Below are positions 1-43,646 of a stretch of DNA of 43,646 nt, in pieces. Made by a program: the position numbers and the translations under genes. A model generated the notes under the pieces. It was not told the DNA's origin. It was given only the letters and a program-made list of their open reading frames with translations, and made no database searches. The number at the start of each line of letters is the position of its first letter. The first letter of the stretch is position 1. This stretch comes from an uncultured Pseudomonadota bacterium (GTDB lineage: Bacteria > Pseudomonadota > Gammaproteobacteria > Competibacterales > Competibacteraceae). The stretch is from positions 1 through 43,646 of the forward strand of contig CAIMUS010000244.1 of NCBI GenBank assembly GCA_903844665.1, written 5' to 3'.

Positions 1-31
1 GGTAGGCGGATGCGTTTGGGTTAGACCAAGA

Positions 32-523
32 TTACTGTCTCATGCTGACACGCACCGCATCCGCCCCTAGCGTCAAGGCGGCTCCTCTCATGGAGGCATC
101 CAGCCGCATGCTGACACCATGCTCGTTTCTCAGCCACAGTCCTCCTCTGCCGGTATTCCCTAACGCGAGCTCGCTCTTTTCTTGGACATAGGCGCCCGCA
201 AAACCTGCCAACGTGTTCAAGCCATAGACCTCCCCGACGGCGTTCACTCGGGCCAGCGCGGCCCCGCTGACGCCTAAGCCAGTCACTTCAAAGGGATACT
301 GCTTGCCCTGGAAGTTCAGGATTCCATTACCCCTGACGCCGCTGCCGATAAAGGCTACGTGGGTGAAAGTCACCTGTACCGTGCCAGAGGGCTTTGCCGG
401 CACGGTAGCAGAGGTTTGCTGCGCAGCGCTCTGTTGCTGGGACGTATTGCCGCCATGGGTGGCACAGCCCGCCAGGAGCGCGGCAGACAGAGCGATAAGG
501 CCGATAAGACTTAACTGGTTCAT
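32..523 (-). CDS. Exported lipoprotein, paralogue of the protein at 14427-14879
   Basis: A 163-residue protein with a lipoprotein signal: short N-region, hydrophobic stretch and a lipobox ending LLAGC near residue 20, so it is probably lipidated and envelope-anchored. After a Gln/Ser/Thr-rich linker, residues 47-160 form one domain with many short beta-like stretches and the pattern NFQGKQYPFEV-GLGVSG-GEVYGLNTLAGFAGAY. The same pattern (TYQGKVYPIKA-GLSLGG-GKVYNLKNLSDFDGTY) occurs in the product of 14427-14879, so the two are paralogues. It resembles DUF1134/YSC84-like small exported proteins, but this is a weak family call. Function unknown. The gene stands alone, with an inverted repeat (5-14 with 56-65) over its 3' end that may help termination. 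Confidence 0.75.
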   Translation of the reverse strand: MNQLSLIGLIALSAALLAGCATHGGNTSQQQSAAQQTSATVPAKPSGTVQVTFTHVAFIGSGVRGNGILNFQGKQYPFEVTGLGVSGAALARVNAVGEVYGLNTLAGFAGAYVQEKSELALGNTGRGGLWLRNEHGVSMRLDASMRGAALTLGADAVRVSMRQ

Positions 524-847
524 ACATTAAGTCCTTGTTAGAGTGAGAGTCGATAGGCCGTGCTCAGCACAGTGCTTCGTTCAGCTTCGCTTAACCGGAT
601 AAAGTGTTTTTTAGTTATCGCCTCCTCTGTCTACTCACCACTGAGGTGACAGAGGTTGGCCTATCTATGCCGTCAAATTTACTCGCTCACAAAAATTAAC
701 TTGATTAGCAAGATTCTTCAGCCGACCCCAGGCCTTACTCTCTCCTATCATCCTGGTAGCCCGTAGCTTCAGCCGGGTGAAACTTCCATCTTAAAATGGC
801 CATGGTCGGTTTAGCCACAGTATCCTGCCTGTTCCCATCGTCGGGGA
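524..847. other. Intergenic region, no gene seen
   Basis: This 324-bp gap separates the lipoprotein gene (minus strand, starting at 523) from the 3' end of the alkylsulfatase gene (also minus). It should hold the lipoprotein promoter and the sulfatase terminator. The only structure seen is a weak hairpin (CCTCTGTC 624-631 with GACAGAGG 648-655, 16-nt loop). No convincing open frame was found. Confidence 0.4.
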
Positions 848-2956
848 TCAGTCGCCGGCTGAATTCGGCGGCAGCACCTCGGGAACCTCCATTGGCTTCG
901 GGCCTGACGTCGGCTTTTTCGCTGCGGTTCCCGGCAGGATCTCGAAGTCCGGCGTGAACGAGACCAGAATGCCCTTAAGCTGTTCATAGGGCTTGCGATC
1001 GCCGTCGAACTTTGCCTTGCCGGCCTTAATGAGATCGTCGAAGGTGCTTGCACCCATCATCACCTGATCGAGGTCCGTGCGATTGACGGTGATCGTGAGG
1101 TCCGGATTCTTGGCCTGCACGCCCTTGATATTGGTCAGCGTCGCGTTGCTCATCTCCACCAGGTAGTTCTCGCCGTTATCGGGCGTCACCAGGTTAATGG
1201 TGAACTTCAGGCCCTCGGCCTTTTTCGGGTCCACGCTGATGCCGAGGAAGTCGAGCCAGTTTTCCGTTGACATCGCCCGGATCACGTCCGGTCCGCTCGA
1301 CCTGACCGGCATACCGCCTGGCAACCCGGTGCGCAGTTCATATGCCCCCTGCAGAAAGCTATTGCGCAGGCTCGGACTTTCCATCTGGTAGCCGATCTGC
1401 TCGAAGACATCCGCCTGCAGGTTCTTGGCGGCCTGGTTCTGCGGCTGCGCGAAGACGAGCCTGTTCAGGATCTCCGATGCCTCAAGATACTTGCCCTGGT
1501 CGTACAACTCCTTACCCTTGGCCATGATCTTGTCGGCGCCGCCCATCATCTCGACATACAGCGGCGCAGACTCGCTCGGCTTGAGCGGAATCAGCGTGGC
1601 CGGATTGCCATCCCAGTAGCCCAGGAAGCGGTTGATGACGCCACGGCTATTGTGTTGCTCGGAGCCGTGATAACTGCGCGCGGCCCACTGCTGCTGTAGG
1701 CTCTGCGGCAACTGGTAGACCCGGTGTATCTCGTTGATGGTCACGCCCTGGTTGGCGTAGTGCAGCGACTGGTTGTTGAGATTGGCGTAAACGTCACGCT
1801 GCGTGCGCATCACTTCCTGGATGCGGGCGTTACCCCAGCGCGGCCAGCTGTGCGACGCGAACATCACCTCGGCTTCCTGGCCGAACTTGTAGAGCGCGGC
1901 GTTGATCTGCTTCGACCAGTTCAATGCATTGCGCACCGGAGCGCCGCGCAGCGTGTAGATGTTGTGAATCGTGCCGGTGATGTTCTCTGCCGCCCAGAAT
2001 GACTTGAACTGCGGGAAGTAGGTGTTCATCTCGACCGGCGCCTCGGTGTCTGGCGTGTTCTGGAACACCATCTTCACGCCGTCGATCGTCAGTTCCTCGA
2101 AGTCCTTGGTGATCAGGCGGGTGGGCGCGATCAGCCCGACATTGCCGTTTGCGACGTTTTTGCCAATTGACTGGTCCACATGGCCGAAGGGACTGCGCGC
2201 CAACAGTACCGCGTATTGGTACTGCGTGCGCCGTGTCATCGCATTGCCGGCAAAGACGTTTTCCGAGATCGCGGCGTTCAGGAAACCCTCCGGCGCGATG
2301 ATCGGCACCTTGCCACTGCGCACGTCGGCTTCGTCCACCACTCCGCGGACGCCGCCGAAGTGATCCACATGGGAGTGGGAGTAAACGATGGCCACGACCG
2401 GGCGCTTGCCGAGCTTCTCGTTAATGAACTCTAGCGCCGCACGGGCGGTTTCCTTGGCCGTCAGCGGGTCGAACACGATCCAGCCGGTATCGCCTTTGAT
2501 GAAGCTGATGTTGGCGAGATCGAAGCCGCGCACCTGGTAGATCTTGTCGGGCACGACCTCGTACAGGCCATAGGCCATGTTCAATATGGCTTGGCGCTGC
2601 AGCGACGGGTGGATGCTGTCGAAGTCCTTGCCCTGCAGCAGGAACTCGTAGCTGGCCATGTCCCAGGCGACGTGGCCGGCATCGGCCATGATCTGCTTGT
2701 ACGGCGGCGCGGCGATGAAGCCCTTCTTGGCCTCCTCGAAGTCCCGCTCGTCCTCGAACGGCAGCGTGGCGCGCACGCCGTTCCGCAACTCGATCGTGAA
2801 CTTCGACGGCATCTTGCCCTGCGGGTGGAAGTGCTCACCTTGCATCGCCCCGGGGTCCGTCAGGACGCCGTCACCGCCCGCAGTGACAGCGGCGCCGCCG
2901 ACTGCGCCCAAAAGCACGATAGCCAAGGCCAGGGTCAACGTTTTTTCGATTCTCAT
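848..2956 (-). CDS. SdsA-type alkylsulfatase (metallo-beta-lactamase fold)
   Basis: A 702-residue exported enzyme predicted to hydrolyse alkyl sulfate esters such as SDS-like detergents to alcohol and sulfate. It has an N-terminal signal peptide (about residues 1-26). The MBL metal motif YSHSHVDHFGG starts at residue 192, giving H194, H196, D198 and H199 as zinc ligands. Further MBL-type elements include ETN/NTYFPQFKSFWAAENI near residue 310 and FASHSWPRWGN near residue 370. The middle alpha-helical part is the dimerisation region, and the last ~120 residues match the SCP2-like C-terminal domain of SdsA1/BDS1 enzymes. Length fits the family (about 650-700). This class uses zinc and needs no formylglycine, unlike the arylsulfatase at 17480. 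The C-terminal tail is Pro-rich. Alkyl chain preference cannot be read from sequence. Confidence 0.93.
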   Translation of the reverse strand: MRIEKTLTLALAIVLLGAVGGAAVTAGGDGVLTDPGAMQGEHFHPQGKMPSKFTIELRNGVRATLPFEDERDFEEAKKGFIAAPPYKQIMADAGHVAWDMASYEFLLQGKDFDSIHPSLQRQAILNMAYGLYEVVPDKIYQVRGFDLANISFIKGDTGWIVFDPLTAKETARAALEFINEKLGKRPVVAIVYSHSHVDHFGGVRGVVDEADVRSGKVPIIAPEGFLNAAISENVFAGNAMTRRTQYQYAVLLARSPFGHVDQSIGKNVANGNVGLIAPTRLITKDFEELTIDGVKMVFQNTPDTEAPVEMNTYFPQFKSFWAAENITGTIHNIYTLRGAPVRNALNWSKQINAALYKFGQEAEVMFASHSWPRWGNARIQEVMRTQRDVYANLNNQSLHYANQGVTINEIHRVYQLPQSLQQQWAARSYHGSEQHNSRGVINRFLGYWDGNPATLIPLKPSESAPLYVEMMGGADKIMAKGKELYDQGKYLEASEILNRLVFAQPQNQAAKNLQADVFEQIGYQMESPSLRNSFLQGAYELRTGLPGGMPVRSSGPDVIRAMSTENWLDFLGISVDPKKAEGLKFTINLVTPDNGENYLVEMSNATLTNIKGVQAKNPDLTITVNRTDLDQVMMGASTFDDLIKAGKAKFDGDRKPYEQLKGILVSFTPDFEILPGTAAKKPTSGPKPMEVPEVLPPNSAGD

Positions 2957-3003
2957 TTGACTTTGTTACCGTGTAGTGAGTAGAAGTGAGTAGAGAAACC
3001 CAG

Positions 3004-3630
3004 CTAACGAGGCTGTAGATCTTCGGTCGTTTCAGTAAACTCCTCGGGGCACGGCTGCGTCACTCGAAACAGGAGCCAGAGACTGAAAGCCAACACGACC
3101 ATTTCGGCAATCATAATGAGAATCAAGGCCAGCAAACTCACCATGTCGACGGCGGAAACCCAACTGGTTGATCCAACGCCAGGGTTCTGAAAAACCGGAA
3201 CGCCTGCTTGGGGTGTCGCCAGGAAATAGAATAACAGTCGGGCGGTTTCAATCAGCATGACCAGGATCAAGAATAGAATTCCGAGACCGCTCGCTATCAG
3301 CCCTGTCCATACCACTCTAATCACAGCGGGTTTCGACGGCCGCGACTGTGGATCAGCCAGCCGCTTGGCCAAGCGGGTATAGCGGTAAGACCAAAACGTC
3401 GTGAAGGCCAGCATGAGCAGGGCCGCTATCGTCAAGTACTCGACAAAAAGAAGTCCAGCGCGAAGATCCAAACGCCACCGGCTGAACATCATCATGTAAA
3501 TGATCAAAAGGGCAGAGAGCGATCCCATCAATACTTGCACCCAGAATCCCATCCAGCCCAGACGGGAAAACACTCTGGCCAGGTTATTGCTGTCGGAGGG
3601 TTGCAAATTTTCAACGAGTGTTTGTGTCAT
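3004..3630 (-). CDS. DUF3611-like four-helix membrane protein
   Basis: A 208-residue inner-membrane protein with about four hydrophobic segments (roughly residues 28-48, 63-83, 106-130 and 160-188). The first helix is preceded by the pattern NLARVFSRLGWMGFWVQVLMG, typical of DUF3611 proteins, which start with a short soluble lead and an aromatic-rich first helix. No catalytic motif is visible and the function is unknown. Its start lies 2 bp downstream of the DUF502 stop codon, so the two genes are very probably co-transcribed with the DUF1269 gene before them. The tail is acidic (PEEFTETTEDLQ). Confidence 0.75.
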   Translation of the reverse strand: MTQTLVENLQPSDSNNLARVFSRLGWMGFWVQVLMGSLSALLIIYMMMFSRWRLDLRAGLLFVEYLTIAALLMLAFTTFWSYRYTRLAKRLADPQSRPSKPAVIRVVWTGLIASGLGILFLILVMLIETARLLFYFLATPQAGVPVFQNPGVGSTSWVSAVDMVSLLALILIMIAEMVVLAFSLWLLFRVTQPCPEEFTETTEDLQPR

Positions 3631-3632
3631 GA

Positions 3633-4238
3633 TTAATTCCGGCTATTTTCTAGCGCCGTACTGATGTCGAAGCGCGCCGTGACGACACCCAAGGATACGT
3701 AACTACCAATGAACGCATCGATGCTCATCGTCGTTGGAAATACGGATTCAGCAGGCATGAACAGCATGGCGCCTCCAATGGGGATCGGCGCCGTCGGAAT
3801 AACAACAATACGGTAATCCCTTTCACCGATCTTGAACATCTCTGGCGTCGGCATGAGCGCCAGCGTACCTGTGCTGTCTTTGCCCTGACCGAACTGGCAA
3901 AATACGACCTGCATCCCCTTCAATTGGTCGCTGTCACCGCTCGGGACCAAATTGATAAATTTGTCCGTCGCTTTGTAAATGGCGCGAACCAACGGGAGCC
4001 GATGAACTGTCTTCTGGGCGATACGCTCCATCATCCTCTTGGATCCCGACTCGAGCAGCGCACCCAACACGAAAATCACGACGATTCGTATAGGCGCGCA
4101 AACGACAGCTTGAAGGGAACGTCCAGCCAATGAATTCCAGCTTTTCAGGCTCTCGGGACTCACGCGAACAACCCCCGGCGTGAGCTGGAGCAAGAGAGGG
4201 GCGCCGATAGCCTTCGGCGCCATCAGGACGAAAATCAC
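3633..4238 (-). CDS. DUF502 family membrane protein with atypical N-terminus
   Basis: A 201-residue protein matching the DUF502 core: HRLPLVRAIYKATDKFI, then a central beta-rich part and the closing pattern TAPIPIGGAMLFMPAESVFPTTMSIDAFIGSYVSLGVV. DUF502 proteins normally open with two transmembrane helices; here only one clear hydrophobic segment (residues ~45-63) and a weakly hydrophobic lead are present. The start shown is GTG. The frame stays open back to the TAG stop of the DUF1269 gene, with no better start, so the usual first helix may be lost or the start may be non-standard. It sits between the DUF1269 and DUF3611 genes, with gaps of 24 and 2 bp, in one likely operon. Function unknown. 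Confidence 0.72.
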   Translation of the reverse strand: MIFVLMAPKAIGAPLLLQLTPGVVRVSPESLKSWNSLAGRSLQAVVCAPIRIVVIFVLGALLESGSKRMMERIAQKTVHRLPLVRAIYKATDKFINLVPSGDSDQLKGMQVVFCQFGQGKDSTGTLALMPTPEMFKIGERDYRIVVIPTAPIPIGGAMLFMPAESVFPTTMSIDAFIGSYVSLGVVTARFDISTALENSRN

Positions 4239-4262
4239 GTTACACGGGGGTCTGCTGATCCG

Positions 4263-4754
4263 CTATGCTTTGGCCGCGCTGAGAGCTGTCTGTAACTTGG
4301 TTTCGTCCTCGTGCGAGAGCGAGGACTTGAGCACCGTGCCACCCGTTCCCGCGAGATCCTCGAGCACCTTGTCCGGCGTCGCCTTCTTCACGAGCACGAA
4401 GAGCGCGGAACTCTCAGGCTTCAGGGTCGCCGCCAAATCCTTCATGAACTTGTCATTGATACCCAGATCGGTGAGCGCGCCGGACACCGCGCCGGCGGTG
4501 GCGCCGATCGCCATGCCGAGAAGCGGATTCAGGAAGATCAAGCCGAGGAGTACCCCCCAAAAGCCGCCGCTGGCAGCGCCCGCGGCCGTCAGGTTGACGG
4601 CTTGGTGCAGCTTGACCTTCCCTGCCTGGTCCTTCACGGCACAGACCGCATCCTCCAAATCGATGAGGTAGTCCTTGTGCATCTTCTGCAATTTCATGCG
4701 AACCTCTTCTGCCTTGAACGGGTCATCATATCCGACAACAACCAGGGTACTCAT
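4263..4754 (-). CDS. DUF1269 family membrane protein
   Basis: A 163-residue protein counted from MSTLVVVGYDD. I chose this start over an upstream ATG (4835) because AAGGAG lies 7 nt before it (4761-4766) and DUF1269 proteins begin with this strand. The order is a ferredoxin-like N-terminal part (VVGYDDPFKAEEVRMKLQKM), a Gly/Ala-rich double membrane hairpin (residues ~60-108, GGFWGVLLGLIFLNPLLGMAIGATAGAVSG), then a soluble part ending SALFVLVKKATPDKVLEDL. All of this is typical of DUF1269. The function is not established. It leads a three-gene set with DUF502 and DUF3611. Confidence 0.88.
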   Translation of the reverse strand: MSTLVVVGYDDPFKAEEVRMKLQKMHKDYLIDLEDAVCAVKDQAGKVKLHQAVNLTAAGAASGGFWGVLLGLIFLNPLLGMAIGATAGAVSGALTDLGINDKFMKDLAATLKPESSALFVLVKKATPDKVLEDLAGTGGTVLKSSLSHEDETKLQTALSAAKA

Positions 4755-4837
4755 ACAGGTCTCCTTGCGTTCGTTCGACGAGGTGAACTCATCACCCGAT
4801 GAACTGAACTCAGTGATTTTTAAGGGGAGTTTCAACT

Positions 4838-5716
4838 CTACCGTGCGGACAAGCGGTTGTCAATCGTCGTGGGAGGTCCAGTGGATAGGCAGTGACCGGT
4901 GTCCCGGCGTCTGGCTAAGCAGTCGCTATCTCCGGCGGTCTCCGCAGCGTCCCGCATTTCCGGCTCTCTCAGAGTCCGCAGCACCAACATGCGACAGATC
5001 ACGAGACCTGCCACGGCGGCAGCCAGATGCTTGAGGGTATGGCCACTGACGAAGTTCCCGAGCGCCAGAAGCTCCTTATCGAACGACTCCAGGAGCTTCG
5101 CGATCACGTACGCCGCGAGCACCCAGTAGATGTCGTTGCTGCGCGTGTAACGCGACGGCCACAGCAGTGCGATTGCCAACAGAATCACCACCGAGTAGCC
5201 TTGCAGAATGACGTAAGGAACGACATTACCGGCGCCCGCCTGCTCCGTCGCACGCCAATAGAGGACGGAACCAGCGCCCACCAGCAGCATCGGTAGCAGC
5301 AGGGCAAGCCCCGCTCTGACGTTGATGCGGTCGACGACCTGAGCCGCGATCAGCGGCATGAACGCGATCGTCATAGGCAGCCGGTCCCAGAACAGCCGCT
5401 CGTTGTCCGGCGCAAGGTGATAGTAGGCGGAACCCACCGCGGTCAGCAGTATGCCGAAAAAGAAAATTGCGTATGGCCAGCGTTCGCTGTTGAACTCGAA
5501 CCGCGTGCTGGGGCGAATGACAACGACAAGACCAGCAATACCCACCAGCAGGAAGCCGAGGTTAGATGCAACATCGAAAAAATTGGCGACTCCGAGCATA
5601 GCCCGGTGATCGGCAAAGTCGTGGTAGCCGGAGGGTTGCGGTACGGCCGGCAGCAGCAAGGCCGCTGCGATGCTCAGCACTGTGAAAGCGATGAGGTAGC
5701 GAGCGCGGTTGGTCAT
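4838..5716 (-). CDS. CREST-superfamily ceramidase-like membrane hydrolase
   Basis: A 292-residue protein with seven likely transmembrane helices. The motifs GSAYYHLAPDNERLFWDRLPM (residues ~94-114) and SGHTLKHLAAA (~225-235) supply the Ser/His/Asp and paired-His residues that bind zinc in the alkaline ceramidase/PAQR/TMEM8 (CREST) superfamily. A metal-dependent amide hydrolase acting in the membrane is therefore likely; the natural substrate (ceramide-like or other lipid amide) is unknown. The last ~45 residues after the final helix (REPEMRDAAETAG...) are hydrophilic and look poorly conserved. The DUF1269 gene lies downstream, with a 83-bp gap, so a shared transcript is possible. Confidence 0.78.
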   Translation of the reverse strand: MTNRARYLIAFTVLSIAAALLLPAVPQPSGYHDFADHRAMLGVANFFDVASNLGFLLVGIAGLVVVIRPSTRFEFNSERWPYAIFFFGILLTAVGSAYYHLAPDNERLFWDRLPMTIAFMPLIAAQVVDRINVRAGLALLLPMLLVGAGSVLYWRATEQAGAGNVVPYVILQGYSVVILLAIALLWPSRYTRSNDIYWVLAAYVIAKLLESFDKELLALGNFVSGHTLKHLAAAVAGLVICRMLVLRTLREPEMRDAAETAGDSDCLARRRDTGHCLSTGPPTTIDNRLSAR

Positions 5717-5764
5717 TTTTTTCTTGATGCTTCCTGGAAGGGTGGCAAGAGCAGGGTCGTGCGC

Positions 5765-5905
5765 TCAGCCGGGTCCGAACGGAATGCCTAACGCATACCA
5801 GAGCACCAGCAGAACCGTCCAGACTACGATCAGGATCACCGCATAGGGCAACATCAGCGCGATGACAGTCCCGATACCCGCCTCCTTTTCTGTGTTGCGT
5901 TGGAC
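5765..5905 (-). pseudogene. C-terminal remnant of an AbgT-family transporter
   Basis: Reading the minus strand from 5905 gives about 46 codons that start after an in-frame TGA (5906-5908) and end at TGA 5765-5767. The peptide includes EKEAGIGTVIALMLPYAV, then a hydrophobic helix and the end ALGIPFGPG. This is the last helix and tail of AbgT-type p-aminobenzoyl-glutamate transporters (GIGTLI-LMLPY...LGLPLGPG). No start codon, no SD and nothing of the other ~450 residues is present, so it is a decayed fragment. It lies directly after the glutaminase-MFS-asparaginase operon on the same strand, suggesting the operon once ended with an amide-compound transporter. The identification rests on motif memory, not a search. 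Confidence 0.65.
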
Positions 5906-5962
5906 TCACTGCGCTCATTCGTAGGTTCTCCGCCGTGGTAATTCGTCGGCAAAGCAATACTC

Positions 5963-5988
5963 GGATGGGCGCCCGTAAGCGCCCATCC
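5963..5988 (-). terminator. Hairpin ending the glsA-MFS-asparaginase operon
   Basis: A perfect 10-bp stem (GGATGGGCGC 5963-5972 with GCGCCCATCC 5979-5988) with a 6-nt loop starts 14 bp after the asparaginase stop codon. On the minus strand it is followed by a moderately T-containing tract rather than a clean U-run, so termination may be partial. It separates the live operon from the AbgT remnant. Confidence 0.55.
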
Positions 5989-6002
5989 CTTTCTCGGCCC
6001 GC

Positions 6003-6986
6003 TTATTGATAAGGCGCGAACGCCGTCGCGACCTTGGCGGGGTCCCGGGTGGACCGCAGCACCAGCCCGAGCAGCAGGCGCGCTTTCAGCCCGGAGAGAT
6101 AACCGGCGGGCAGAACGCCGCGCTGGATCAGGTCGATTTCCGAGCCGGGATAGCCGTAGGTGCGCGTAAACACCGGGCCGGTCATCACTCGGCTGGCGAG
6201 CGCCACCGGCAGTTTTGCCGCCAGTTCGCCGACCATCGGCGCGACCTCCGCCGGCACATGGCCGGCGCCCATTCCCTCCAACACAACGCCGGCGTAGCCG
6301 AGGCCGGGCAGAGCGTCGAGCAGCCGGCCGTCATCGCCCATCGCAAACTTCACCAGCGCCACCGGCGCCGGCGGACCTTCCGCAGCCGAGAGGCTCGGGT
6401 TGCGCTGCACCCGCACGTAGAAGCGCGGACGCCGTTCGATCAGTGTGCCGAGCGGACCCACCAGCGGCGACAGGAACGCCGAGGGCAGCGCGGTGTGCGA
6501 CTTCTGCACAAAACGGGCCGCATGAATATCGTAGTTAAGGACCACGAGCGTCCCGAGACCGCGCGCCTCCGGCGAGGCGGCAACGATGGCCGCCGCCAGC
6601 AGATTGGCGGGTCCGTCCGCTCCCGGCGCGTCGGCGCCGCGCATCGCGCCCGTCACCACCACGGGTTTGTCGGAATCGACCAGCAGATCGAGCAGAAACG
6701 CCGACTCTTCGATGGTGTCGGTGCCCTGGATCACCACCGCGCCGTCGACATCGGCTGCAAACGCCTCGCCGATCACGCGCGCAACTTCGACCAGATTGGC
6801 CGGCTGCAGCGATGGGCTGGGCAGACGGAACGGCGAGCGCGCCTCGATGTCGCCGACCTCGGCGAGCGCCGGCACCGACGCCACCAACTCGGCGGCGCCG
6901 AGGGTAGGCGTAATGCCGCCCGAATCGCTCGGCGTCATGGTAATGGTCCCGCCGAGCGACAGGATCAAAAGACGGGGCTTGGTCAT
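6003..6986 (-). CDS. L-asparaginase
   Basis: A 327-residue hydrolase converting L-asparagine to aspartate and ammonia. The family signatures are clear. LSLGGTITM (residues 10-17) carries the first catalytic Thr (T14). VIQGTDTIEESAF (86-97) carries the second Thr-Asp pair (T89, D90). Next come VVVTGAMRGADAPGADGPANL and LNYDIHAARFVQKSHT. The C-terminal part (VVLEGMGAGHVPAEV) matches the smaller asparaginase domain. There is no signal peptide, so it is likely cytoplasmic; the length fits both type I and type II enzymes, and glutaminase side activity cannot be excluded. It starts 5 bp after the MFS stop codon, so it is the last gene of the glutaminase-MFS-asparaginase operon. Its product would complement glutaminase in amide nitrogen use. 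Confidence 0.92.
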   Translation of the reverse strand: MTKPRLLILSLGGTITMTPSDSGGITPTLGAAELVASVPALAEVGDIEARSPFRLPSPSLQPANLVEVARVIGEAFAADVDGAVVIQGTDTIEESAFLLDLLVDSDKPVVVTGAMRGADAPGADGPANLLAAAIVAASPEARGLGTLVVLNYDIHAARFVQKSHTALPSAFLSPLVGPLGTLIERRPRFYVRVQRNPSLSAAEGPPAPVALVKFAMGDDGRLLDALPGLGYAGVVLEGMGAGHVPAEVAPMVGELAAKLPVALASRVMTGPVFTRTYGYPGSEIDLIQRGVLPAGYLSGLKARLLLGLVLRSTRDPAKVATAFAPYQ

Positions 6987-6991
6987 GGGGG

Positions 6992-8653
6992 TTATGCTCC
7001 TTCCAGTGCGTCCTCACGCTTCGGCTTGGGTAGCGGCGGATTCGCCGGGATCTCGCCCGGCTTGTAGTCGGGCAGACGGCCGGCCGGGAAGACCGCCAGC
7101 AGTGACAGCGCAGCCATGATCAGGAGGCCGATCTTGAGCGCCCGAAGCCGTGCCTCCTCGTTGATGCGCACCGCTTCCTTGATCTGCTCGGGGGGGGCGT
7201 TGGTGCGCTCCAGGGCCGTCAGCAGCCGTTCGTTGCTCACGAAGGTGATGTTGTTGTCCAGGTCGATCTGGGACTGGAGTTCCGCTTTCAGTTCCGGGTG
7301 CTGGCCCAGCGACCCGAGGATGAAGGCGCTCAACAGGCCGACGAGCAGCGCACCCGCGACCGCGGTGCCGACGGCGGCGGCGAGGTTGTTGGTGGTCCCG
7401 CGCAGCGAGCCGACGTCGCCTGCCAGTTCCTTGGGCGAGGCGGTGACCAGCACGTTGAAGAGCAGCGTCACGAGCGAGCCCTGGCCGATGCCGAAGAGCA
7501 CGAGCCCGATCATGACGACCGGCGCGCTCCAGTTGTTGCGCACGACCCAGGCGAGCCACAGGAGCGCGATCATGCAGAGGACGAAGCCCCAGCGTCCAAT
7601 CTGCCGCGGCGTCAGCTTGTTGTAGAGCTTGATGATCAGCATCGCCGTGAAGAACACTGTGAGGTTGAACGGCATCATTGCGATCGCCGTCTCGATCGGC
7701 GTGCGGCCCTGGATGATCTGGATGTACAGCGGCACGGAGAAGTTGAGCGCGCCCTCCAGCGCGACGACGGCGAACATCGCGTAGACCGCCGCCCGCTCGG
7801 AGGCGGAGCCGACCACCTCCAGCGCGAGCAGCGGCGTCTTCCCGGCAGCCGTGCGCCGGCGCGTCCAGACCACGAAGGCCTGGAGCAGCACGATGCCGAT
7901 CACGATCATGAACGGCGCGGGCGACATGCCCAACAGTTCGAACGGCGCGGCGGGCTGCGCGAGACCGAGCCCCCACCGGTTCAGGTTATTGAAGCCGAAG
8001 CTGATGAAGATGATCGCCGCCGCCGTCAGCAGCACGCCGAACCGGTCGATCTGCACCTCGGGCCGGCCCTGAGCCGGCTTGAGCTTGAAACTCAGGAGGA
8101 AGACCACCACCGCAAGCGCGATCAGGATCCCAAACGCGGGCCGCCAGCCGATGTAGGTGCCCAGCACGCCGCCGATCAGGAAGGCCAACACACCGGCGCC
8201 CGCGCGCGCCGAACCGAGGGCGCCGAGCGCGGTGGCCTGCTGCTGGCCGTGGTACTCGTTCGCGATCAGCGCGACGAGCGAGGGGACCAGCGCCGCGCCC
8301 GCGATGCCGGACAGGAGCTGGGCTGTCAGCATGAGGGTGGCGGTTGGGCTGAAGGTCATCAACACCTGTGCCCCCCCGAACAGGATCACCACGGCGCGGA
8401 AAACGCGCACCGCGCCAAACCGCTGGGTCAACTTGGCGCCGAGCATGACGAAAGCCGCCACGGCGAGCGAGTACATCACGATCCCGGTGGCGACCGTGGT
8501 CGGCGGCACGTTGAAGCTGTGCACCATGCCGCTCAGCGCGACCGGCAGCGAGGCCACGTTAAAGGACATCAGCGCCTGGCCGAGCGCTATGGCGATCATC
8601 GGCACCCAGGATGCTTTCTCTTCGATCAGGGAAGTTGCGGTTGTTGCTGTCAT
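6992..8653 (-). CDS. MFS transporter, 14-TM DHA2-type
   Basis: A 553-residue major facilitator superfamily protein counted from MTATTATSLIEEKAS (ATG 8651-8653). An upstream ATG at 8707 would add 18 residues that look non-coding. Hydrophobic segments are spread over the whole length, consistent with 14 helices and drug:H+ antiporter (DHA2) architecture. The motif between helices 2 and 3 is seen as LGAKLTQRFGAVRVFR, and GIAGAALVPSLVALIANEY fits the antiporter region. The large loop near residues 455-510 is hydrophilic. Substrate unknown. Its place between glutaminase and asparaginase genes suggests export or exchange linked to amide or amino-acid metabolism, but this is inference. The C-terminal tail is basic/Pro-rich (PLPKPKRED). 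Confidence 0.88.
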   Translation of the reverse strand: MTATTATSLIEEKASWVPMIAIALGQALMSFNVASLPVALSGMVHSFNVPPTTVATGIVMYSLAVAAFVMLGAKLTQRFGAVRVFRAVVILFGGAQVLMTFSPTATLMLTAQLLSGIAGAALVPSLVALIANEYHGQQQATALGALGSARAGAGVLAFLIGGVLGTYIGWRPAFGILIALAVVVFLLSFKLKPAQGRPEVQIDRFGVLLTAAAIIFISFGFNNLNRWGLGLAQPAAPFELLGMSPAPFMIVIGIVLLQAFVVWTRRRTAAGKTPLLALEVVGSASERAAVYAMFAVVALEGALNFSVPLYIQIIQGRTPIETAIAMMPFNLTVFFTAMLIIKLYNKLTPRQIGRWGFVLCMIALLWLAWVVRNNWSAPVVMIGLVLFGIGQGSLVTLLFNVLVTASPKELAGDVGSLRGTTNNLAAAVGTAVAGALLVGLLSAFILGSLGQHPELKAELQSQIDLDNNITFVSNERLLTALERTNAPPEQIKEAVRINEEARLRALKIGLLIMAALSLLAVFPAGRLPDYKPGEIPANPPLPKPKREDALEGA

Positions 8654-8747
8654 AGTTTGCGCCTTTTTACGGTTGTTGTTCGAAATCGGTTGGACAAGAC
8701 CTCGCACCGCGACTGTAACGGGTGATCCCGGCGCGCGTCCGAAGCCG

Positions 8748-9749
8748 CTATTCCGGCTTCGATGCGAACAGGTTGAGCCCCAGGCACTCGGACAGATACT
8801 TGGTCACGCGCTGGCCCTTGATGCTGTTGCCGGCGCCGTCGAGCAGCGGGGAGAACGTGCCGAGCCCGCCCTTCCCCGGCGATACGGTGACGATCCCGCC
8901 GCTCACCCCGCTCTTGCCGGGCAGGCCGATCTCGTACAGCCAGTCGCCGGAGCGCTCGTACAGTCCGGCGGTTACCAGCACGGCGAGCACGCGCTTGGCG
9001 ATGGTGGCGTCGACCACGCGCTCCTTCGTGAGCGGATTCACGCCACCGTCGGCGAAGGTGGCGCCCATCACCGCGAGGTCCTTGACCGTCACGTTCAGCG
9101 AGCACTGTTTCGTGTAGACGTCGGTCGCCTCGAGGGCGTCGAAATATAGGCGGCCGTAGCCTTCAAGAAGCTTGGCGATGCCGCGGTTGCGCAAGTTCGT
9201 CGCCGCTTCCGACTCGTACACCTCCGCGTCGAGCGAGAGCTTGCGGCCCGCGAAGCGGGACAACCCGTCCTGAATGAACCGCCATTTGGCTTCGGCCGTC
9301 TCGCCCGGCGCCAGGCTGGTGGTGGCGATGGCCCCGGCATTCACCATCGGGTTCATGGTCCGATCCTCGTTCAGCTCGATCGCCATCACCGAGTTGAACG
9401 GCAGTCCCGTGGCATTCACCCCGATTTTCCTGCGCGCTTCCTCGCTGCCCACGGCCTGGCAAACGAGAGCGAACACGAACGGCTTCGACACACTCTGGAT
9501 CGAGAACTCATGTGCCGCGTCCCCCACGGAAAAGACGCCGCCTCCGGTCCCGACCACGCACACGCCGAACAGTTCGCGAGGCGTGCGGGCCAGGGCCGGG
9601 ATGTAGTCCGCGACTTTCCCTTCATCGAGGGACTTGTAGCGCTCGTACGCCGCGGCAACCAGTGCTGCGACCTCCTCGTCCGGCGGTAGATGGCCGGTCG
9701 AGACCCGGGAAAGTGCGGTCGCCTCATCGATCTCGAGTTGCGTGTACAT
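8748..9749 (-). CDS. glsA: Glutaminase
   Basis: A 333-residue serine-dependent beta-lactamase-like glutaminase (glutamine to glutamate plus ammonia). The catalytic SxxK pair is S86 and K89 in FSIQSVSKPFVFAL. The family strings GLPFNSVMAIE, NPMVNAGAIATTSL, NRGIAKLLEGYG, YTKQCSLNVTVKDLAVMGATFADGG and GKSGVSGGIVTVSPGKGGLGTFSP follow in order. It is slightly longer than the usual ~310 residues because of a ~20-residue N-terminal extension. The ATG at 9747-9749 has an AAGGA about 8 nt upstream and a strong sigma70 promoter behind it, so it is the first gene of the operon with the MFS transporter and asparaginase. Confidence 0.96.
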   Translation of the reverse strand: MYTQLEIDEATALSRVSTGHLPPDEEVAALVAAAYERYKSLDEGKVADYIPALARTPRELFGVCVVGTGGGVFSVGDAAHEFSIQSVSKPFVFALVCQAVGSEEARRKIGVNATGLPFNSVMAIELNEDRTMNPMVNAGAIATTSLAPGETAEAKWRFIQDGLSRFAGRKLSLDAEVYESEAATNLRNRGIAKLLEGYGRLYFDALEATDVYTKQCSLNVTVKDLAVMGATFADGGVNPLTKERVVDATIAKRVLAVLVTAGLYERSGDWLYEIGLPGKSGVSGGIVTVSPGKGGLGTFSPLLDGAGNSIKGQRVTKYLSECLGLNLFASKPE

Positions 9750-9798
9750 ATCGTGTTCCTTCGCTGCTACTCAAAAGATTAGGAATTTTGATGGTCAT

Positions 9799-9843
9799 TT
9801 TATAGCATGGGAATCCTGATGGGTCAATCGATGCTATGCTATA
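9799..9843 (-). promoter_or_regulatory. Sigma70 promoter of the glsA operon inside an inverted repeat
   Basis: On the minus strand TTGACC (-35, 9822-9827) is followed by exactly 17 nt and TATAAA (-10, 9799-9804), about 50 bp before the glsA ATG. TATAGCAT (9801-9808) and its exact complement ATGCTATA (9836-9843) bracket the promoter, one arm over the -10 and the other just upstream of the -35. This arrangement fits a repressor or activator site; the regulator is unknown. Confidence 0.72.
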
Positions 9844-9846
9844 ATC

Positions 9847-9979
9847 TTACCACTTATCAGTTTGCTTCCAACCCTGGGATCACACCATTTCAGCCGATTT
9901 CATGCAGTTTAAAATCAAATACTTAGTGTCACTTTCGGAAGCGTTAACTCTACGATTTCCTAAACTGATAGGTGGTAAG
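9847..9979. repeat. Inverted repeat with 18-bp arms, MITE-like
   Basis: CTTACCACTTATCAGTTT (9847-9864) is the inverse of AAACTGATAGGTGGTAAG (9962-9979) with one mismatch. The ~97 bp between the arms holds no reading frame. It directly abuts the next element, so this stretch looks like stacked insertions or a large regulatory hairpin between glsA and the gene at 10139. Confidence 0.6.
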
Positions 9980-10113
9980 TCCTATATCCAGGGCTTTAAA
10001 GGTGCCAAGAATAACCTATTGATTATTTTATGAAAAATTTTGGTGCAGTGCACAAAACAGCGTTGTAACCTATTGATTTATATAGACCACCTTTAAAGCC
10101 CTGGTCCTATATC
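9979..10113. mobile_element. 115-bp MITE-like element with probable target duplication
   Basis: Perfect 16-bp terminal inverted repeats, CAGGGCTTTAAAGGTG (9989-10004) and CACCTTTAAAGCCCTG (10088-10103), are flanked by a 10-bp direct repeat, GTCCTATATC (9979-9988 and 10104-10113), as expected for a target-site duplication. The interior is AT-rich, has no reading frame, and carries a 13-bp direct repeat TAACCTATTGATT (10012-10024 and 10066-10078). The parent transposase is not in the window. IS4-like elements make duplications of this length, but that assignment is a guess. Confidence 0.72.
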
Positions 10114-10138
10114 CTACGATTCCTATCAAGGTAAACTC

Positions 10139-10687
10139 ATGCGCCTTCCCAGATCCTTGCAGTTTTTTGCCGCCACGCTGTTACTGCTGACCCAGCTGTT
10201 TTCCCCCCTGTACGCGGAAACGTTCTCCTATCCCGACAAAAGCCCCAAATTCACTCTGCAGGTGCCTCCCAACTGGAAGATCGACAGAATCAAGGAAGAC
10301 AAGGAAGAAAGCGTCACCTTCACTTCACCCAGCGGCGCCATCAAGTCGGTGTTGAAGACCACCATCGGTGATGCCGACAGTGCGGTTAATGTACTGGTGG
10401 CGGAAACCGAAGTGGTCCTTAAATACGATGTGAAAAACCCGGTTCTCATGGAGGTCGGCCCACTTAAATTCGTACCTGTTATTAATTTCAACAATATGAA
10501 ATCAGCCACGCAATTGAATGCCAAGGGGCTGAGCCCCAAGGATGGCAAGCCGGTCCTTGCATACTTCGTGATATTCAGCCAGAACCGACAATTCTGGGGG
10601 TTGTTTTACAGCGTCTATCCAGACAGCGCCTCCAAGCAGGAACAGGACGAATTCCACAAAATGGTAGGTTCTATTACTGCGTCCTAA
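10139..10687 (+). CDS. Small exported protein of unknown function
   Basis: A 182-residue protein with a clear Sec signal peptide (about residues 1-26, cleavage after LYAE-type site). The mature part begins FSYPDKSPKFTLQVPPNWKI, the kind of lead seen in small PsbP/DUF1795-like exported domains that start with a strand and a conserved Pro-Asn-Trp. It continues as mixed alpha/beta with no Cys and no catalytic motif. The C-terminus is VYPDSASKQEQDEFHKMVGSI. It lies just downstream of the MITE-like element, with an AAGG-type SD before the ATG, and converges on bioF with a 5-bp gap. Function not recognised; the family resemblance is weak. Confidence 0.75.
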   Translation: MRLPRSLQFFAATLLLLTQLFSPLYAETFSYPDKSPKFTLQVPPNWKIDRIKEDKEESVTFTSPSGAIKSVLKTTIGDADSAVNVLVAETEVVLKYDVKNPVLMEVGPLKFVPVINFNNMKSATQLNAKGLSPKDGKPVLAYFVIFSQNRQFWGLFYSVYPDSASKQEQDEFHKMVGSITAS

Positions 10688-10692
10688 AGGCT

Positions 10693-11868
10693 TTACAGGC
10701 TGTCAGTGGGGAGCGGGCGCGCCAGCACGCTTGCCAGCGCGTCCAGCAGGCGATCCACCTGCTGTTCACTATGGGCGGCTGAAAAGGTGATGCGCAGGCG
10801 GGCGGTTCCGACCGGTACGGTAGGAGGGCGAATAGCGCCGATCAGGATGCCCCGTTCCCGCAGGGCTTCGCTCAAAGCGACCGCCCGACCGGAGTCACCG
10901 ACCAGCAATGGCTGAATCGGGGTCCACGATTCCAGCAAGGACAAGCCCAGTTGCCCGGCTCCGGCGCGAAACCGCCGCACCAGGGCGCGCAGCTTCTCCC
11001 GCCGCCATTCCTCTTGCCGCGCCAGCCGCAGGCTGACCCGGGTCGCCGCCGCCAGGGCCGGCGGCGCGGCGGTGGTAAAAATATAGGTACGCGCCTTCTG
11101 AATCAGAGTCTCGATCAGTTCTTCACCACCGGCCACAAAAGCGCCGGCGACGCCGAACGCCTTGCCCAGGGTGCCGATCACGACAGGCGCTTCCGCCAGA
11201 CCCAGCCCGTAATGGTCCAGGCTGCCCTTGCCTTCCCGGCCGATGACGCCGAAACCGTGGGCATCGTCCACCATCAGCCAGGCGCCGTGTTCGCGGGCGA
11301 TGGCGGCCAGTGCCGGCAGCGGCGCCAGATCGCCATCCATGCTGAAAACCCCATCCGTCGCGATCAGTGCCTCGCCACCTTCCCGGCCCACCAGTCGCTG
11401 CGCCAGCGCCTGGGCATCGGCATGGACATAGCGCCGCAGGCGTGCGCCGGAAAGCAGGCCGCCATCCAGCAGGGACGCATGGTTTAGGCGGTCTTCATAC
11501 ACCGTATCGCCACGCTCCAGCAGGGCGGCCACCACCCCCAGATTAGCCATATAACCGGTCGAAAACAGCAGCGCCCTGGGCCGGTCGGTGAATTCCGCCA
11601 GTTCCTCTTCCAGCGCATGATGTTCATGGCTATGGCCGTTGACCAGATGCGCCGCGCCGCTGCCCACGCCGTAGCGCCCGGCGGCAGTCTGCAAGGCGCG
11701 GATCAGTTCGGGATGATTGGCCAGGCCCAGATAATCGTTGCTGCAAAAGGCAAGATAGCGGTGGCCGTCAATGGCGACCTCCGCGCCCTGCGGACCGGTC
11801 AGCACCCGGCGGGACCGATACAGGTTTTGCGCCCGCAGTTGTTGCAGTTGTATGGAAAGATCTTTCAT
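10693..11868 (-). CDS. bioF: 8-amino-7-oxononanoate synthase
   Basis: A PLP-dependent alpha-oxoamine synthase of 391 residues from [18 protein letters not shown]. It condenses pimeloyl-ACP (or CoA) with L-alanine in biotin synthesis. The fold signatures are present: [62 protein letters not shown] and [17 protein letters not shown], the last holding the PLP-binding Lys. I chose ATG 11866-11868 over an upstream in-frame ATG (11952) because homologues start here and the extra 28 residues come from a REP-like repeat. There is no good SD, and a GC-rich hairpin (11880-11898) lies just upstream, so translation may be weak or coupled. It follows bioB on the same strand. Confidence 0.95.
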
Positions 11869-11879
11869 AGTCAATGTGG

Positions 11880-11993
11880 CGCCGGCATTCTGCCGGCGGG
11901 CAGTCAGACCTGTAGGAGCGGCGCCCCGCCGCGATGGGCCGGCGCATGCCACTGCCCCAGCTTAGCATCGCGGCGAGGGCGCCGCTCCTACAG
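11880..11993. repeat. REP-like palindromes between bioB and bioF
   Basis: Two hairpins fill the bioB-bioF gap. The first is CGCCGGC 11880-11886 with GCCGGCG 11892-11898. The second is a long imperfect one: CTGTAGGAGCGGCGCC... (11910-11936) with its complement ending GGCGCCGCTCCTACAG (11966-11993). The TGTAGGAGCGGC lead is common in REP/BIME sequences of gammaproteobacteria. A relative of the first hairpin recurs at 29859-29912. Confidence 0.72.
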
Positions 11994-12006
11994 CACAGGG
12001 AGTCCT

Positions 12007-13047
12007 TCAAGCACTGGCGGGCAACTCAGCCGCGCCGCAACGGCAGGCGCGCATCTCCAATTCCCCCGCCTCTTCCTGCACTTTCTCCTTATGCAGCGGC
12101 CTGATGCCCAATCGCTGGAACAATTCGCGATCGTGGTCGGCTTCCGGGTTCCCTGTCGTCAGCAACTTTTCCCCATAGAAAATGGAGTTGGCGCCGGCAA
12201 AATAACACCATGCCTGCAATTCGTCACTCATTGCGCTGCGCCCCGCGGACAGGCGCACGTAGGAGCCGGGCAGCATGATCCGGGCCACGGCGACCGTGCG
12301 CACGAATTCCAGGCCGTCCAATCGATCGACGCCGTACAGCGGAGTGCCTTCCACCTGCACCAGCCTATTGATAGGCACGCTTTCGGGATGCTTGGGCAGA
12401 TTGGCCAGCGCCACCAGCAGACCGGCGCGGTCGCGCCGGTCTTCGCCCATGCCGACGATGCCGCCGCAACAGACGCTGAGGCCGGCGGCGCGCACATGCT
12501 CCAGCGTATCCAACCGATCCTGATAGGTCCGGGTGGTGATGATGTTGCCGTAAAACTCGGGCGAGGTATCCAGATTATGGTTGTAATAATCCAGTCCGGC
12601 TTCCTTGAGCCGCCGGGCCTGCCGATCGGTCAGCATCCCCAAAGTCAGGCAGGTTTCCAGGCCGATGGCTTTGACCCCTTGCACCATTTCGACCACCTGA
12701 TCCAGATCTCGGTCCTTGGGACTGCGCCAGGCGGCGCCCATACAGAAGCGGGTGGCGCCGCTGCTCCGGGCGCGGCGCGCCGCCGCCAGCACATCTTCCA
12801 GCGGCAACAGGCGTTCCCGCTCCAGGCCGGTATCGTAGCGCACGCTCTGCGGGCAATAGGCGCAGTCTTCCGGACAGGCGCCGGTTTTAATGCTCAGCAG
12901 CGTGCTCAGTTGTACGGCGTTGGGATCGAAATTCGCCCGATGCACGCCATGGGCCTGGAACAGCAAGTCATTGAAAGGCAGATCGAACAGGGAGACGGCT
13001 TCCGCCAAGATCCAATCGTGGCGCAGGGAAGCGAAGGTTGTGCTCAT
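12007..13047 (-). CDS. bioB: Biotin synthase
   Basis: A 346-residue radical SAM enzyme that inserts sulfur into dethiobiotin; the length is the same as in E. coli. The SAM [4Fe-4S] motif is [10 protein letters not shown] with C58, C62 and C65. [18 protein letters not shown] precedes it in slightly altered form ([16 protein letters not shown]). [10 protein letters not shown] and the Arg/Asn residues of the second cluster region ([16 protein letters not shown]) follow. The C-terminus after GIRPL is an unconserved ~35-residue tail with several Cys. Its start overlaps the stop of the small membrane protein gene by 4 bp (ATGA), indicating translational coupling. bioF follows after a REP-containing gap. 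Confidence 0.97.
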
Positions 13048-13448
13048 AACGTCACTCCGCTCTCGTCAATGGGAATATCCAGCCATTCGTCCTGGTAAAT
13101 CCGGATCAACTCCCGAATCGACCAGGGGACGATGATCAGGGCCGCCAGTATCCAGGCCAGCAGGTAATAATTCCAGCCGTCACTGGGGATCAGGGTGGCG
13201 ATGACCACGAAAACGCCGCTGATACTATAGAACACGGTGGCCGCCCGTTGGGTGTAATGGCCCACCTTGGGATTGGGATGGTGGCGGTTCATGGCATACA
13301 CCAGCATCGAGGCGCCACACCATAAGATGATCACCGGGACGAAAACGATGGCAAAGATATTGCCCAAATGCATCAGCGTGGCGGCGGTACGGGCAGAGGA
13401 ACCGCGCGCGATGCGGCCGATGGGGGTCGATTCGGATTGTTCCAACAT
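13044..13448 (-). CDS. Small membrane protein upstream of bioB
   Basis: A 134-residue protein from [16 protein letters not shown] (an in-frame ATG at 13514 would add 22 residues and cannot be excluded). Hydrophobic segments lie at about residues 27-50, 70-90 and 95-112. The first contains [18 protein letters not shown] and is followed by a basic loop ([16 protein letters not shown]), resembling DUF4870-type small membrane proteins, though I do not claim that family. It ends with an acidic tail [15 protein letters not shown]. The stop codon overlaps the bioB start by 4 bp, so expression is coupled to biotin synthase. A role in biotin metabolism is not indicated by sequence. Confidence 0.75.
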
Positions 13449-13521
13449 GTTGGCGGGAGACCTGTCGGGTGAAAAAAAACCAGGGGCGATGTGATACGGC
13501 GCCTGGATAGACAATAATAAT

Positions 13522-13675
13522 CTAGGATAGTAAACTCAGCCTGAACGATACCTTATTCTATCGCTTCAAGGGCGCTCACGTCCCAGGTTGAGGTAGCAGT
13601 TCACTGGTTTTTAGACCTCTTTACGAGGAAATAACCACAGTCATACTGGTTCTCCAACCGAGTTTACCATGCTAG
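13522..13675. repeat. Imperfect inverted repeat upstream of the IS1182 fragment
   Basis: CTAGGATAGTAAACTC (13522-13537) pairs with GAGTTTACCATGCTAG (13660-13675) with two mismatches. It occupies the gap between the small membrane protein gene and the transposase fragment, and could be a further MITE-like remnant or an old IS end. Confidence 0.35.
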
Positions 13676-13727
13676 GAGTTTGTCTGACTTGCCCAGCATA
13701 ATGAGGTAAGATGACCTAACGTACCTG

Positions 13728-14148
13728 ATGAGCCTGGCGATGAGCAACCAATTTATCCCCATAGAACGTGACCAGCCGGTGGTGATCCCGGTGCAGGAGT
13801 GGCTGGCAGAGGATCATCTGGCGCGCTTCATTGTCGAGATCGTGGAGAGTCTGGATGTCACCCCGCTGGAAGCGGCGTACCGTGGTGGCGGCTCGGCGCC
13901 CTATCCACCGAAGATGATGCTGGCGCTGTTGTTTTATGGCTATGCCACTGGCATCTTCTCCAGCCGGGCGTTGGAGCAGGCCACCTATGAACTGATCCCG
14001 GTGATCTATATCACCGGTAACACCCACCCGGATCATAACAGCATCAATACGTTCCGGAAGCGGTTTCTGGGGGAACTGAAGGGCGTGTTTGTGCAGATTT
14101 TGCTGCGGGCGTATGCGCTGGGGGTGTTGCAGTTAGGCAAGCTGACTG
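13728..14148 (+). mobile_element. IS1182-type transposase, N-terminal fragment
   Basis: The first ~140 codons match the N-terminal part of IS1182-family transposases: VQEWLAEDHLARFIVEIVE, then [44 protein letters not shown] and [19 protein letters not shown]. Full enzymes have about 450-550 residues and continue with a DGT motif of the DDE domain right here. Instead, the sequence switches at about 14144-14150 to unrelated DNA that codes, in another frame, for a glycosyltransferase tail. The frame continues nominally to 14312, but those residues are nonsense. The element is inactive. Confidence 0.85.
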
Positions 14149-14383
14149 CCCTTGCGTTGCGACGGACTGCCCGAGTGGCCCCAGCGAGATTCTCGACGAA
14201 GGGCGCTATGGCCGATTGGCGCCGGTGGGCGATGCCGCCATGGCCGACGCGATCGTTCAGTCGCTCGACGCCCCACCGGATCGAGAGCACCTTCCCTGGG
14301 GTATCCACTTAAGCCGGGACACCTTAGCCAGTTGTAGGGTGGGCAGCTTGTCTGCCCACGCCGGTTGTCTGGGTAAAAGCTAA
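14147..14383 (+). pseudogene. C-terminal remnant of a GT4-type glycosyltransferase
   Basis: In the frame reading GAC at 14165-14167, the codons give [20 protein letters not shown], then [26 protein letters not shown]. This is the donor-binding end of group 1/GT4 glycosyltransferases ([24 protein letters not shown]). It begins exactly where the IS1182 transposase sequence stops and runs into a REP-like repeat at 14335, reaching a stop at 14381-14383. Only ~55 recognisable residues of an expected ~370 remain, so it is a pseudogene fragment left by recombination or IS-mediated deletion. Confidence 0.68.
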
Positions 14384-14409
14384 GGTGGGCAGCCAAGCTG
14401 CCCACCCTA
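14335..14409. repeat. REP-like inverted repeat
   Basis: TAGGGTGGGCAGCTTG (14335-14350) is perfectly complementary to CAAGCTGCCCACCCTA (14394-14409), with a GTCTGCCCACGCCGGTTG-containing centre. It lies between the glycosyltransferase remnant and the 3' end of the gene at 14427, for which it may act as a terminator. Confidence 0.75.
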
Positions 14410-14426
14410 TTGAGAGGAAGGAGGGA

Positions 14427-14879
14427 TTAGAACAAGGGGTTGGGATTGACCGTAAACTTCACGCCGCCGCCGCCAATGGAGATTTGGGCGCCTTGCGTAT
14501 CGGTGCTGAGCCTGAGCTCGACACCTTTTCCATTCTTCAGGACGGTATCGCCGCCACCGGCCAGAATCGTCATATTGGCGCCGGCGCCCGCATAGGTACC
14601 GTCGAAATCTGACAGATTCTTAAGGTTATAGACCTTGCCCTTGCCCATGATGCTGGAGAAGCCGACCCCTCCCAGGGACAGGCCGTCCGCCTTAATGGGA
14701 TAGACTTTGCCTTGATAGGTCAGCGTGCCACTACCCCAGCTAAAGCCCACGCCCAAAGCGGCGGAGTTCGCCATGAACTCGATAGTTCCATCGGGTTGCT
14801 CCTCGGCGGCAAAGGCAAAAACACCGACCAGGCTTAAGCTTAATACAGTGACCAGATTGATGATGATGCGACGCATCAA
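14427..14879 (-). CDS. Small exported protein, paralogue of the lipoprotein at 32-523
   Basis: A 150-residue protein with a Sec signal peptide (residues ~1-25, ending VFAFAAEE). The mature domain is glycine-rich and probably all-beta: TYQGKVYPIKADGLSLGGVG, GKVYNLKNLSDFDGTYAGAG and GAQISIGGGGVKFTV. Position by position it follows the same plan as the lipoprotein at the start of the window, but without a lipobox, so this copy would be free in the periplasm. A distant likeness to DUF1134/YSC84-like proteins is possible. Function unknown. It is transcribed toward the REP-like repeat at 14335. Confidence 0.75.
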   Translation of the reverse strand: MMRRIIINLVTVLSLSLVGVFAFAAEEQPDGTIEFMANSAALGVGFSWGSGTLTYQGKVYPIKADGLSLGGVGFSSIMGKGKVYNLKNLSDFDGTYAGAGANMTILAGGGDTVLKNGKGVELRLSTDTQGAQISIGGGGVKFTVNPNPLF

Positions 14880-14982
14880 TTAAATCCTCTTTTGGTTTGT
14901 TGAAAAAGGCATTCACACCATACGAGAATGCCAACCATACTCAATGTGTAGTGTTACACAGGGAATCTTGCGTAAGTCCTGA

Positions 14983-15174
14983 TCAATAGACCTTACGGCA
15001 ATGTTTGACTCCATGGGTCGTGGTACACACGGTTTTAGGCTGCGCGGTAGCTCCACACACCTTTTTGCCATTGACAGAGCGGCACGCCGCGGCGGCGACG
15101 GCTTCCTGGATCGGCAGAGCGAAGGTACCACCGACCAACAGCGCTAACAGGGTAACGTTGACTATCTTTTTCAT
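14983..15174 (-). CDS. Small secreted Cys-containing protein
   Basis: A 63-residue protein from MKKIVNVTLLALLVGG. This start has GAGGAG (15181-15186) at good spacing, better than the in-frame ATG at 15207. The signal peptide ends near EAVAAAA. The mature part is only ~36 residues and basic, with four Cys in the pattern C-x6-C-x8-C-x7-C (ACRSVNGKKVC, TVCTTTHGVKHC), suggesting two disulfides or metal binding. It ends in KVY. No family recognised. It lies between the exported protein gene at 14427 and araC on the same strand. Confidence 0.65.
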   Translation of the reverse strand: MKKIVNVTLLALLVGGTFALPIQEAVAAAACRSVNGKKVCGATAQPKTVCTTTHGVKHCRKVY

Positions 15175-15292
15175 GCCTATCTCCTCGAACGGGGTTGACT
15201 GACTCAAAGGTAGGGTAGGGTAAAAGCTCGATCTTTAACGCTCCCGGCTGGCGCCGGGAATAAAGATTTGATCATAGAGAATTCTTTAGTTC

Positions 15293-15315
15293 TTTTCTTT
15301 ATCATTTCGTGCCAA
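15293..15315 (-). promoter_or_regulatory. Third copy of the AraC-region motif, inverted, over the araC stop
   Basis: TTTATCATTTCGTGCCAA near 15298-15315 is the inverse of the two motif copies upstream of araC, with the same GGCACGAAATGATAAAGAAA core. It includes the TGA stop codon of araC (15302-15304). It could be a remote loop-forming site or the far end of a transposed unit. Confidence 0.5.
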
Positions 15316-16369
15316 GCGCGACAGGATACCGGCCCGCCGACGGGGTGGAGAGGGAAAAATCACCAAGCGCCCATTGGCGACGAAACTGAAGGGGCGAAAC
15401 CCCGGTCCAGCGCCGGAAGGCGCGGGAGAAATTGGCCAGTTCGGTATAGCCCAGTTCGATGGCAATTTCGAGCAGGGGGCGATGCGGCTCTGCCAGCAAC
15501 TGCATCGCCTTCTCGAAGCGGACCTGTTCGACCAGCCGGGAATACGTGAGGTTGGAGGCGGCCAGCCAGCGCTGAAACGTACGAATGCTCACGCCGGCCA
15601 CTTGCGCTGCCAATCCGATATCAGGATATTGTTCCCGTAGCAGCAGGCCAAGTACCTGTCGAACCGAACCGATAAGATCGCCGGCCGGCGCCGAGGCCCA
15701 TAAGTCGGTCTCCATTTCGGAGAGCGCCACCGGCCGCTCGATCCGTTTCTCCAGCGGCAGACTTAACAGGCTTTTTGGAAAAAACAGGGCGGTCGCTTCC
15801 TGGTTGAAAGCCAGTTCGACACCGGCCAGTGGCTCGATCTGGTCCAATCCCGGCGCCGGCTCTGTCTCGAAATGAACCTTCCGGGGTCGCCAGTTCGCTC
15901 CGGCGCCTAAACGGATGAGTTGCAGCAAGCACATGAAGACATAATGATCCGCCTGCTGGCGGCCACGCTCGAGCCCCGCCACATAGCGATGGCACAGTTG
16001 CGCCTGTTCACCTTGAACGTTGAGCCAGATACGCTCGCCCGTATTATGAGCGGCCACCAGCCGGCAGGTTGTGGTGATCGCTTCATAGAGCGTCAGTGAT
16101 CCGCAGATCAAGCGACCAAAGGCGCCCAAGTCTTCGAGCCGTGCCCGTTGCCCGGCGTGCAGGCCGAATAGTGCGATCCCCTGAGAGCGTGCGGCCCGTT
16201 CCAGCAAGTAACAACCCTGGTGCAAGGGGATCAAGCCCTCGGGCTGGTCGCAGGCCGCCATCGGCAGCTTCGCCGCATTCATAAGTCGCTGCACGGGCGC
16301 GCCGATCTCCTGGAGCAAGGCCACGCACGGCAGGAGCGTGCTCACGCGAACCAGCGGTATCGGTCTCAT
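15302..16369 (-). CDS. AraC-family transcriptional regulator
   Basis: A 355-residue regulator. Residues ~20-205 match the N-terminal effector domain found in OruR/Arabinose_bd-type AraC regulators (LLPCVALLQEIGAPVQRLM...). Residues ~245-340 form the double helix-turn-helix: DIGLAAQVAGVSIRTFQRWL, then the second helix pair ending IAIELGYTELANFSRAFRRW and GVSPLQFRRQW. It is divergently transcribed from the OmpA-like lipoprotein gene at 16743, whose downstream neighbours are the sulfatase cluster. Copies of a conserved ~20-bp motif lie in the divergent region and over its own stop codon, so it probably controls itself and the cluster. Effector unknown. Confidence 0.93.
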   Translation of the reverse strand: MRPIPLVRVSTLLPCVALLQEIGAPVQRLMNAAKLPMAACDQPEGLIPLHQGCYLLERAARSQGIALFGLHAGQRARLEDLGAFGRLICGSLTLYEAITTTCRLVAAHNTGERIWLNVQGEQAQLCHRYVAGLERGRQQADHYVFMCLLQLIRLGAGANWRPRKVHFETEPAPGLDQIEPLAGVELAFNQEATALFFPKSLLSLPLEKRIERPVALSEMETDLWASAPAGDLIGSVRQVLGLLLREQYPDIGLAAQVAGVSIRTFQRWLAASNLTYSRLVEQVRFEKAMQLLAEPHRPLLEIAIELGYTELANFSRAFRRWTGVSPLQFRRQWALGDFSLSTPSAGRYPVALGTK

Positions 16370-16742
16370 ACAACCTCCTCAGGCTCCTCTCGGCGGCGGG
16401 CTCTCGGCGGCGGCATTAAGCAAGCCAGGTGATGACCCGGTTTGGCACGAAATGATAAGAAAATTGTAACAGATCATTCAATATTATAGATTCGATTGGA
16501 TGACCTGCTCGCTTTTTTAAAGGGCCGATTCGCCGCCGACGGCATGAAATGATAAAGAAATACTCGGCTGAGTCTGGCAAAATTATTGATTTAAGAAAAG
16601 TTCCAGTTCCAGGGTGTCCTGCCGCTTGAAATCCTGAGCAAAGTGCGCACGGCGCACCCTTGCGCTTGCTTTTCCGGCGGTGGCCTGTGTACTGAGTGTG
16701 ACAACGACCCAACCCCGACCATCGATATTGAGGAGACCAAGA
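16370..16742. promoter_or_regulatory. araC/ompA-like divergent region with two motif copies
   Basis: This 373-bp region separates the divergent araC and lipoprotein genes. GGCACGAAATGATAAGAAAA (16444-16463) and GGCATGAAATGATAAAGAAA (16541-16560) are near-identical direct copies 97 bp apart, a spacing that allows DNA looping by an AraC dimer. Both are in AT-rich DNA against a GC-rich background. GAGGAG (16730-16735) is the SD for the lipoprotein gene. Exact -10/-35 boxes are not clear. Confidence 0.6.
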
Positions 16743-17303
16743 ATGATGAACCTACTGAAAAGAGAACTGCTAGCGACGTCTCTGTCCGCACTCCTGCTGC
16801 TGGTGGGATGCGTACCGCAATCCCAGTATAACCAGGAGGCTCAACTGGCGGCCACCTATCGGCAGCTCGACCAGAGCCTGCAAGCGGAGGTCAACAATGA
16901 CCAGGCCGAGATCACGCAGTTGCAGGGCGAACTGAAGGTCACGCTCCTGAATGAAATCCTGTTCCCCGAGGGGGGCTGGCAGCTCCACCGGCAGGGCGAG
17001 CAGACACTCAACAAGATTGTGCCCACGCTGAGGAACCTGACGCAGACGCAGATTGTGGTGGATGGCTACACGGATAACCTGCCGATCGGACCGGAGCTTA
17101 AGGCCCGGTTCCCCTCGAACTGGCAACTGTCGGCGGCGCGCGCCACGGGTGTGGTCCAGTACCTGCAATCACAAGGGGTCAACCCCAATCTGATGTCGGC
17201 CCAAGGTTTCGGGGACACGCACCCGGTCGCCTCCAACGACACGCCGCAGGGCCGGGCGAAAAACCGACGGATCGAGATCACCCTGCGGGGCCCGGGTAAT
17301 TAG
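16743..17303 (+). CDS. OmpA-like lipoprotein
   Basis: A 186-residue protein from MMNLLKRELLATSLSALLL; the ATG at 16743 has GAGGAG 7 nt upstream, and the longer frame from 16680 is rejected. The lipobox ends LLVGC (about residue 20), so it is a lipid-anchored envelope protein. A short coiled region (YRQLDQSLQAEVNNDQAEITQLQGEL) is followed by an OmpA C-terminal peptidoglycan-binding domain, residues ~75-184: VDGYTDNLPIGPELKARFPSN, WQLSAARATGVVQYLQSQGV and GRAKNRRIEITL. The NRR(I/V) end and the Asp/Arg residues that bind diaminopimelate are kept. It is the first plus-strand gene after araC, and a likely partner or anchor for the sulfatase cluster downstream. Confidence 0.88.
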   Translation: MMNLLKRELLATSLSALLLLVGCVPQSQYNQEAQLAATYRQLDQSLQAEVNNDQAEITQLQGELKVTLLNEILFPEGGWQLHRQGEQTLNKIVPTLRNLTQTQIVVDGYTDNLPIGPELKARFPSNWQLSAARATGVVQYLQSQGVNPNLMSAQGFGDTHPVASNDTPQGRAKNRRIEITLRGPGN

Positions 17304-17333
17304 CGCCACCGCGTGGCCTGAGCGTCATAGAGT

Positions 17334-17367
17334 AGCGGCGAGTCGATCCGGGCGGCGGCTCGCCGCT
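17334..17367 (+). terminator. Hairpin after the OmpA-like gene
   Basis: A perfect 9-bp stem (AGCGGCGAG 17334-17342 with CTCGCCGCT 17359-17367) starts 30 bp after the lipoprotein stop. It lacks a U-run, so it is at best an attenuating or RNA-processing hairpin before the sulfatase gene. Confidence 0.35.
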
Positions 17368-17479
17368 GTGAGCCTCGGTGCATCGATCTCCCGGTCGAAT
17401 CGCTTAAGTTCAGTAGCTATCGTAAAGTTACCTTAATAACAGTTCATCCACGACCAGCCAAACTGAGGAGATTTTAATC

Positions 17480-20236
17480 ATGATAAGTGCTTTGTTCTCG
17501 AAATCGCCCTTCACCACGGGGCTCAAGATTTCCTGCTCAGCCTTGGCCCTGGCGGCCTGTCTGGCTGCCGGCGGCGCCCAGGCCGCCGACAAGGGACCGC
17601 GCCAACACGCGCGGGGCCAGTACGACACCGTCACCGCCACCTATTTGGTGGTCGAGGGCGACGATCTGGTCGCGATCAGCGAGCGCTTCGAGATTCCCGT
17701 GGACTTGCTGAAGCAGCAGAACAAGCTGGCCTCGAACGAGATCGAGGTTGGCCGGAAGCTGATAGTGGCCACCAGCGCGGCCGAAGGGGGACCGGCCGGC
17801 GCCCCGCAAATCACCGGCGTACCCGGTTCCCCAAGCGCGACGACGACGATCAGCGGCGAGCAGTTGCCGCCGCTGCCTGAAAAATTCGGTGGCAAGATCG
17901 AGCGCAATGCCGCGCAGTCGACGCCGTATTGGCCGCCGCGCGTCGAACCGCCCAAGGGTGCGCCCAATGTGCTGCTGATCATGACCGACGATTCCGGTTT
18001 CGGCGTCCCCAGCACCTTCGGCGGCGTGATTCCGACCCCGGCGCTCGACCGAATCGCCGCCAACGGCCTGCGCTACACCAACTTCAACTCCACGGCGCTG
18101 TGTTCGCCGACCCGCGCGGCGATCATCACCGGGCGCAACCACCATTCGGCGGGCTTCGGCGTGGTTGCGGAACAGGCGACCGGCTTCCCAGGCTACGACT
18201 CGGTCATCACCCGCGACAAGGCGACGATCGGCCGCATCCTCAAGGATAACGGTTACCGCACGTCGTGGTTCGGCAAGGATCACAATACGCCGGTCTATCA
18301 GGCGAGCCAGGACGGGCCGTTCGATCAATGGCCGATCGGCATGGGTTTCGAGTATTTCTACGGTTTCATCGGTGGTGACGCGAACCAGTGGCAGCCGAAC
18401 CTGTTCCGGAACACGACCGCGATCTACCCGTATGTCGGCAACCCGAAGTGGAACCTGATCACGGCGCAGGCAGATGACGCTATCACCTACATGAGACGCA
18501 TCAACGCGCTCAACTCGGAGCAGCCGTGGTTCATCTATTATGTCCCCGGCGGCACCCACGCGCCGCACCACCCGACGCCGGAATGGATCAAGAAGATCAG
18601 CGACCTGCACCTGTTCGACAAGGGCTGGAACGCGCTGCGCGGGCAGATCTTCGAGAACCAGAAGAAGCTGGGTGTGATTCCGCCGGACGCCAAGCTCACG
18701 CCGTGGCCGGACGATCTACTGAAGAAATGGGACCAACTCACCGCCGATGAGAAGAAAATGTTCCTCCGCCAAGTGGACGTCTTCGCCGCTTACGTGGCCT
18801 ACACCGACCACGAGATCGGGCGCGTGATCCAGGCGGTCGAGAACCAGGGCAAGCTCGACAACACGCTGATCATCTACATCAACGGCGATAACGGCACCAG
18901 CTCCGAGGGTACGCTGGTCGGCACACCGAACGAGGTCGCGATGTTCAACGGCGTCGTGGTGCCGGTCGAGGACCAACTCAAGTACTTCTACGACGTCTGG
19001 GGTTCGGACCAAACCTACCCCCACATGGCGGTGCCATGGGCGTGGGCGCTCGACACGCCGTTCTCCTGGACCAAGCAGATCGCCTCGCACTTCGGCGGCA
19101 CGCGCCAGGGGATGGCGATTTCCTGGCCGAAGCGAATCACGGATAAGGGTGGTATTCGCAACCAGTTTCATCACGTGATCGACATCGTGCCGACGATCCT
19201 CGAAGCCACGAGCATTCCCGCGCCGAAAGTGGTCGATGGCATTCCGCAGAGCCCGATCGAGGGCGTGAGTATGGTCTACACCTTCGATAAGGCCAATGCC
19301 AACACGCCATCGGCGCACAAGACGCAGTATTTCGAGATGATGGGCGACCATGCCATCTACCACGAGGGCTGGATCGCCAGCACGAAGGTCATGCGTCCGC
19401 CGTGGGATGTGCTCGGCCCGACCAGCCAGGATCCGGCCGGATTCCCCTGGGAGCTGTACGATCTTACCAAGGACTGGACGCAATTCGAGAACGTTGCCGA
19501 CAAGTACCCGGCGAAGCTCAAGGAACTGCAGGACCTGTTCTGGGCTGAGGCGGAAAAGTACCAGGTCCTGCCGCTGGATGCGTCGGTCGCGACCCGGCTT
19601 GTCATGCCGCGGCCCAGCCTCACGGCCGGCCGCAACGAGTTCACCTGGTCCGGCGAGCTCACCGGCACGCCGAACGGCGATGCGCCTTTCATTCTCGACT
19701 CGTCATACCACTTCAAGGCGGAAGTGGAGATCCCGCAGGGCGGCGCCGAAGGCATGATCGTGACCCAGGGTGGGCGCTTCGGCGGCTACGGCTTCTATCT
19801 GCTGAAGGGCCAGCCGGTATTCCTCTGGAACCTGGTCGATCTGAAGCGGATTCGCTGGGAAGGCCCCGAGGCGCTGTCACCCGGCAAGCACACGCTGGAA
19901 TTCGACTTCAAGTACGACGGCCTGGGGATTGCCACGCTCGCCTTCAACAACATCAGCGGCATCGGTCGGTCTGGCACGGGTGTGCTGAAGGTGGACGGCA
20001 AGGAGGTCGCCACCCAGAAGATGGAGCGCACGCTGCCGCTGATCCTACAATGGGATGAGAACTTCGATGTCGGCGCCGACACCGGTACCCCGGTGGATGA
20101 CAAGGATTATCAGGTGCCGTTCAAGTTCACCGGCACGCTCGACAAGCTGACGCTGACGATCGATCGGCCGAAGTTGACGCCGGAAGATGAGAAGAAGCTG
20201 ATGGAGGCAACGCGGAACAACAAGGCGAGTGAGTAA
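17480..20236 (+). CDS. LysM-arylsulfatase fusion, exported
   Basis: A 918-residue protein. A signal peptide (residues ~1-36, ending AQAADKG) is followed by a LysM domain at about 52-98 (TYLVVEGDDLVAISERFEIP...LASNEIEVGRKLIV). Then comes a type I sulfatase domain: PNVLLIMTDDSGFG has metal-binding D170 and D171, and the formylglycine motif CSPTR is at 208-212 with C208 as the residue to be oxidised. GRNHHSAGFG, GYRTSWFGKDHN and GDNGTSSEGTL continue the active site. Residues ~715-900 form a beta-rich C-terminal domain. It should hydrolyse sulfate esters while held at peptidoglycan by LysM. C208 needs a formylglycine-generating enzyme or anSME, which is not in this window. The ATG has GAGGAG upstream. 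It leads a six-gene plus-strand set; substrate unknown. Confidence 0.93.
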   Translation: MISALFSKSPFTTGLKISCSALALAACLAAGGAQAADKGPRQHARGQYDTVTATYLVVEGDDLVAISERFEIPVDLLKQQNKLASNEIEVGRKLIVATSAAEGGPAGAPQITGVPGSPSATTTISGEQLPPLPEKFGGKIERNAAQSTPYWPPRVEPPKGAPNVLLIMTDDSGFGVPSTFGGVIPTPALDRIAANGLRYTNFNSTALCSPTRAAIITGRNHHSAGFGVVAEQATGFPGYDSVITRDKATIGRILKDNGYRTSWFGKDHNTPVYQASQDGPFDQWPIGMGFEYFYGFIGGDANQWQPNLFRNTTAIYPYVGNPKWNLITAQADDAITYMRRINALNSEQPWFIYYVPGGTHAPHHPTPEWIKKISDLHLFDKGWNALRGQIFENQKKLGVIPPDAKLTPWPDDLLKKWDQLTADEKKMFLRQVDVFAAYVAYTDHEIGRVIQAVENQGKLDNTLIIYINGDNGTSSEGTLVGTPNEVAMFNGVVVPVEDQLKYFYDVWGSDQTYPHMAVPWAWALDTPFSWTKQIASHFGGTRQGMAISWPKRITDKGGIRNQFHHVIDIVPTILEATSIPAPKVVDGIPQSPIEGVSMVYTFDKANANTPSAHKTQYFEMMGDHAIYHEGWIASTKVMRPPWDVLGPTSQDPAGFPWELYDLTKDWTQFENVADKYPAKLKELQDLFWAEAEKYQVLPLDASVATRLVMPRPSLTAGRNEFTWSGELTGTPNGDAPFILDSSYHFKAEVEIPQGGAEGMIVTQGGRFGGYGFYLLKGQPVFLWNLVDLKRIRWEGPEALSPGKHTLEFDFKYDGLGIATLAFNNISGIGRSGTGVLKVDGKEVATQKMERTLPLILQWDENFDVGADTGTPVDDKDYQVPFKFTGTLDKLTLTIDRPKLTPEDEKKLMEATRNNKASE

Positions 20237-20360
20237 CCGCATCGGCAATCCCGGGCAGCCCCGTGTGGGGCTGCCTGCACCAGCGGGCGCCAGAGGCAGC
20301 GAACGGTCCCGCAGTGCATAAAACTTCGTTTCGTTTGCAATCTGAATGAGGAGACAGTTG

Positions 20361-21248
20361 ATGATCCAGTACCAAGTCATCGGGCGCGCCGTGTTGCTCG
20401 CCGCCGGCGTGTTCCTGGCGGCGGGCGTGAACGCCCAGCAGCCACAAGCCGCGCCAAAGGCCTCGGAGCCGGCCCAGCCGCCGGGCAAAGAGGCGGCGCC
20501 GGCGGTCAAGCCGGTGCTCGAACCCAAGGCCCTCGACCTGCTGAAGGCGATGAGCGACCGCCTCGCGGCGGCGAAATCGCTGTCGTTCACGGCCTTGTCC
20601 ACTTACGAGCACCCCAGTCGCATCGGCCCCGCGCTGGCCTACACCACGCTCTCCGAGGTGCTCATGGAGCGGCCGAACAAGCTGCGGGTGATCACGGCCG
20701 GCGACGGCCCGGCATCGGAGTTCTACTACGACGGCAAGACGATAATGGCTTACTCGCCGGCTGAAAATCTGGTCGCCGTCGCCGAGGCGCCGCCGACGAT
20801 CGACGCCATGCTCAAGGCCGCGTTCGACAACGCCGGGATTTACTTCCCGTTCACCGACGTGATCGTCGCCGACCCTTACAAGGACATCGCCGAGGGCCTG
20901 GTCCACGCTTTTTACATCGGCCAATCCAAGGTAATCGGCGGCACGGTGACGGACATGGTGGCGTATGCCGACAATGACGTATTCGTGCAAATCTGGATCG
21001 GCGCCGAGGACAAATTGCCGCGGCTGGTGCGGGCGGTATATCGCGCCGACAAACTGCGGCTGCGCCACCAGGTGGAGCTTTCCAACTGGAAGCTCAACCC
21101 GCCGGCGGCGGCGGAGGCGTTCGCGTCGTCGAAAGCCAGCGCGGCCAAACGGATTGCCTTCAGCCATCCGGCGGCGCCTCCGCTGGGTTCGAAGCCACCT
21201 GCGGCGCAGGACAAGCCATCCGAACCGCCGCCTCCCAAATCGAAGTAA
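20361..21248 (+). CDS. DUF2092 exported protein
   Basis: A 295-residue protein from MIQYQVIGRAVLLAAG; ATG 20361 has GAGGAG (20348-20353) at 7 nt, better than ATG 20346. The signal peptide ends near VNAQQ. A Pro/Ala-rich linker follows, then the DUF2092 domain (residues ~60-250): ALDLLKAMSDRLAAAKSLSF, RPNKLRVITAGDGPASEFYYDGKTIMAYSP and WIGAEDKLPRLVRAVYR. This resembles the LolA/LolB half-barrel style (outer-membrane lipoprotein carrier fold), so binding of a hydrophobic ligand is plausible. The C-terminus is Pro/Lys-rich. It lies 125 bp after the sulfatase and 10 bp before the Gly-rich protein, within the same gene set. Confidence 0.85.
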   Translation: MIQYQVIGRAVLLAAGVFLAAGVNAQQPQAAPKASEPAQPPGKEAAPAVKPVLEPKALDLLKAMSDRLAAAKSLSFTALSTYEHPSRIGPALAYTTLSEVLMERPNKLRVITAGDGPASEFYYDGKTIMAYSPAENLVAVAEAPPTIDAMLKAAFDNAGIYFPFTDVIVADPYKDIAEGLVHAFYIGQSKVIGGTVTDMVAYADNDVFVQIWIGAEDKLPRLVRAVYRADKLRLRHQVELSNWKLNPPAAAEAFASSKASAAKRIAFSHPAAPPLGSKPPAAQDKPSEPPPPKSK

Positions 21249-21258
21249 GGAGTCAGTC

Positions 21259-21900
21259 ATGAACAGAATCGTCATTATCCTTGCAGGTCTGATCATCACG
21301 ATGTCCCTGCCTGGACCGGCCGTGGCCTGGTCGCACGCGAACCGCTGGGGAGGCGACACCTCCCACAGCTATGGGTCCGGGTCCACAACGCGGACCGACG
21401 CCTGGGGCGGCAGCGAGACCCACAGCTACGGAGAGGGCACGACGGCGACCGGCCGCTACGGCGACACCGCGACGCACGAGGAAGGGTCGGGACAAACTTC
21501 CTTCACCAACCCTTATGGTGGCAGCGCCACGCATACCTACGGCGAAGGCACGAGTTGGAACAGCGCCGCCGGCGGCACGTACCACACCAGCCCCTACTAC
21601 GGCGGGGGCTACCATCCGTACTATCCGCCCGCCACCGTTAACTACTACGGCTCCGGTTGCGGCAACTGCGGCGGCTGGCCGGCGGGAGCCGCTGCCGCCG
21701 GCGCGGCGGTCGGCATGGCCGCCGGCGCGGCCGTCGGCGCGGCCAGCGCCGAGTATGCGATGGGTGCGAACTACGCGACGCTACCTCCCGGCTGCGTCTC
21801 GCCCGGCGGCGCGGGCGTGTACTACCAGTGCGGCAGTGCGTGGCTCAGGCCGGTCTACGGCGCCAACGGCGTCTACTACCAGGTCGTGCCAGCGCCCTAG
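21259..21900 (+). CDS. Gly/Tyr/His-rich exported repeat protein
   Basis: A 213-residue protein starting at the ATG preceded by AAGGAG. The signal peptide ends at AVAWSHA. The mature N-half has degenerate repeats of about 20 residues with the core GGS-THSYGEGTT (GDTSHSYGSGSTTRTDAWGG, GSETHSYGEGTTATGRYGD, GSATHTYGEGTSWNS). A Tyr/Pro-rich stretch follows (YYGGGYHPYYPPATVNYYGSG), then an Ala/Gly-rich hydrophobic segment (AAAAGAAVGMAAGAAVGAAS) that may insert in membrane. Four Cys occur in the C-half, two of them as CGNC. It ends VYYQVVPAP. The composition suggests a surface or cell-wall structural protein. It follows the DUF2092 gene by 10 bp. Confidence 0.8.
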   Translation: MNRIVIILAGLIITMSLPGPAVAWSHANRWGGDTSHSYGSGSTTRTDAWGGSETHSYGEGTTATGRYGDTATHEEGSGQTSFTNPYGGSATHTYGEGTSWNSAAGGTYHTSPYYGGGYHPYYPPATVNYYGSGCGNCGGWPAGAAAAGAAVGMAAGAAVGAASAEYAMGANYATLPPGCVSPGGAGVYYQCGSAWLRPVYGANGVYYQVVPAP

Positions 21901-22015
21901 TCGTGCCTGCCGACGAGCATGACCCAGGGGGGTCGCTCCGACGCAGTAACCGCCCGGCGGGACTTAGTGACCGCCGGGTCTACAACTCATCACCTTAAAC
22001 CAGAGAGACCGACAA

Positions 22016-22585
22016 ATGACGACAAGACGTAATTTCATCGCCGCCGCGGCGTTGATGGGCGCGGTTGCCTCCCTGACCTCCAGTCTGTTTTTGGCAGAGG
22101 CCAAGGAGGAGAAGGCAAAGGAAAAGGTTCAGCTCATGTTCGTGCAGACGGCTGACGACCTGAAGGCCGACGACAAGACCTTGCGGCTGGTCAATGTCGG
22201 CAAGCAAACGCTGTATTTCTCGGATCGGCCGGTGCGTATTGCCGGGCATCTCACGATGCCGGCTTATCTGGATGAATGGAAAGCGGGCGAAGGCCCGGAC
22301 AATTTCGCCAGTGACCCGCCCAATGCCACACTGTCGGTCTATGAAGGTGGTAAGGCCGAAAACACGCTTACCGTGGTCGAGATCAGTCATCCGGTCATCG
22401 AGGGGAATGACCTGGTCTACAACTACAAGCTGATCGAGGGCACGATGCCCAAGGCCGGTGGGGCAACCGCGTTGTTCATCGATTGGGTCGGTGCGGGCGG
22501 TGGTGTTGGCGCCGGTTTTCACGGCGTCGGGGCCGGTACCCGAGGGGTTGGCCTTCACGGTGGTTACGGTGGGCCAGCAAGATGA
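22016..22585 (+). CDS. Small exported protein with Tat-like signal, function unknown
   Basis: A 189-residue protein whose N-terminus TTRRNFIAAAALMGAVASL carries a twin-arginine motif and a hydrophobic core, so Tat export is likely, possibly folded or cofactor-loaded. After a Lys/Glu-rich linker, the domain (residues ~38-150) reads VQLMFVQTADDLKADDKTLRLV, YFSDRPVRIAGHL, PNATLSVYEGGKAENT and TVVEISHPVIEGNDLVYNYKL, probably a beta-sandwich. The last 30 residues are Gly-rich with spaced His (GAGFHGVGAGTRGVGLHGGYG), which could bind metal. A very similar plan occurs in proteins found beside DUF1254/sulfatase genes in other bacteria, as I recall; no formal family is assigned. Part of the sulfatase gene set. 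Confidence 0.75.
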   Translation: MTTRRNFIAAAALMGAVASLTSSLFLAEAKEEKAKEKVQLMFVQTADDLKADDKTLRLVNVGKQTLYFSDRPVRIAGHLTMPAYLDEWKAGEGPDNFASDPPNATLSVYEGGKAENTLTVVEISHPVIEGNDLVYNYKLIEGTMPKAGGATALFIDWVGAGGGVGAGFHGVGAGTRGVGLHGGYGGPAR

Positions 22586-22631
22586 ACACGCTGCAACCGT
22601 TCACTCCCCCTCCTAGGGAGTGCCGAAACCG

Positions 22632-23504
22632 ATGGATAATTGGTATCAGACATTAAGACTTGCCGGGCTTGGGCTGGCTACCACCGGTCTGCTATTAGCG
22701 TGGGATGGTGTTTTGGCCGACGAGCCTGTACCTACCGAATCCGGCCTCGATAAGCCGGTTCCCGGCGCCGTCAACGACGCCACCCGGACGGTGGGTCGCC
22801 TGGATCTGCGCGAGCGGTACGAGCGACTCCCGGACGCCAAAGGCTTGCAGCCGGCGAAATGGGTGACCACGCTACGCACCGACCTGTGGACCGGCCTCGG
22901 CGACGGCTGGAAGCTCTACGGGCGCCTGGACCAGCCGCTCGTCGATTCCCACGATGTGACCAGTTCCTTCAACCCCAATGGCCACAGCCGGTTCGGGCAG
23001 GGCGATCTCTTGACGGAGGCGGCGATCCTCTCTCCCGCGCTGACTGCGGGGATCGGCTATGAGTTGGGCATCCGAGCCGTGTGGCCGACCGGCAGTTTAA
23101 ACGAGGCGGGAGACGGCAAATACCAAGTTGGACCCGTTGTCGGTGCGGGTTTCAATCTGCCGCAAATCAGTTCGGGAAGCTCTTTTCTGTTGCAGGTGAT
23201 TTATCTCAACAGCGTCGCCAGCCGCGACGAAAACAAGGGACGGGCGGACATCAATCAGTTGAACCTCCAGCCGCAACTCCACGTCGTCCTGCCGAAGGAA
23301 TGGTTCCTGACCACCTATTCAAGCGAAAACATCATCAAAAACTATGGCAACGAGGGGAAATGGTTTGTCCCCTTCGATTTGATGGTCGGCAAGAAAATCG
23401 ATAAGTTCGTAGGGTCACTCGAATTTTCTCGACAGATCTTTCATAGCCAGGATTTCCAGCCCTATCAATGGCAACTTGAAGGGCGGATCGGCTATTACTT
23501 TTAA
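22632..23504 (+). CDS. Outer-membrane beta-barrel protein
   Basis: A 290-residue protein from MDNWYQTLRLAGLGLATTG; AGGGAG lies 11 nt upstream, and a GTG at 22620 is the alternative start. The signal peptide ends near VLADEP. The mature chain has repeated amphipathic strands (WVTTLRTDLWTGLGDGWKLYGRLD, LTAGIGYELGIRAVWPTG, YQVGPVVGAGFNL, SFLLQVIYLNS, LNLQPQLHVVL) and ends with the aromatic IGYYF typical of barrel proteins assembled by BAM. It resembles the transporter-like barrels (MetA/neuromedin U-annotated family) seen in phenol or sulfatase clusters. A pore for the substrate of the neighbouring enzymes is inferred. It sits between the Tat-like protein gene and the LysM-DUF1254 gene, 15 bp ahead of the latter. 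Confidence 0.8.
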   Translation: MDNWYQTLRLAGLGLATTGLLLAWDGVLADEPVPTESGLDKPVPGAVNDATRTVGRLDLRERYERLPDAKGLQPAKWVTTLRTDLWTGLGDGWKLYGRLDQPLVDSHDVTSSFNPNGHSRFGQGDLLTEAAILSPALTAGIGYELGIRAVWPTGSLNEAGDGKYQVGPVVGAGFNLPQISSGSSFLLQVIYLNSVASRDENKGRADINQLNLQPQLHVVLPKEWFLTTYSSENIIKNYGNEGKWFVPFDLMVGKKIDKFVGSLEFSRQIFHSQDFQPYQWQLEGRIGYYF

Positions 23505-23519
23505 CTCGGAGAAACGGCA

Positions 23520-25241
23520 ATGAGAAGAGTCATCCAGCAGTACGGCCTAGCCCTTGCGGTCCTGGCCTGTTTCGTTTTCGGCAGCGTCCAGGCCGCCGAT
23601 AAGGGGTCGCGCCACCATGCACGGGGTGAATACGATACCGTCACCGCGACCTATGTGGTGCTCGAAGGTGATGATCTGTTCGCCGTCAGCGAACGCTTCG
23701 AGATTCCCGTCGAGGACCTGAAGGCGCAGAACCAACTCAGCTCGAACGAGATCAAGCCCGGCCAGAAACTGGTCGTTGGAACCGCCAGCGCCGGAGGCTC
23801 ACCCCCGGCGAAGCCGTACAAGATGACCACGCCCATTCCGGCGAGCATCCCCATGCCGGACCGGCTCGACACGCGCTTCGGCACGCTGAATTTCTTCGAC
23901 GGCGTCCCGGATCAGGCTTCGACCGAAAAGCTCTACGACAATCTGGACTTCCAACGCGCCGTGCAGGCATACCTGCTCGGTCTGCCCGCGGTGAGCCAGT
24001 GGGCCAACCGGAAGGGATTTGTCGAGTGGGGGCCGGCCAATTCGACGGTGCCGATCTTTGAAACCCTGATGAACGCCAGGACGCTGGAACTGACGGCGAA
24101 CAACAACACGCCGTACACTTGGATCTGGCTCGATCTGCGCAATGGTCCGCTGGTCCTCGAGGTGCCCCCGAAAGTGCTCGGGGCGATCGACGACATGTGG
24201 TATCACTGGGTAAGCGATGTCGGCATCACCGGACCGGACAAGGGTCAGGGCGGGAAATATCTGCTACTGCCACCGGGTTACAAGGGCGAGGTGCCGGACG
24301 GCTACCACGTCGTCCACTGTACGACGTTCAGTGTCTGGATCCCGTGGCGCAGCTTCCTGGTGGACGGCGACCCGAAGCCCGGCGTGGGCCTGGTGAAGAA
24401 GTTCACCAAGCTCTACCCGCTGTCTCAAGCCGGAAATCCGCCAACGCCGACCTTCGTGAACGTTTCCAACAAGGCGTTCAACACGATCGCCCCGGCGGAT
24501 TACTCCTTCTGGGAGGCGCTCAATCAGGTCGTGCAGGAAGAACCCACCGACCCGATCGACCCGACTACGCTCGGTTTCTGGGCGTCGGTGGGCATCCAGA
24601 AAGGCAAGTCCTTCGCGCCCGACGCGCGGATGAAGAAGATCCTGACCGAAGCTGCCCGGGTGGGTGACGCCACGGCGCGCGCTATCATGTACCGCTGGCG
24701 GACACCGGACGGGTACTGGTACCCGAACAGCGCCTGGCGCCTCGGCTTCATTGGCGGCTACCAGTTCGAGGACAACGGCGCCCGTCTGCTGGATGCCTAC
24801 TCCGGCTTCTTCTTCTACGCCACGGGTGTCACGCCGGCCATGGATACCAAGGCGGTCGGCGTCGGGTCGCAGTACATGGCCGCGTTCGTCGATTCCAAAG
24901 GCCATCCCTTCGACGGCGGAAAAAATTATCGGTTACACCTGCCGCCCAATATCCCGGTCAAGGACTTCTGGTCGGTGATCCTTTACGACAGCCAGACGCG
25001 CTCGATGCTGCAGACCGATCAGGACTGGCCGGCGGTCAGCAGCCAGACCCAGGGACTGCTGGTGAATGCGGACGGGTCGGTGGATGTCTATTTCGGCCCG
25101 ACGGCTCCAGCCGGCAAGGAGAATAACTGGATCCAGACCCTTCCCGGCAAGAGCTGGAACACACTTTTGCGTCTCTACGGCCCGCTGGAGCCGTGGTTCA
25201 ACAAGACCTGGCGGCCGGGTGAAATCGAGCCGCTGCCCTAG
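23520..25241 (+). CDS. LysM-DUF1254/DUF1214 exported protein
   Basis: A 573-residue protein. Signal peptide (residues ~1-25), then a LysM domain at about 38-84 (TYVVLEGDDLFAVSERFEIP...LSSNEIKPGQKLVV). Next are DUF1254 (~120-300, FGTLNFFDGVPDQASTEKLYD, FQRAVQAYLLGLPAVSQW) and DUF1214 (~430-570, YRLHLPPNIPVKDFWSVILYD, VYFGPTAPAGKENNWIQTLPG). The DUF1254-DUF1214 pair is widespread and its biochemical role is unsettled. The leader and LysM part nearly duplicate those of the arylsulfatase at 17480 (shared ARG-YDTVTATY-V-EGDDL---SERFEIPV), so both proteins are placed in the same wall layer. It is the last gene of the cluster. Confidence 0.9.
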   Translation: MRRVIQQYGLALAVLACFVFGSVQAADKGSRHHARGEYDTVTATYVVLEGDDLFAVSERFEIPVEDLKAQNQLSSNEIKPGQKLVVGTASAGGSPPAKPYKMTTPIPASIPMPDRLDTRFGTLNFFDGVPDQASTEKLYDNLDFQRAVQAYLLGLPAVSQWANRKGFVEWGPANSTVPIFETLMNARTLELTANNNTPYTWIWLDLRNGPLVLEVPPKVLGAIDDMWYHWVSDVGITGPDKGQGGKYLLLPPGYKGEVPDGYHVVHCTTFSVWIPWRSFLVDGDPKPGVGLVKKFTKLYPLSQAGNPPTPTFVNVSNKAFNTIAPADYSFWEALNQVVQEEPTDPIDPTTLGFWASVGIQKGKSFAPDARMKKILTEAARVGDATARAIMYRWRTPDGYWYPNSAWRLGFIGGYQFEDNGARLLDAYSGFFFYATGVTPAMDTKAVGVGSQYMAAFVDSKGHPFDGGKNYRLHLPPNIPVKDFWSVILYDSQTRSMLQTDQDWPAVSSQTQGLLVNADGSVDVYFGPTAPAGKENNWIQTLPGKSWNTLLRLYGPLEPWFNKTWRPGEIEPLP

Positions 25242-25250
25242 AGAATAGCC

Positions 25251-25280
25251 TTGCAATGTAACTACAAATGTAGGACATTT
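25251..25280 (+). promoter_or_regulatory. BrnTA operator candidate
   Basis: CTACAAATGTAG (25262-25273) is a perfect palindrome about 12 bp before the brnT GTG, preceded by TTGCAA (25251-25256), a possible -35. BrnTA complexes are known to repress their own promoter, and this palindrome is well placed to be that site. The -10 box is unclear. Confidence 0.55.
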
Positions 25281-25285
25281 AGTCT

Positions 25286-25564
25286 GTGGAATTCGAGTGG
25301 GATTCCGACAAAGCGGACATAAATCTGCGCAAACATTATGTCAGCTTTGAGGATGCCGCCCGAGTGTTCCTGGACCCGAATCGCATCGAAACCTTCGATA
25401 ATCGGGAAGCCTACGGTGAAGATCGCTGGAAAACCGTGGGACTGGTTGAATCCGCCTTGTTGGCGGTCGTCTACACCGTTCGCGGGAAAGACGATGACAT
25501 CATCCGATTGATTTCAGCGAGAAAGGCAGATGCTCATGAGCGCGCGCAATACCGTGAAGTTTAA
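25286..25564 (+). CDS. brnT: BrnT-family RNase toxin
   Basis: A 92-residue protein starting with GTG, of the usual BrnT length. BrnT toxins are RelE-like ribonucleases that stop translation. The family pattern is complete: FEWDSDKADINLRKHYVSFEDA, the central RIETFDNREAYGEDRWKTVGLVE, the strand LLAVVYTVRG and the catalytic end IIRLISARKADAHERAQY. The R-x5-A-R-K-A--E-R-x-Y residues are the RNase site. It overlaps brnA by 29 bp, the classic toxin-first order of this system. The palindrome upstream suggests autoregulation. Confidence 0.95.
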   Translation: MEFEWDSDKADINLRKHYVSFEDAARVFLDPNRIETFDNREAYGEDRWKTVGLVESALLAVVYTVRGKDDDIIRLISARKADAHERAQYREV

Positions 25565-25853
25565 ACTTGACCCGGAAAATTTCCCGCCACTGACCGATGA
25601 GCAGCGTAAGCGGCTGAAGGAAGTCGAGGCCATGCCGGATGTGGAAATTGACTACAGTGATATCCCGCGCCAAACCGGAACCGTGCAATGGACACGACCG
25701 GGTGCGTTAGTTCCTGCTAAAAGCAAGCAGCAGGTTACGTTGCGCCTGGATGCGGATGTGCTGAACTTCTTCAAGGGCACCGGCAAACGCTACCAGAGCC
25801 GCATCAATGCTGTGCTGCGCGAGTACATAAATGCGCACAGGAAAACTGTGTGA
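25536..25853 (+). CDS. brnA: BrnA-family antitoxin
   Basis: A 105-residue antitoxin starting inside brnT (ATG 25536; ATG 25530 would add two residues). The N-half binds the toxin (FKLDPENFPPLTDEQRKRL, DVEIDYSDIP), and the C-half is a ribbon-helix-helix DNA-binding domain: KQQVTLRLDADVLNFFKGTG, YQSRINAVLREYINAHRK. BrnA neutralises BrnT and represses the operon with it. A small hairpin (CCAACG 25861-25866 with CGTTGG 25870-25875) follows the stop codon. Confidence 0.94.
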   Translation: MSARNTVKFKLDPENFPPLTDEQRKRLKEVEAMPDVEIDYSDIPRQTGTVQWTRPGALVPAKSKQQVTLRLDADVLNFFKGTGKRYQSRINAVLREYINAHRKTV

Positions 25854-25945
25854 CACTGGCCCAACGAACCGTTGGACAATGGCGCAGTAGGGTGGGTATG
25901 GCCTACCTTACTGTTCACCTTACTGTTAATGAGAGATAGAGAACC

Positions 25946-26172
25946 ATGACACCAACCATGATGAAGACAACCATGATGAAGAAAGCAGCTACAGCCGGTC
26001 TGCTGCTGATCGGAGCGACCCTCACCGCGCCGGTCCAGAGGCAGCAAAGCAATGAAGAACTGGCCAAGCAGGCGCAGACCCCATCGCGGATTTGATCAGC
26101 GTGCCGTTTCAGAACAATACCAATTTCAACGTCGGGCCCCTCAAAAAAAATAGCGTGGCAAACTTAGCTTGA
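25946..26172 (+). pseudogene. Frameshifted, truncated barrel-protein pseudogene
   Basis: The ATG at 25946 opens a signal-like peptide with a duplicated lead (MTPTMMKTTMMKK), then AATAGLLLIGATLTAPV and SNEELAKQAQ. A one-base deletion near 26079 then breaks the frame, which stops at 26093. The other frame continues as PIADLISVPFQNNTNFNVGP, the known follow-on of the family (ELAKQAQNPIADLISVPFQNN...), before the homology ends near 26140. Intact members are ~280-residue outer-membrane barrel proteins. Only the first ~65 residues are left, so it is non-functional. Confidence 0.75.
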
Positions 26173-26335
26173 CCCAGTGTTCTTCCAGCGCCTGGAGATA
26201 GGTATCGGGATCCTGCCGGAACCGACGCGCTGGACAGCGCTGGTTCAGACAGGTCAATACCAGCATTTGTATCGGTAGCGGACGTGGTGTGATTCTGGCC
26301 AATATTAAGAGTCCTTGCTTGTCAACTTTGCGCGA
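26173..26335. other. Gap before comF with a possible reverse-strand remnant
   Basis: The minus strand from about 26314 down to a stop at 26141 stays open and reads LLILARITPRPLPIQMLVLT, then a Cys/Arg-rich part and YLQALEEHWVKLSLPRYFF. It has no clear start or SD and I recognise no family. It might be the tail of a lost gene. Confidence 0.2.
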
Positions 26336-27046
26336 ATGCCGCCAGTTTACCGTTGGTTAAAAAAACTACAATTCTGCTTATTCCCGCCCACCTGTCTGTT
26401 GTGCGGGGCGTCGGGCGAGGACGGGCGGGATCTATGCGCCGGTTGCCACGCCGACCTGCCTCGCAACGAGCATGCCTGTCAACGCTGCGGCATGCCCCTG
26501 GCAAGCGCAGCCGTCCTCAATTGTGGCGAGTGCCAGTTGCATCCTCCGCCTTATGATCGAACTTTCGCGCCGCTGCTTTACCAGCCGCCGGTGGACTACC
26601 TGATCAAGGGCTTGAAGTTCGGCGGTCGGCTGGCCATCGCCCGGTTGCTGGGAGAATGGCTGGGGGCGGCGCTGCAACAACGGGAGATCGAACTGCCGGA
26701 AGGCATCATCCCGGTGCCTCTGCACCCGTCGCGGTTACGGGAGCGCGGTTTTAACCAATCGCTGGAACTGGCCCGGCCGGTGGCGCGATGCCTGGGCGTG
26801 CCGCTGCTGCTGTCCAATGTGCGGCGGATCCGCCACACCCAACCCCAGGCGCAACTGGATGCGACGGCACGCCGCAGCAATGTTCAGGGCGCTTTCAGCG
26901 TTACCCGGCCCGTCCAGGCCCGACATGTGGCTATCCTGGACGATGTGATTACCACCGGCAGTACCGTCACTGAAATCGGCAAAGTATTAAAGGCGGCGGG
27001 CGTGGAGGAAATCGAGGTCTGGGCGGTGGCGCGGACGGCGCAATAG
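26336..27046 (+). CDS. comF: ComF-family phosphoribosyltransferase-like protein
   Basis: A 236-residue protein. I chose ATG 26336 (MPPVYRWLKKLQFCLFPPTC); a TTG at 26315 is possible and neither has a strong SD. The N-terminal zinc-finger region carries CLLCG, CAGC, CQRCG and CGEC (residues ~20-75). It is followed by the phosphoribosyltransferase domain: YLIKGLKFGGRLAIARLLG, PVPLHPSRLRERGFNQSLEL and the PRPP motif VAILDDVITTGSTVTE near residue 205. In naturally competent bacteria ComF is needed for DNA uptake across the inner membrane; in others its role is unclear. It stands alone here, between a pseudogene and a MITE-like repeat. Confidence 0.93.
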   Translation: MPPVYRWLKKLQFCLFPPTCLLCGASGEDGRDLCAGCHADLPRNEHACQRCGMPLASAAVLNCGECQLHPPPYDRTFAPLLYQPPVDYLIKGLKFGGRLAIARLLGEWLGAALQQREIELPEGIIPVPLHPSRLRERGFNQSLELARPVARCLGVPLLLSNVRRIRHTQPQAQLDATARRSNVQGAFSVTRPVQARHVAILDDVITTGSTVTEIGKVLKAAGVEEIEVWAVARTAQ

Positions 27047-27084
27047 CAGGCCGCACCGATGTCGATAAAACTGCTCTATAATGG

Positions 27085-27212
27085 GTAAGCGTTCACACCC
27101 CTCCCCCTAACCCCCTCCCACAAGGGGAGGGGGAATAGGCTAAGTATCTGTTTTGCAATAACTCCCTCCCCCCTTGTGGGGGAGGGTTGGGGTGGGGGGT
27201 CTGAACGGTTAC
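27085..27212. repeat. C/G-rich MITE-like inverted repeat
   Basis: The ends GTAAGCGTTCACACCCC (27085-27101) and GGGGTCTGAACGGTTAC (27196-27212) are inverted with two mismatches, and inside them lie long C-runs and G-runs that extend the pairing. The end sequence matches that of the repeat at 43246-43380 (GGTAACCGTTTAGCCCCC), so both are copies of one family. No reading frame. Confidence 0.7.
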
Positions 27213-27312
27213 TATAATGGAGTCTTGGTAAACGCCCGGCGTACAGACCATTGTCGCTCGGGTGCAATTTAACTCATTGCGTAATTTCTCAACGATTGCC
27301 TGCATTGCCGCC

Positions 27313-28074
27313 ATGTTCTTCAACTACGACCATTTGCATTTCCTGTACGAGCCCTTCCCGATTGGCATGGCCAAGCCGCTGATGGACGAGAGTACTTACC
27401 AGGAATTCCTGGATCACTTCCCCGCTCTGGAACGCTTCGATGATTATAAAAAGATAGGAAGACCCGGCAGTAAACATACCCTCTCGGAGAAGGAGAATCC
27501 GCGTGCATTCAATGATTTCATCCGCTCGGATCCGCTCTGGCGCGAGTTCCACCGCTGGATCAAAAGCGACGCCTTCGTTTACGAAATCATGGACACCTTG
27601 AAACAACACCATCTCGACCTCGGCTATCAGTACGTGCCGCCGGCGCGACGCCTGTTACATCTGCTGACCGGGATCGCCAGTGGCCGCCTGTCGCCGAAGG
27701 CAGCCCGCTTGCGGGCGCGCTTCGAATTCTCGGCCATGTCGGCCGAAGGCGGCCATCTGAATCCGCATACCGATGCGCCCAGCAAGATCGTGACGCTGGT
27801 CATCTCCATGATGCGGGAAGGCGAATGGGACTCCGCTTTCGGTGGCGGCACCGATGTCAATCGGCCCAAGGATGATAGTTTCCGCTTCAATCAGTTGAAC
27901 CGCCTAGCCAGATTCGAGGATATGGAAATCGTCCACACCTATGAATACAGCCCCAATCAGGCGGTCATCTTCGTCAAGACCTATAATTCCTGGCATTCCG
28001 TCCGTCCCATGACTGGTCCCTCTACGGCGCCGCTACGCAAAACGCTGACCATTAATATAGAGCGGTTTGTATAG
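27313..28074 (+). CDS. 2OG-Fe(II) dioxygenase-like protein, copy 1
   Basis: A 253-residue protein starting at MFFNYDHLHFLYEPFPIG; the frame is open from 27262, but the paralogue at 34642-35400 starts at the same residue (MFFLYDH). It has the double-stranded beta-helix iron motif: H152 and D154 in PHTDAPSK, distal H228 in SWHSVRPM, and a likely 2-oxoglutarate Arg in LRKTLTINIE. A full set of these residues suggests an active hydroxylase. Relatives lie in polysaccharide/glycosyltransferase clusters. Here it stands between comF and the stress-membrane genes, about 6.6 kb from its paralogue, to which it is roughly half identical by eye. Substrate unknown, perhaps a sugar or surface polymer. Confidence 0.85.
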   Translation: MFFNYDHLHFLYEPFPIGMAKPLMDESTYQEFLDHFPALERFDDYKKIGRPGSKHTLSEKENPRAFNDFIRSDPLWREFHRWIKSDAFVYEIMDTLKQHHLDLGYQYVPPARRLLHLLTGIASGRLSPKAARLRARFEFSAMSAEGGHLNPHTDAPSKIVTLVISMMREGEWDSAFGGGTDVNRPKDDSFRFNQLNRLARFEDMEIVHTYEYSPNQAVIFVKTYNSWHSVRPMTGPSTAPLRKTLTINIERFV

Positions 28075-28100
28075 CCAATAAGTGAGCCTTGATTGAACCG

Positions 28101-28153
28101 CAGAGAACGCAGAGACAAAAGAGTATTTAGGCCATGATCATCGTTTCGGCCAT
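28101..28153. repeat. Simple-repeat tract plus 24-bp sequence inverted at 31487
   Basis: CGCAGAGAACGCAGAGAC at 28099-28116, related to the inverse of the TTCTTTGCG/TTCTTTGTG tandem array, is followed by a spacer and a 24-bp sequence (28130-28153, core CATGATCATCGTTTCGG). The latter occurs perfectly inverted at 31487-31510. The two ends bracket four membrane-protein genes. Confidence 0.7.
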
Positions 28154-28267
28154 GACCTCATGCGACAGCTTTCAATAGAGGTTTCGCCGCCGGAGGTGGA
28201 GGCCGTTTCCGTGCCGGTCCAGCCGGCATCGGGACATGGTCCAGTAACTTCAAGCTGGATAATAAGC

Positions 28268-28295
28268 GCTCGGGGCGATTCATATCGCCCCGAGC
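28268..28295 (-). terminator. Strong hairpin, possible terminator
   Basis: GCTCGGGGCGAT (28268-28279) pairs perfectly with ATCGCCCCGAGC (28284-28295), loop TCAT. It lies about 50 bp after the stop of the GlsB-like gene and may end that transcript, or the plus-strand oxygenase one from the other side. There is no clean U-run. Confidence 0.5.
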
Positions 28296-28345
28296 CATTT
28301 CCCGGCGCCAAGCCGGTTCAGGAAAAAGCGGCGCGAAAACCCGCC

Positions 28346-28597
28346 TCAGGCCCTTTTTAAAAACCGGTAGAGAACTAACAGAATAACTGCCCCCAGGATG
28401 GCAATGAAAAAGCTGCCGAAATTAAAGCCGGTGACATCGCCGAACCCGAGCGCGGTGCCGATAAAGCCGCCGACAATCGCGCCGGCGATGCCGAGCAGAA
28501 TGGTGATTATGAATCCACCTGGATCGTTGCCGGGCATGATCAGCTTCGCCAGTGCGCCCGCAATTAAACCGAATATGATCCACGATAGAATACCCAT
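28346..28597 (-). CDS. GlsB/YeaQ/YmgE family stress-response membrane protein
   Basis: An 83-residue protein with three hydrophobic Gly-rich segments: ILSWIIFGLIAGALAKLIMPG, IITILLGIAGAIVGGFIGTAL and FFIAILGAVILLVLYRFLK. The PGNDPGGFIITILLGIAGAIVGG block is the hallmark of the transglycosylase-associated (GlsB/YeaQ/YmgE) family. Full length for the family. A perfect SD (AAGGAGG) precedes the ATG. These proteins are induced by envelope or acid stress; molecular role unknown. It is the downstream gene of the run AI-2E family, YqjE-like and ElaB-like. Confidence 0.95.
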   Translation of the reverse strand: MGILSWIIFGLIAGALAKLIMPGNDPGGFIITILLGIAGAIVGGFIGTALGFGDVTGFNFGSFFIAILGAVILLVLYRFLKRA

Positions 28598-28721
28598 CGA
28601 TTACCTCCTTACATCAGTCAAGGTTGGAAGAACTATTCCCTCCGCCGGAAGCACCATCCAGCGATAACGAGGGTCCTGTGTAACGCGCCGCCATCCCGGG
28701 CCAGGGCTCCCTGAGTGATCG

Positions 28722-29831
28722 TTAAGGCGCCAAAAACATCGCCACCGACTGCAAGGGCTCGAGTTTTTCACAGACGATCTTGAAACTCGCCAGCAGGGGC
28801 ACCGCGAGCAGCGCGCCGGGGATACCCCACAGCCAGCCCCATAAAAGCATGGCGATAAAGATCGCAACCGGGTTGAGCGACAGCCGCTGGCCCAGGATGA
28901 CGGGCGTGACGATCTGCCCTTCCACGATCGCCAGGGCCGCGACGATGCCCGGCACCAGCAGGGCCTGCCCCAGCGTATCGAAGGTAAGCAGGCCGACGGC
29001 CGCCAGGATGATGACGCTGGCGACGGCGCCGACATAAGGCGCAAAATTGGACAATGCCACCATGGCGCCCCAGAGCAGCGCATTGGGTACGCCGCTCAGG
29101 TAAAGGCCGATGCCAGCGCAGGCGCCCAGGCTCAGGTTGAGCAGGGTCACGGTGAGCAGGTAATAAGAAATATCCTGTTCGAGGTCGCGCAGGATCTCGA
29201 CCGCGCGTTTCTTGTCCTGCAGCCGGGGGATGACGCTGACCACCTTACGTCTTAAGGAGTCGCCGGAAGCCAGCAGGAAATACAACAACACGATCACGAC
29301 TCCGGTGGTGGCCAGAATCCCCGGCGTTCCGGACAACAGGGTGCTGGTCAGACTGGGACCCTGAAGTTCGACTTTCTGGGTGGGTTGATCCTTATTGCCC
29401 GCCGTGGTTGCCTGCTCGATCTGCTCGGTCGCTCTCTGGATTTTCTCGATCGGCTGGCGCAGCAGCCGCAGCTTCTCTTCGATTTTGTGGAAATTCTGCG
29501 GCGCCGTCCTGATCCATTCTTCGGCGGGAGTGGCCAGCAGCGACATGGCGCCGAACAGCGCGCCCAGCGTCACGATGAGCACCAGGGCGGCGCCCACGGT
29601 CCGGGGGATGCCCAGTCTGTTCAGCAACCGCACCACGGGCGCCAGCAGAAAGTTGAACAGCAGCGCCAGAATAATCGGCATCAACACCGATGCGGCGAAA
29701 TACAGGGTATAAAATACGAGCATCACGAAGATGCCCGTGAGCATGGCCGAACGGATATCGACCGCGGCGCTGGCCGCTGGCGGCTGTTGCGCAACGGGTT
29801 CTACGATCGGACGTTCTACCGCATCATTCAT
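28722..29831 (-). CDS. AI-2E/PerM family transporter-like protein
   Basis: A 369-residue inner-membrane protein with the AI-2E/UPF0118 plan: helices at ~29-75, a soluble part with a coiled stretch (RTAPQNFHKIEEKLRLLRQPI...RATEQIEQATTAGN), then the helices IILAAVGLLTFDTLGQALLV, IVEGQIVTPVILGQRLSLNPVAIFIAMLLWGWLWG and the tail PGALLAVPLL. Family members transport diverse ions or small molecules (Na+, osmolytes, autoinducer); the substrate here cannot be told. It is preceded by REP-like hairpins at 29859 and followed by the GlsB-like gene (124-bp gap). Confidence 0.9.
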   Translation of the reverse strand: MNDAVERPIVEPVAQQPPAASAAVDIRSAMLTGIFVMLVFYTLYFAASVLMPIILALLFNFLLAPVVRLLNRLGIPRTVGAALVLIVTLGALFGAMSLLATPAEEWIRTAPQNFHKIEEKLRLLRQPIEKIQRATEQIEQATTAGNKDQPTQKVELQGPSLTSTLLSGTPGILATTGVVIVLLYFLLASGDSLRRKVVSVIPRLQDKKRAVEILRDLEQDISYYLLTVTLLNLSLGACAGIGLYLSGVPNALLWGAMVALSNFAPYVGAVASVIILAAVGLLTFDTLGQALLVPGIVAALAIVEGQIVTPVILGQRLSLNPVAIFIAMLLWGWLWGIPGALLAVPLLASFKIVCEKLEPLQSVAMFLAP

Positions 29832-29858
29832 CAGTCCACCTGCTTACGCCAAGGCAGT

Positions 29859-29912
29859 GTGGCGCCGGCCCCCGCCGGCGGGACACTGGAGCGCCGGCGT
29901 TCTCGCCGGCGC
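29859..29912. repeat. REP-like GC hairpins
   Basis: GGCGCCGGC-type arms (29861-29881) are followed by a perfect hairpin GCGCCGGCG (29891-29899) with CGCCGGCGC (29904-29912), loop TTCT. The first unit (GTGGCGCCGGC...CCGGCGGG) is nearly the same as the hairpin just upstream of bioF at 11878-11900, so this is a dispersed family. Confidence 0.65.
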
Positions 29913-29946
29913 AACGTTCTGTCAGCTTACCCATGGCATCACCCGC

Positions 29947-30588
29947 TTAAGCAGCGGGTCCATCCCCGCCGGGTTCACGTCCTGTCTGCCGCGCCGTCTG
30001 CTGAGCGCCGAACTGCGATGCCAGCAGGATGGGCAGTAGCGTCTTCATACCTGTACTCAGTACGATCGCAAGCAGGGAAGGACGAGGCTCTACGGCTTTC
30101 CGGCGGAAACCGCCTGGCAAACGGCCGACGACAAAGCCGGCCACAAAACCCGATAACAGCACGGGCGGCGAGACCATCTTGCGCCGCAGCCCGGTCTGGA
30201 AATCCTGGTAGCGCTGGCCCGCCTGTTGCCGCTCGTCGGCCAGCATGCCCTCCAGTTTCCCGACTTTTCGCTGCAGTATGCTGAACAGCAACAGCAGGCC
30301 CAGGATAATATTGAGCCCTGCGCCCGCCAGTAGCGCCAGTTCCCAGCTCAGTCCCTGGTTTACCAGCCAGACCACGCCGGCGAACATCAATGACAGCCAG
30401 GCACTGCTGACCAGCAGTGCGACCACGACCATCAGCCAAACCATCGTACTGAAATTCAGCGCCGCCAGTTGGCTTTCCAGCGTGATTAGATGCAGCAGAT
30501 GGTGAGCCACCGCTACCAGAGCATCGTACAAATCCCTGCCGCTGGCTGGCAGGTTGGAGTCGGCGGTTTTCGGTTCGCCTGCGGCCAT
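29947..30588 (-). CDS. YqjE-like/holin-superfamily III membrane protein
   Basis: A 213-residue protein from MAAGEPKTADSNLPASGRDL, chosen because GGAGG (30596-30600) lies just upstream; the longer frame from 30657 is unlikely. The first half is a YqjE-like unit: LYDALVAVAHHLLHLITLESQLA plus two helices (MVWLMVVVALLVSSAWLSLMF, LALLAGAGLNIILGLLLLF). A charged helix (KVGKLEGMLADERQQAGQRYQDF) follows, then another hydrophobic pair (residues ~138-185). The C-half carries SGFVAGFVVGRL, reminiscent of YqjK/DUF883-like Gly zippers, so it may be a fusion. It follows the ElaB-like gene on the same strand (19-bp gap), as yqjD-yqjE do in E. coli. Confidence 0.75.
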   Translation of the reverse strand: MAAGEPKTADSNLPASGRDLYDALVAVAHHLLHLITLESQLAALNFSTMVWLMVVVALLVSSAWLSLMFAGVVWLVNQGLSWELALLAGAGLNIILGLLLLFSILQRKVGKLEGMLADERQQAGQRYQDFQTGLRRKMVSPPVLLSGFVAGFVVGRLPGGFRRKAVEPRPSLLAIVLSTGMKTLLPILLASQFGAQQTARQTGREPGGDGPAA

Positions 30589-30607
30589 AGTGATACCTCC
30601 TAAGCTC

Positions 30608-31021
30608 TTAGGAGCGGCGTAGTATGATCGATAGCAACATACCGGCGCCGAAGGCAATGCCGAGGGCTCTGAAAGGGTGCTCCTGAAGATACTGCTCGAC
30701 GGTATCGGTCAACGCCCGGGTTTGCTGCTGCATATCGTCCGCGCGGGAGCGCATCTCATCGCCGGCCTGATGGCTGGTGCTGCGAATCCTGACTTCGGCC
30801 TCGGTCGCCTTCTCCGCCAGCCGGTCGACAAGGTCGTGGGCGACTCCGGCCGCCTTGGCGGTCATGGGCGCGGCTTCTACGTTGCGGGCGATAGTGCCGC
30901 CGAGGCCCGGTTCGGAAGGCGTGGAGCTGGGATTCAAGCCAGCGGGCGTCGGGTTGACGTCCGGGTACGTGCCTTTGATTTCATTGCCAGTCGGTACGGG
31001 GTTTAACTCGTCATGATTCAT
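30608..31021 (-). CDS. DUF883 (ElaB/YqjD-type) ribosome-binding membrane protein
   Basis: A 137-residue protein from MNHDELNPVPTGNEIKG, chosen because GAGGA lies upstream and because the extra N-terminal frame from 31222 is not family-like. The N-part is Pro-rich and acidic, then an amphipathic helix (TAKAAGVAHDLVDRLAEKATEAEVRIR...DMQQQTRALTDTVEQYLQEH). The C-terminal PFRALGIAFGAGMLLSIILRR has the Gly-zipper tail anchor of the ElaB/YqjD/YgaM family. YqjD and ElaB bind ribosomes at the inner membrane in stationary phase in E. coli. First gene of the ElaB-YqjE-like pair. Confidence 0.88.
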   Translation of the reverse strand: MNHDELNPVPTGNEIKGTYPDVNPTPAGLNPSSTPSEPGLGGTIARNVEAAPMTAKAAGVAHDLVDRLAEKATEAEVRIRSTSHQAGDEMRSRADDMQQQTRALTDTVEQYLQEHPFRALGIAFGAGMLLSIILRRS

Positions 31022-31289
31022 GGCTGTTTTCCTCTTCATGATTGAACAATCTATAGCGCTTGCTTTAAGCATCCTGCCGCTGACGCCTGGCGGGGCTGGA
31101 TTTCTGGCAAAGCAGTTCGGCCAAAGCCAGGCGGCGACCTTTACGGGTAAATACGCTGTCGCTGCGCAACCGACCTCCTTGCTCGCCGAGTTGATCGGCG
31201 AAGGGATGGCGGGCGCCTTCAAACAGGTTCCGATTTATCAGGTCTGTCAGCGTCAATAGGTTGCGAGTAACGCCACTATCGTAAACTTC

Positions 31290-31349
31290 GCAAGCACTAT
31301 GCTAATTGTGCAAGCACTATACCAATTTTGCAAGCATTATGCCAACCGA
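31290..31349. repeat. Three tandem copies of a 20-bp repeat
   Basis: Units begin at 31290, 31310 and 31330: GCAAGCACTATGCTAATTGT, GCAAGCACTATACCAATTTT and GCAAGCATTATGCCAACCGA. They are adjacent with period 20 and no spacer, so this is not a CRISPR array. It could be a multi-site operator or iteron-like tract. Confidence 0.75.
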
Positions 31350-31486
31350 GGGAAACCTTGAGCTTGGCACAGTTAAGATACTGTTCTACAAGACCAGGTC
31401 GGGTTGGAAATCAGCCGTTTTTTTCAGGGCGGCCGAGTCGCCAAAGGCGAACCCCACCGCATGGCCCTATCCGGCGGTGGGGATCA

Positions 31487-31625
31487 ATGGCCGAAACGAT
31501 GATCATGGCCGAGTATTTATTTTTCTTTCTTTGTGTTCTTTGTGTTCTTTGTGTTCTTTGTGTTCTTTGTGTTCTTTGCGTTCTTTGCGTTCTTTGCGTT
31601 CTTTGCGTTCTTTGCGTTCTTTGTG
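31487..31625. repeat. Inverted 24-mer followed by 11 x 9-bp tandem array
   Basis: 31487-31510 is the exact inverse of 28130-28153. After a short T-rich spacer, the array runs from 31527 to 31625: five TTCTTTGTG, five TTCTTTGCG and a last TTCTTTGTG. The blockwise variation suggests slippage copying. Inverted, it reads as the AACGCAAAGAACGCAAAG type of dispersed simple repeat. Confidence 0.85.
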
Positions 31626-31658
31626 GTGAATCGCCCCGTCGAAAATGGCAGTAAACTA

Positions 31659-32357
31659 TCAACTCTCGATAAGCATCGGGATGCCGGCCCGTTCATGAAC
31701 AATTTCCTCGGTGGTATAGATATTACCGTATTTTCTTGAAAGATAGCTGAGGACCATGATATCCGTGTTAGTATGCCGGCTTGCTGTCGTGCCGATTTCA
31801 AAAATCTCTGGATTGACAGCGTAGGGACGAGTCAGTTCGAAGCTAAAACCGCTGATGATGAATTTATCGTACCGCTGTTGAGCGATGCCGATGGCGAGTG
31901 TAAAAATTCCGGTCGAAGGCCTCTTTTTGTGGATTTGTTCCATAATCTCTTCATCGTAATCGCATAACTGCATTATCAATCCGTCATAAAAATTATAGCT
32001 CTTGTTTACGAAAGCGTTATATTTATATCCCACCGCCCTCAATCGCCACTTGAGATAGAAGGGTTTCATATCCAGCGATCTCAAGTGGTATGCTACCGTT
32101 TGCAACAAACCACGCTTTTTCTCACCTCTGGCCAAAAAATACAGGGTATCCGTCCGCAACCCCCTTAAGGCATCCAAACTCTGCTTACCGGATTCTCTGT
32201 GAGTAAGAACGGCTGTCATGACGGTATAGCTCGGCATGGGCAAGCCATGCTGTGCTGCCGAGAAACCTGATGCGTTGGCGCAAGCCAGGCAGTCATAGCT
32301 TGTCGGGGGCGGTAAAGCAGGTTCCGGCTTAGAGCCTAAAATAAGTAAATTATTCAT
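31659..32357 (-). CDS. Unknown protein with LLILGSKPEPALPP lead
   Basis: A 232-residue protein from MNNLLILGSKPEPALP (ATG 32355-32357); an upstream ATG at 32420 is less likely. The lead LLILGSxP followed by YDCLACANASGFSAAQHGLP looks like the start of a Rossmann-type or sialyltransferase-like domain, in which a strand, a Gly-Ser-Pro turn and a CANA/VNAA strand follow. No DXD or His catalytic motif is clear. The C-part (GFSFELTRPYAVNPEIFEIG, HTNTDIMVLSYLSRKYGNIY) has the pattern of a dinucleotide-dependent glycan enzyme, but I cannot name a family. The AT-rich neighbourhood with glycosyltransferase genes suggests surface glycan work. It lies next to the 9-bp array and is divergent from the GT2 gene. 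Confidence 0.7.
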   Translation of the reverse strand: MNNLLILGSKPEPALPPPTSYDCLACANASGFSAAQHGLPMPSYTVMTAVLTHRESGKQSLDALRGLRTDTLYFLARGEKKRGLLQTVAYHLRSLDMKPFYLKWRLRAVGYKYNAFVNKSYNFYDGLIMQLCDYDEEIMEQIHKKRPSTGIFTLAIGIAQQRYDKFIISGFSFELTRPYAVNPEIFEIGTTASRHTNTDIMVLSYLSRKYGNIYTTEEIVHERAGIPMLIES

Positions 32358-32571
32358 TGATCTAGAGGATGCAGGGGAGGCTGAGAAATTTATCTTGAGA
32401 TGATATTCAGCGTGAAGCACTTAACCCATGTCAATACTACACTATTTATCTGTTCCTCTCCAACTGCGGTGCGTCAGCCAAGGCACGAAAGTCCATAGTG
32501 ATCGTTCCAGTTGCTGTCGACTCTGCCTAACCCCCCAATCGATCAGGCTTGCTGCCAGAAATCAAAGAATA

Positions 32572-32607
32572 TTGTTCAAATCCTTATGATGGCGTATACT
32601 TGAACAA
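32572..32607 (+). promoter_or_regulatory. GT2 gene promoter inside a perfect 8-bp inverted repeat
   Basis: TTGTTC (32572-32577), 17 nt, then TATACT (32595-32600) form a good sigma70 promoter about 40 bp before the ATG at 32643. TTGTTCAA (32572-32579) and TTGAACAA (32600-32607) are exact inverses, covering the -35 and the last base of the -10, so this looks like an operator. Confidence 0.65.
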
Positions 32608-32642
32608 ATTTTATAGCTGAATAAGATGGTTTTTTACTCAAG

Positions 32643-33632
32643 ATGAATAATTCTTTCGATTTAACAATCTGTACTGTCTCATTCAACTCCAAACCCTGGC
32701 TCGATCTAAACTTCGAACTCACTTCGTCTTTGAACCCACATACTAGAATCAACTGGGTCATCGCTGAAAACTCTTCTTCTGAGTCGGTTTTAAAACTGGA
32801 TAATAATGATTCTCGTTTTACTATCATTCCAGGCGCTGAATTCGAGGAGAAAATCTATGCCTCGGGTAGCTATCATCATGCCGCTGGCATGAACAAAACA
32901 CTGACTCATATCGGTAGCCGCTATGTTCTATTTCTCGATCCGGATTTTTTTATCATAAAAAACAATTGGGCGAACGAAATTATCGACCATATGCAGACCA
33001 ACCGTCTGGCTATCCTGGGTGTGCCATGGCATCCAAAATGGTATCTGAAGAATCGTTACTTTCCTTGCGTCCATTGCATGTTCGTGGATTTGGAAAGAAT
33101 CCCTGTCGCCACACTGGATTTCTCCCCTGATTATGAGACTGTACCTGGTTATAAAGATAATGAGAAAGTCCAGGGAGTCATAAGGAAATCCGGGCGGTTG
33201 CTGCTTAAAATTTTTGATCCTTTAAAGTTCAGGAAGCGCAAATATATTGGAACTTCCCGAGATGTCAGTTGGCGCATCTATGCTCAGTACCTCGATAAGC
33301 CAAGCTATAAAATAGAGTGTTTGCAGCCTGTATTCCGGCTCCAGCAGAGCAGAATTCAATATGGGCTGGAAATGCTATTGCCTGATCGACTCAGTTTTGT
33401 TCCGAAACAGAAAGGGTATTTTGCAGAAAAAGGCTTTCGAGAAGCGGGACTAACCGATCTCGATAGCCTGGGTTGGGAGGAATTTATTTGGAGAGACCAG
33501 CCGTTTGGCTTTCATGTCCGCTCCCAGCCCAAGGTTACCTCTAAAGAGTCGATGGATTTTCACTACACCCGGCTGGTCGAACTGTTACATCTATTGCACT
33601 CTCAAAATCAGGCCATGCTCTCCTCTAGGTAA
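32643..33632 (+). CDS. GT2-family glycosyltransferase
   Basis: A 329-residue GT-A fold enzyme. The opening DLTICTVSFNSKPWLDLNFE is the nucleotide-sugar-binding start of GT2 proteins; YVLFLDPDFFII (around residue 97) contains the DxD-like metal motif. A C-terminal part with WHPKWYLKNRYFPCVHCMFVDLE, then acidic/basic patches, would set acceptor choice. No signal peptide and no membrane helices. Codon use is clearly AT-richer than in the flanking genes, and a promoter of its own (32572-32607) precedes it, consistent with horizontal acquisition. Donor and acceptor unknown. It converges on the GT8-like gene across the hairpin at 33636. Confidence 0.88.
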   Translation: MNNSFDLTICTVSFNSKPWLDLNFELTSSLNPHTRINWVIAENSSSESVLKLDNNDSRFTIIPGAEFEEKIYASGSYHHAAGMNKTLTHIGSRYVLFLDPDFFIIKNNWANEIIDHMQTNRLAILGVPWHPKWYLKNRYFPCVHCMFVDLERIPVATLDFSPDYETVPGYKDNEKVQGVIRKSGRLLLKIFDPLKFRKRKYIGTSRDVSWRIYAQYLDKPSYKIECLQPVFRLQQSRIQYGLEMLLPDRLSFVPKQKGYFAEKGFREAGLTDLDSLGWEEFIWRDQPFGFHVRSQPKVTSKESMDFHYTRLVELLHLLHSQNQAMLSSR

Positions 33633-33635
33633 ACC

Positions 33636-33690
33636 TGCTATCCCCTGTCCTGAATCTATCCGTACAGCATGGGCCAGGCAGGAGATAGCA
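33636..33690. terminator. Hairpin between convergent GT2 and GT8-like genes
   Basis: TGCTATCCCCTG (33636-33647) pairs with CAGGAGATAGCA (33679-33690) with one mismatch. It begins just after the GT2 stop and ends just before the GT8-like stop, so it can end transcription from both sides. No U-run is evident. Confidence 0.5.
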
Positions 33691-33700
33691 GCGCAACACA

Positions 33701-34591
33701 TCAGGTTGGCAGGGGCGCGGTTCTTTCCAATACTTGCAGCGCATCATGGCGCACATGATTCTGCTGCATTTCGGCACGCACCAGTTCTTCGGTTACGATG
33801 CCTTTTTCCACGCATTCCCGCAACAGGCCGAAAAAGAAGCGTTCCTGGTTGGGATCGGGATGCGGCTTATAATTTCCCAGAAAAGCATACTCGCCGAAAA
33901 GATTACGCCTGGCCCGTTGCAGCCATCCCTTGGGCGGGAACCAGCGGAATTTGTCCGCCGGCCGGAAATCGATGGGAAGACCGGTTTTCCAGGGTTGGGT
34001 CAGCCGCTTGGTGGTATGCAGCAATCTGGTGTTGGCGGTCAGCCGGTCGAAGTCGTTCCATTCATCCTCCAGCCGTCCGATGGTCTCGGGTTGCTCCAGC
34101 TTGAGGGTAACCCAATCGACATAATCGCGCTTAAATGCGAACAGTTCATTAAACTGTTCTTCACAGCGCCAGTGGGTCAAACGGGCACAATCCAGCAGCA
34201 TGACGCTGCTGGCCAAGCCCTTATGACCGGGGCGGGCGCGGCACATAATCGCCTTGCCTCCCATTTCCCGCGACAACAGTTCCCAAATATCGCCCGCCGC
34301 GAACACATCGGGATCGACCACCACGGCACGGCCGGTATACGCCATCAACTCGGGCGGCATAAAGCGCAATGGCGTAAACGATTGCAGATCGTCATTGAGC
34401 CAGGGTCGTTTCTGCCCGCCACGCAGGAACAACTGCCCCTCCCGCGCCTGCAAGAAGGGGTAATCGGCGGTGTTCATAATGCGGATGGCGAATTGATCGT
34501 CATGGGCCGAATTACGTTTTAAAGAATACCCGGCCACCAGCGCACCGAGCCATTGCTTGGGATTGGTCTGGATAAAGACGCAATAGTCCAC
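33701..34591 (-). CDS. GT8-like glycosyltransferase
   Basis: A 296-residue GT-A protein. MDYCVFIQTNPKQWLGALVAGYSLKRNS is a GT8-style lead; the metal motif VVVDPDVFAAGDIWELL lies near residue 92. GLASSVMLLDCARLTHWRCE resembles the conserved central block (SSVM-LDC) of such enzymes. The C-part has HPDPNQERFFFGLLRECVEKG. No signal peptide. It is the last gene of a three-gene minus-strand set: TPR protein, 2OG oxygenase (50-bp gap), GT8-like. Sugar and acceptor unknown. Confidence 0.82.
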   Translation of the reverse strand: MDYCVFIQTNPKQWLGALVAGYSLKRNSAHDDQFAIRIMNTADYPFLQAREGQLFLRGGQKRPWLNDDLQSFTPLRFMPPELMAYTGRAVVVDPDVFAAGDIWELLSREMGGKAIMCRARPGHKGLASSVMLLDCARLTHWRCEEQFNELFAFKRDYVDWVTLKLEQPETIGRLEDEWNDFDRLTANTRLLHTTKRLTQPWKTGLPIDFRPADKFRWFPPKGWLQRARRNLFGEYAFLGNYKPHPDPNQERFFFGLLRECVEKGIVTEELVRAEMQQNHVRHDALQVLERTAPLPT

Positions 34592-34641
34592 TTCGATTCC
34601 TATCTACCCGGCAGTCGAACGTAAGACCTATGAAGGCATGG

Positions 34642-35400
34642 TTAGTCAGCGAGTTCGATGTTGATTGTCAGGGTCTTGCGCATGAGCTCGGGGTCGATCC
34701 CGGTCATAGGTCGCACCGAATGCCAGGAATTAAAGGTTTTGACGAACAGCACCCCCTGGTTGGGGGTAAACTGGTAGGTATGCAATACGTCCATGTCTTC
34801 AAAGTCCGCCTTGCGATTCAGCCGATTGAAGCTGAGATCGGTGCTTTTAGGCCAGTTGACGTCGGTGCCACCGCCGAAAGCGGGGTTCCACTCGCCCTCC
34901 CGCAGCATCGACACGATCATCGTCACGATTTTCGAAGGCGCGTCGGTATGCGGCAACACGTGGCCACCGGCCGCCGGCAGCATCGAGAACTCGAAGCGGG
35001 ACGCCAGCTTGACGGAGCGCAGAATCTTCCCGCGCTTGAGGTTTCTCATGAATTTCATCATATACTGCTTACGCGGCAGCGGCGGCAGGCCATAGCCGAG
35101 GTCGATATGATGCTCCCGCAGCATATCCATAATTCCATTGACAAATTCATCGCTCTTGATCCAGCGATGAAACTCCAACCACAGCGGGCTTGAGCGGATA
35201 AAATCCTTATACTCCTTGGAATTGAACCGCTCCGACAGGGAGTATTTATTGCCGATTTTATTGGGTATGCTCTTGAAAATGTCCAGCGAAGGATAATTGT
35301 CCAAAAACTCCTTATAGACATTTTCCGCCATCAGCGGCTTGCCCAAGCCTATAGGAAAGGGTTCATACTGAAACTGGAAATGGTCATAAAGGAAGAACAT
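34642..35400 (-). CDS. 2OG-Fe(II) dioxygenase-like protein, copy 2
   Basis: A 252-residue paralogue of the protein at 27313-28074. It has the same start (MFFLYDHFQFQYEPFPIG), the iron motif HTDAPSK (H151, D153), GGGTDVN, the distal His in SWHSVRPM and the Arg in MRKTLTINIELAD. The set of metal and 2OG residues is complete, so activity is likely. Residues ~95-125 are the most variable part between the copies (basic RKQYMMKFMRNLKRGK), where substrate recognition may differ. It is placed between the TPR protein (234-bp gap) and the GT8-like gene (50-bp gap), giving a clear surface-glycan context that copy 1 lacks. Confidence 0.87.
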   Translation of the reverse strand: MFFLYDHFQFQYEPFPIGLGKPLMAENVYKEFLDNYPSLDIFKSIPNKIGNKYSLSERFNSKEYKDFIRSSPLWLEFHRWIKSDEFVNGIMDMLREHHIDLGYGLPPLPRKQYMMKFMRNLKRGKILRSVKLASRFEFSMLPAAGGHVLPHTDAPSKIVTMIVSMLREGEWNPAFGGGTDVNWPKSTDLSFNRLNRKADFEDMDVLHTYQFTPNQGVLFVKTFNSWHSVRPMTGIDPELMRKTLTINIELAD

Positions 35401-35634
35401 AGCCGCCTGCTTACAAACCCACAGTAGTACCGATTATTCGACAAAATTACCCGCTTGCAGCCTGCATCTCTGCCGGCGACCATAACCGGCGCCAGACCAC
35501 TGCAAGCGGTTCCGGCTACGGTCGAGGCAGCAGCGCCGATTTATCGAAGGATTAGAGTATCATAAAATCGAAATGTTGTGCTTTTTTGCAAGGCATGCAC
35601 TGCGTGGTGATGTTCCATGACAGGCTGGACCCCG

Positions 35635-38541
35635 TCATTGCAGGCGGCTTATCTCAGCCATAAGAGCCTCCGCCTGAGCGCGTTCCGGAAATACCCTGGG
35701 GTCATCCAGAATGCGTCGCAGATAGCGGCGGGCCGCCTGCCTTTCGCCGGTCTGCGCCAGCGCCTGCGCCAACTGAAACTGAGTGCCGAGATCCTGGGTC
35801 AGGTCACCCAGCACCTCTTTCAACAAGGCGGCGGCCCGCTCCTTCTTGCCTGCCGCCAACTGAATCAGAGCCAGGGTCCCCTTGGCCAGCGGAGAATCCG
35901 GTTGCCGCTTGAGAGCCCGCTCGGCATAGGTTTGCGCCTTGGCGGGATCGCTCTGCCGTAACGACCAGGCCAGATCGAGCAAGAGTCCAGCCTGTTCAGG
36001 CTGCTGCCCCAACAGCCGGTCATACAGCGCGCTGGCGGCCGCACCCTGCCCTGATTTCAAGTAAGTGTCGGCCAACTCCCGCTGGATCCGGCTATCATCC
36101 GGGTTGGCTGCCAGCCAACGCTCGTAAGTGGCCACGGCGGCGTCCTGCTCCCCGGCGCTCCACTGCGCCTGCGCCAGTTTAACGACCCAGTGGCTGGAGG
36201 CTGGATTTGACTGTTGCAACCTGCCGAAAATGTCGACCGCTCGCTGAAACTCATTGTCGGCCATGGCCAGATCGCCTTCCAGACCCAGTACGTTGGTATT
36301 ACCCGGCAAGGTTCGACGCAAGACCTCCAATAGCTGCCGTGCTTCCGCCAATTGTCTGGCGGCCAACAGTTGTCGCGCCTTAGCCAGTTGGGCCGGTCCG
36401 AAATTCGGAGTGATGCTCAGCGCTTTATTCAATTCCCGCTGGGATGCCTCGATTTCCCCCTGTTCCGCCAGGGCTGCCGCCAGCAGGTAGGAACTCAGGG
36501 CGGAGGGCTTGCTCCAGGCCAGATTGCGCAGTGTCTGGGTGGCGTCGAACCCGTCACCGGCGGCCAGTTGGGTCTGCCCCAGCAGTTCCTGCAAGGCGGC
36601 TTGATCGGCCAAGTTGGCCGGCGCCTGTTGCAATACCTTGACGGCTTCCTGCGGCTGCCGCGTCTGTAGCAATAGATCGGCCAGCTTCAGCCGTACCAGG
36701 GAGATTTCCGGTCTCAGGGACAACACGGCTTCCAGAAGCCGGCGTGCTTCCGGGATATTTTCCCGCTCATATTCCATTGCCGCCAGTTCGGCCAGAAACA
36801 CGGCATTGTCGGGCTGGGCCTGTAGCGCGGCTTGCAGCAAAGCATGCGCCTGCTCCGTCCGAAGGCCTGCATTGAGCAATCGAACCGCATGAAGGGTGGC
36901 GGCGAAATTCCCCGGCTGCAACTGCAAGGCCCGCATAAAGGCCGCCAGCGCCTCATTGGACTGGTTCTGCCGCGCATAGAGGATTCCCTGCGCGACTTCA
37001 GGCAAGGGACCGTTGGGTTGTTGACCACGCCATTCGTGGGTTAGCCGCATGGCACTGGTATAGTCGCCCGCCTGCATCCGGTAAAGAATACGCAGCACCT
37101 TGATTTGCTCTTGCTCGGGCGAGGACTGCGCCGCCTGCTCGAACTGCAAGTCGGCCTGCTCCTTCTGGCCAAGCACCCATTGTGCCAGACCTAACCGCGC
37201 CCGTAACAGCGCGGTATCAGGCGGCAGCCTGACCCGCTGCAGGAGTTGTTCAACTCCCCGGGAAATATTGCCCTGCGCCAGATAGGTATAGCCTAGCAGT
37301 TCCAGCGCCTGGGTTTCTGTGGGATCGTGCTTAAGGAGAGTCTGCAAAGTCGCTTCGGCGTTCGTGGCGTCACCCTGCAGCAACTGGCCGCTGGCCAGCA
37401 GCAATCCGGCCTGGGTGGCCTCCGGCAGCTTGCGATAATAGTCGTTTAGATTCTGCTGCCCCATTTTCCATTGGCCCACCGCATAATTGCTCAGGCCCAG
37501 ATAATAATAGGTCGGCAAATACTTTGGATCGGCCTGCGCCGCCAATTCCAGTTGATTCCAGGCATCGGCGTATCTCCCCTGAAAAAAATACATCAGTCCG
37601 GTGACGAACAGGACGCCGGCATGGTCGCGCAGGCGTTTACGTACCGTCGCGATATCTTCTTCGGCAGCCGGGTAACTACCCCGATAAACCCGGACCAGGG
37701 CACGATTGAGAAGGTCGCCGGTATCGGGATTGTAGCGATACTTTATCGCTTTGCTGTAAGCCTCTTCCGCCGGCTGTAACTCGCCCTGCCGCAGGGCTAA
37801 TTCCCCCTTCAAGCTCCAGGCATCGGGATCATCCGGAGTCGCGGCCAGAATTCTGTTCACCAATTCGACCGCCTCCGGCAACCGTTGCTGCGCCAGCCGC
37901 AGCCGTAACAGGGACAGCGTGATCAACGGGTCATCCGGCGCGTTTTGCAAAGCGGCGTCCAGTTCCCGCGCCGCCGCCTCCAGATTGCCGCGCCAGAGAT
38001 AAGCCTGAGCGCGCAAGGCCAGTAGTTCAGCCAGCGCCTGGCTTTCCAGACCTGATTGCGGCCGCAGTTGTTCCAGGATTTGCTCGTATTTTCCCTGCTG
38101 TAACCAAGCCTGGCCAAGATAGACGATATAACTCGAAGGCGGCGCCTTATCCAGCAAGGGCTTGAGTTCTTTTTCCGCATGACTACCCTCACTCATGCCC
38201 AGATAGGACCTGGCCAGCAATAGTCGGGCGGTAACATTGGCGGGGTTCAGATCGAGTACCTGCTGGAGTGCGGTAACGGCGGTGGGCAGATGATTGGCGG
38301 AGAATTCGTCCGTGCCGATCTTCAGATACCCGGCCTCGGTGAGCTTTGGCGGCAGATCTTTATTGCCCAGCACGACCACGATAGCGGTAATTCCACCGCC
38401 CAGCAAAACCATCAGGCCGATACTGGTAAAGACATAGTGTCTAAAAAACCACCTGAAATATTTATGGTGGCTTAAACGTTTAAAATAGCTTCCGACTTTT
38501 TTGGAAAACCGCTTGAAACGGTTGCCGCGGATGCTTCTCAT
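35635..38541 (-). CDS. Large membrane-anchored TPR protein, PrsT-like
   Basis: A 968-residue protein: a very basic N-terminus (RSIRGNRFKRFSKKVGSYFKRLSHHKYFR), one transmembrane helix at ~36-59, then some 20 or more tetratricopeptide repeats to the end (for example GYLKIGTDEFSANHLPTAV, GRYADAWNQLELAAQADPKYL, GQKEQADLQFEQAAQSSPEQ). The architecture is that of the PEP-CTERM/exosortase-associated TPR proteins (PrsT, TIGR02917 type, ~900 residues), but with a membrane anchor in place of the usual lipobox. GAGGAG precedes the ATG. Such proteins scaffold exopolysaccharide export machinery. It heads the run with the 2OG oxygenase and GT8-like genes. No exosortase is in the window. Confidence 0.85.
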   Translation of the reverse strand: MRSIRGNRFKRFSKKVGSYFKRLSHHKYFRWFFRHYVFTSIGLMVLLGGGITAIVVVLGNKDLPPKLTEAGYLKIGTDEFSANHLPTAVTALQQVLDLNPANVTARLLLARSYLGMSEGSHAEKELKPLLDKAPPSSYIVYLGQAWLQQGKYEQILEQLRPQSGLESQALAELLALRAQAYLWRGNLEAAARELDAALQNAPDDPLITLSLLRLRLAQQRLPEAVELVNRILAATPDDPDAWSLKGELALRQGELQPAEEAYSKAIKYRYNPDTGDLLNRALVRVYRGSYPAAEEDIATVRKRLRDHAGVLFVTGLMYFFQGRYADAWNQLELAAQADPKYLPTYYYLGLSNYAVGQWKMGQQNLNDYYRKLPEATQAGLLLASGQLLQGDATNAEATLQTLLKHDPTETQALELLGYTYLAQGNISRGVEQLLQRVRLPPDTALLRARLGLAQWVLGQKEQADLQFEQAAQSSPEQEQIKVLRILYRMQAGDYTSAMRLTHEWRGQQPNGPLPEVAQGILYARQNQSNEALAAFMRALQLQPGNFAATLHAVRLLNAGLRTEQAHALLQAALQAQPDNAVFLAELAAMEYERENIPEARRLLEAVLSLRPEISLVRLKLADLLLQTRQPQEAVKVLQQAPANLADQAALQELLGQTQLAAGDGFDATQTLRNLAWSKPSALSSYLLAAALAEQGEIEASQRELNKALSITPNFGPAQLAKARQLLAARQLAEARQLLEVLRRTLPGNTNVLGLEGDLAMADNEFQRAVDIFGRLQQSNPASSHWVVKLAQAQWSAGEQDAAVATYERWLAANPDDSRIQRELADTYLKSGQGAAASALYDRLLGQQPEQAGLLLDLAWSLRQSDPAKAQTYAERALKRQPDSPLAKGTLALIQLAAGKKERAAALLKEVLGDLTQDLGTQFQLAQALAQTGERQAARRYLRRILDDPRVFPERAQAEALMAEISRLQ

Positions 38542-38665
38542 TCAGGCTGCTCCTCTTTACTAAACGTTGGATCCCAGGGCCAAGGTCGGCGGTACGGTAA
38601 CAGATGGACAGTCATGCTAAGATGATAGAATTGCTACTTTTCAAAACCTTCTATCAGGACTTTCT

Positions 38666-39220
38666 ATGATGAGATGCATGCGACCACTGCAAGCGCCACT
38701 ACTGCTTATCGTAAGCGTAGTTAGCGTCGGCGGCCATCCCGCCTCGGCGGCCGAACCGGAGCGCCTGCCCCCCGCGCTGGCGGCAAGCTGGAGCAGCGCT
38801 CTCGCCATGCAAGCCAGGCCGGCTGACAGGAATCCGCTATTCACCTGGGAAGGCACGCTGCCAGGCAGTTGGAAAGACAGTTTAACAGATCGATTATCGC
38901 CTCTCAGCACACCTGCCAGCCTGCTGAATGTGCTGGGTTCCAGCCCGGTCGCGCCTGCAGACCTCGCCCTCGGCTTGCTGGTCACCACCGATATAGCCAA
39001 GGCGGTGGCCATCCTGCTCAAACTGTCGGCCAAACAATGGGCGAACAGCGGCGCGGAGCAGTTCCTGGCCACCACCCTGGGCCCGCTCGACCAGCCCCAC
39101 GCGGGCACAACGGTACAACCCGCGCTACTGCTCGAAGCGCCGGCGCCGGCGCCGGCAAACCCGCCGCCGCCGACCTTCGTACTGGAGCCGATCAGATTGA
39201 GCAGCGAAGGCAAACAGTGA
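38666..39220 (+). CDS. Small exported Ala/Pro-rich protein, function unknown
   Basis: A 184-residue protein with a signal peptide (about residues 1-28, SVGGHPASAAEPE). The mature part is Ala/Leu-rich and probably helical: RLPPALAASWSSALAMQ, PASLLNVLGSSPVAPADLALGL, AKAVAILLKLSAKQWANSG. A Pro-rich tail (APAPAPANPPPPTFV) is encoded partly by a GCGCCGGCGCCGGCGCCGGC tract at 39137-39156. No family recognised. It is transcribed divergently from the TPR protein gene, 124 bp apart, and could share its regulation. Confidence 0.6.
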   Translation: MMRCMRPLQAPLLLIVSVVSVGGHPASAAEPERLPPALAASWSSALAMQARPADRNPLFTWEGTLPGSWKDSLTDRLSPLSTPASLLNVLGSSPVAPADLALGLLVTTDIAKAVAILLKLSAKQWANSGAEQFLATTLGPLDQPHAGTTVQPALLLEAPAPAPANPPPPTFVLEPIRLSSEGKQ

Positions 39221-39656
39221 ACCGCCGGTTTCCCATGCTCGCGGTCTGCCTGCCGCGGCAGGCGGTTGCGCCCCCAACGTTGATGAATTATGACCCGCCT
39301 TCATTATAGGTTTAAAATACCCCTTAATTTCAAGACAGCCAGCGCCATTCGGTCATGGCTTGCCACTGTCCGCGCGGATCTTGAAGCCGCGCGGGCTCTG
39401 CCTACCGACTACAGCGCCAATCCAAGTGGTCGGCGTCCTCTTGAAAGCACGATACCGGCTTGGGGGGGTAAGAGGATGGCAGGAAGCCATACTTGGAGAA
39501 CGATGGCGCCGCTCCGCGGCGCCGGGCGTGCCGGCTTCCGGCGCGGGTCTCTTCCGTCCGGCGCGACCGCTTTAAGGGCACTGCATCCGGTTACTGACTA
39601 AAGCTTTTTAGAGTGTCGGCGGTTGGTCGCCGATACGCGTTAAGGAGCAAGCGTTT
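39221..39656. other. 436-bp region upstream of the carboxylase genes, no gene supported
   Basis: A 103-codon frame at 39290-39601 has Arg/Ala/Gly-rich composition and no recognisable motif or SD; I do not call it. Hairpins are present (for example GGCGCCGCTCCGCGGCGCC 39504-39522). AAGGAG (39642-39647) is the SD of the carboxyltransferase gene. The promoter is not obvious. Confidence 0.5.
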
Positions 39657-41189
39657 ATGTATGAAATCATTAAACAGCTAGAAGAAAAACGAGCCGCCGC
39701 GCGTCTCGGCGGCGGCCAACGGCGGATCGATGCACAACATGCCAGAGGCAAGCTGTCCGCCCGTGAGCGCATCGAATTGCTGCTGGATCCCGATTCCTTC
39801 GAAGAATGGGATATGTTCGTCGAGCACCGCTGCACCGATTTCGGGATGGGCGAACAGACGATTCCCGGTGACGGCGTGGTCACCGGCTATGGCACGATCA
39901 ACGGCCGCCTGGTGTTCGTGTTCAGCCAGGATTTCACGGTATTCGGCGGTTCTTTATCGCAGGCCCATGCCGAAAAAATCTGCAAGATCATGGATCATGC
40001 GATCAAGATCGGCGCGCCGGTGATCGGTCTGAACGATTCCGGCGGCGCCCGTATCCAGGAGGGTGTGGCCTCCCTGGCGGGTTATGCCGATGTGTTCCAG
40101 CGCAATGTGATGGCATCGGGGGTGATTCCGCAGATTTCCGTGATCATGGGTCCCTGCGCCGGCGGCGCGGTGTACTCGCCGGCCATGACCGATTTTATCT
40201 TCATGGTCAAGGATACCTCCTATATGTTCGTCACCGGTCCCGACGTGGTGAAAACCGTGACCCATGAGGAAGTGACCGCCGAAGAGCTGGGCGGGGCCGT
40301 CACCCATTCCTCCAGGTCCGGCGTGGCCGACCGGGCCTTCGAAAACGACGTGGAAGCGCTGCTGATGCTGCGCCGCTTCATCAACTACCTGCCCGCCAAT
40401 AACCACGAGCAGCCGCCGGTACGACCCACTCCGGATTCGCCCGATCGCGATGAATATTCGCTGGACACCCTGGTGCCGGACAATCCCAACAAACCCTACG
40501 ATATGAAGGAACTGATCCTCAAGATCGTGGACGATTACGATTTCTTCGAGGTTCAGCCGGACTACGCCAAGAATATCATCGTCGGGTTTGCGCGCATGGC
40601 CGGCTCGACCGTGGGGATTGTCGCCAACCAGCCGCTGGTGCTGGCCGGCTGTCTGGATATCAAATCGGCCATCAAGGCCGGCCGCTTCGTCCGTTTCTGC
40701 GATTGCTTCAACATCCCGATCATCACCTTCGTGGATGTGCCCGGCTTTATGCCTGGCACCGCCCAGGAATACGGCGGCATTATCAAGCACGGCGCCAAGC
40801 TGTTGTTCGCCTTCGCCGAGGCCACGGTGCCCAAGATCACATTGATTACCCGCAAGGCCTATGGCGGGGCTTACGACGTGATGAGCTCCAAGCACTTGCG
40901 CGGCGATGTGAACTTCGCCTGGCCGAGCGCCGAAATCGCGGTGATGGGACCGAAGGGCGCGGTGGAAATCATTTTCCGGCAGGACATCGGCGATGCCGCC
41001 AAGATCGAAGCCCGTACCGAGGAATACCGGCAGAAGTTCGCCAATCCCTTCATCGCCGGGCATCGCGGCTTTATCGACGATGTCATCATGCCGCATGACA
41101 CCCGCCGGCGCATCTGCCGCTCCCTGGCCATGCTCAGGGAAAAGCAACTAGAAAATCCGTGGCGCAAGCACGGCAACATTCCGCTGTAG
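39657..41189 (+). CDS. pccB: Propionyl-CoA carboxylase-type carboxyltransferase (beta subunit)
   Basis: A 510-residue carboxyltransferase. It moves the carboxyl group from carboxybiotin to an acyl-CoA, most likely propionyl-CoA, giving methylmalonyl-CoA. Both crotonase-like halves are present: [25 protein letters not shown] with [17 protein letters not shown] (N-half), and [32 protein letters not shown] with [15 protein letters not shown] (C-half), ending [14 protein letters not shown]. Length and motifs fit PccB; acetyl- or methylcrotonyl-CoA use cannot be excluded by eye. The ATG has AAGGAG at 9 nt. The biotin carboxylase/BCCP gene follows after 9 bp, and a shared terminator closes the pair. 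Confidence 0.94.
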
Positions 41190-41198
41190 GGAATCGCT

Positions 41199-43184
<1,986 letters not shown>

Positions 43185-43200
43185 GTTTGTCGGTATAAGG

Positions 43201-43236
43201 GGGCGGCGGCGAGGCGACTCCCGCCGCCCTTTTTTA
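43201..43236 (+). terminator. Rho-independent terminator of the carboxylase operon
   Basis: GGGCGGCGG (43201-43209) pairs perfectly with CCGCCGCCC (43221-43229), loop 11 nt, followed by a run of seven T (43230-43236), 17 bp after the stop codon. Confidence 0.88.
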
Positions 43237-43245
43237 TTGACGGGT

Positions 43246-43380
43246 GGTAACCGTTTAGCCCCCCCTGCTTGCATATCTGCAAAGGTAGGTATTGCTGCTT
43301 TCCCCTCCTTTTCAAGGAGGGGAAAACCCAATATCTCCCCCTATTTGCGCAAGCGGGGAAGAGGGGGCTAAACGGTTACC
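43246..43380. repeat. MITE-like element with perfect 18-bp terminal repeats
   Basis: GGTAACCGTTTAGCCCCC (43246-43263) and GGGGGCTAAACGGTTACC (43363-43380) are exact inverses. The 99-bp interior includes CCCCTCCTTTTCAAGGAGGGG, itself a palindrome, and has no coding content. The end sequence recurs, with changes, at 27085-27212. Confidence 0.8.
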
Positions 43381-43381
43381 G

Positions 43382-43450
43382 TCTAAAGACGGTGGTTTGC
43401 ACCACGGGCTGCCGCCTTCGAGGCTAAAGCGGCGGACTAAAGTCGCAGCC
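43382..43450. repeat. CTAAAG-type short repeats
   Basis: The core CTAAAG occurs three times within 60 bp (43382-43387, 43423-43428, 43438-43443), each followed by GC-rich DNA capable of pairing (GACGGTGGTTTGCACCACGG, GCGGCGG, TCGCAGCCG). It directly follows the MITE-like element. Confidence 0.5.
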
Positions 43451-43646
43451 GTGGAAATCAAAATGTCTGGTCGAAAAAATTCGTGGCGGGAAACCGGAAA
43501 TTTTTGACCAAGCGACTGTGGGGCTGTGCGAATGAGCCACCCTACTTTCATCACGGTCTGTTCACGACACTTCGCCAGGCCGTATTAGCCCATTCTGGCG
43601 AGGCCCTTCAGGCACGCCAACGCTTTCAAGGCCTGTCGGAATATGA
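43451..43646 (+). other. End of window, possible start of a partial gene
   Basis: From about 43500 to the end, the plus strand stays open and reads PYFHHGLFTTLRQAVLAHSG, then EALQARQRFQGLSEY, which has coding-like composition but no start codon that I can justify. It may be part of a gene or IS lying beyond the window. The family is not recognised. Confidence 0.25.

Follow-up and report, generated by a model that had tools for sequence, protein, structure and literature searches.

An exported-protein gene block of a Competibacteraceae bacterium in which a sulfatase and a DUF1254/DUF1214 protein share a LysM tag

Results

Seven co-oriented genes for exported proteins were found beside an AraC-type regulator gene in a contig of 43,646 nucleotides from an uncultured Competibacteraceae bacterium (the whole stretch is called the window here). 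Two of the products, a sulfatase and a DUF1254/DUF1214 protein, are unrelated to each other and carry a near-identical tag. This tag is predicted from its sequence to bind the cell wall, and its presence on both proteins suggests a team of envelope enzymes. The first-pass annotation had proposed a joint envelope system for desulfation and uptake of a sulfated or hydrophobic substrate. That proposal was partly supported: the gene families occur together in other genomes and a sulfatase maturase is encoded in the genome, but Tat export of one member and a surface location of another were not borne out.

Organization of the block

The block (16743-25241) consists of seven open reading frames, all on the plus strand and without frame problems. 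The ORF check and Pfam searches confirmed the arrangement of seven co-oriented exported-protein genes next to an AraC regulator that had been noted before. The features are:

15302-16369, minus strand: AraC-type regulator, divergent to the block (Pfam Arabinose_bd N-terminus 4.8e-28, HTH_18 3.1e-21)
16743-17303, plus strand: OmpA-domain lipoprotein (lipobox LVGC, Cys at 16809-16811; Pfam OmpA 1.5e-19)
17480-20236, plus strand: LysM-tagged S1 formylglycine sulfatase, 918 aa (Pfam Sulfatase 1.7e-52, LysM 3.6e-8)
17585-17785, plus strand: LysM tag copy 1, 67 residues, in the sulfatase (tag search)
20361-21248, plus strand: DUF2092 (LolA-like) exported protein (Pfam 1.1e-59; start chosen from the sequence)
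21259-21900, plus strand: Gly/Tyr-rich exported partner of DUF2092 (C-terminal LPPGC...YYQCG; relatives directly downstream of DUF2092)
22016-22585, plus strand: Tat-like exported protein, beta-rich, twin-arginine not conserved (orthologs adjoin sulfatase or DUF1254 genes)
22632-23504, plus strand: probable small outer-membrane barrel (profile relatives in DUF1254/DUF2092 loci; strand-rich low-confidence model)
23520-25241, plus strand: LysM-tagged DUF1254/DUF1214 protein (Pfam DUF1254 1.2e-26, DUF1214 3.6e-33, LysM 4.3e-10)
23595-23792, plus strand: LysM tag copy 2, 67-residue tag, in the DUF1254 protein (71% identical to copy 1)

The intergenic gaps along the seven genes are 176, 124, 10, 115, 46 and 15 bases. 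By this spacing two tight sub-groups are seen, DUF2092-Gly/Tyr and Tat-like-barrel-DUF1254. The DUF2092 gene more likely starts at 20361, with AGGAG upstream, and the barrel gene at 22632. Promoter and terminator pattern scans of the block gave results no better than those with shuffled sequences. The NCBIfam model nearest to the AraC protein is QhpR, at a score below cut-off. No sulfate-ester ABC transporter was detected when the seven genes were scanned with Pfam. The region lies between a transposase remnant (13728-14312) and a BrnT/BrnA pair (25286-25853). Base composition, with 62% G+C in the block against 57-61%, does not single it out as clearly foreign.

Catalytic pattern of the sulfatase

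The C-x-P-x-R motif is present in the sulfatase (ALCSPTRAAIITG; CSPTR, Cys208, codon 18101-18103). In this enzyme family a DD pair, the CSPTR motif, GKxH, a DN pair and a late Lys have established roles, which include those of metal and sulfate ligands. All of them are kept in the alignment with the Pseudomonas aeruginosa structure 4cxk; over the core, arylsulfatase structures of P. aeruginosa are matched at 5e-49. As judged from this alignment, the catalytic pattern of an S1 sulfatase is intact. Among solved relatives, broad arylsulfatases score best and steryl-sulfatase scores far lower. The LysM domain of the sulfatase scores 33.7 bits against a Pfam cut-off of 20.9. In the DUF1254/DUF1214 protein the two domains score 93.9 and 114.9 bits, both above cut-off, and LysM 39.8 bits against 20.9.

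A 67-residue LysM tag on different catalytic types

The tag lies directly after the signal region and ends in LysM. Its consensus is ADxGpRhHAxGqYD....Y.VVeGDDLxAIaERFgv.v..LK..NkL.S..IexGQkL. When it was searched alone in 59 relatives and the window's own genome with a threshold of 48 bits, 40 occurrences at or above this score were obtained, in 15 genomes from 7 genera of one family. Carriers were classed by the downstream domain and representatives were checked with Pfam. The 38 classifiable carriers are 16 long sulfatases, 6 short sulfatases, 15 DUF1254/1214 proteins (of three kinds) and a single DUF3604 protein; of the remaining two, one is ended by a contig end and one is a broken copy running into Tat-like sequence. 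The domain of the DUF3604 carrier opens with FGETHLHT...S.D, which we take to be a PHP-like motif. Outside the family, no match among the genomes sampled from the phylum exceeded 33.4 bits; these sub-threshold matches cover mainly the LysM part and sit away from identified sulfatase or DUF1254 loci, although sulfatases 74-75% identical do occur in these genomes. The tag is optional: within the family it is missing from a number of long sulfatases and of DUF1254 proteins.

In a tag tree, which is poorly resolved with its 67 columns, at least 5 changes of the long-sulfatase label are forced on well-supported branches. The tags have therefore moved between catalytic types. Genome-wide homogenisation of the tags was tried as an explanation and rejected: pairs of different type have a mean identity of 61% within the same genome versus 58%, and the median is 58% in both cases. 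Since tags of the same genome are not clearly closer, occasional transfers between types are favoured over homogenisation. The cell-wall placement put forward earlier for the sulfatase and the DUF1254/1214 protein is backed by the LysM domain and by the shared tag, which point to a predicted location at the peptidoglycan. The restriction of the tag, among classifiable carriers, to sulfatases, DUF1254 and DUF3604 proteins is circumstantial evidence for one place of action and perhaps one pathway.

The other members of the block

The OmpA domain scores 70.6 bits against a cut-off of 27.2, and together with the lipobox it characterizes an OmpA-type outer-membrane lipoprotein. The DUF2092 model is matched at 201.9 bits against a cut-off of 21.2. 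Remote homology ties DUF2092 to LolA (PMC4520260), and the LolA-like nature predicted for this protein by the first-pass annotation agrees with that published assignment. A sequence search of solved structures revealed no relative of the DUF2092 protein.

The Gly/Tyr protein, which has no Pfam match, does contain repeats as described before, but is not merely a repeat protein. Its relatives keep a C-terminal LPxGC...YYxCGxxW motif, and in many genomes their genes immediately follow that for DUF2092; in rhizobia the partner gene begins where the DUF2092 gene ends. The genome has a second DUF2092, whose partner matches DUF6515. A surface location of the Gly/Tyr protein was not supported.

The Tat-like protein gives a weak match to the Pfam TAT-signal model and is just over the NCBIfam TAT-signal cut-off. 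The window sequence TRRNFI is replaced by TKRK in an 84% identical ortholog and by TKHK or TQRF in others, and RR is lost in at least 3 of 8 orthologs. Tat export, as assumed at first, is thus doubtful because the twin-arginine motif is not kept. Comparison of the predicted beta-rich model with solved structures gave no fold match at E <= 0.001.

With 18-24% identity, the barrel belongs as a divergent member to a family that is encoded in these clusters and carries the annotation 'transporter' in rhizobia. Two of eight aligned relatives show weak Phenol_MetA_deg matches, below cut-off. An outer-membrane pore is indicated only through the relatives; the protein itself has no Pfam match, Phenol_MetA_deg included, and was modelled by AlphaFold with low confidence (mean pLDDT 46).

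Conserved company in other genomes

The first-pass annotation had named a lack of co-occurrence in other genomes as a finding that would refute its proposal. Co-occurrence was examined beyond the genome of the window and the proposal was not refuted in this way, as the families were found to meet in other genera and in Alphaproteobacteria. Within the Competibacteraceae they recur in several genera with changing order and membership. Eighteen long-sulfatase loci from the family and the order, the window included, were compared over an 11-kb neighbourhood, some being ended by contig ends. Neighbours within this distance were DUF1254 (11 of 18), the Gly/Tyr partner (11), DUF2092 (10), the Tat-like protein (9), AraC (6) and the barrel (4), and a CusF/DUF1344-like protein was a further neighbour in 9. 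OmpA was present at one locus, which is the window itself. An MscS gene was seen in one locus of the family.

For a genome-level test, 298 sampled genomes of the phylum, without that of the window, were analysed by Fisher tests uncorrected for shared ancestry. DUF1254 was present in 17 of 17 genomes with a long sulfatase (57 genomes with DUF1254 in all; p 7e-14, kinship ignored), and DUF2092 in 6 of 17 (p 5e-6, kinship ignored); the association of DUF1254 with DUF2092 gave p 8e-6, again with kinship ignored. At gene level, DUF1254 was located within 10 kb of 4 of 24 sulfatase genes versus 0.25 expected (p 1e-4) and of 3 of 13 DUF2092 genes versus 0.16 expected (p 6e-4), neither corrected for phylogeny. 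In other organisms a plain 'arylsulfatase' of the long-sulfatase family often stands alone. The linkage is therefore frequent, not obligatory.

On Ensifer canadensis pT173d, a stretch of about 11 kb carries genes for AraC, DUF2092, Gly/Tyr partner, MscS, AraC, Tat-like protein, DUF1254 and barrel. It has five of the seven block families and AraC in common with the window, and differs from it in the added MscS channel; sulfatase, OmpA and LysM tag were not found there. Rhizobium leguminosarum pRle248d shares with the window a 64% identical sulfatase, DUF2092, DUF1254 and the barrel. Unlike the window it has DUF3604 and FGE in addition and is without the tag; in this rhizobial version of the set FGE adjoins the sulfatase. 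On R. ruizarguesonis pRlX2, DUF1254, OmpA and Tat-like genes lie in a row. In a Desulfarculales MAG, sulfatase and DUF2092 occur together with the Gly/Tyr partner and a Phenol_MetA_deg porin, after which come Mla genes.

Other sulfatases and maturation

The whole genome contains four sulfatase-domain genes. The three outside the block are all on one contig, C103, which also codes for a paralog of the OmpA lipoprotein (352 bits), a FadL/TodX porin beside these sulfatases, a SulP sulfate permease and a TAXI-like binding protein. A radical SAM protein of C103 passes the anaerobic sulfatase maturase model (485 bits; cut-off 349). A maturation enzyme is therefore present in the genome, which answers the earlier suggestion to look for an FGE or anSME gene elsewhere. 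The FGE-sulfatase domain is not specific for sulfatase maturation, and counts of this domain (35 matches) were for that reason rejected as evidence.

Discussion

The reading we tentatively prefer, as quite possible though short of probable, is an AraC-linked periplasmic set by which sulfate esters would be desulfated at the sacculus and the products passed on, for scavenging. From its position, the AraC-type activator probably regulates the block. The small outer-membrane barrel would be the entry route of the substrate. The shared tag would hold the sulfatase and the DUF1254/1214 protein on peptidoglycan, as LysM implies, and the formylglycine sulfatase, going by its motif, would cleave sulfate off an ester in the periplasm. 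The LolA-like DUF2092 protein and its Gly/Tyr partner may hold or ferry the hydrophobic part of the substrate or product. The SulP permease encoded on C103 could import the sulfate, and the anaerobic maturase from the same contig would activate the block sulfatase. This reading draws on the intact catalytic pattern, the restricted tag, the recurring company and phylum-level association of the families, the maturase, SulP, FadL and OmpA-paralog genes of C103, and the FGE gene next to the rhizobial sulfatase. Against it count the lack of a sulfate-ester importer among the seven genes, the presence of DUF1254 within 11 kb at no more than 11 of the 18 loci, OmpA next to the sulfatase in the window alone, and the long sulfatases that often stand alone in other organisms.

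It is possible, if rather unlikely, that the set instead acts on polymers of the cell's own envelope, for instance lipids, substituted periplasmic glucans or a sulfated exopolymer of the cell itself, and remodels them under osmotic or envelope stress; the sulfatase would then work on a self-made polymer and not on food. The genes for MscS-type channels, a potassium channel and adenylate cyclase which accompany the rhizobial versions, the MscS gene in one locus of the family, and the envelope nature of OmpA, EipA-like and LysM proteins are consistent with such a role. The block in the window, however, has no channel gene, and the SulP permease beside the other sulfatases fits scavenging. A role in breaking down hydrophobic compounds (sulfated lipids, sterols or aromatics), with entry by the barrel or FadL, LolA-like carriage, desulfation and onward transport, is unlikely. 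The porin next to the C103 sulfatases, the porin and Mla genes of the Desulfarculales version and the predicted LolA-like pocket of DUF2092 (PMC4520260) argue for it, but no ring-opening or beta-oxidation genes are among the seven, and among solved structures the sulfatase is closest in score to broad arylsulfatases, with steryl-sulfatase much lower. That the genes are mere neighbours in a gene island without joint function, as the flanking transposase remnant and BrnT/BrnA pair and the gene content differing between genomes could indicate, is very doubtful given that the same families are reunited in a different order in another class, that unrelated proteins carry a shared tag and that the families are associated at phylum level.

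In a further-reaching reading, the LysM tag would be a dedicated address tag of this one bacterial family. Passed repeatedly between three unrelated enzyme-type families, the formylglycine sulfatases, DUF1254/1214 and DUF3604 proteins, it might assemble a multi-enzyme processing zone on the Gram-negative sacculus, fed by the barrel and by the LolA-like carrier with its Gly/Tyr partner; we regard this proposal as on balance improbable. The tag is a short testable fragment of 67 residues, and Ensifer and Rhizobium are cultivable relatives with the untagged set.

Comparison with known systems

The shared, shuffled LysM tag appears to be undescribed within the literature searched, and in the same literature no description was found of a sulfatase combined with DUF1254, DUF2092 and its partner, the Tat-like protein and the barrel. 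No settled role has been assigned to DUF1254, DUF1214, DUF2092 or DUF3604, and almost nothing on them was met in that search. Sulfatase loci as such are known, among them the organic sulfur clusters of Sinorhizobium medicae, which have been proposed for organic sulfur use (PMC4053727). There, sulfatase genes are grouped with transport genes; the ABC transporters are a feature of those clusters, and the DUF genes are not mentioned in the text of that paper. VPA0735 of Vibrio parahaemolyticus (PDB 2p3y, 3vb9), labelled 'hypothetical' or 'uncharacterized' by its depositors, aligns over its whole core with the DUF1254/1214 protein of the window (2.7e-79) and, unlike it, has no LysM match. The P. 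aeruginosa arylsulfatase (PDB 1hdh, 4cxk), an S1 formylglycine sulfatase, has the catalytic motif and, by alignment, the core fold in common with the enzyme of the window, which has in addition a signal peptide, the LysM tag and, at the C-terminus, a domain of about 220 residues.

Genes bordering the block and relatives of its members

The seven-gene block is bordered by the following features of the window.

13728-14312, left of the block: transposase (DUF772), truncated or frame-broken
14427-14879, minus strand: EipA-like exported protein (match under the Pfam cut-off)
25286-25853, immediately past the block: BrnT toxin and BrnA antitoxin pair (7.4e-27 for BrnT, 4.6e-20 for BrnA; BrnT of 92 aa)

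The EipA-like gene is located downstream of the AraC gene, and relatives of its product adjoin DUF1254 or sulfatase genes in five of the compared loci (L008, L051, L053, L054 and L064). A close paralog (275 bits) is encoded on contig C256 of the same genome (L081, about 300-9700). This contig also carries the second DUF2092 of the genome, which belongs to another subfamily and has a DUF6515 partner.

FGE-sulfatase domains were found at 35 places in the genome, an unusually high number, many of them within long proteins. At L057:10579-10866, a broken copy of the LysM tag runs straight into a fragment of a Tat-like protein, a hint that the two were once fused or rearranged.

The motif G[RM]PLTP[LM]SxAGxxRR is common to rhizobial DUF2092-partner proteins and some Tat-like proteins, where it lies close to the C-terminus. 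Its carriers are listed below.

L016-L024: partner ORFs (e.g. L022:10687-11016)
L046:6569-7111
L052:2035-2673
L058:8121-8675

The motif may serve as a sorting or interaction signal.
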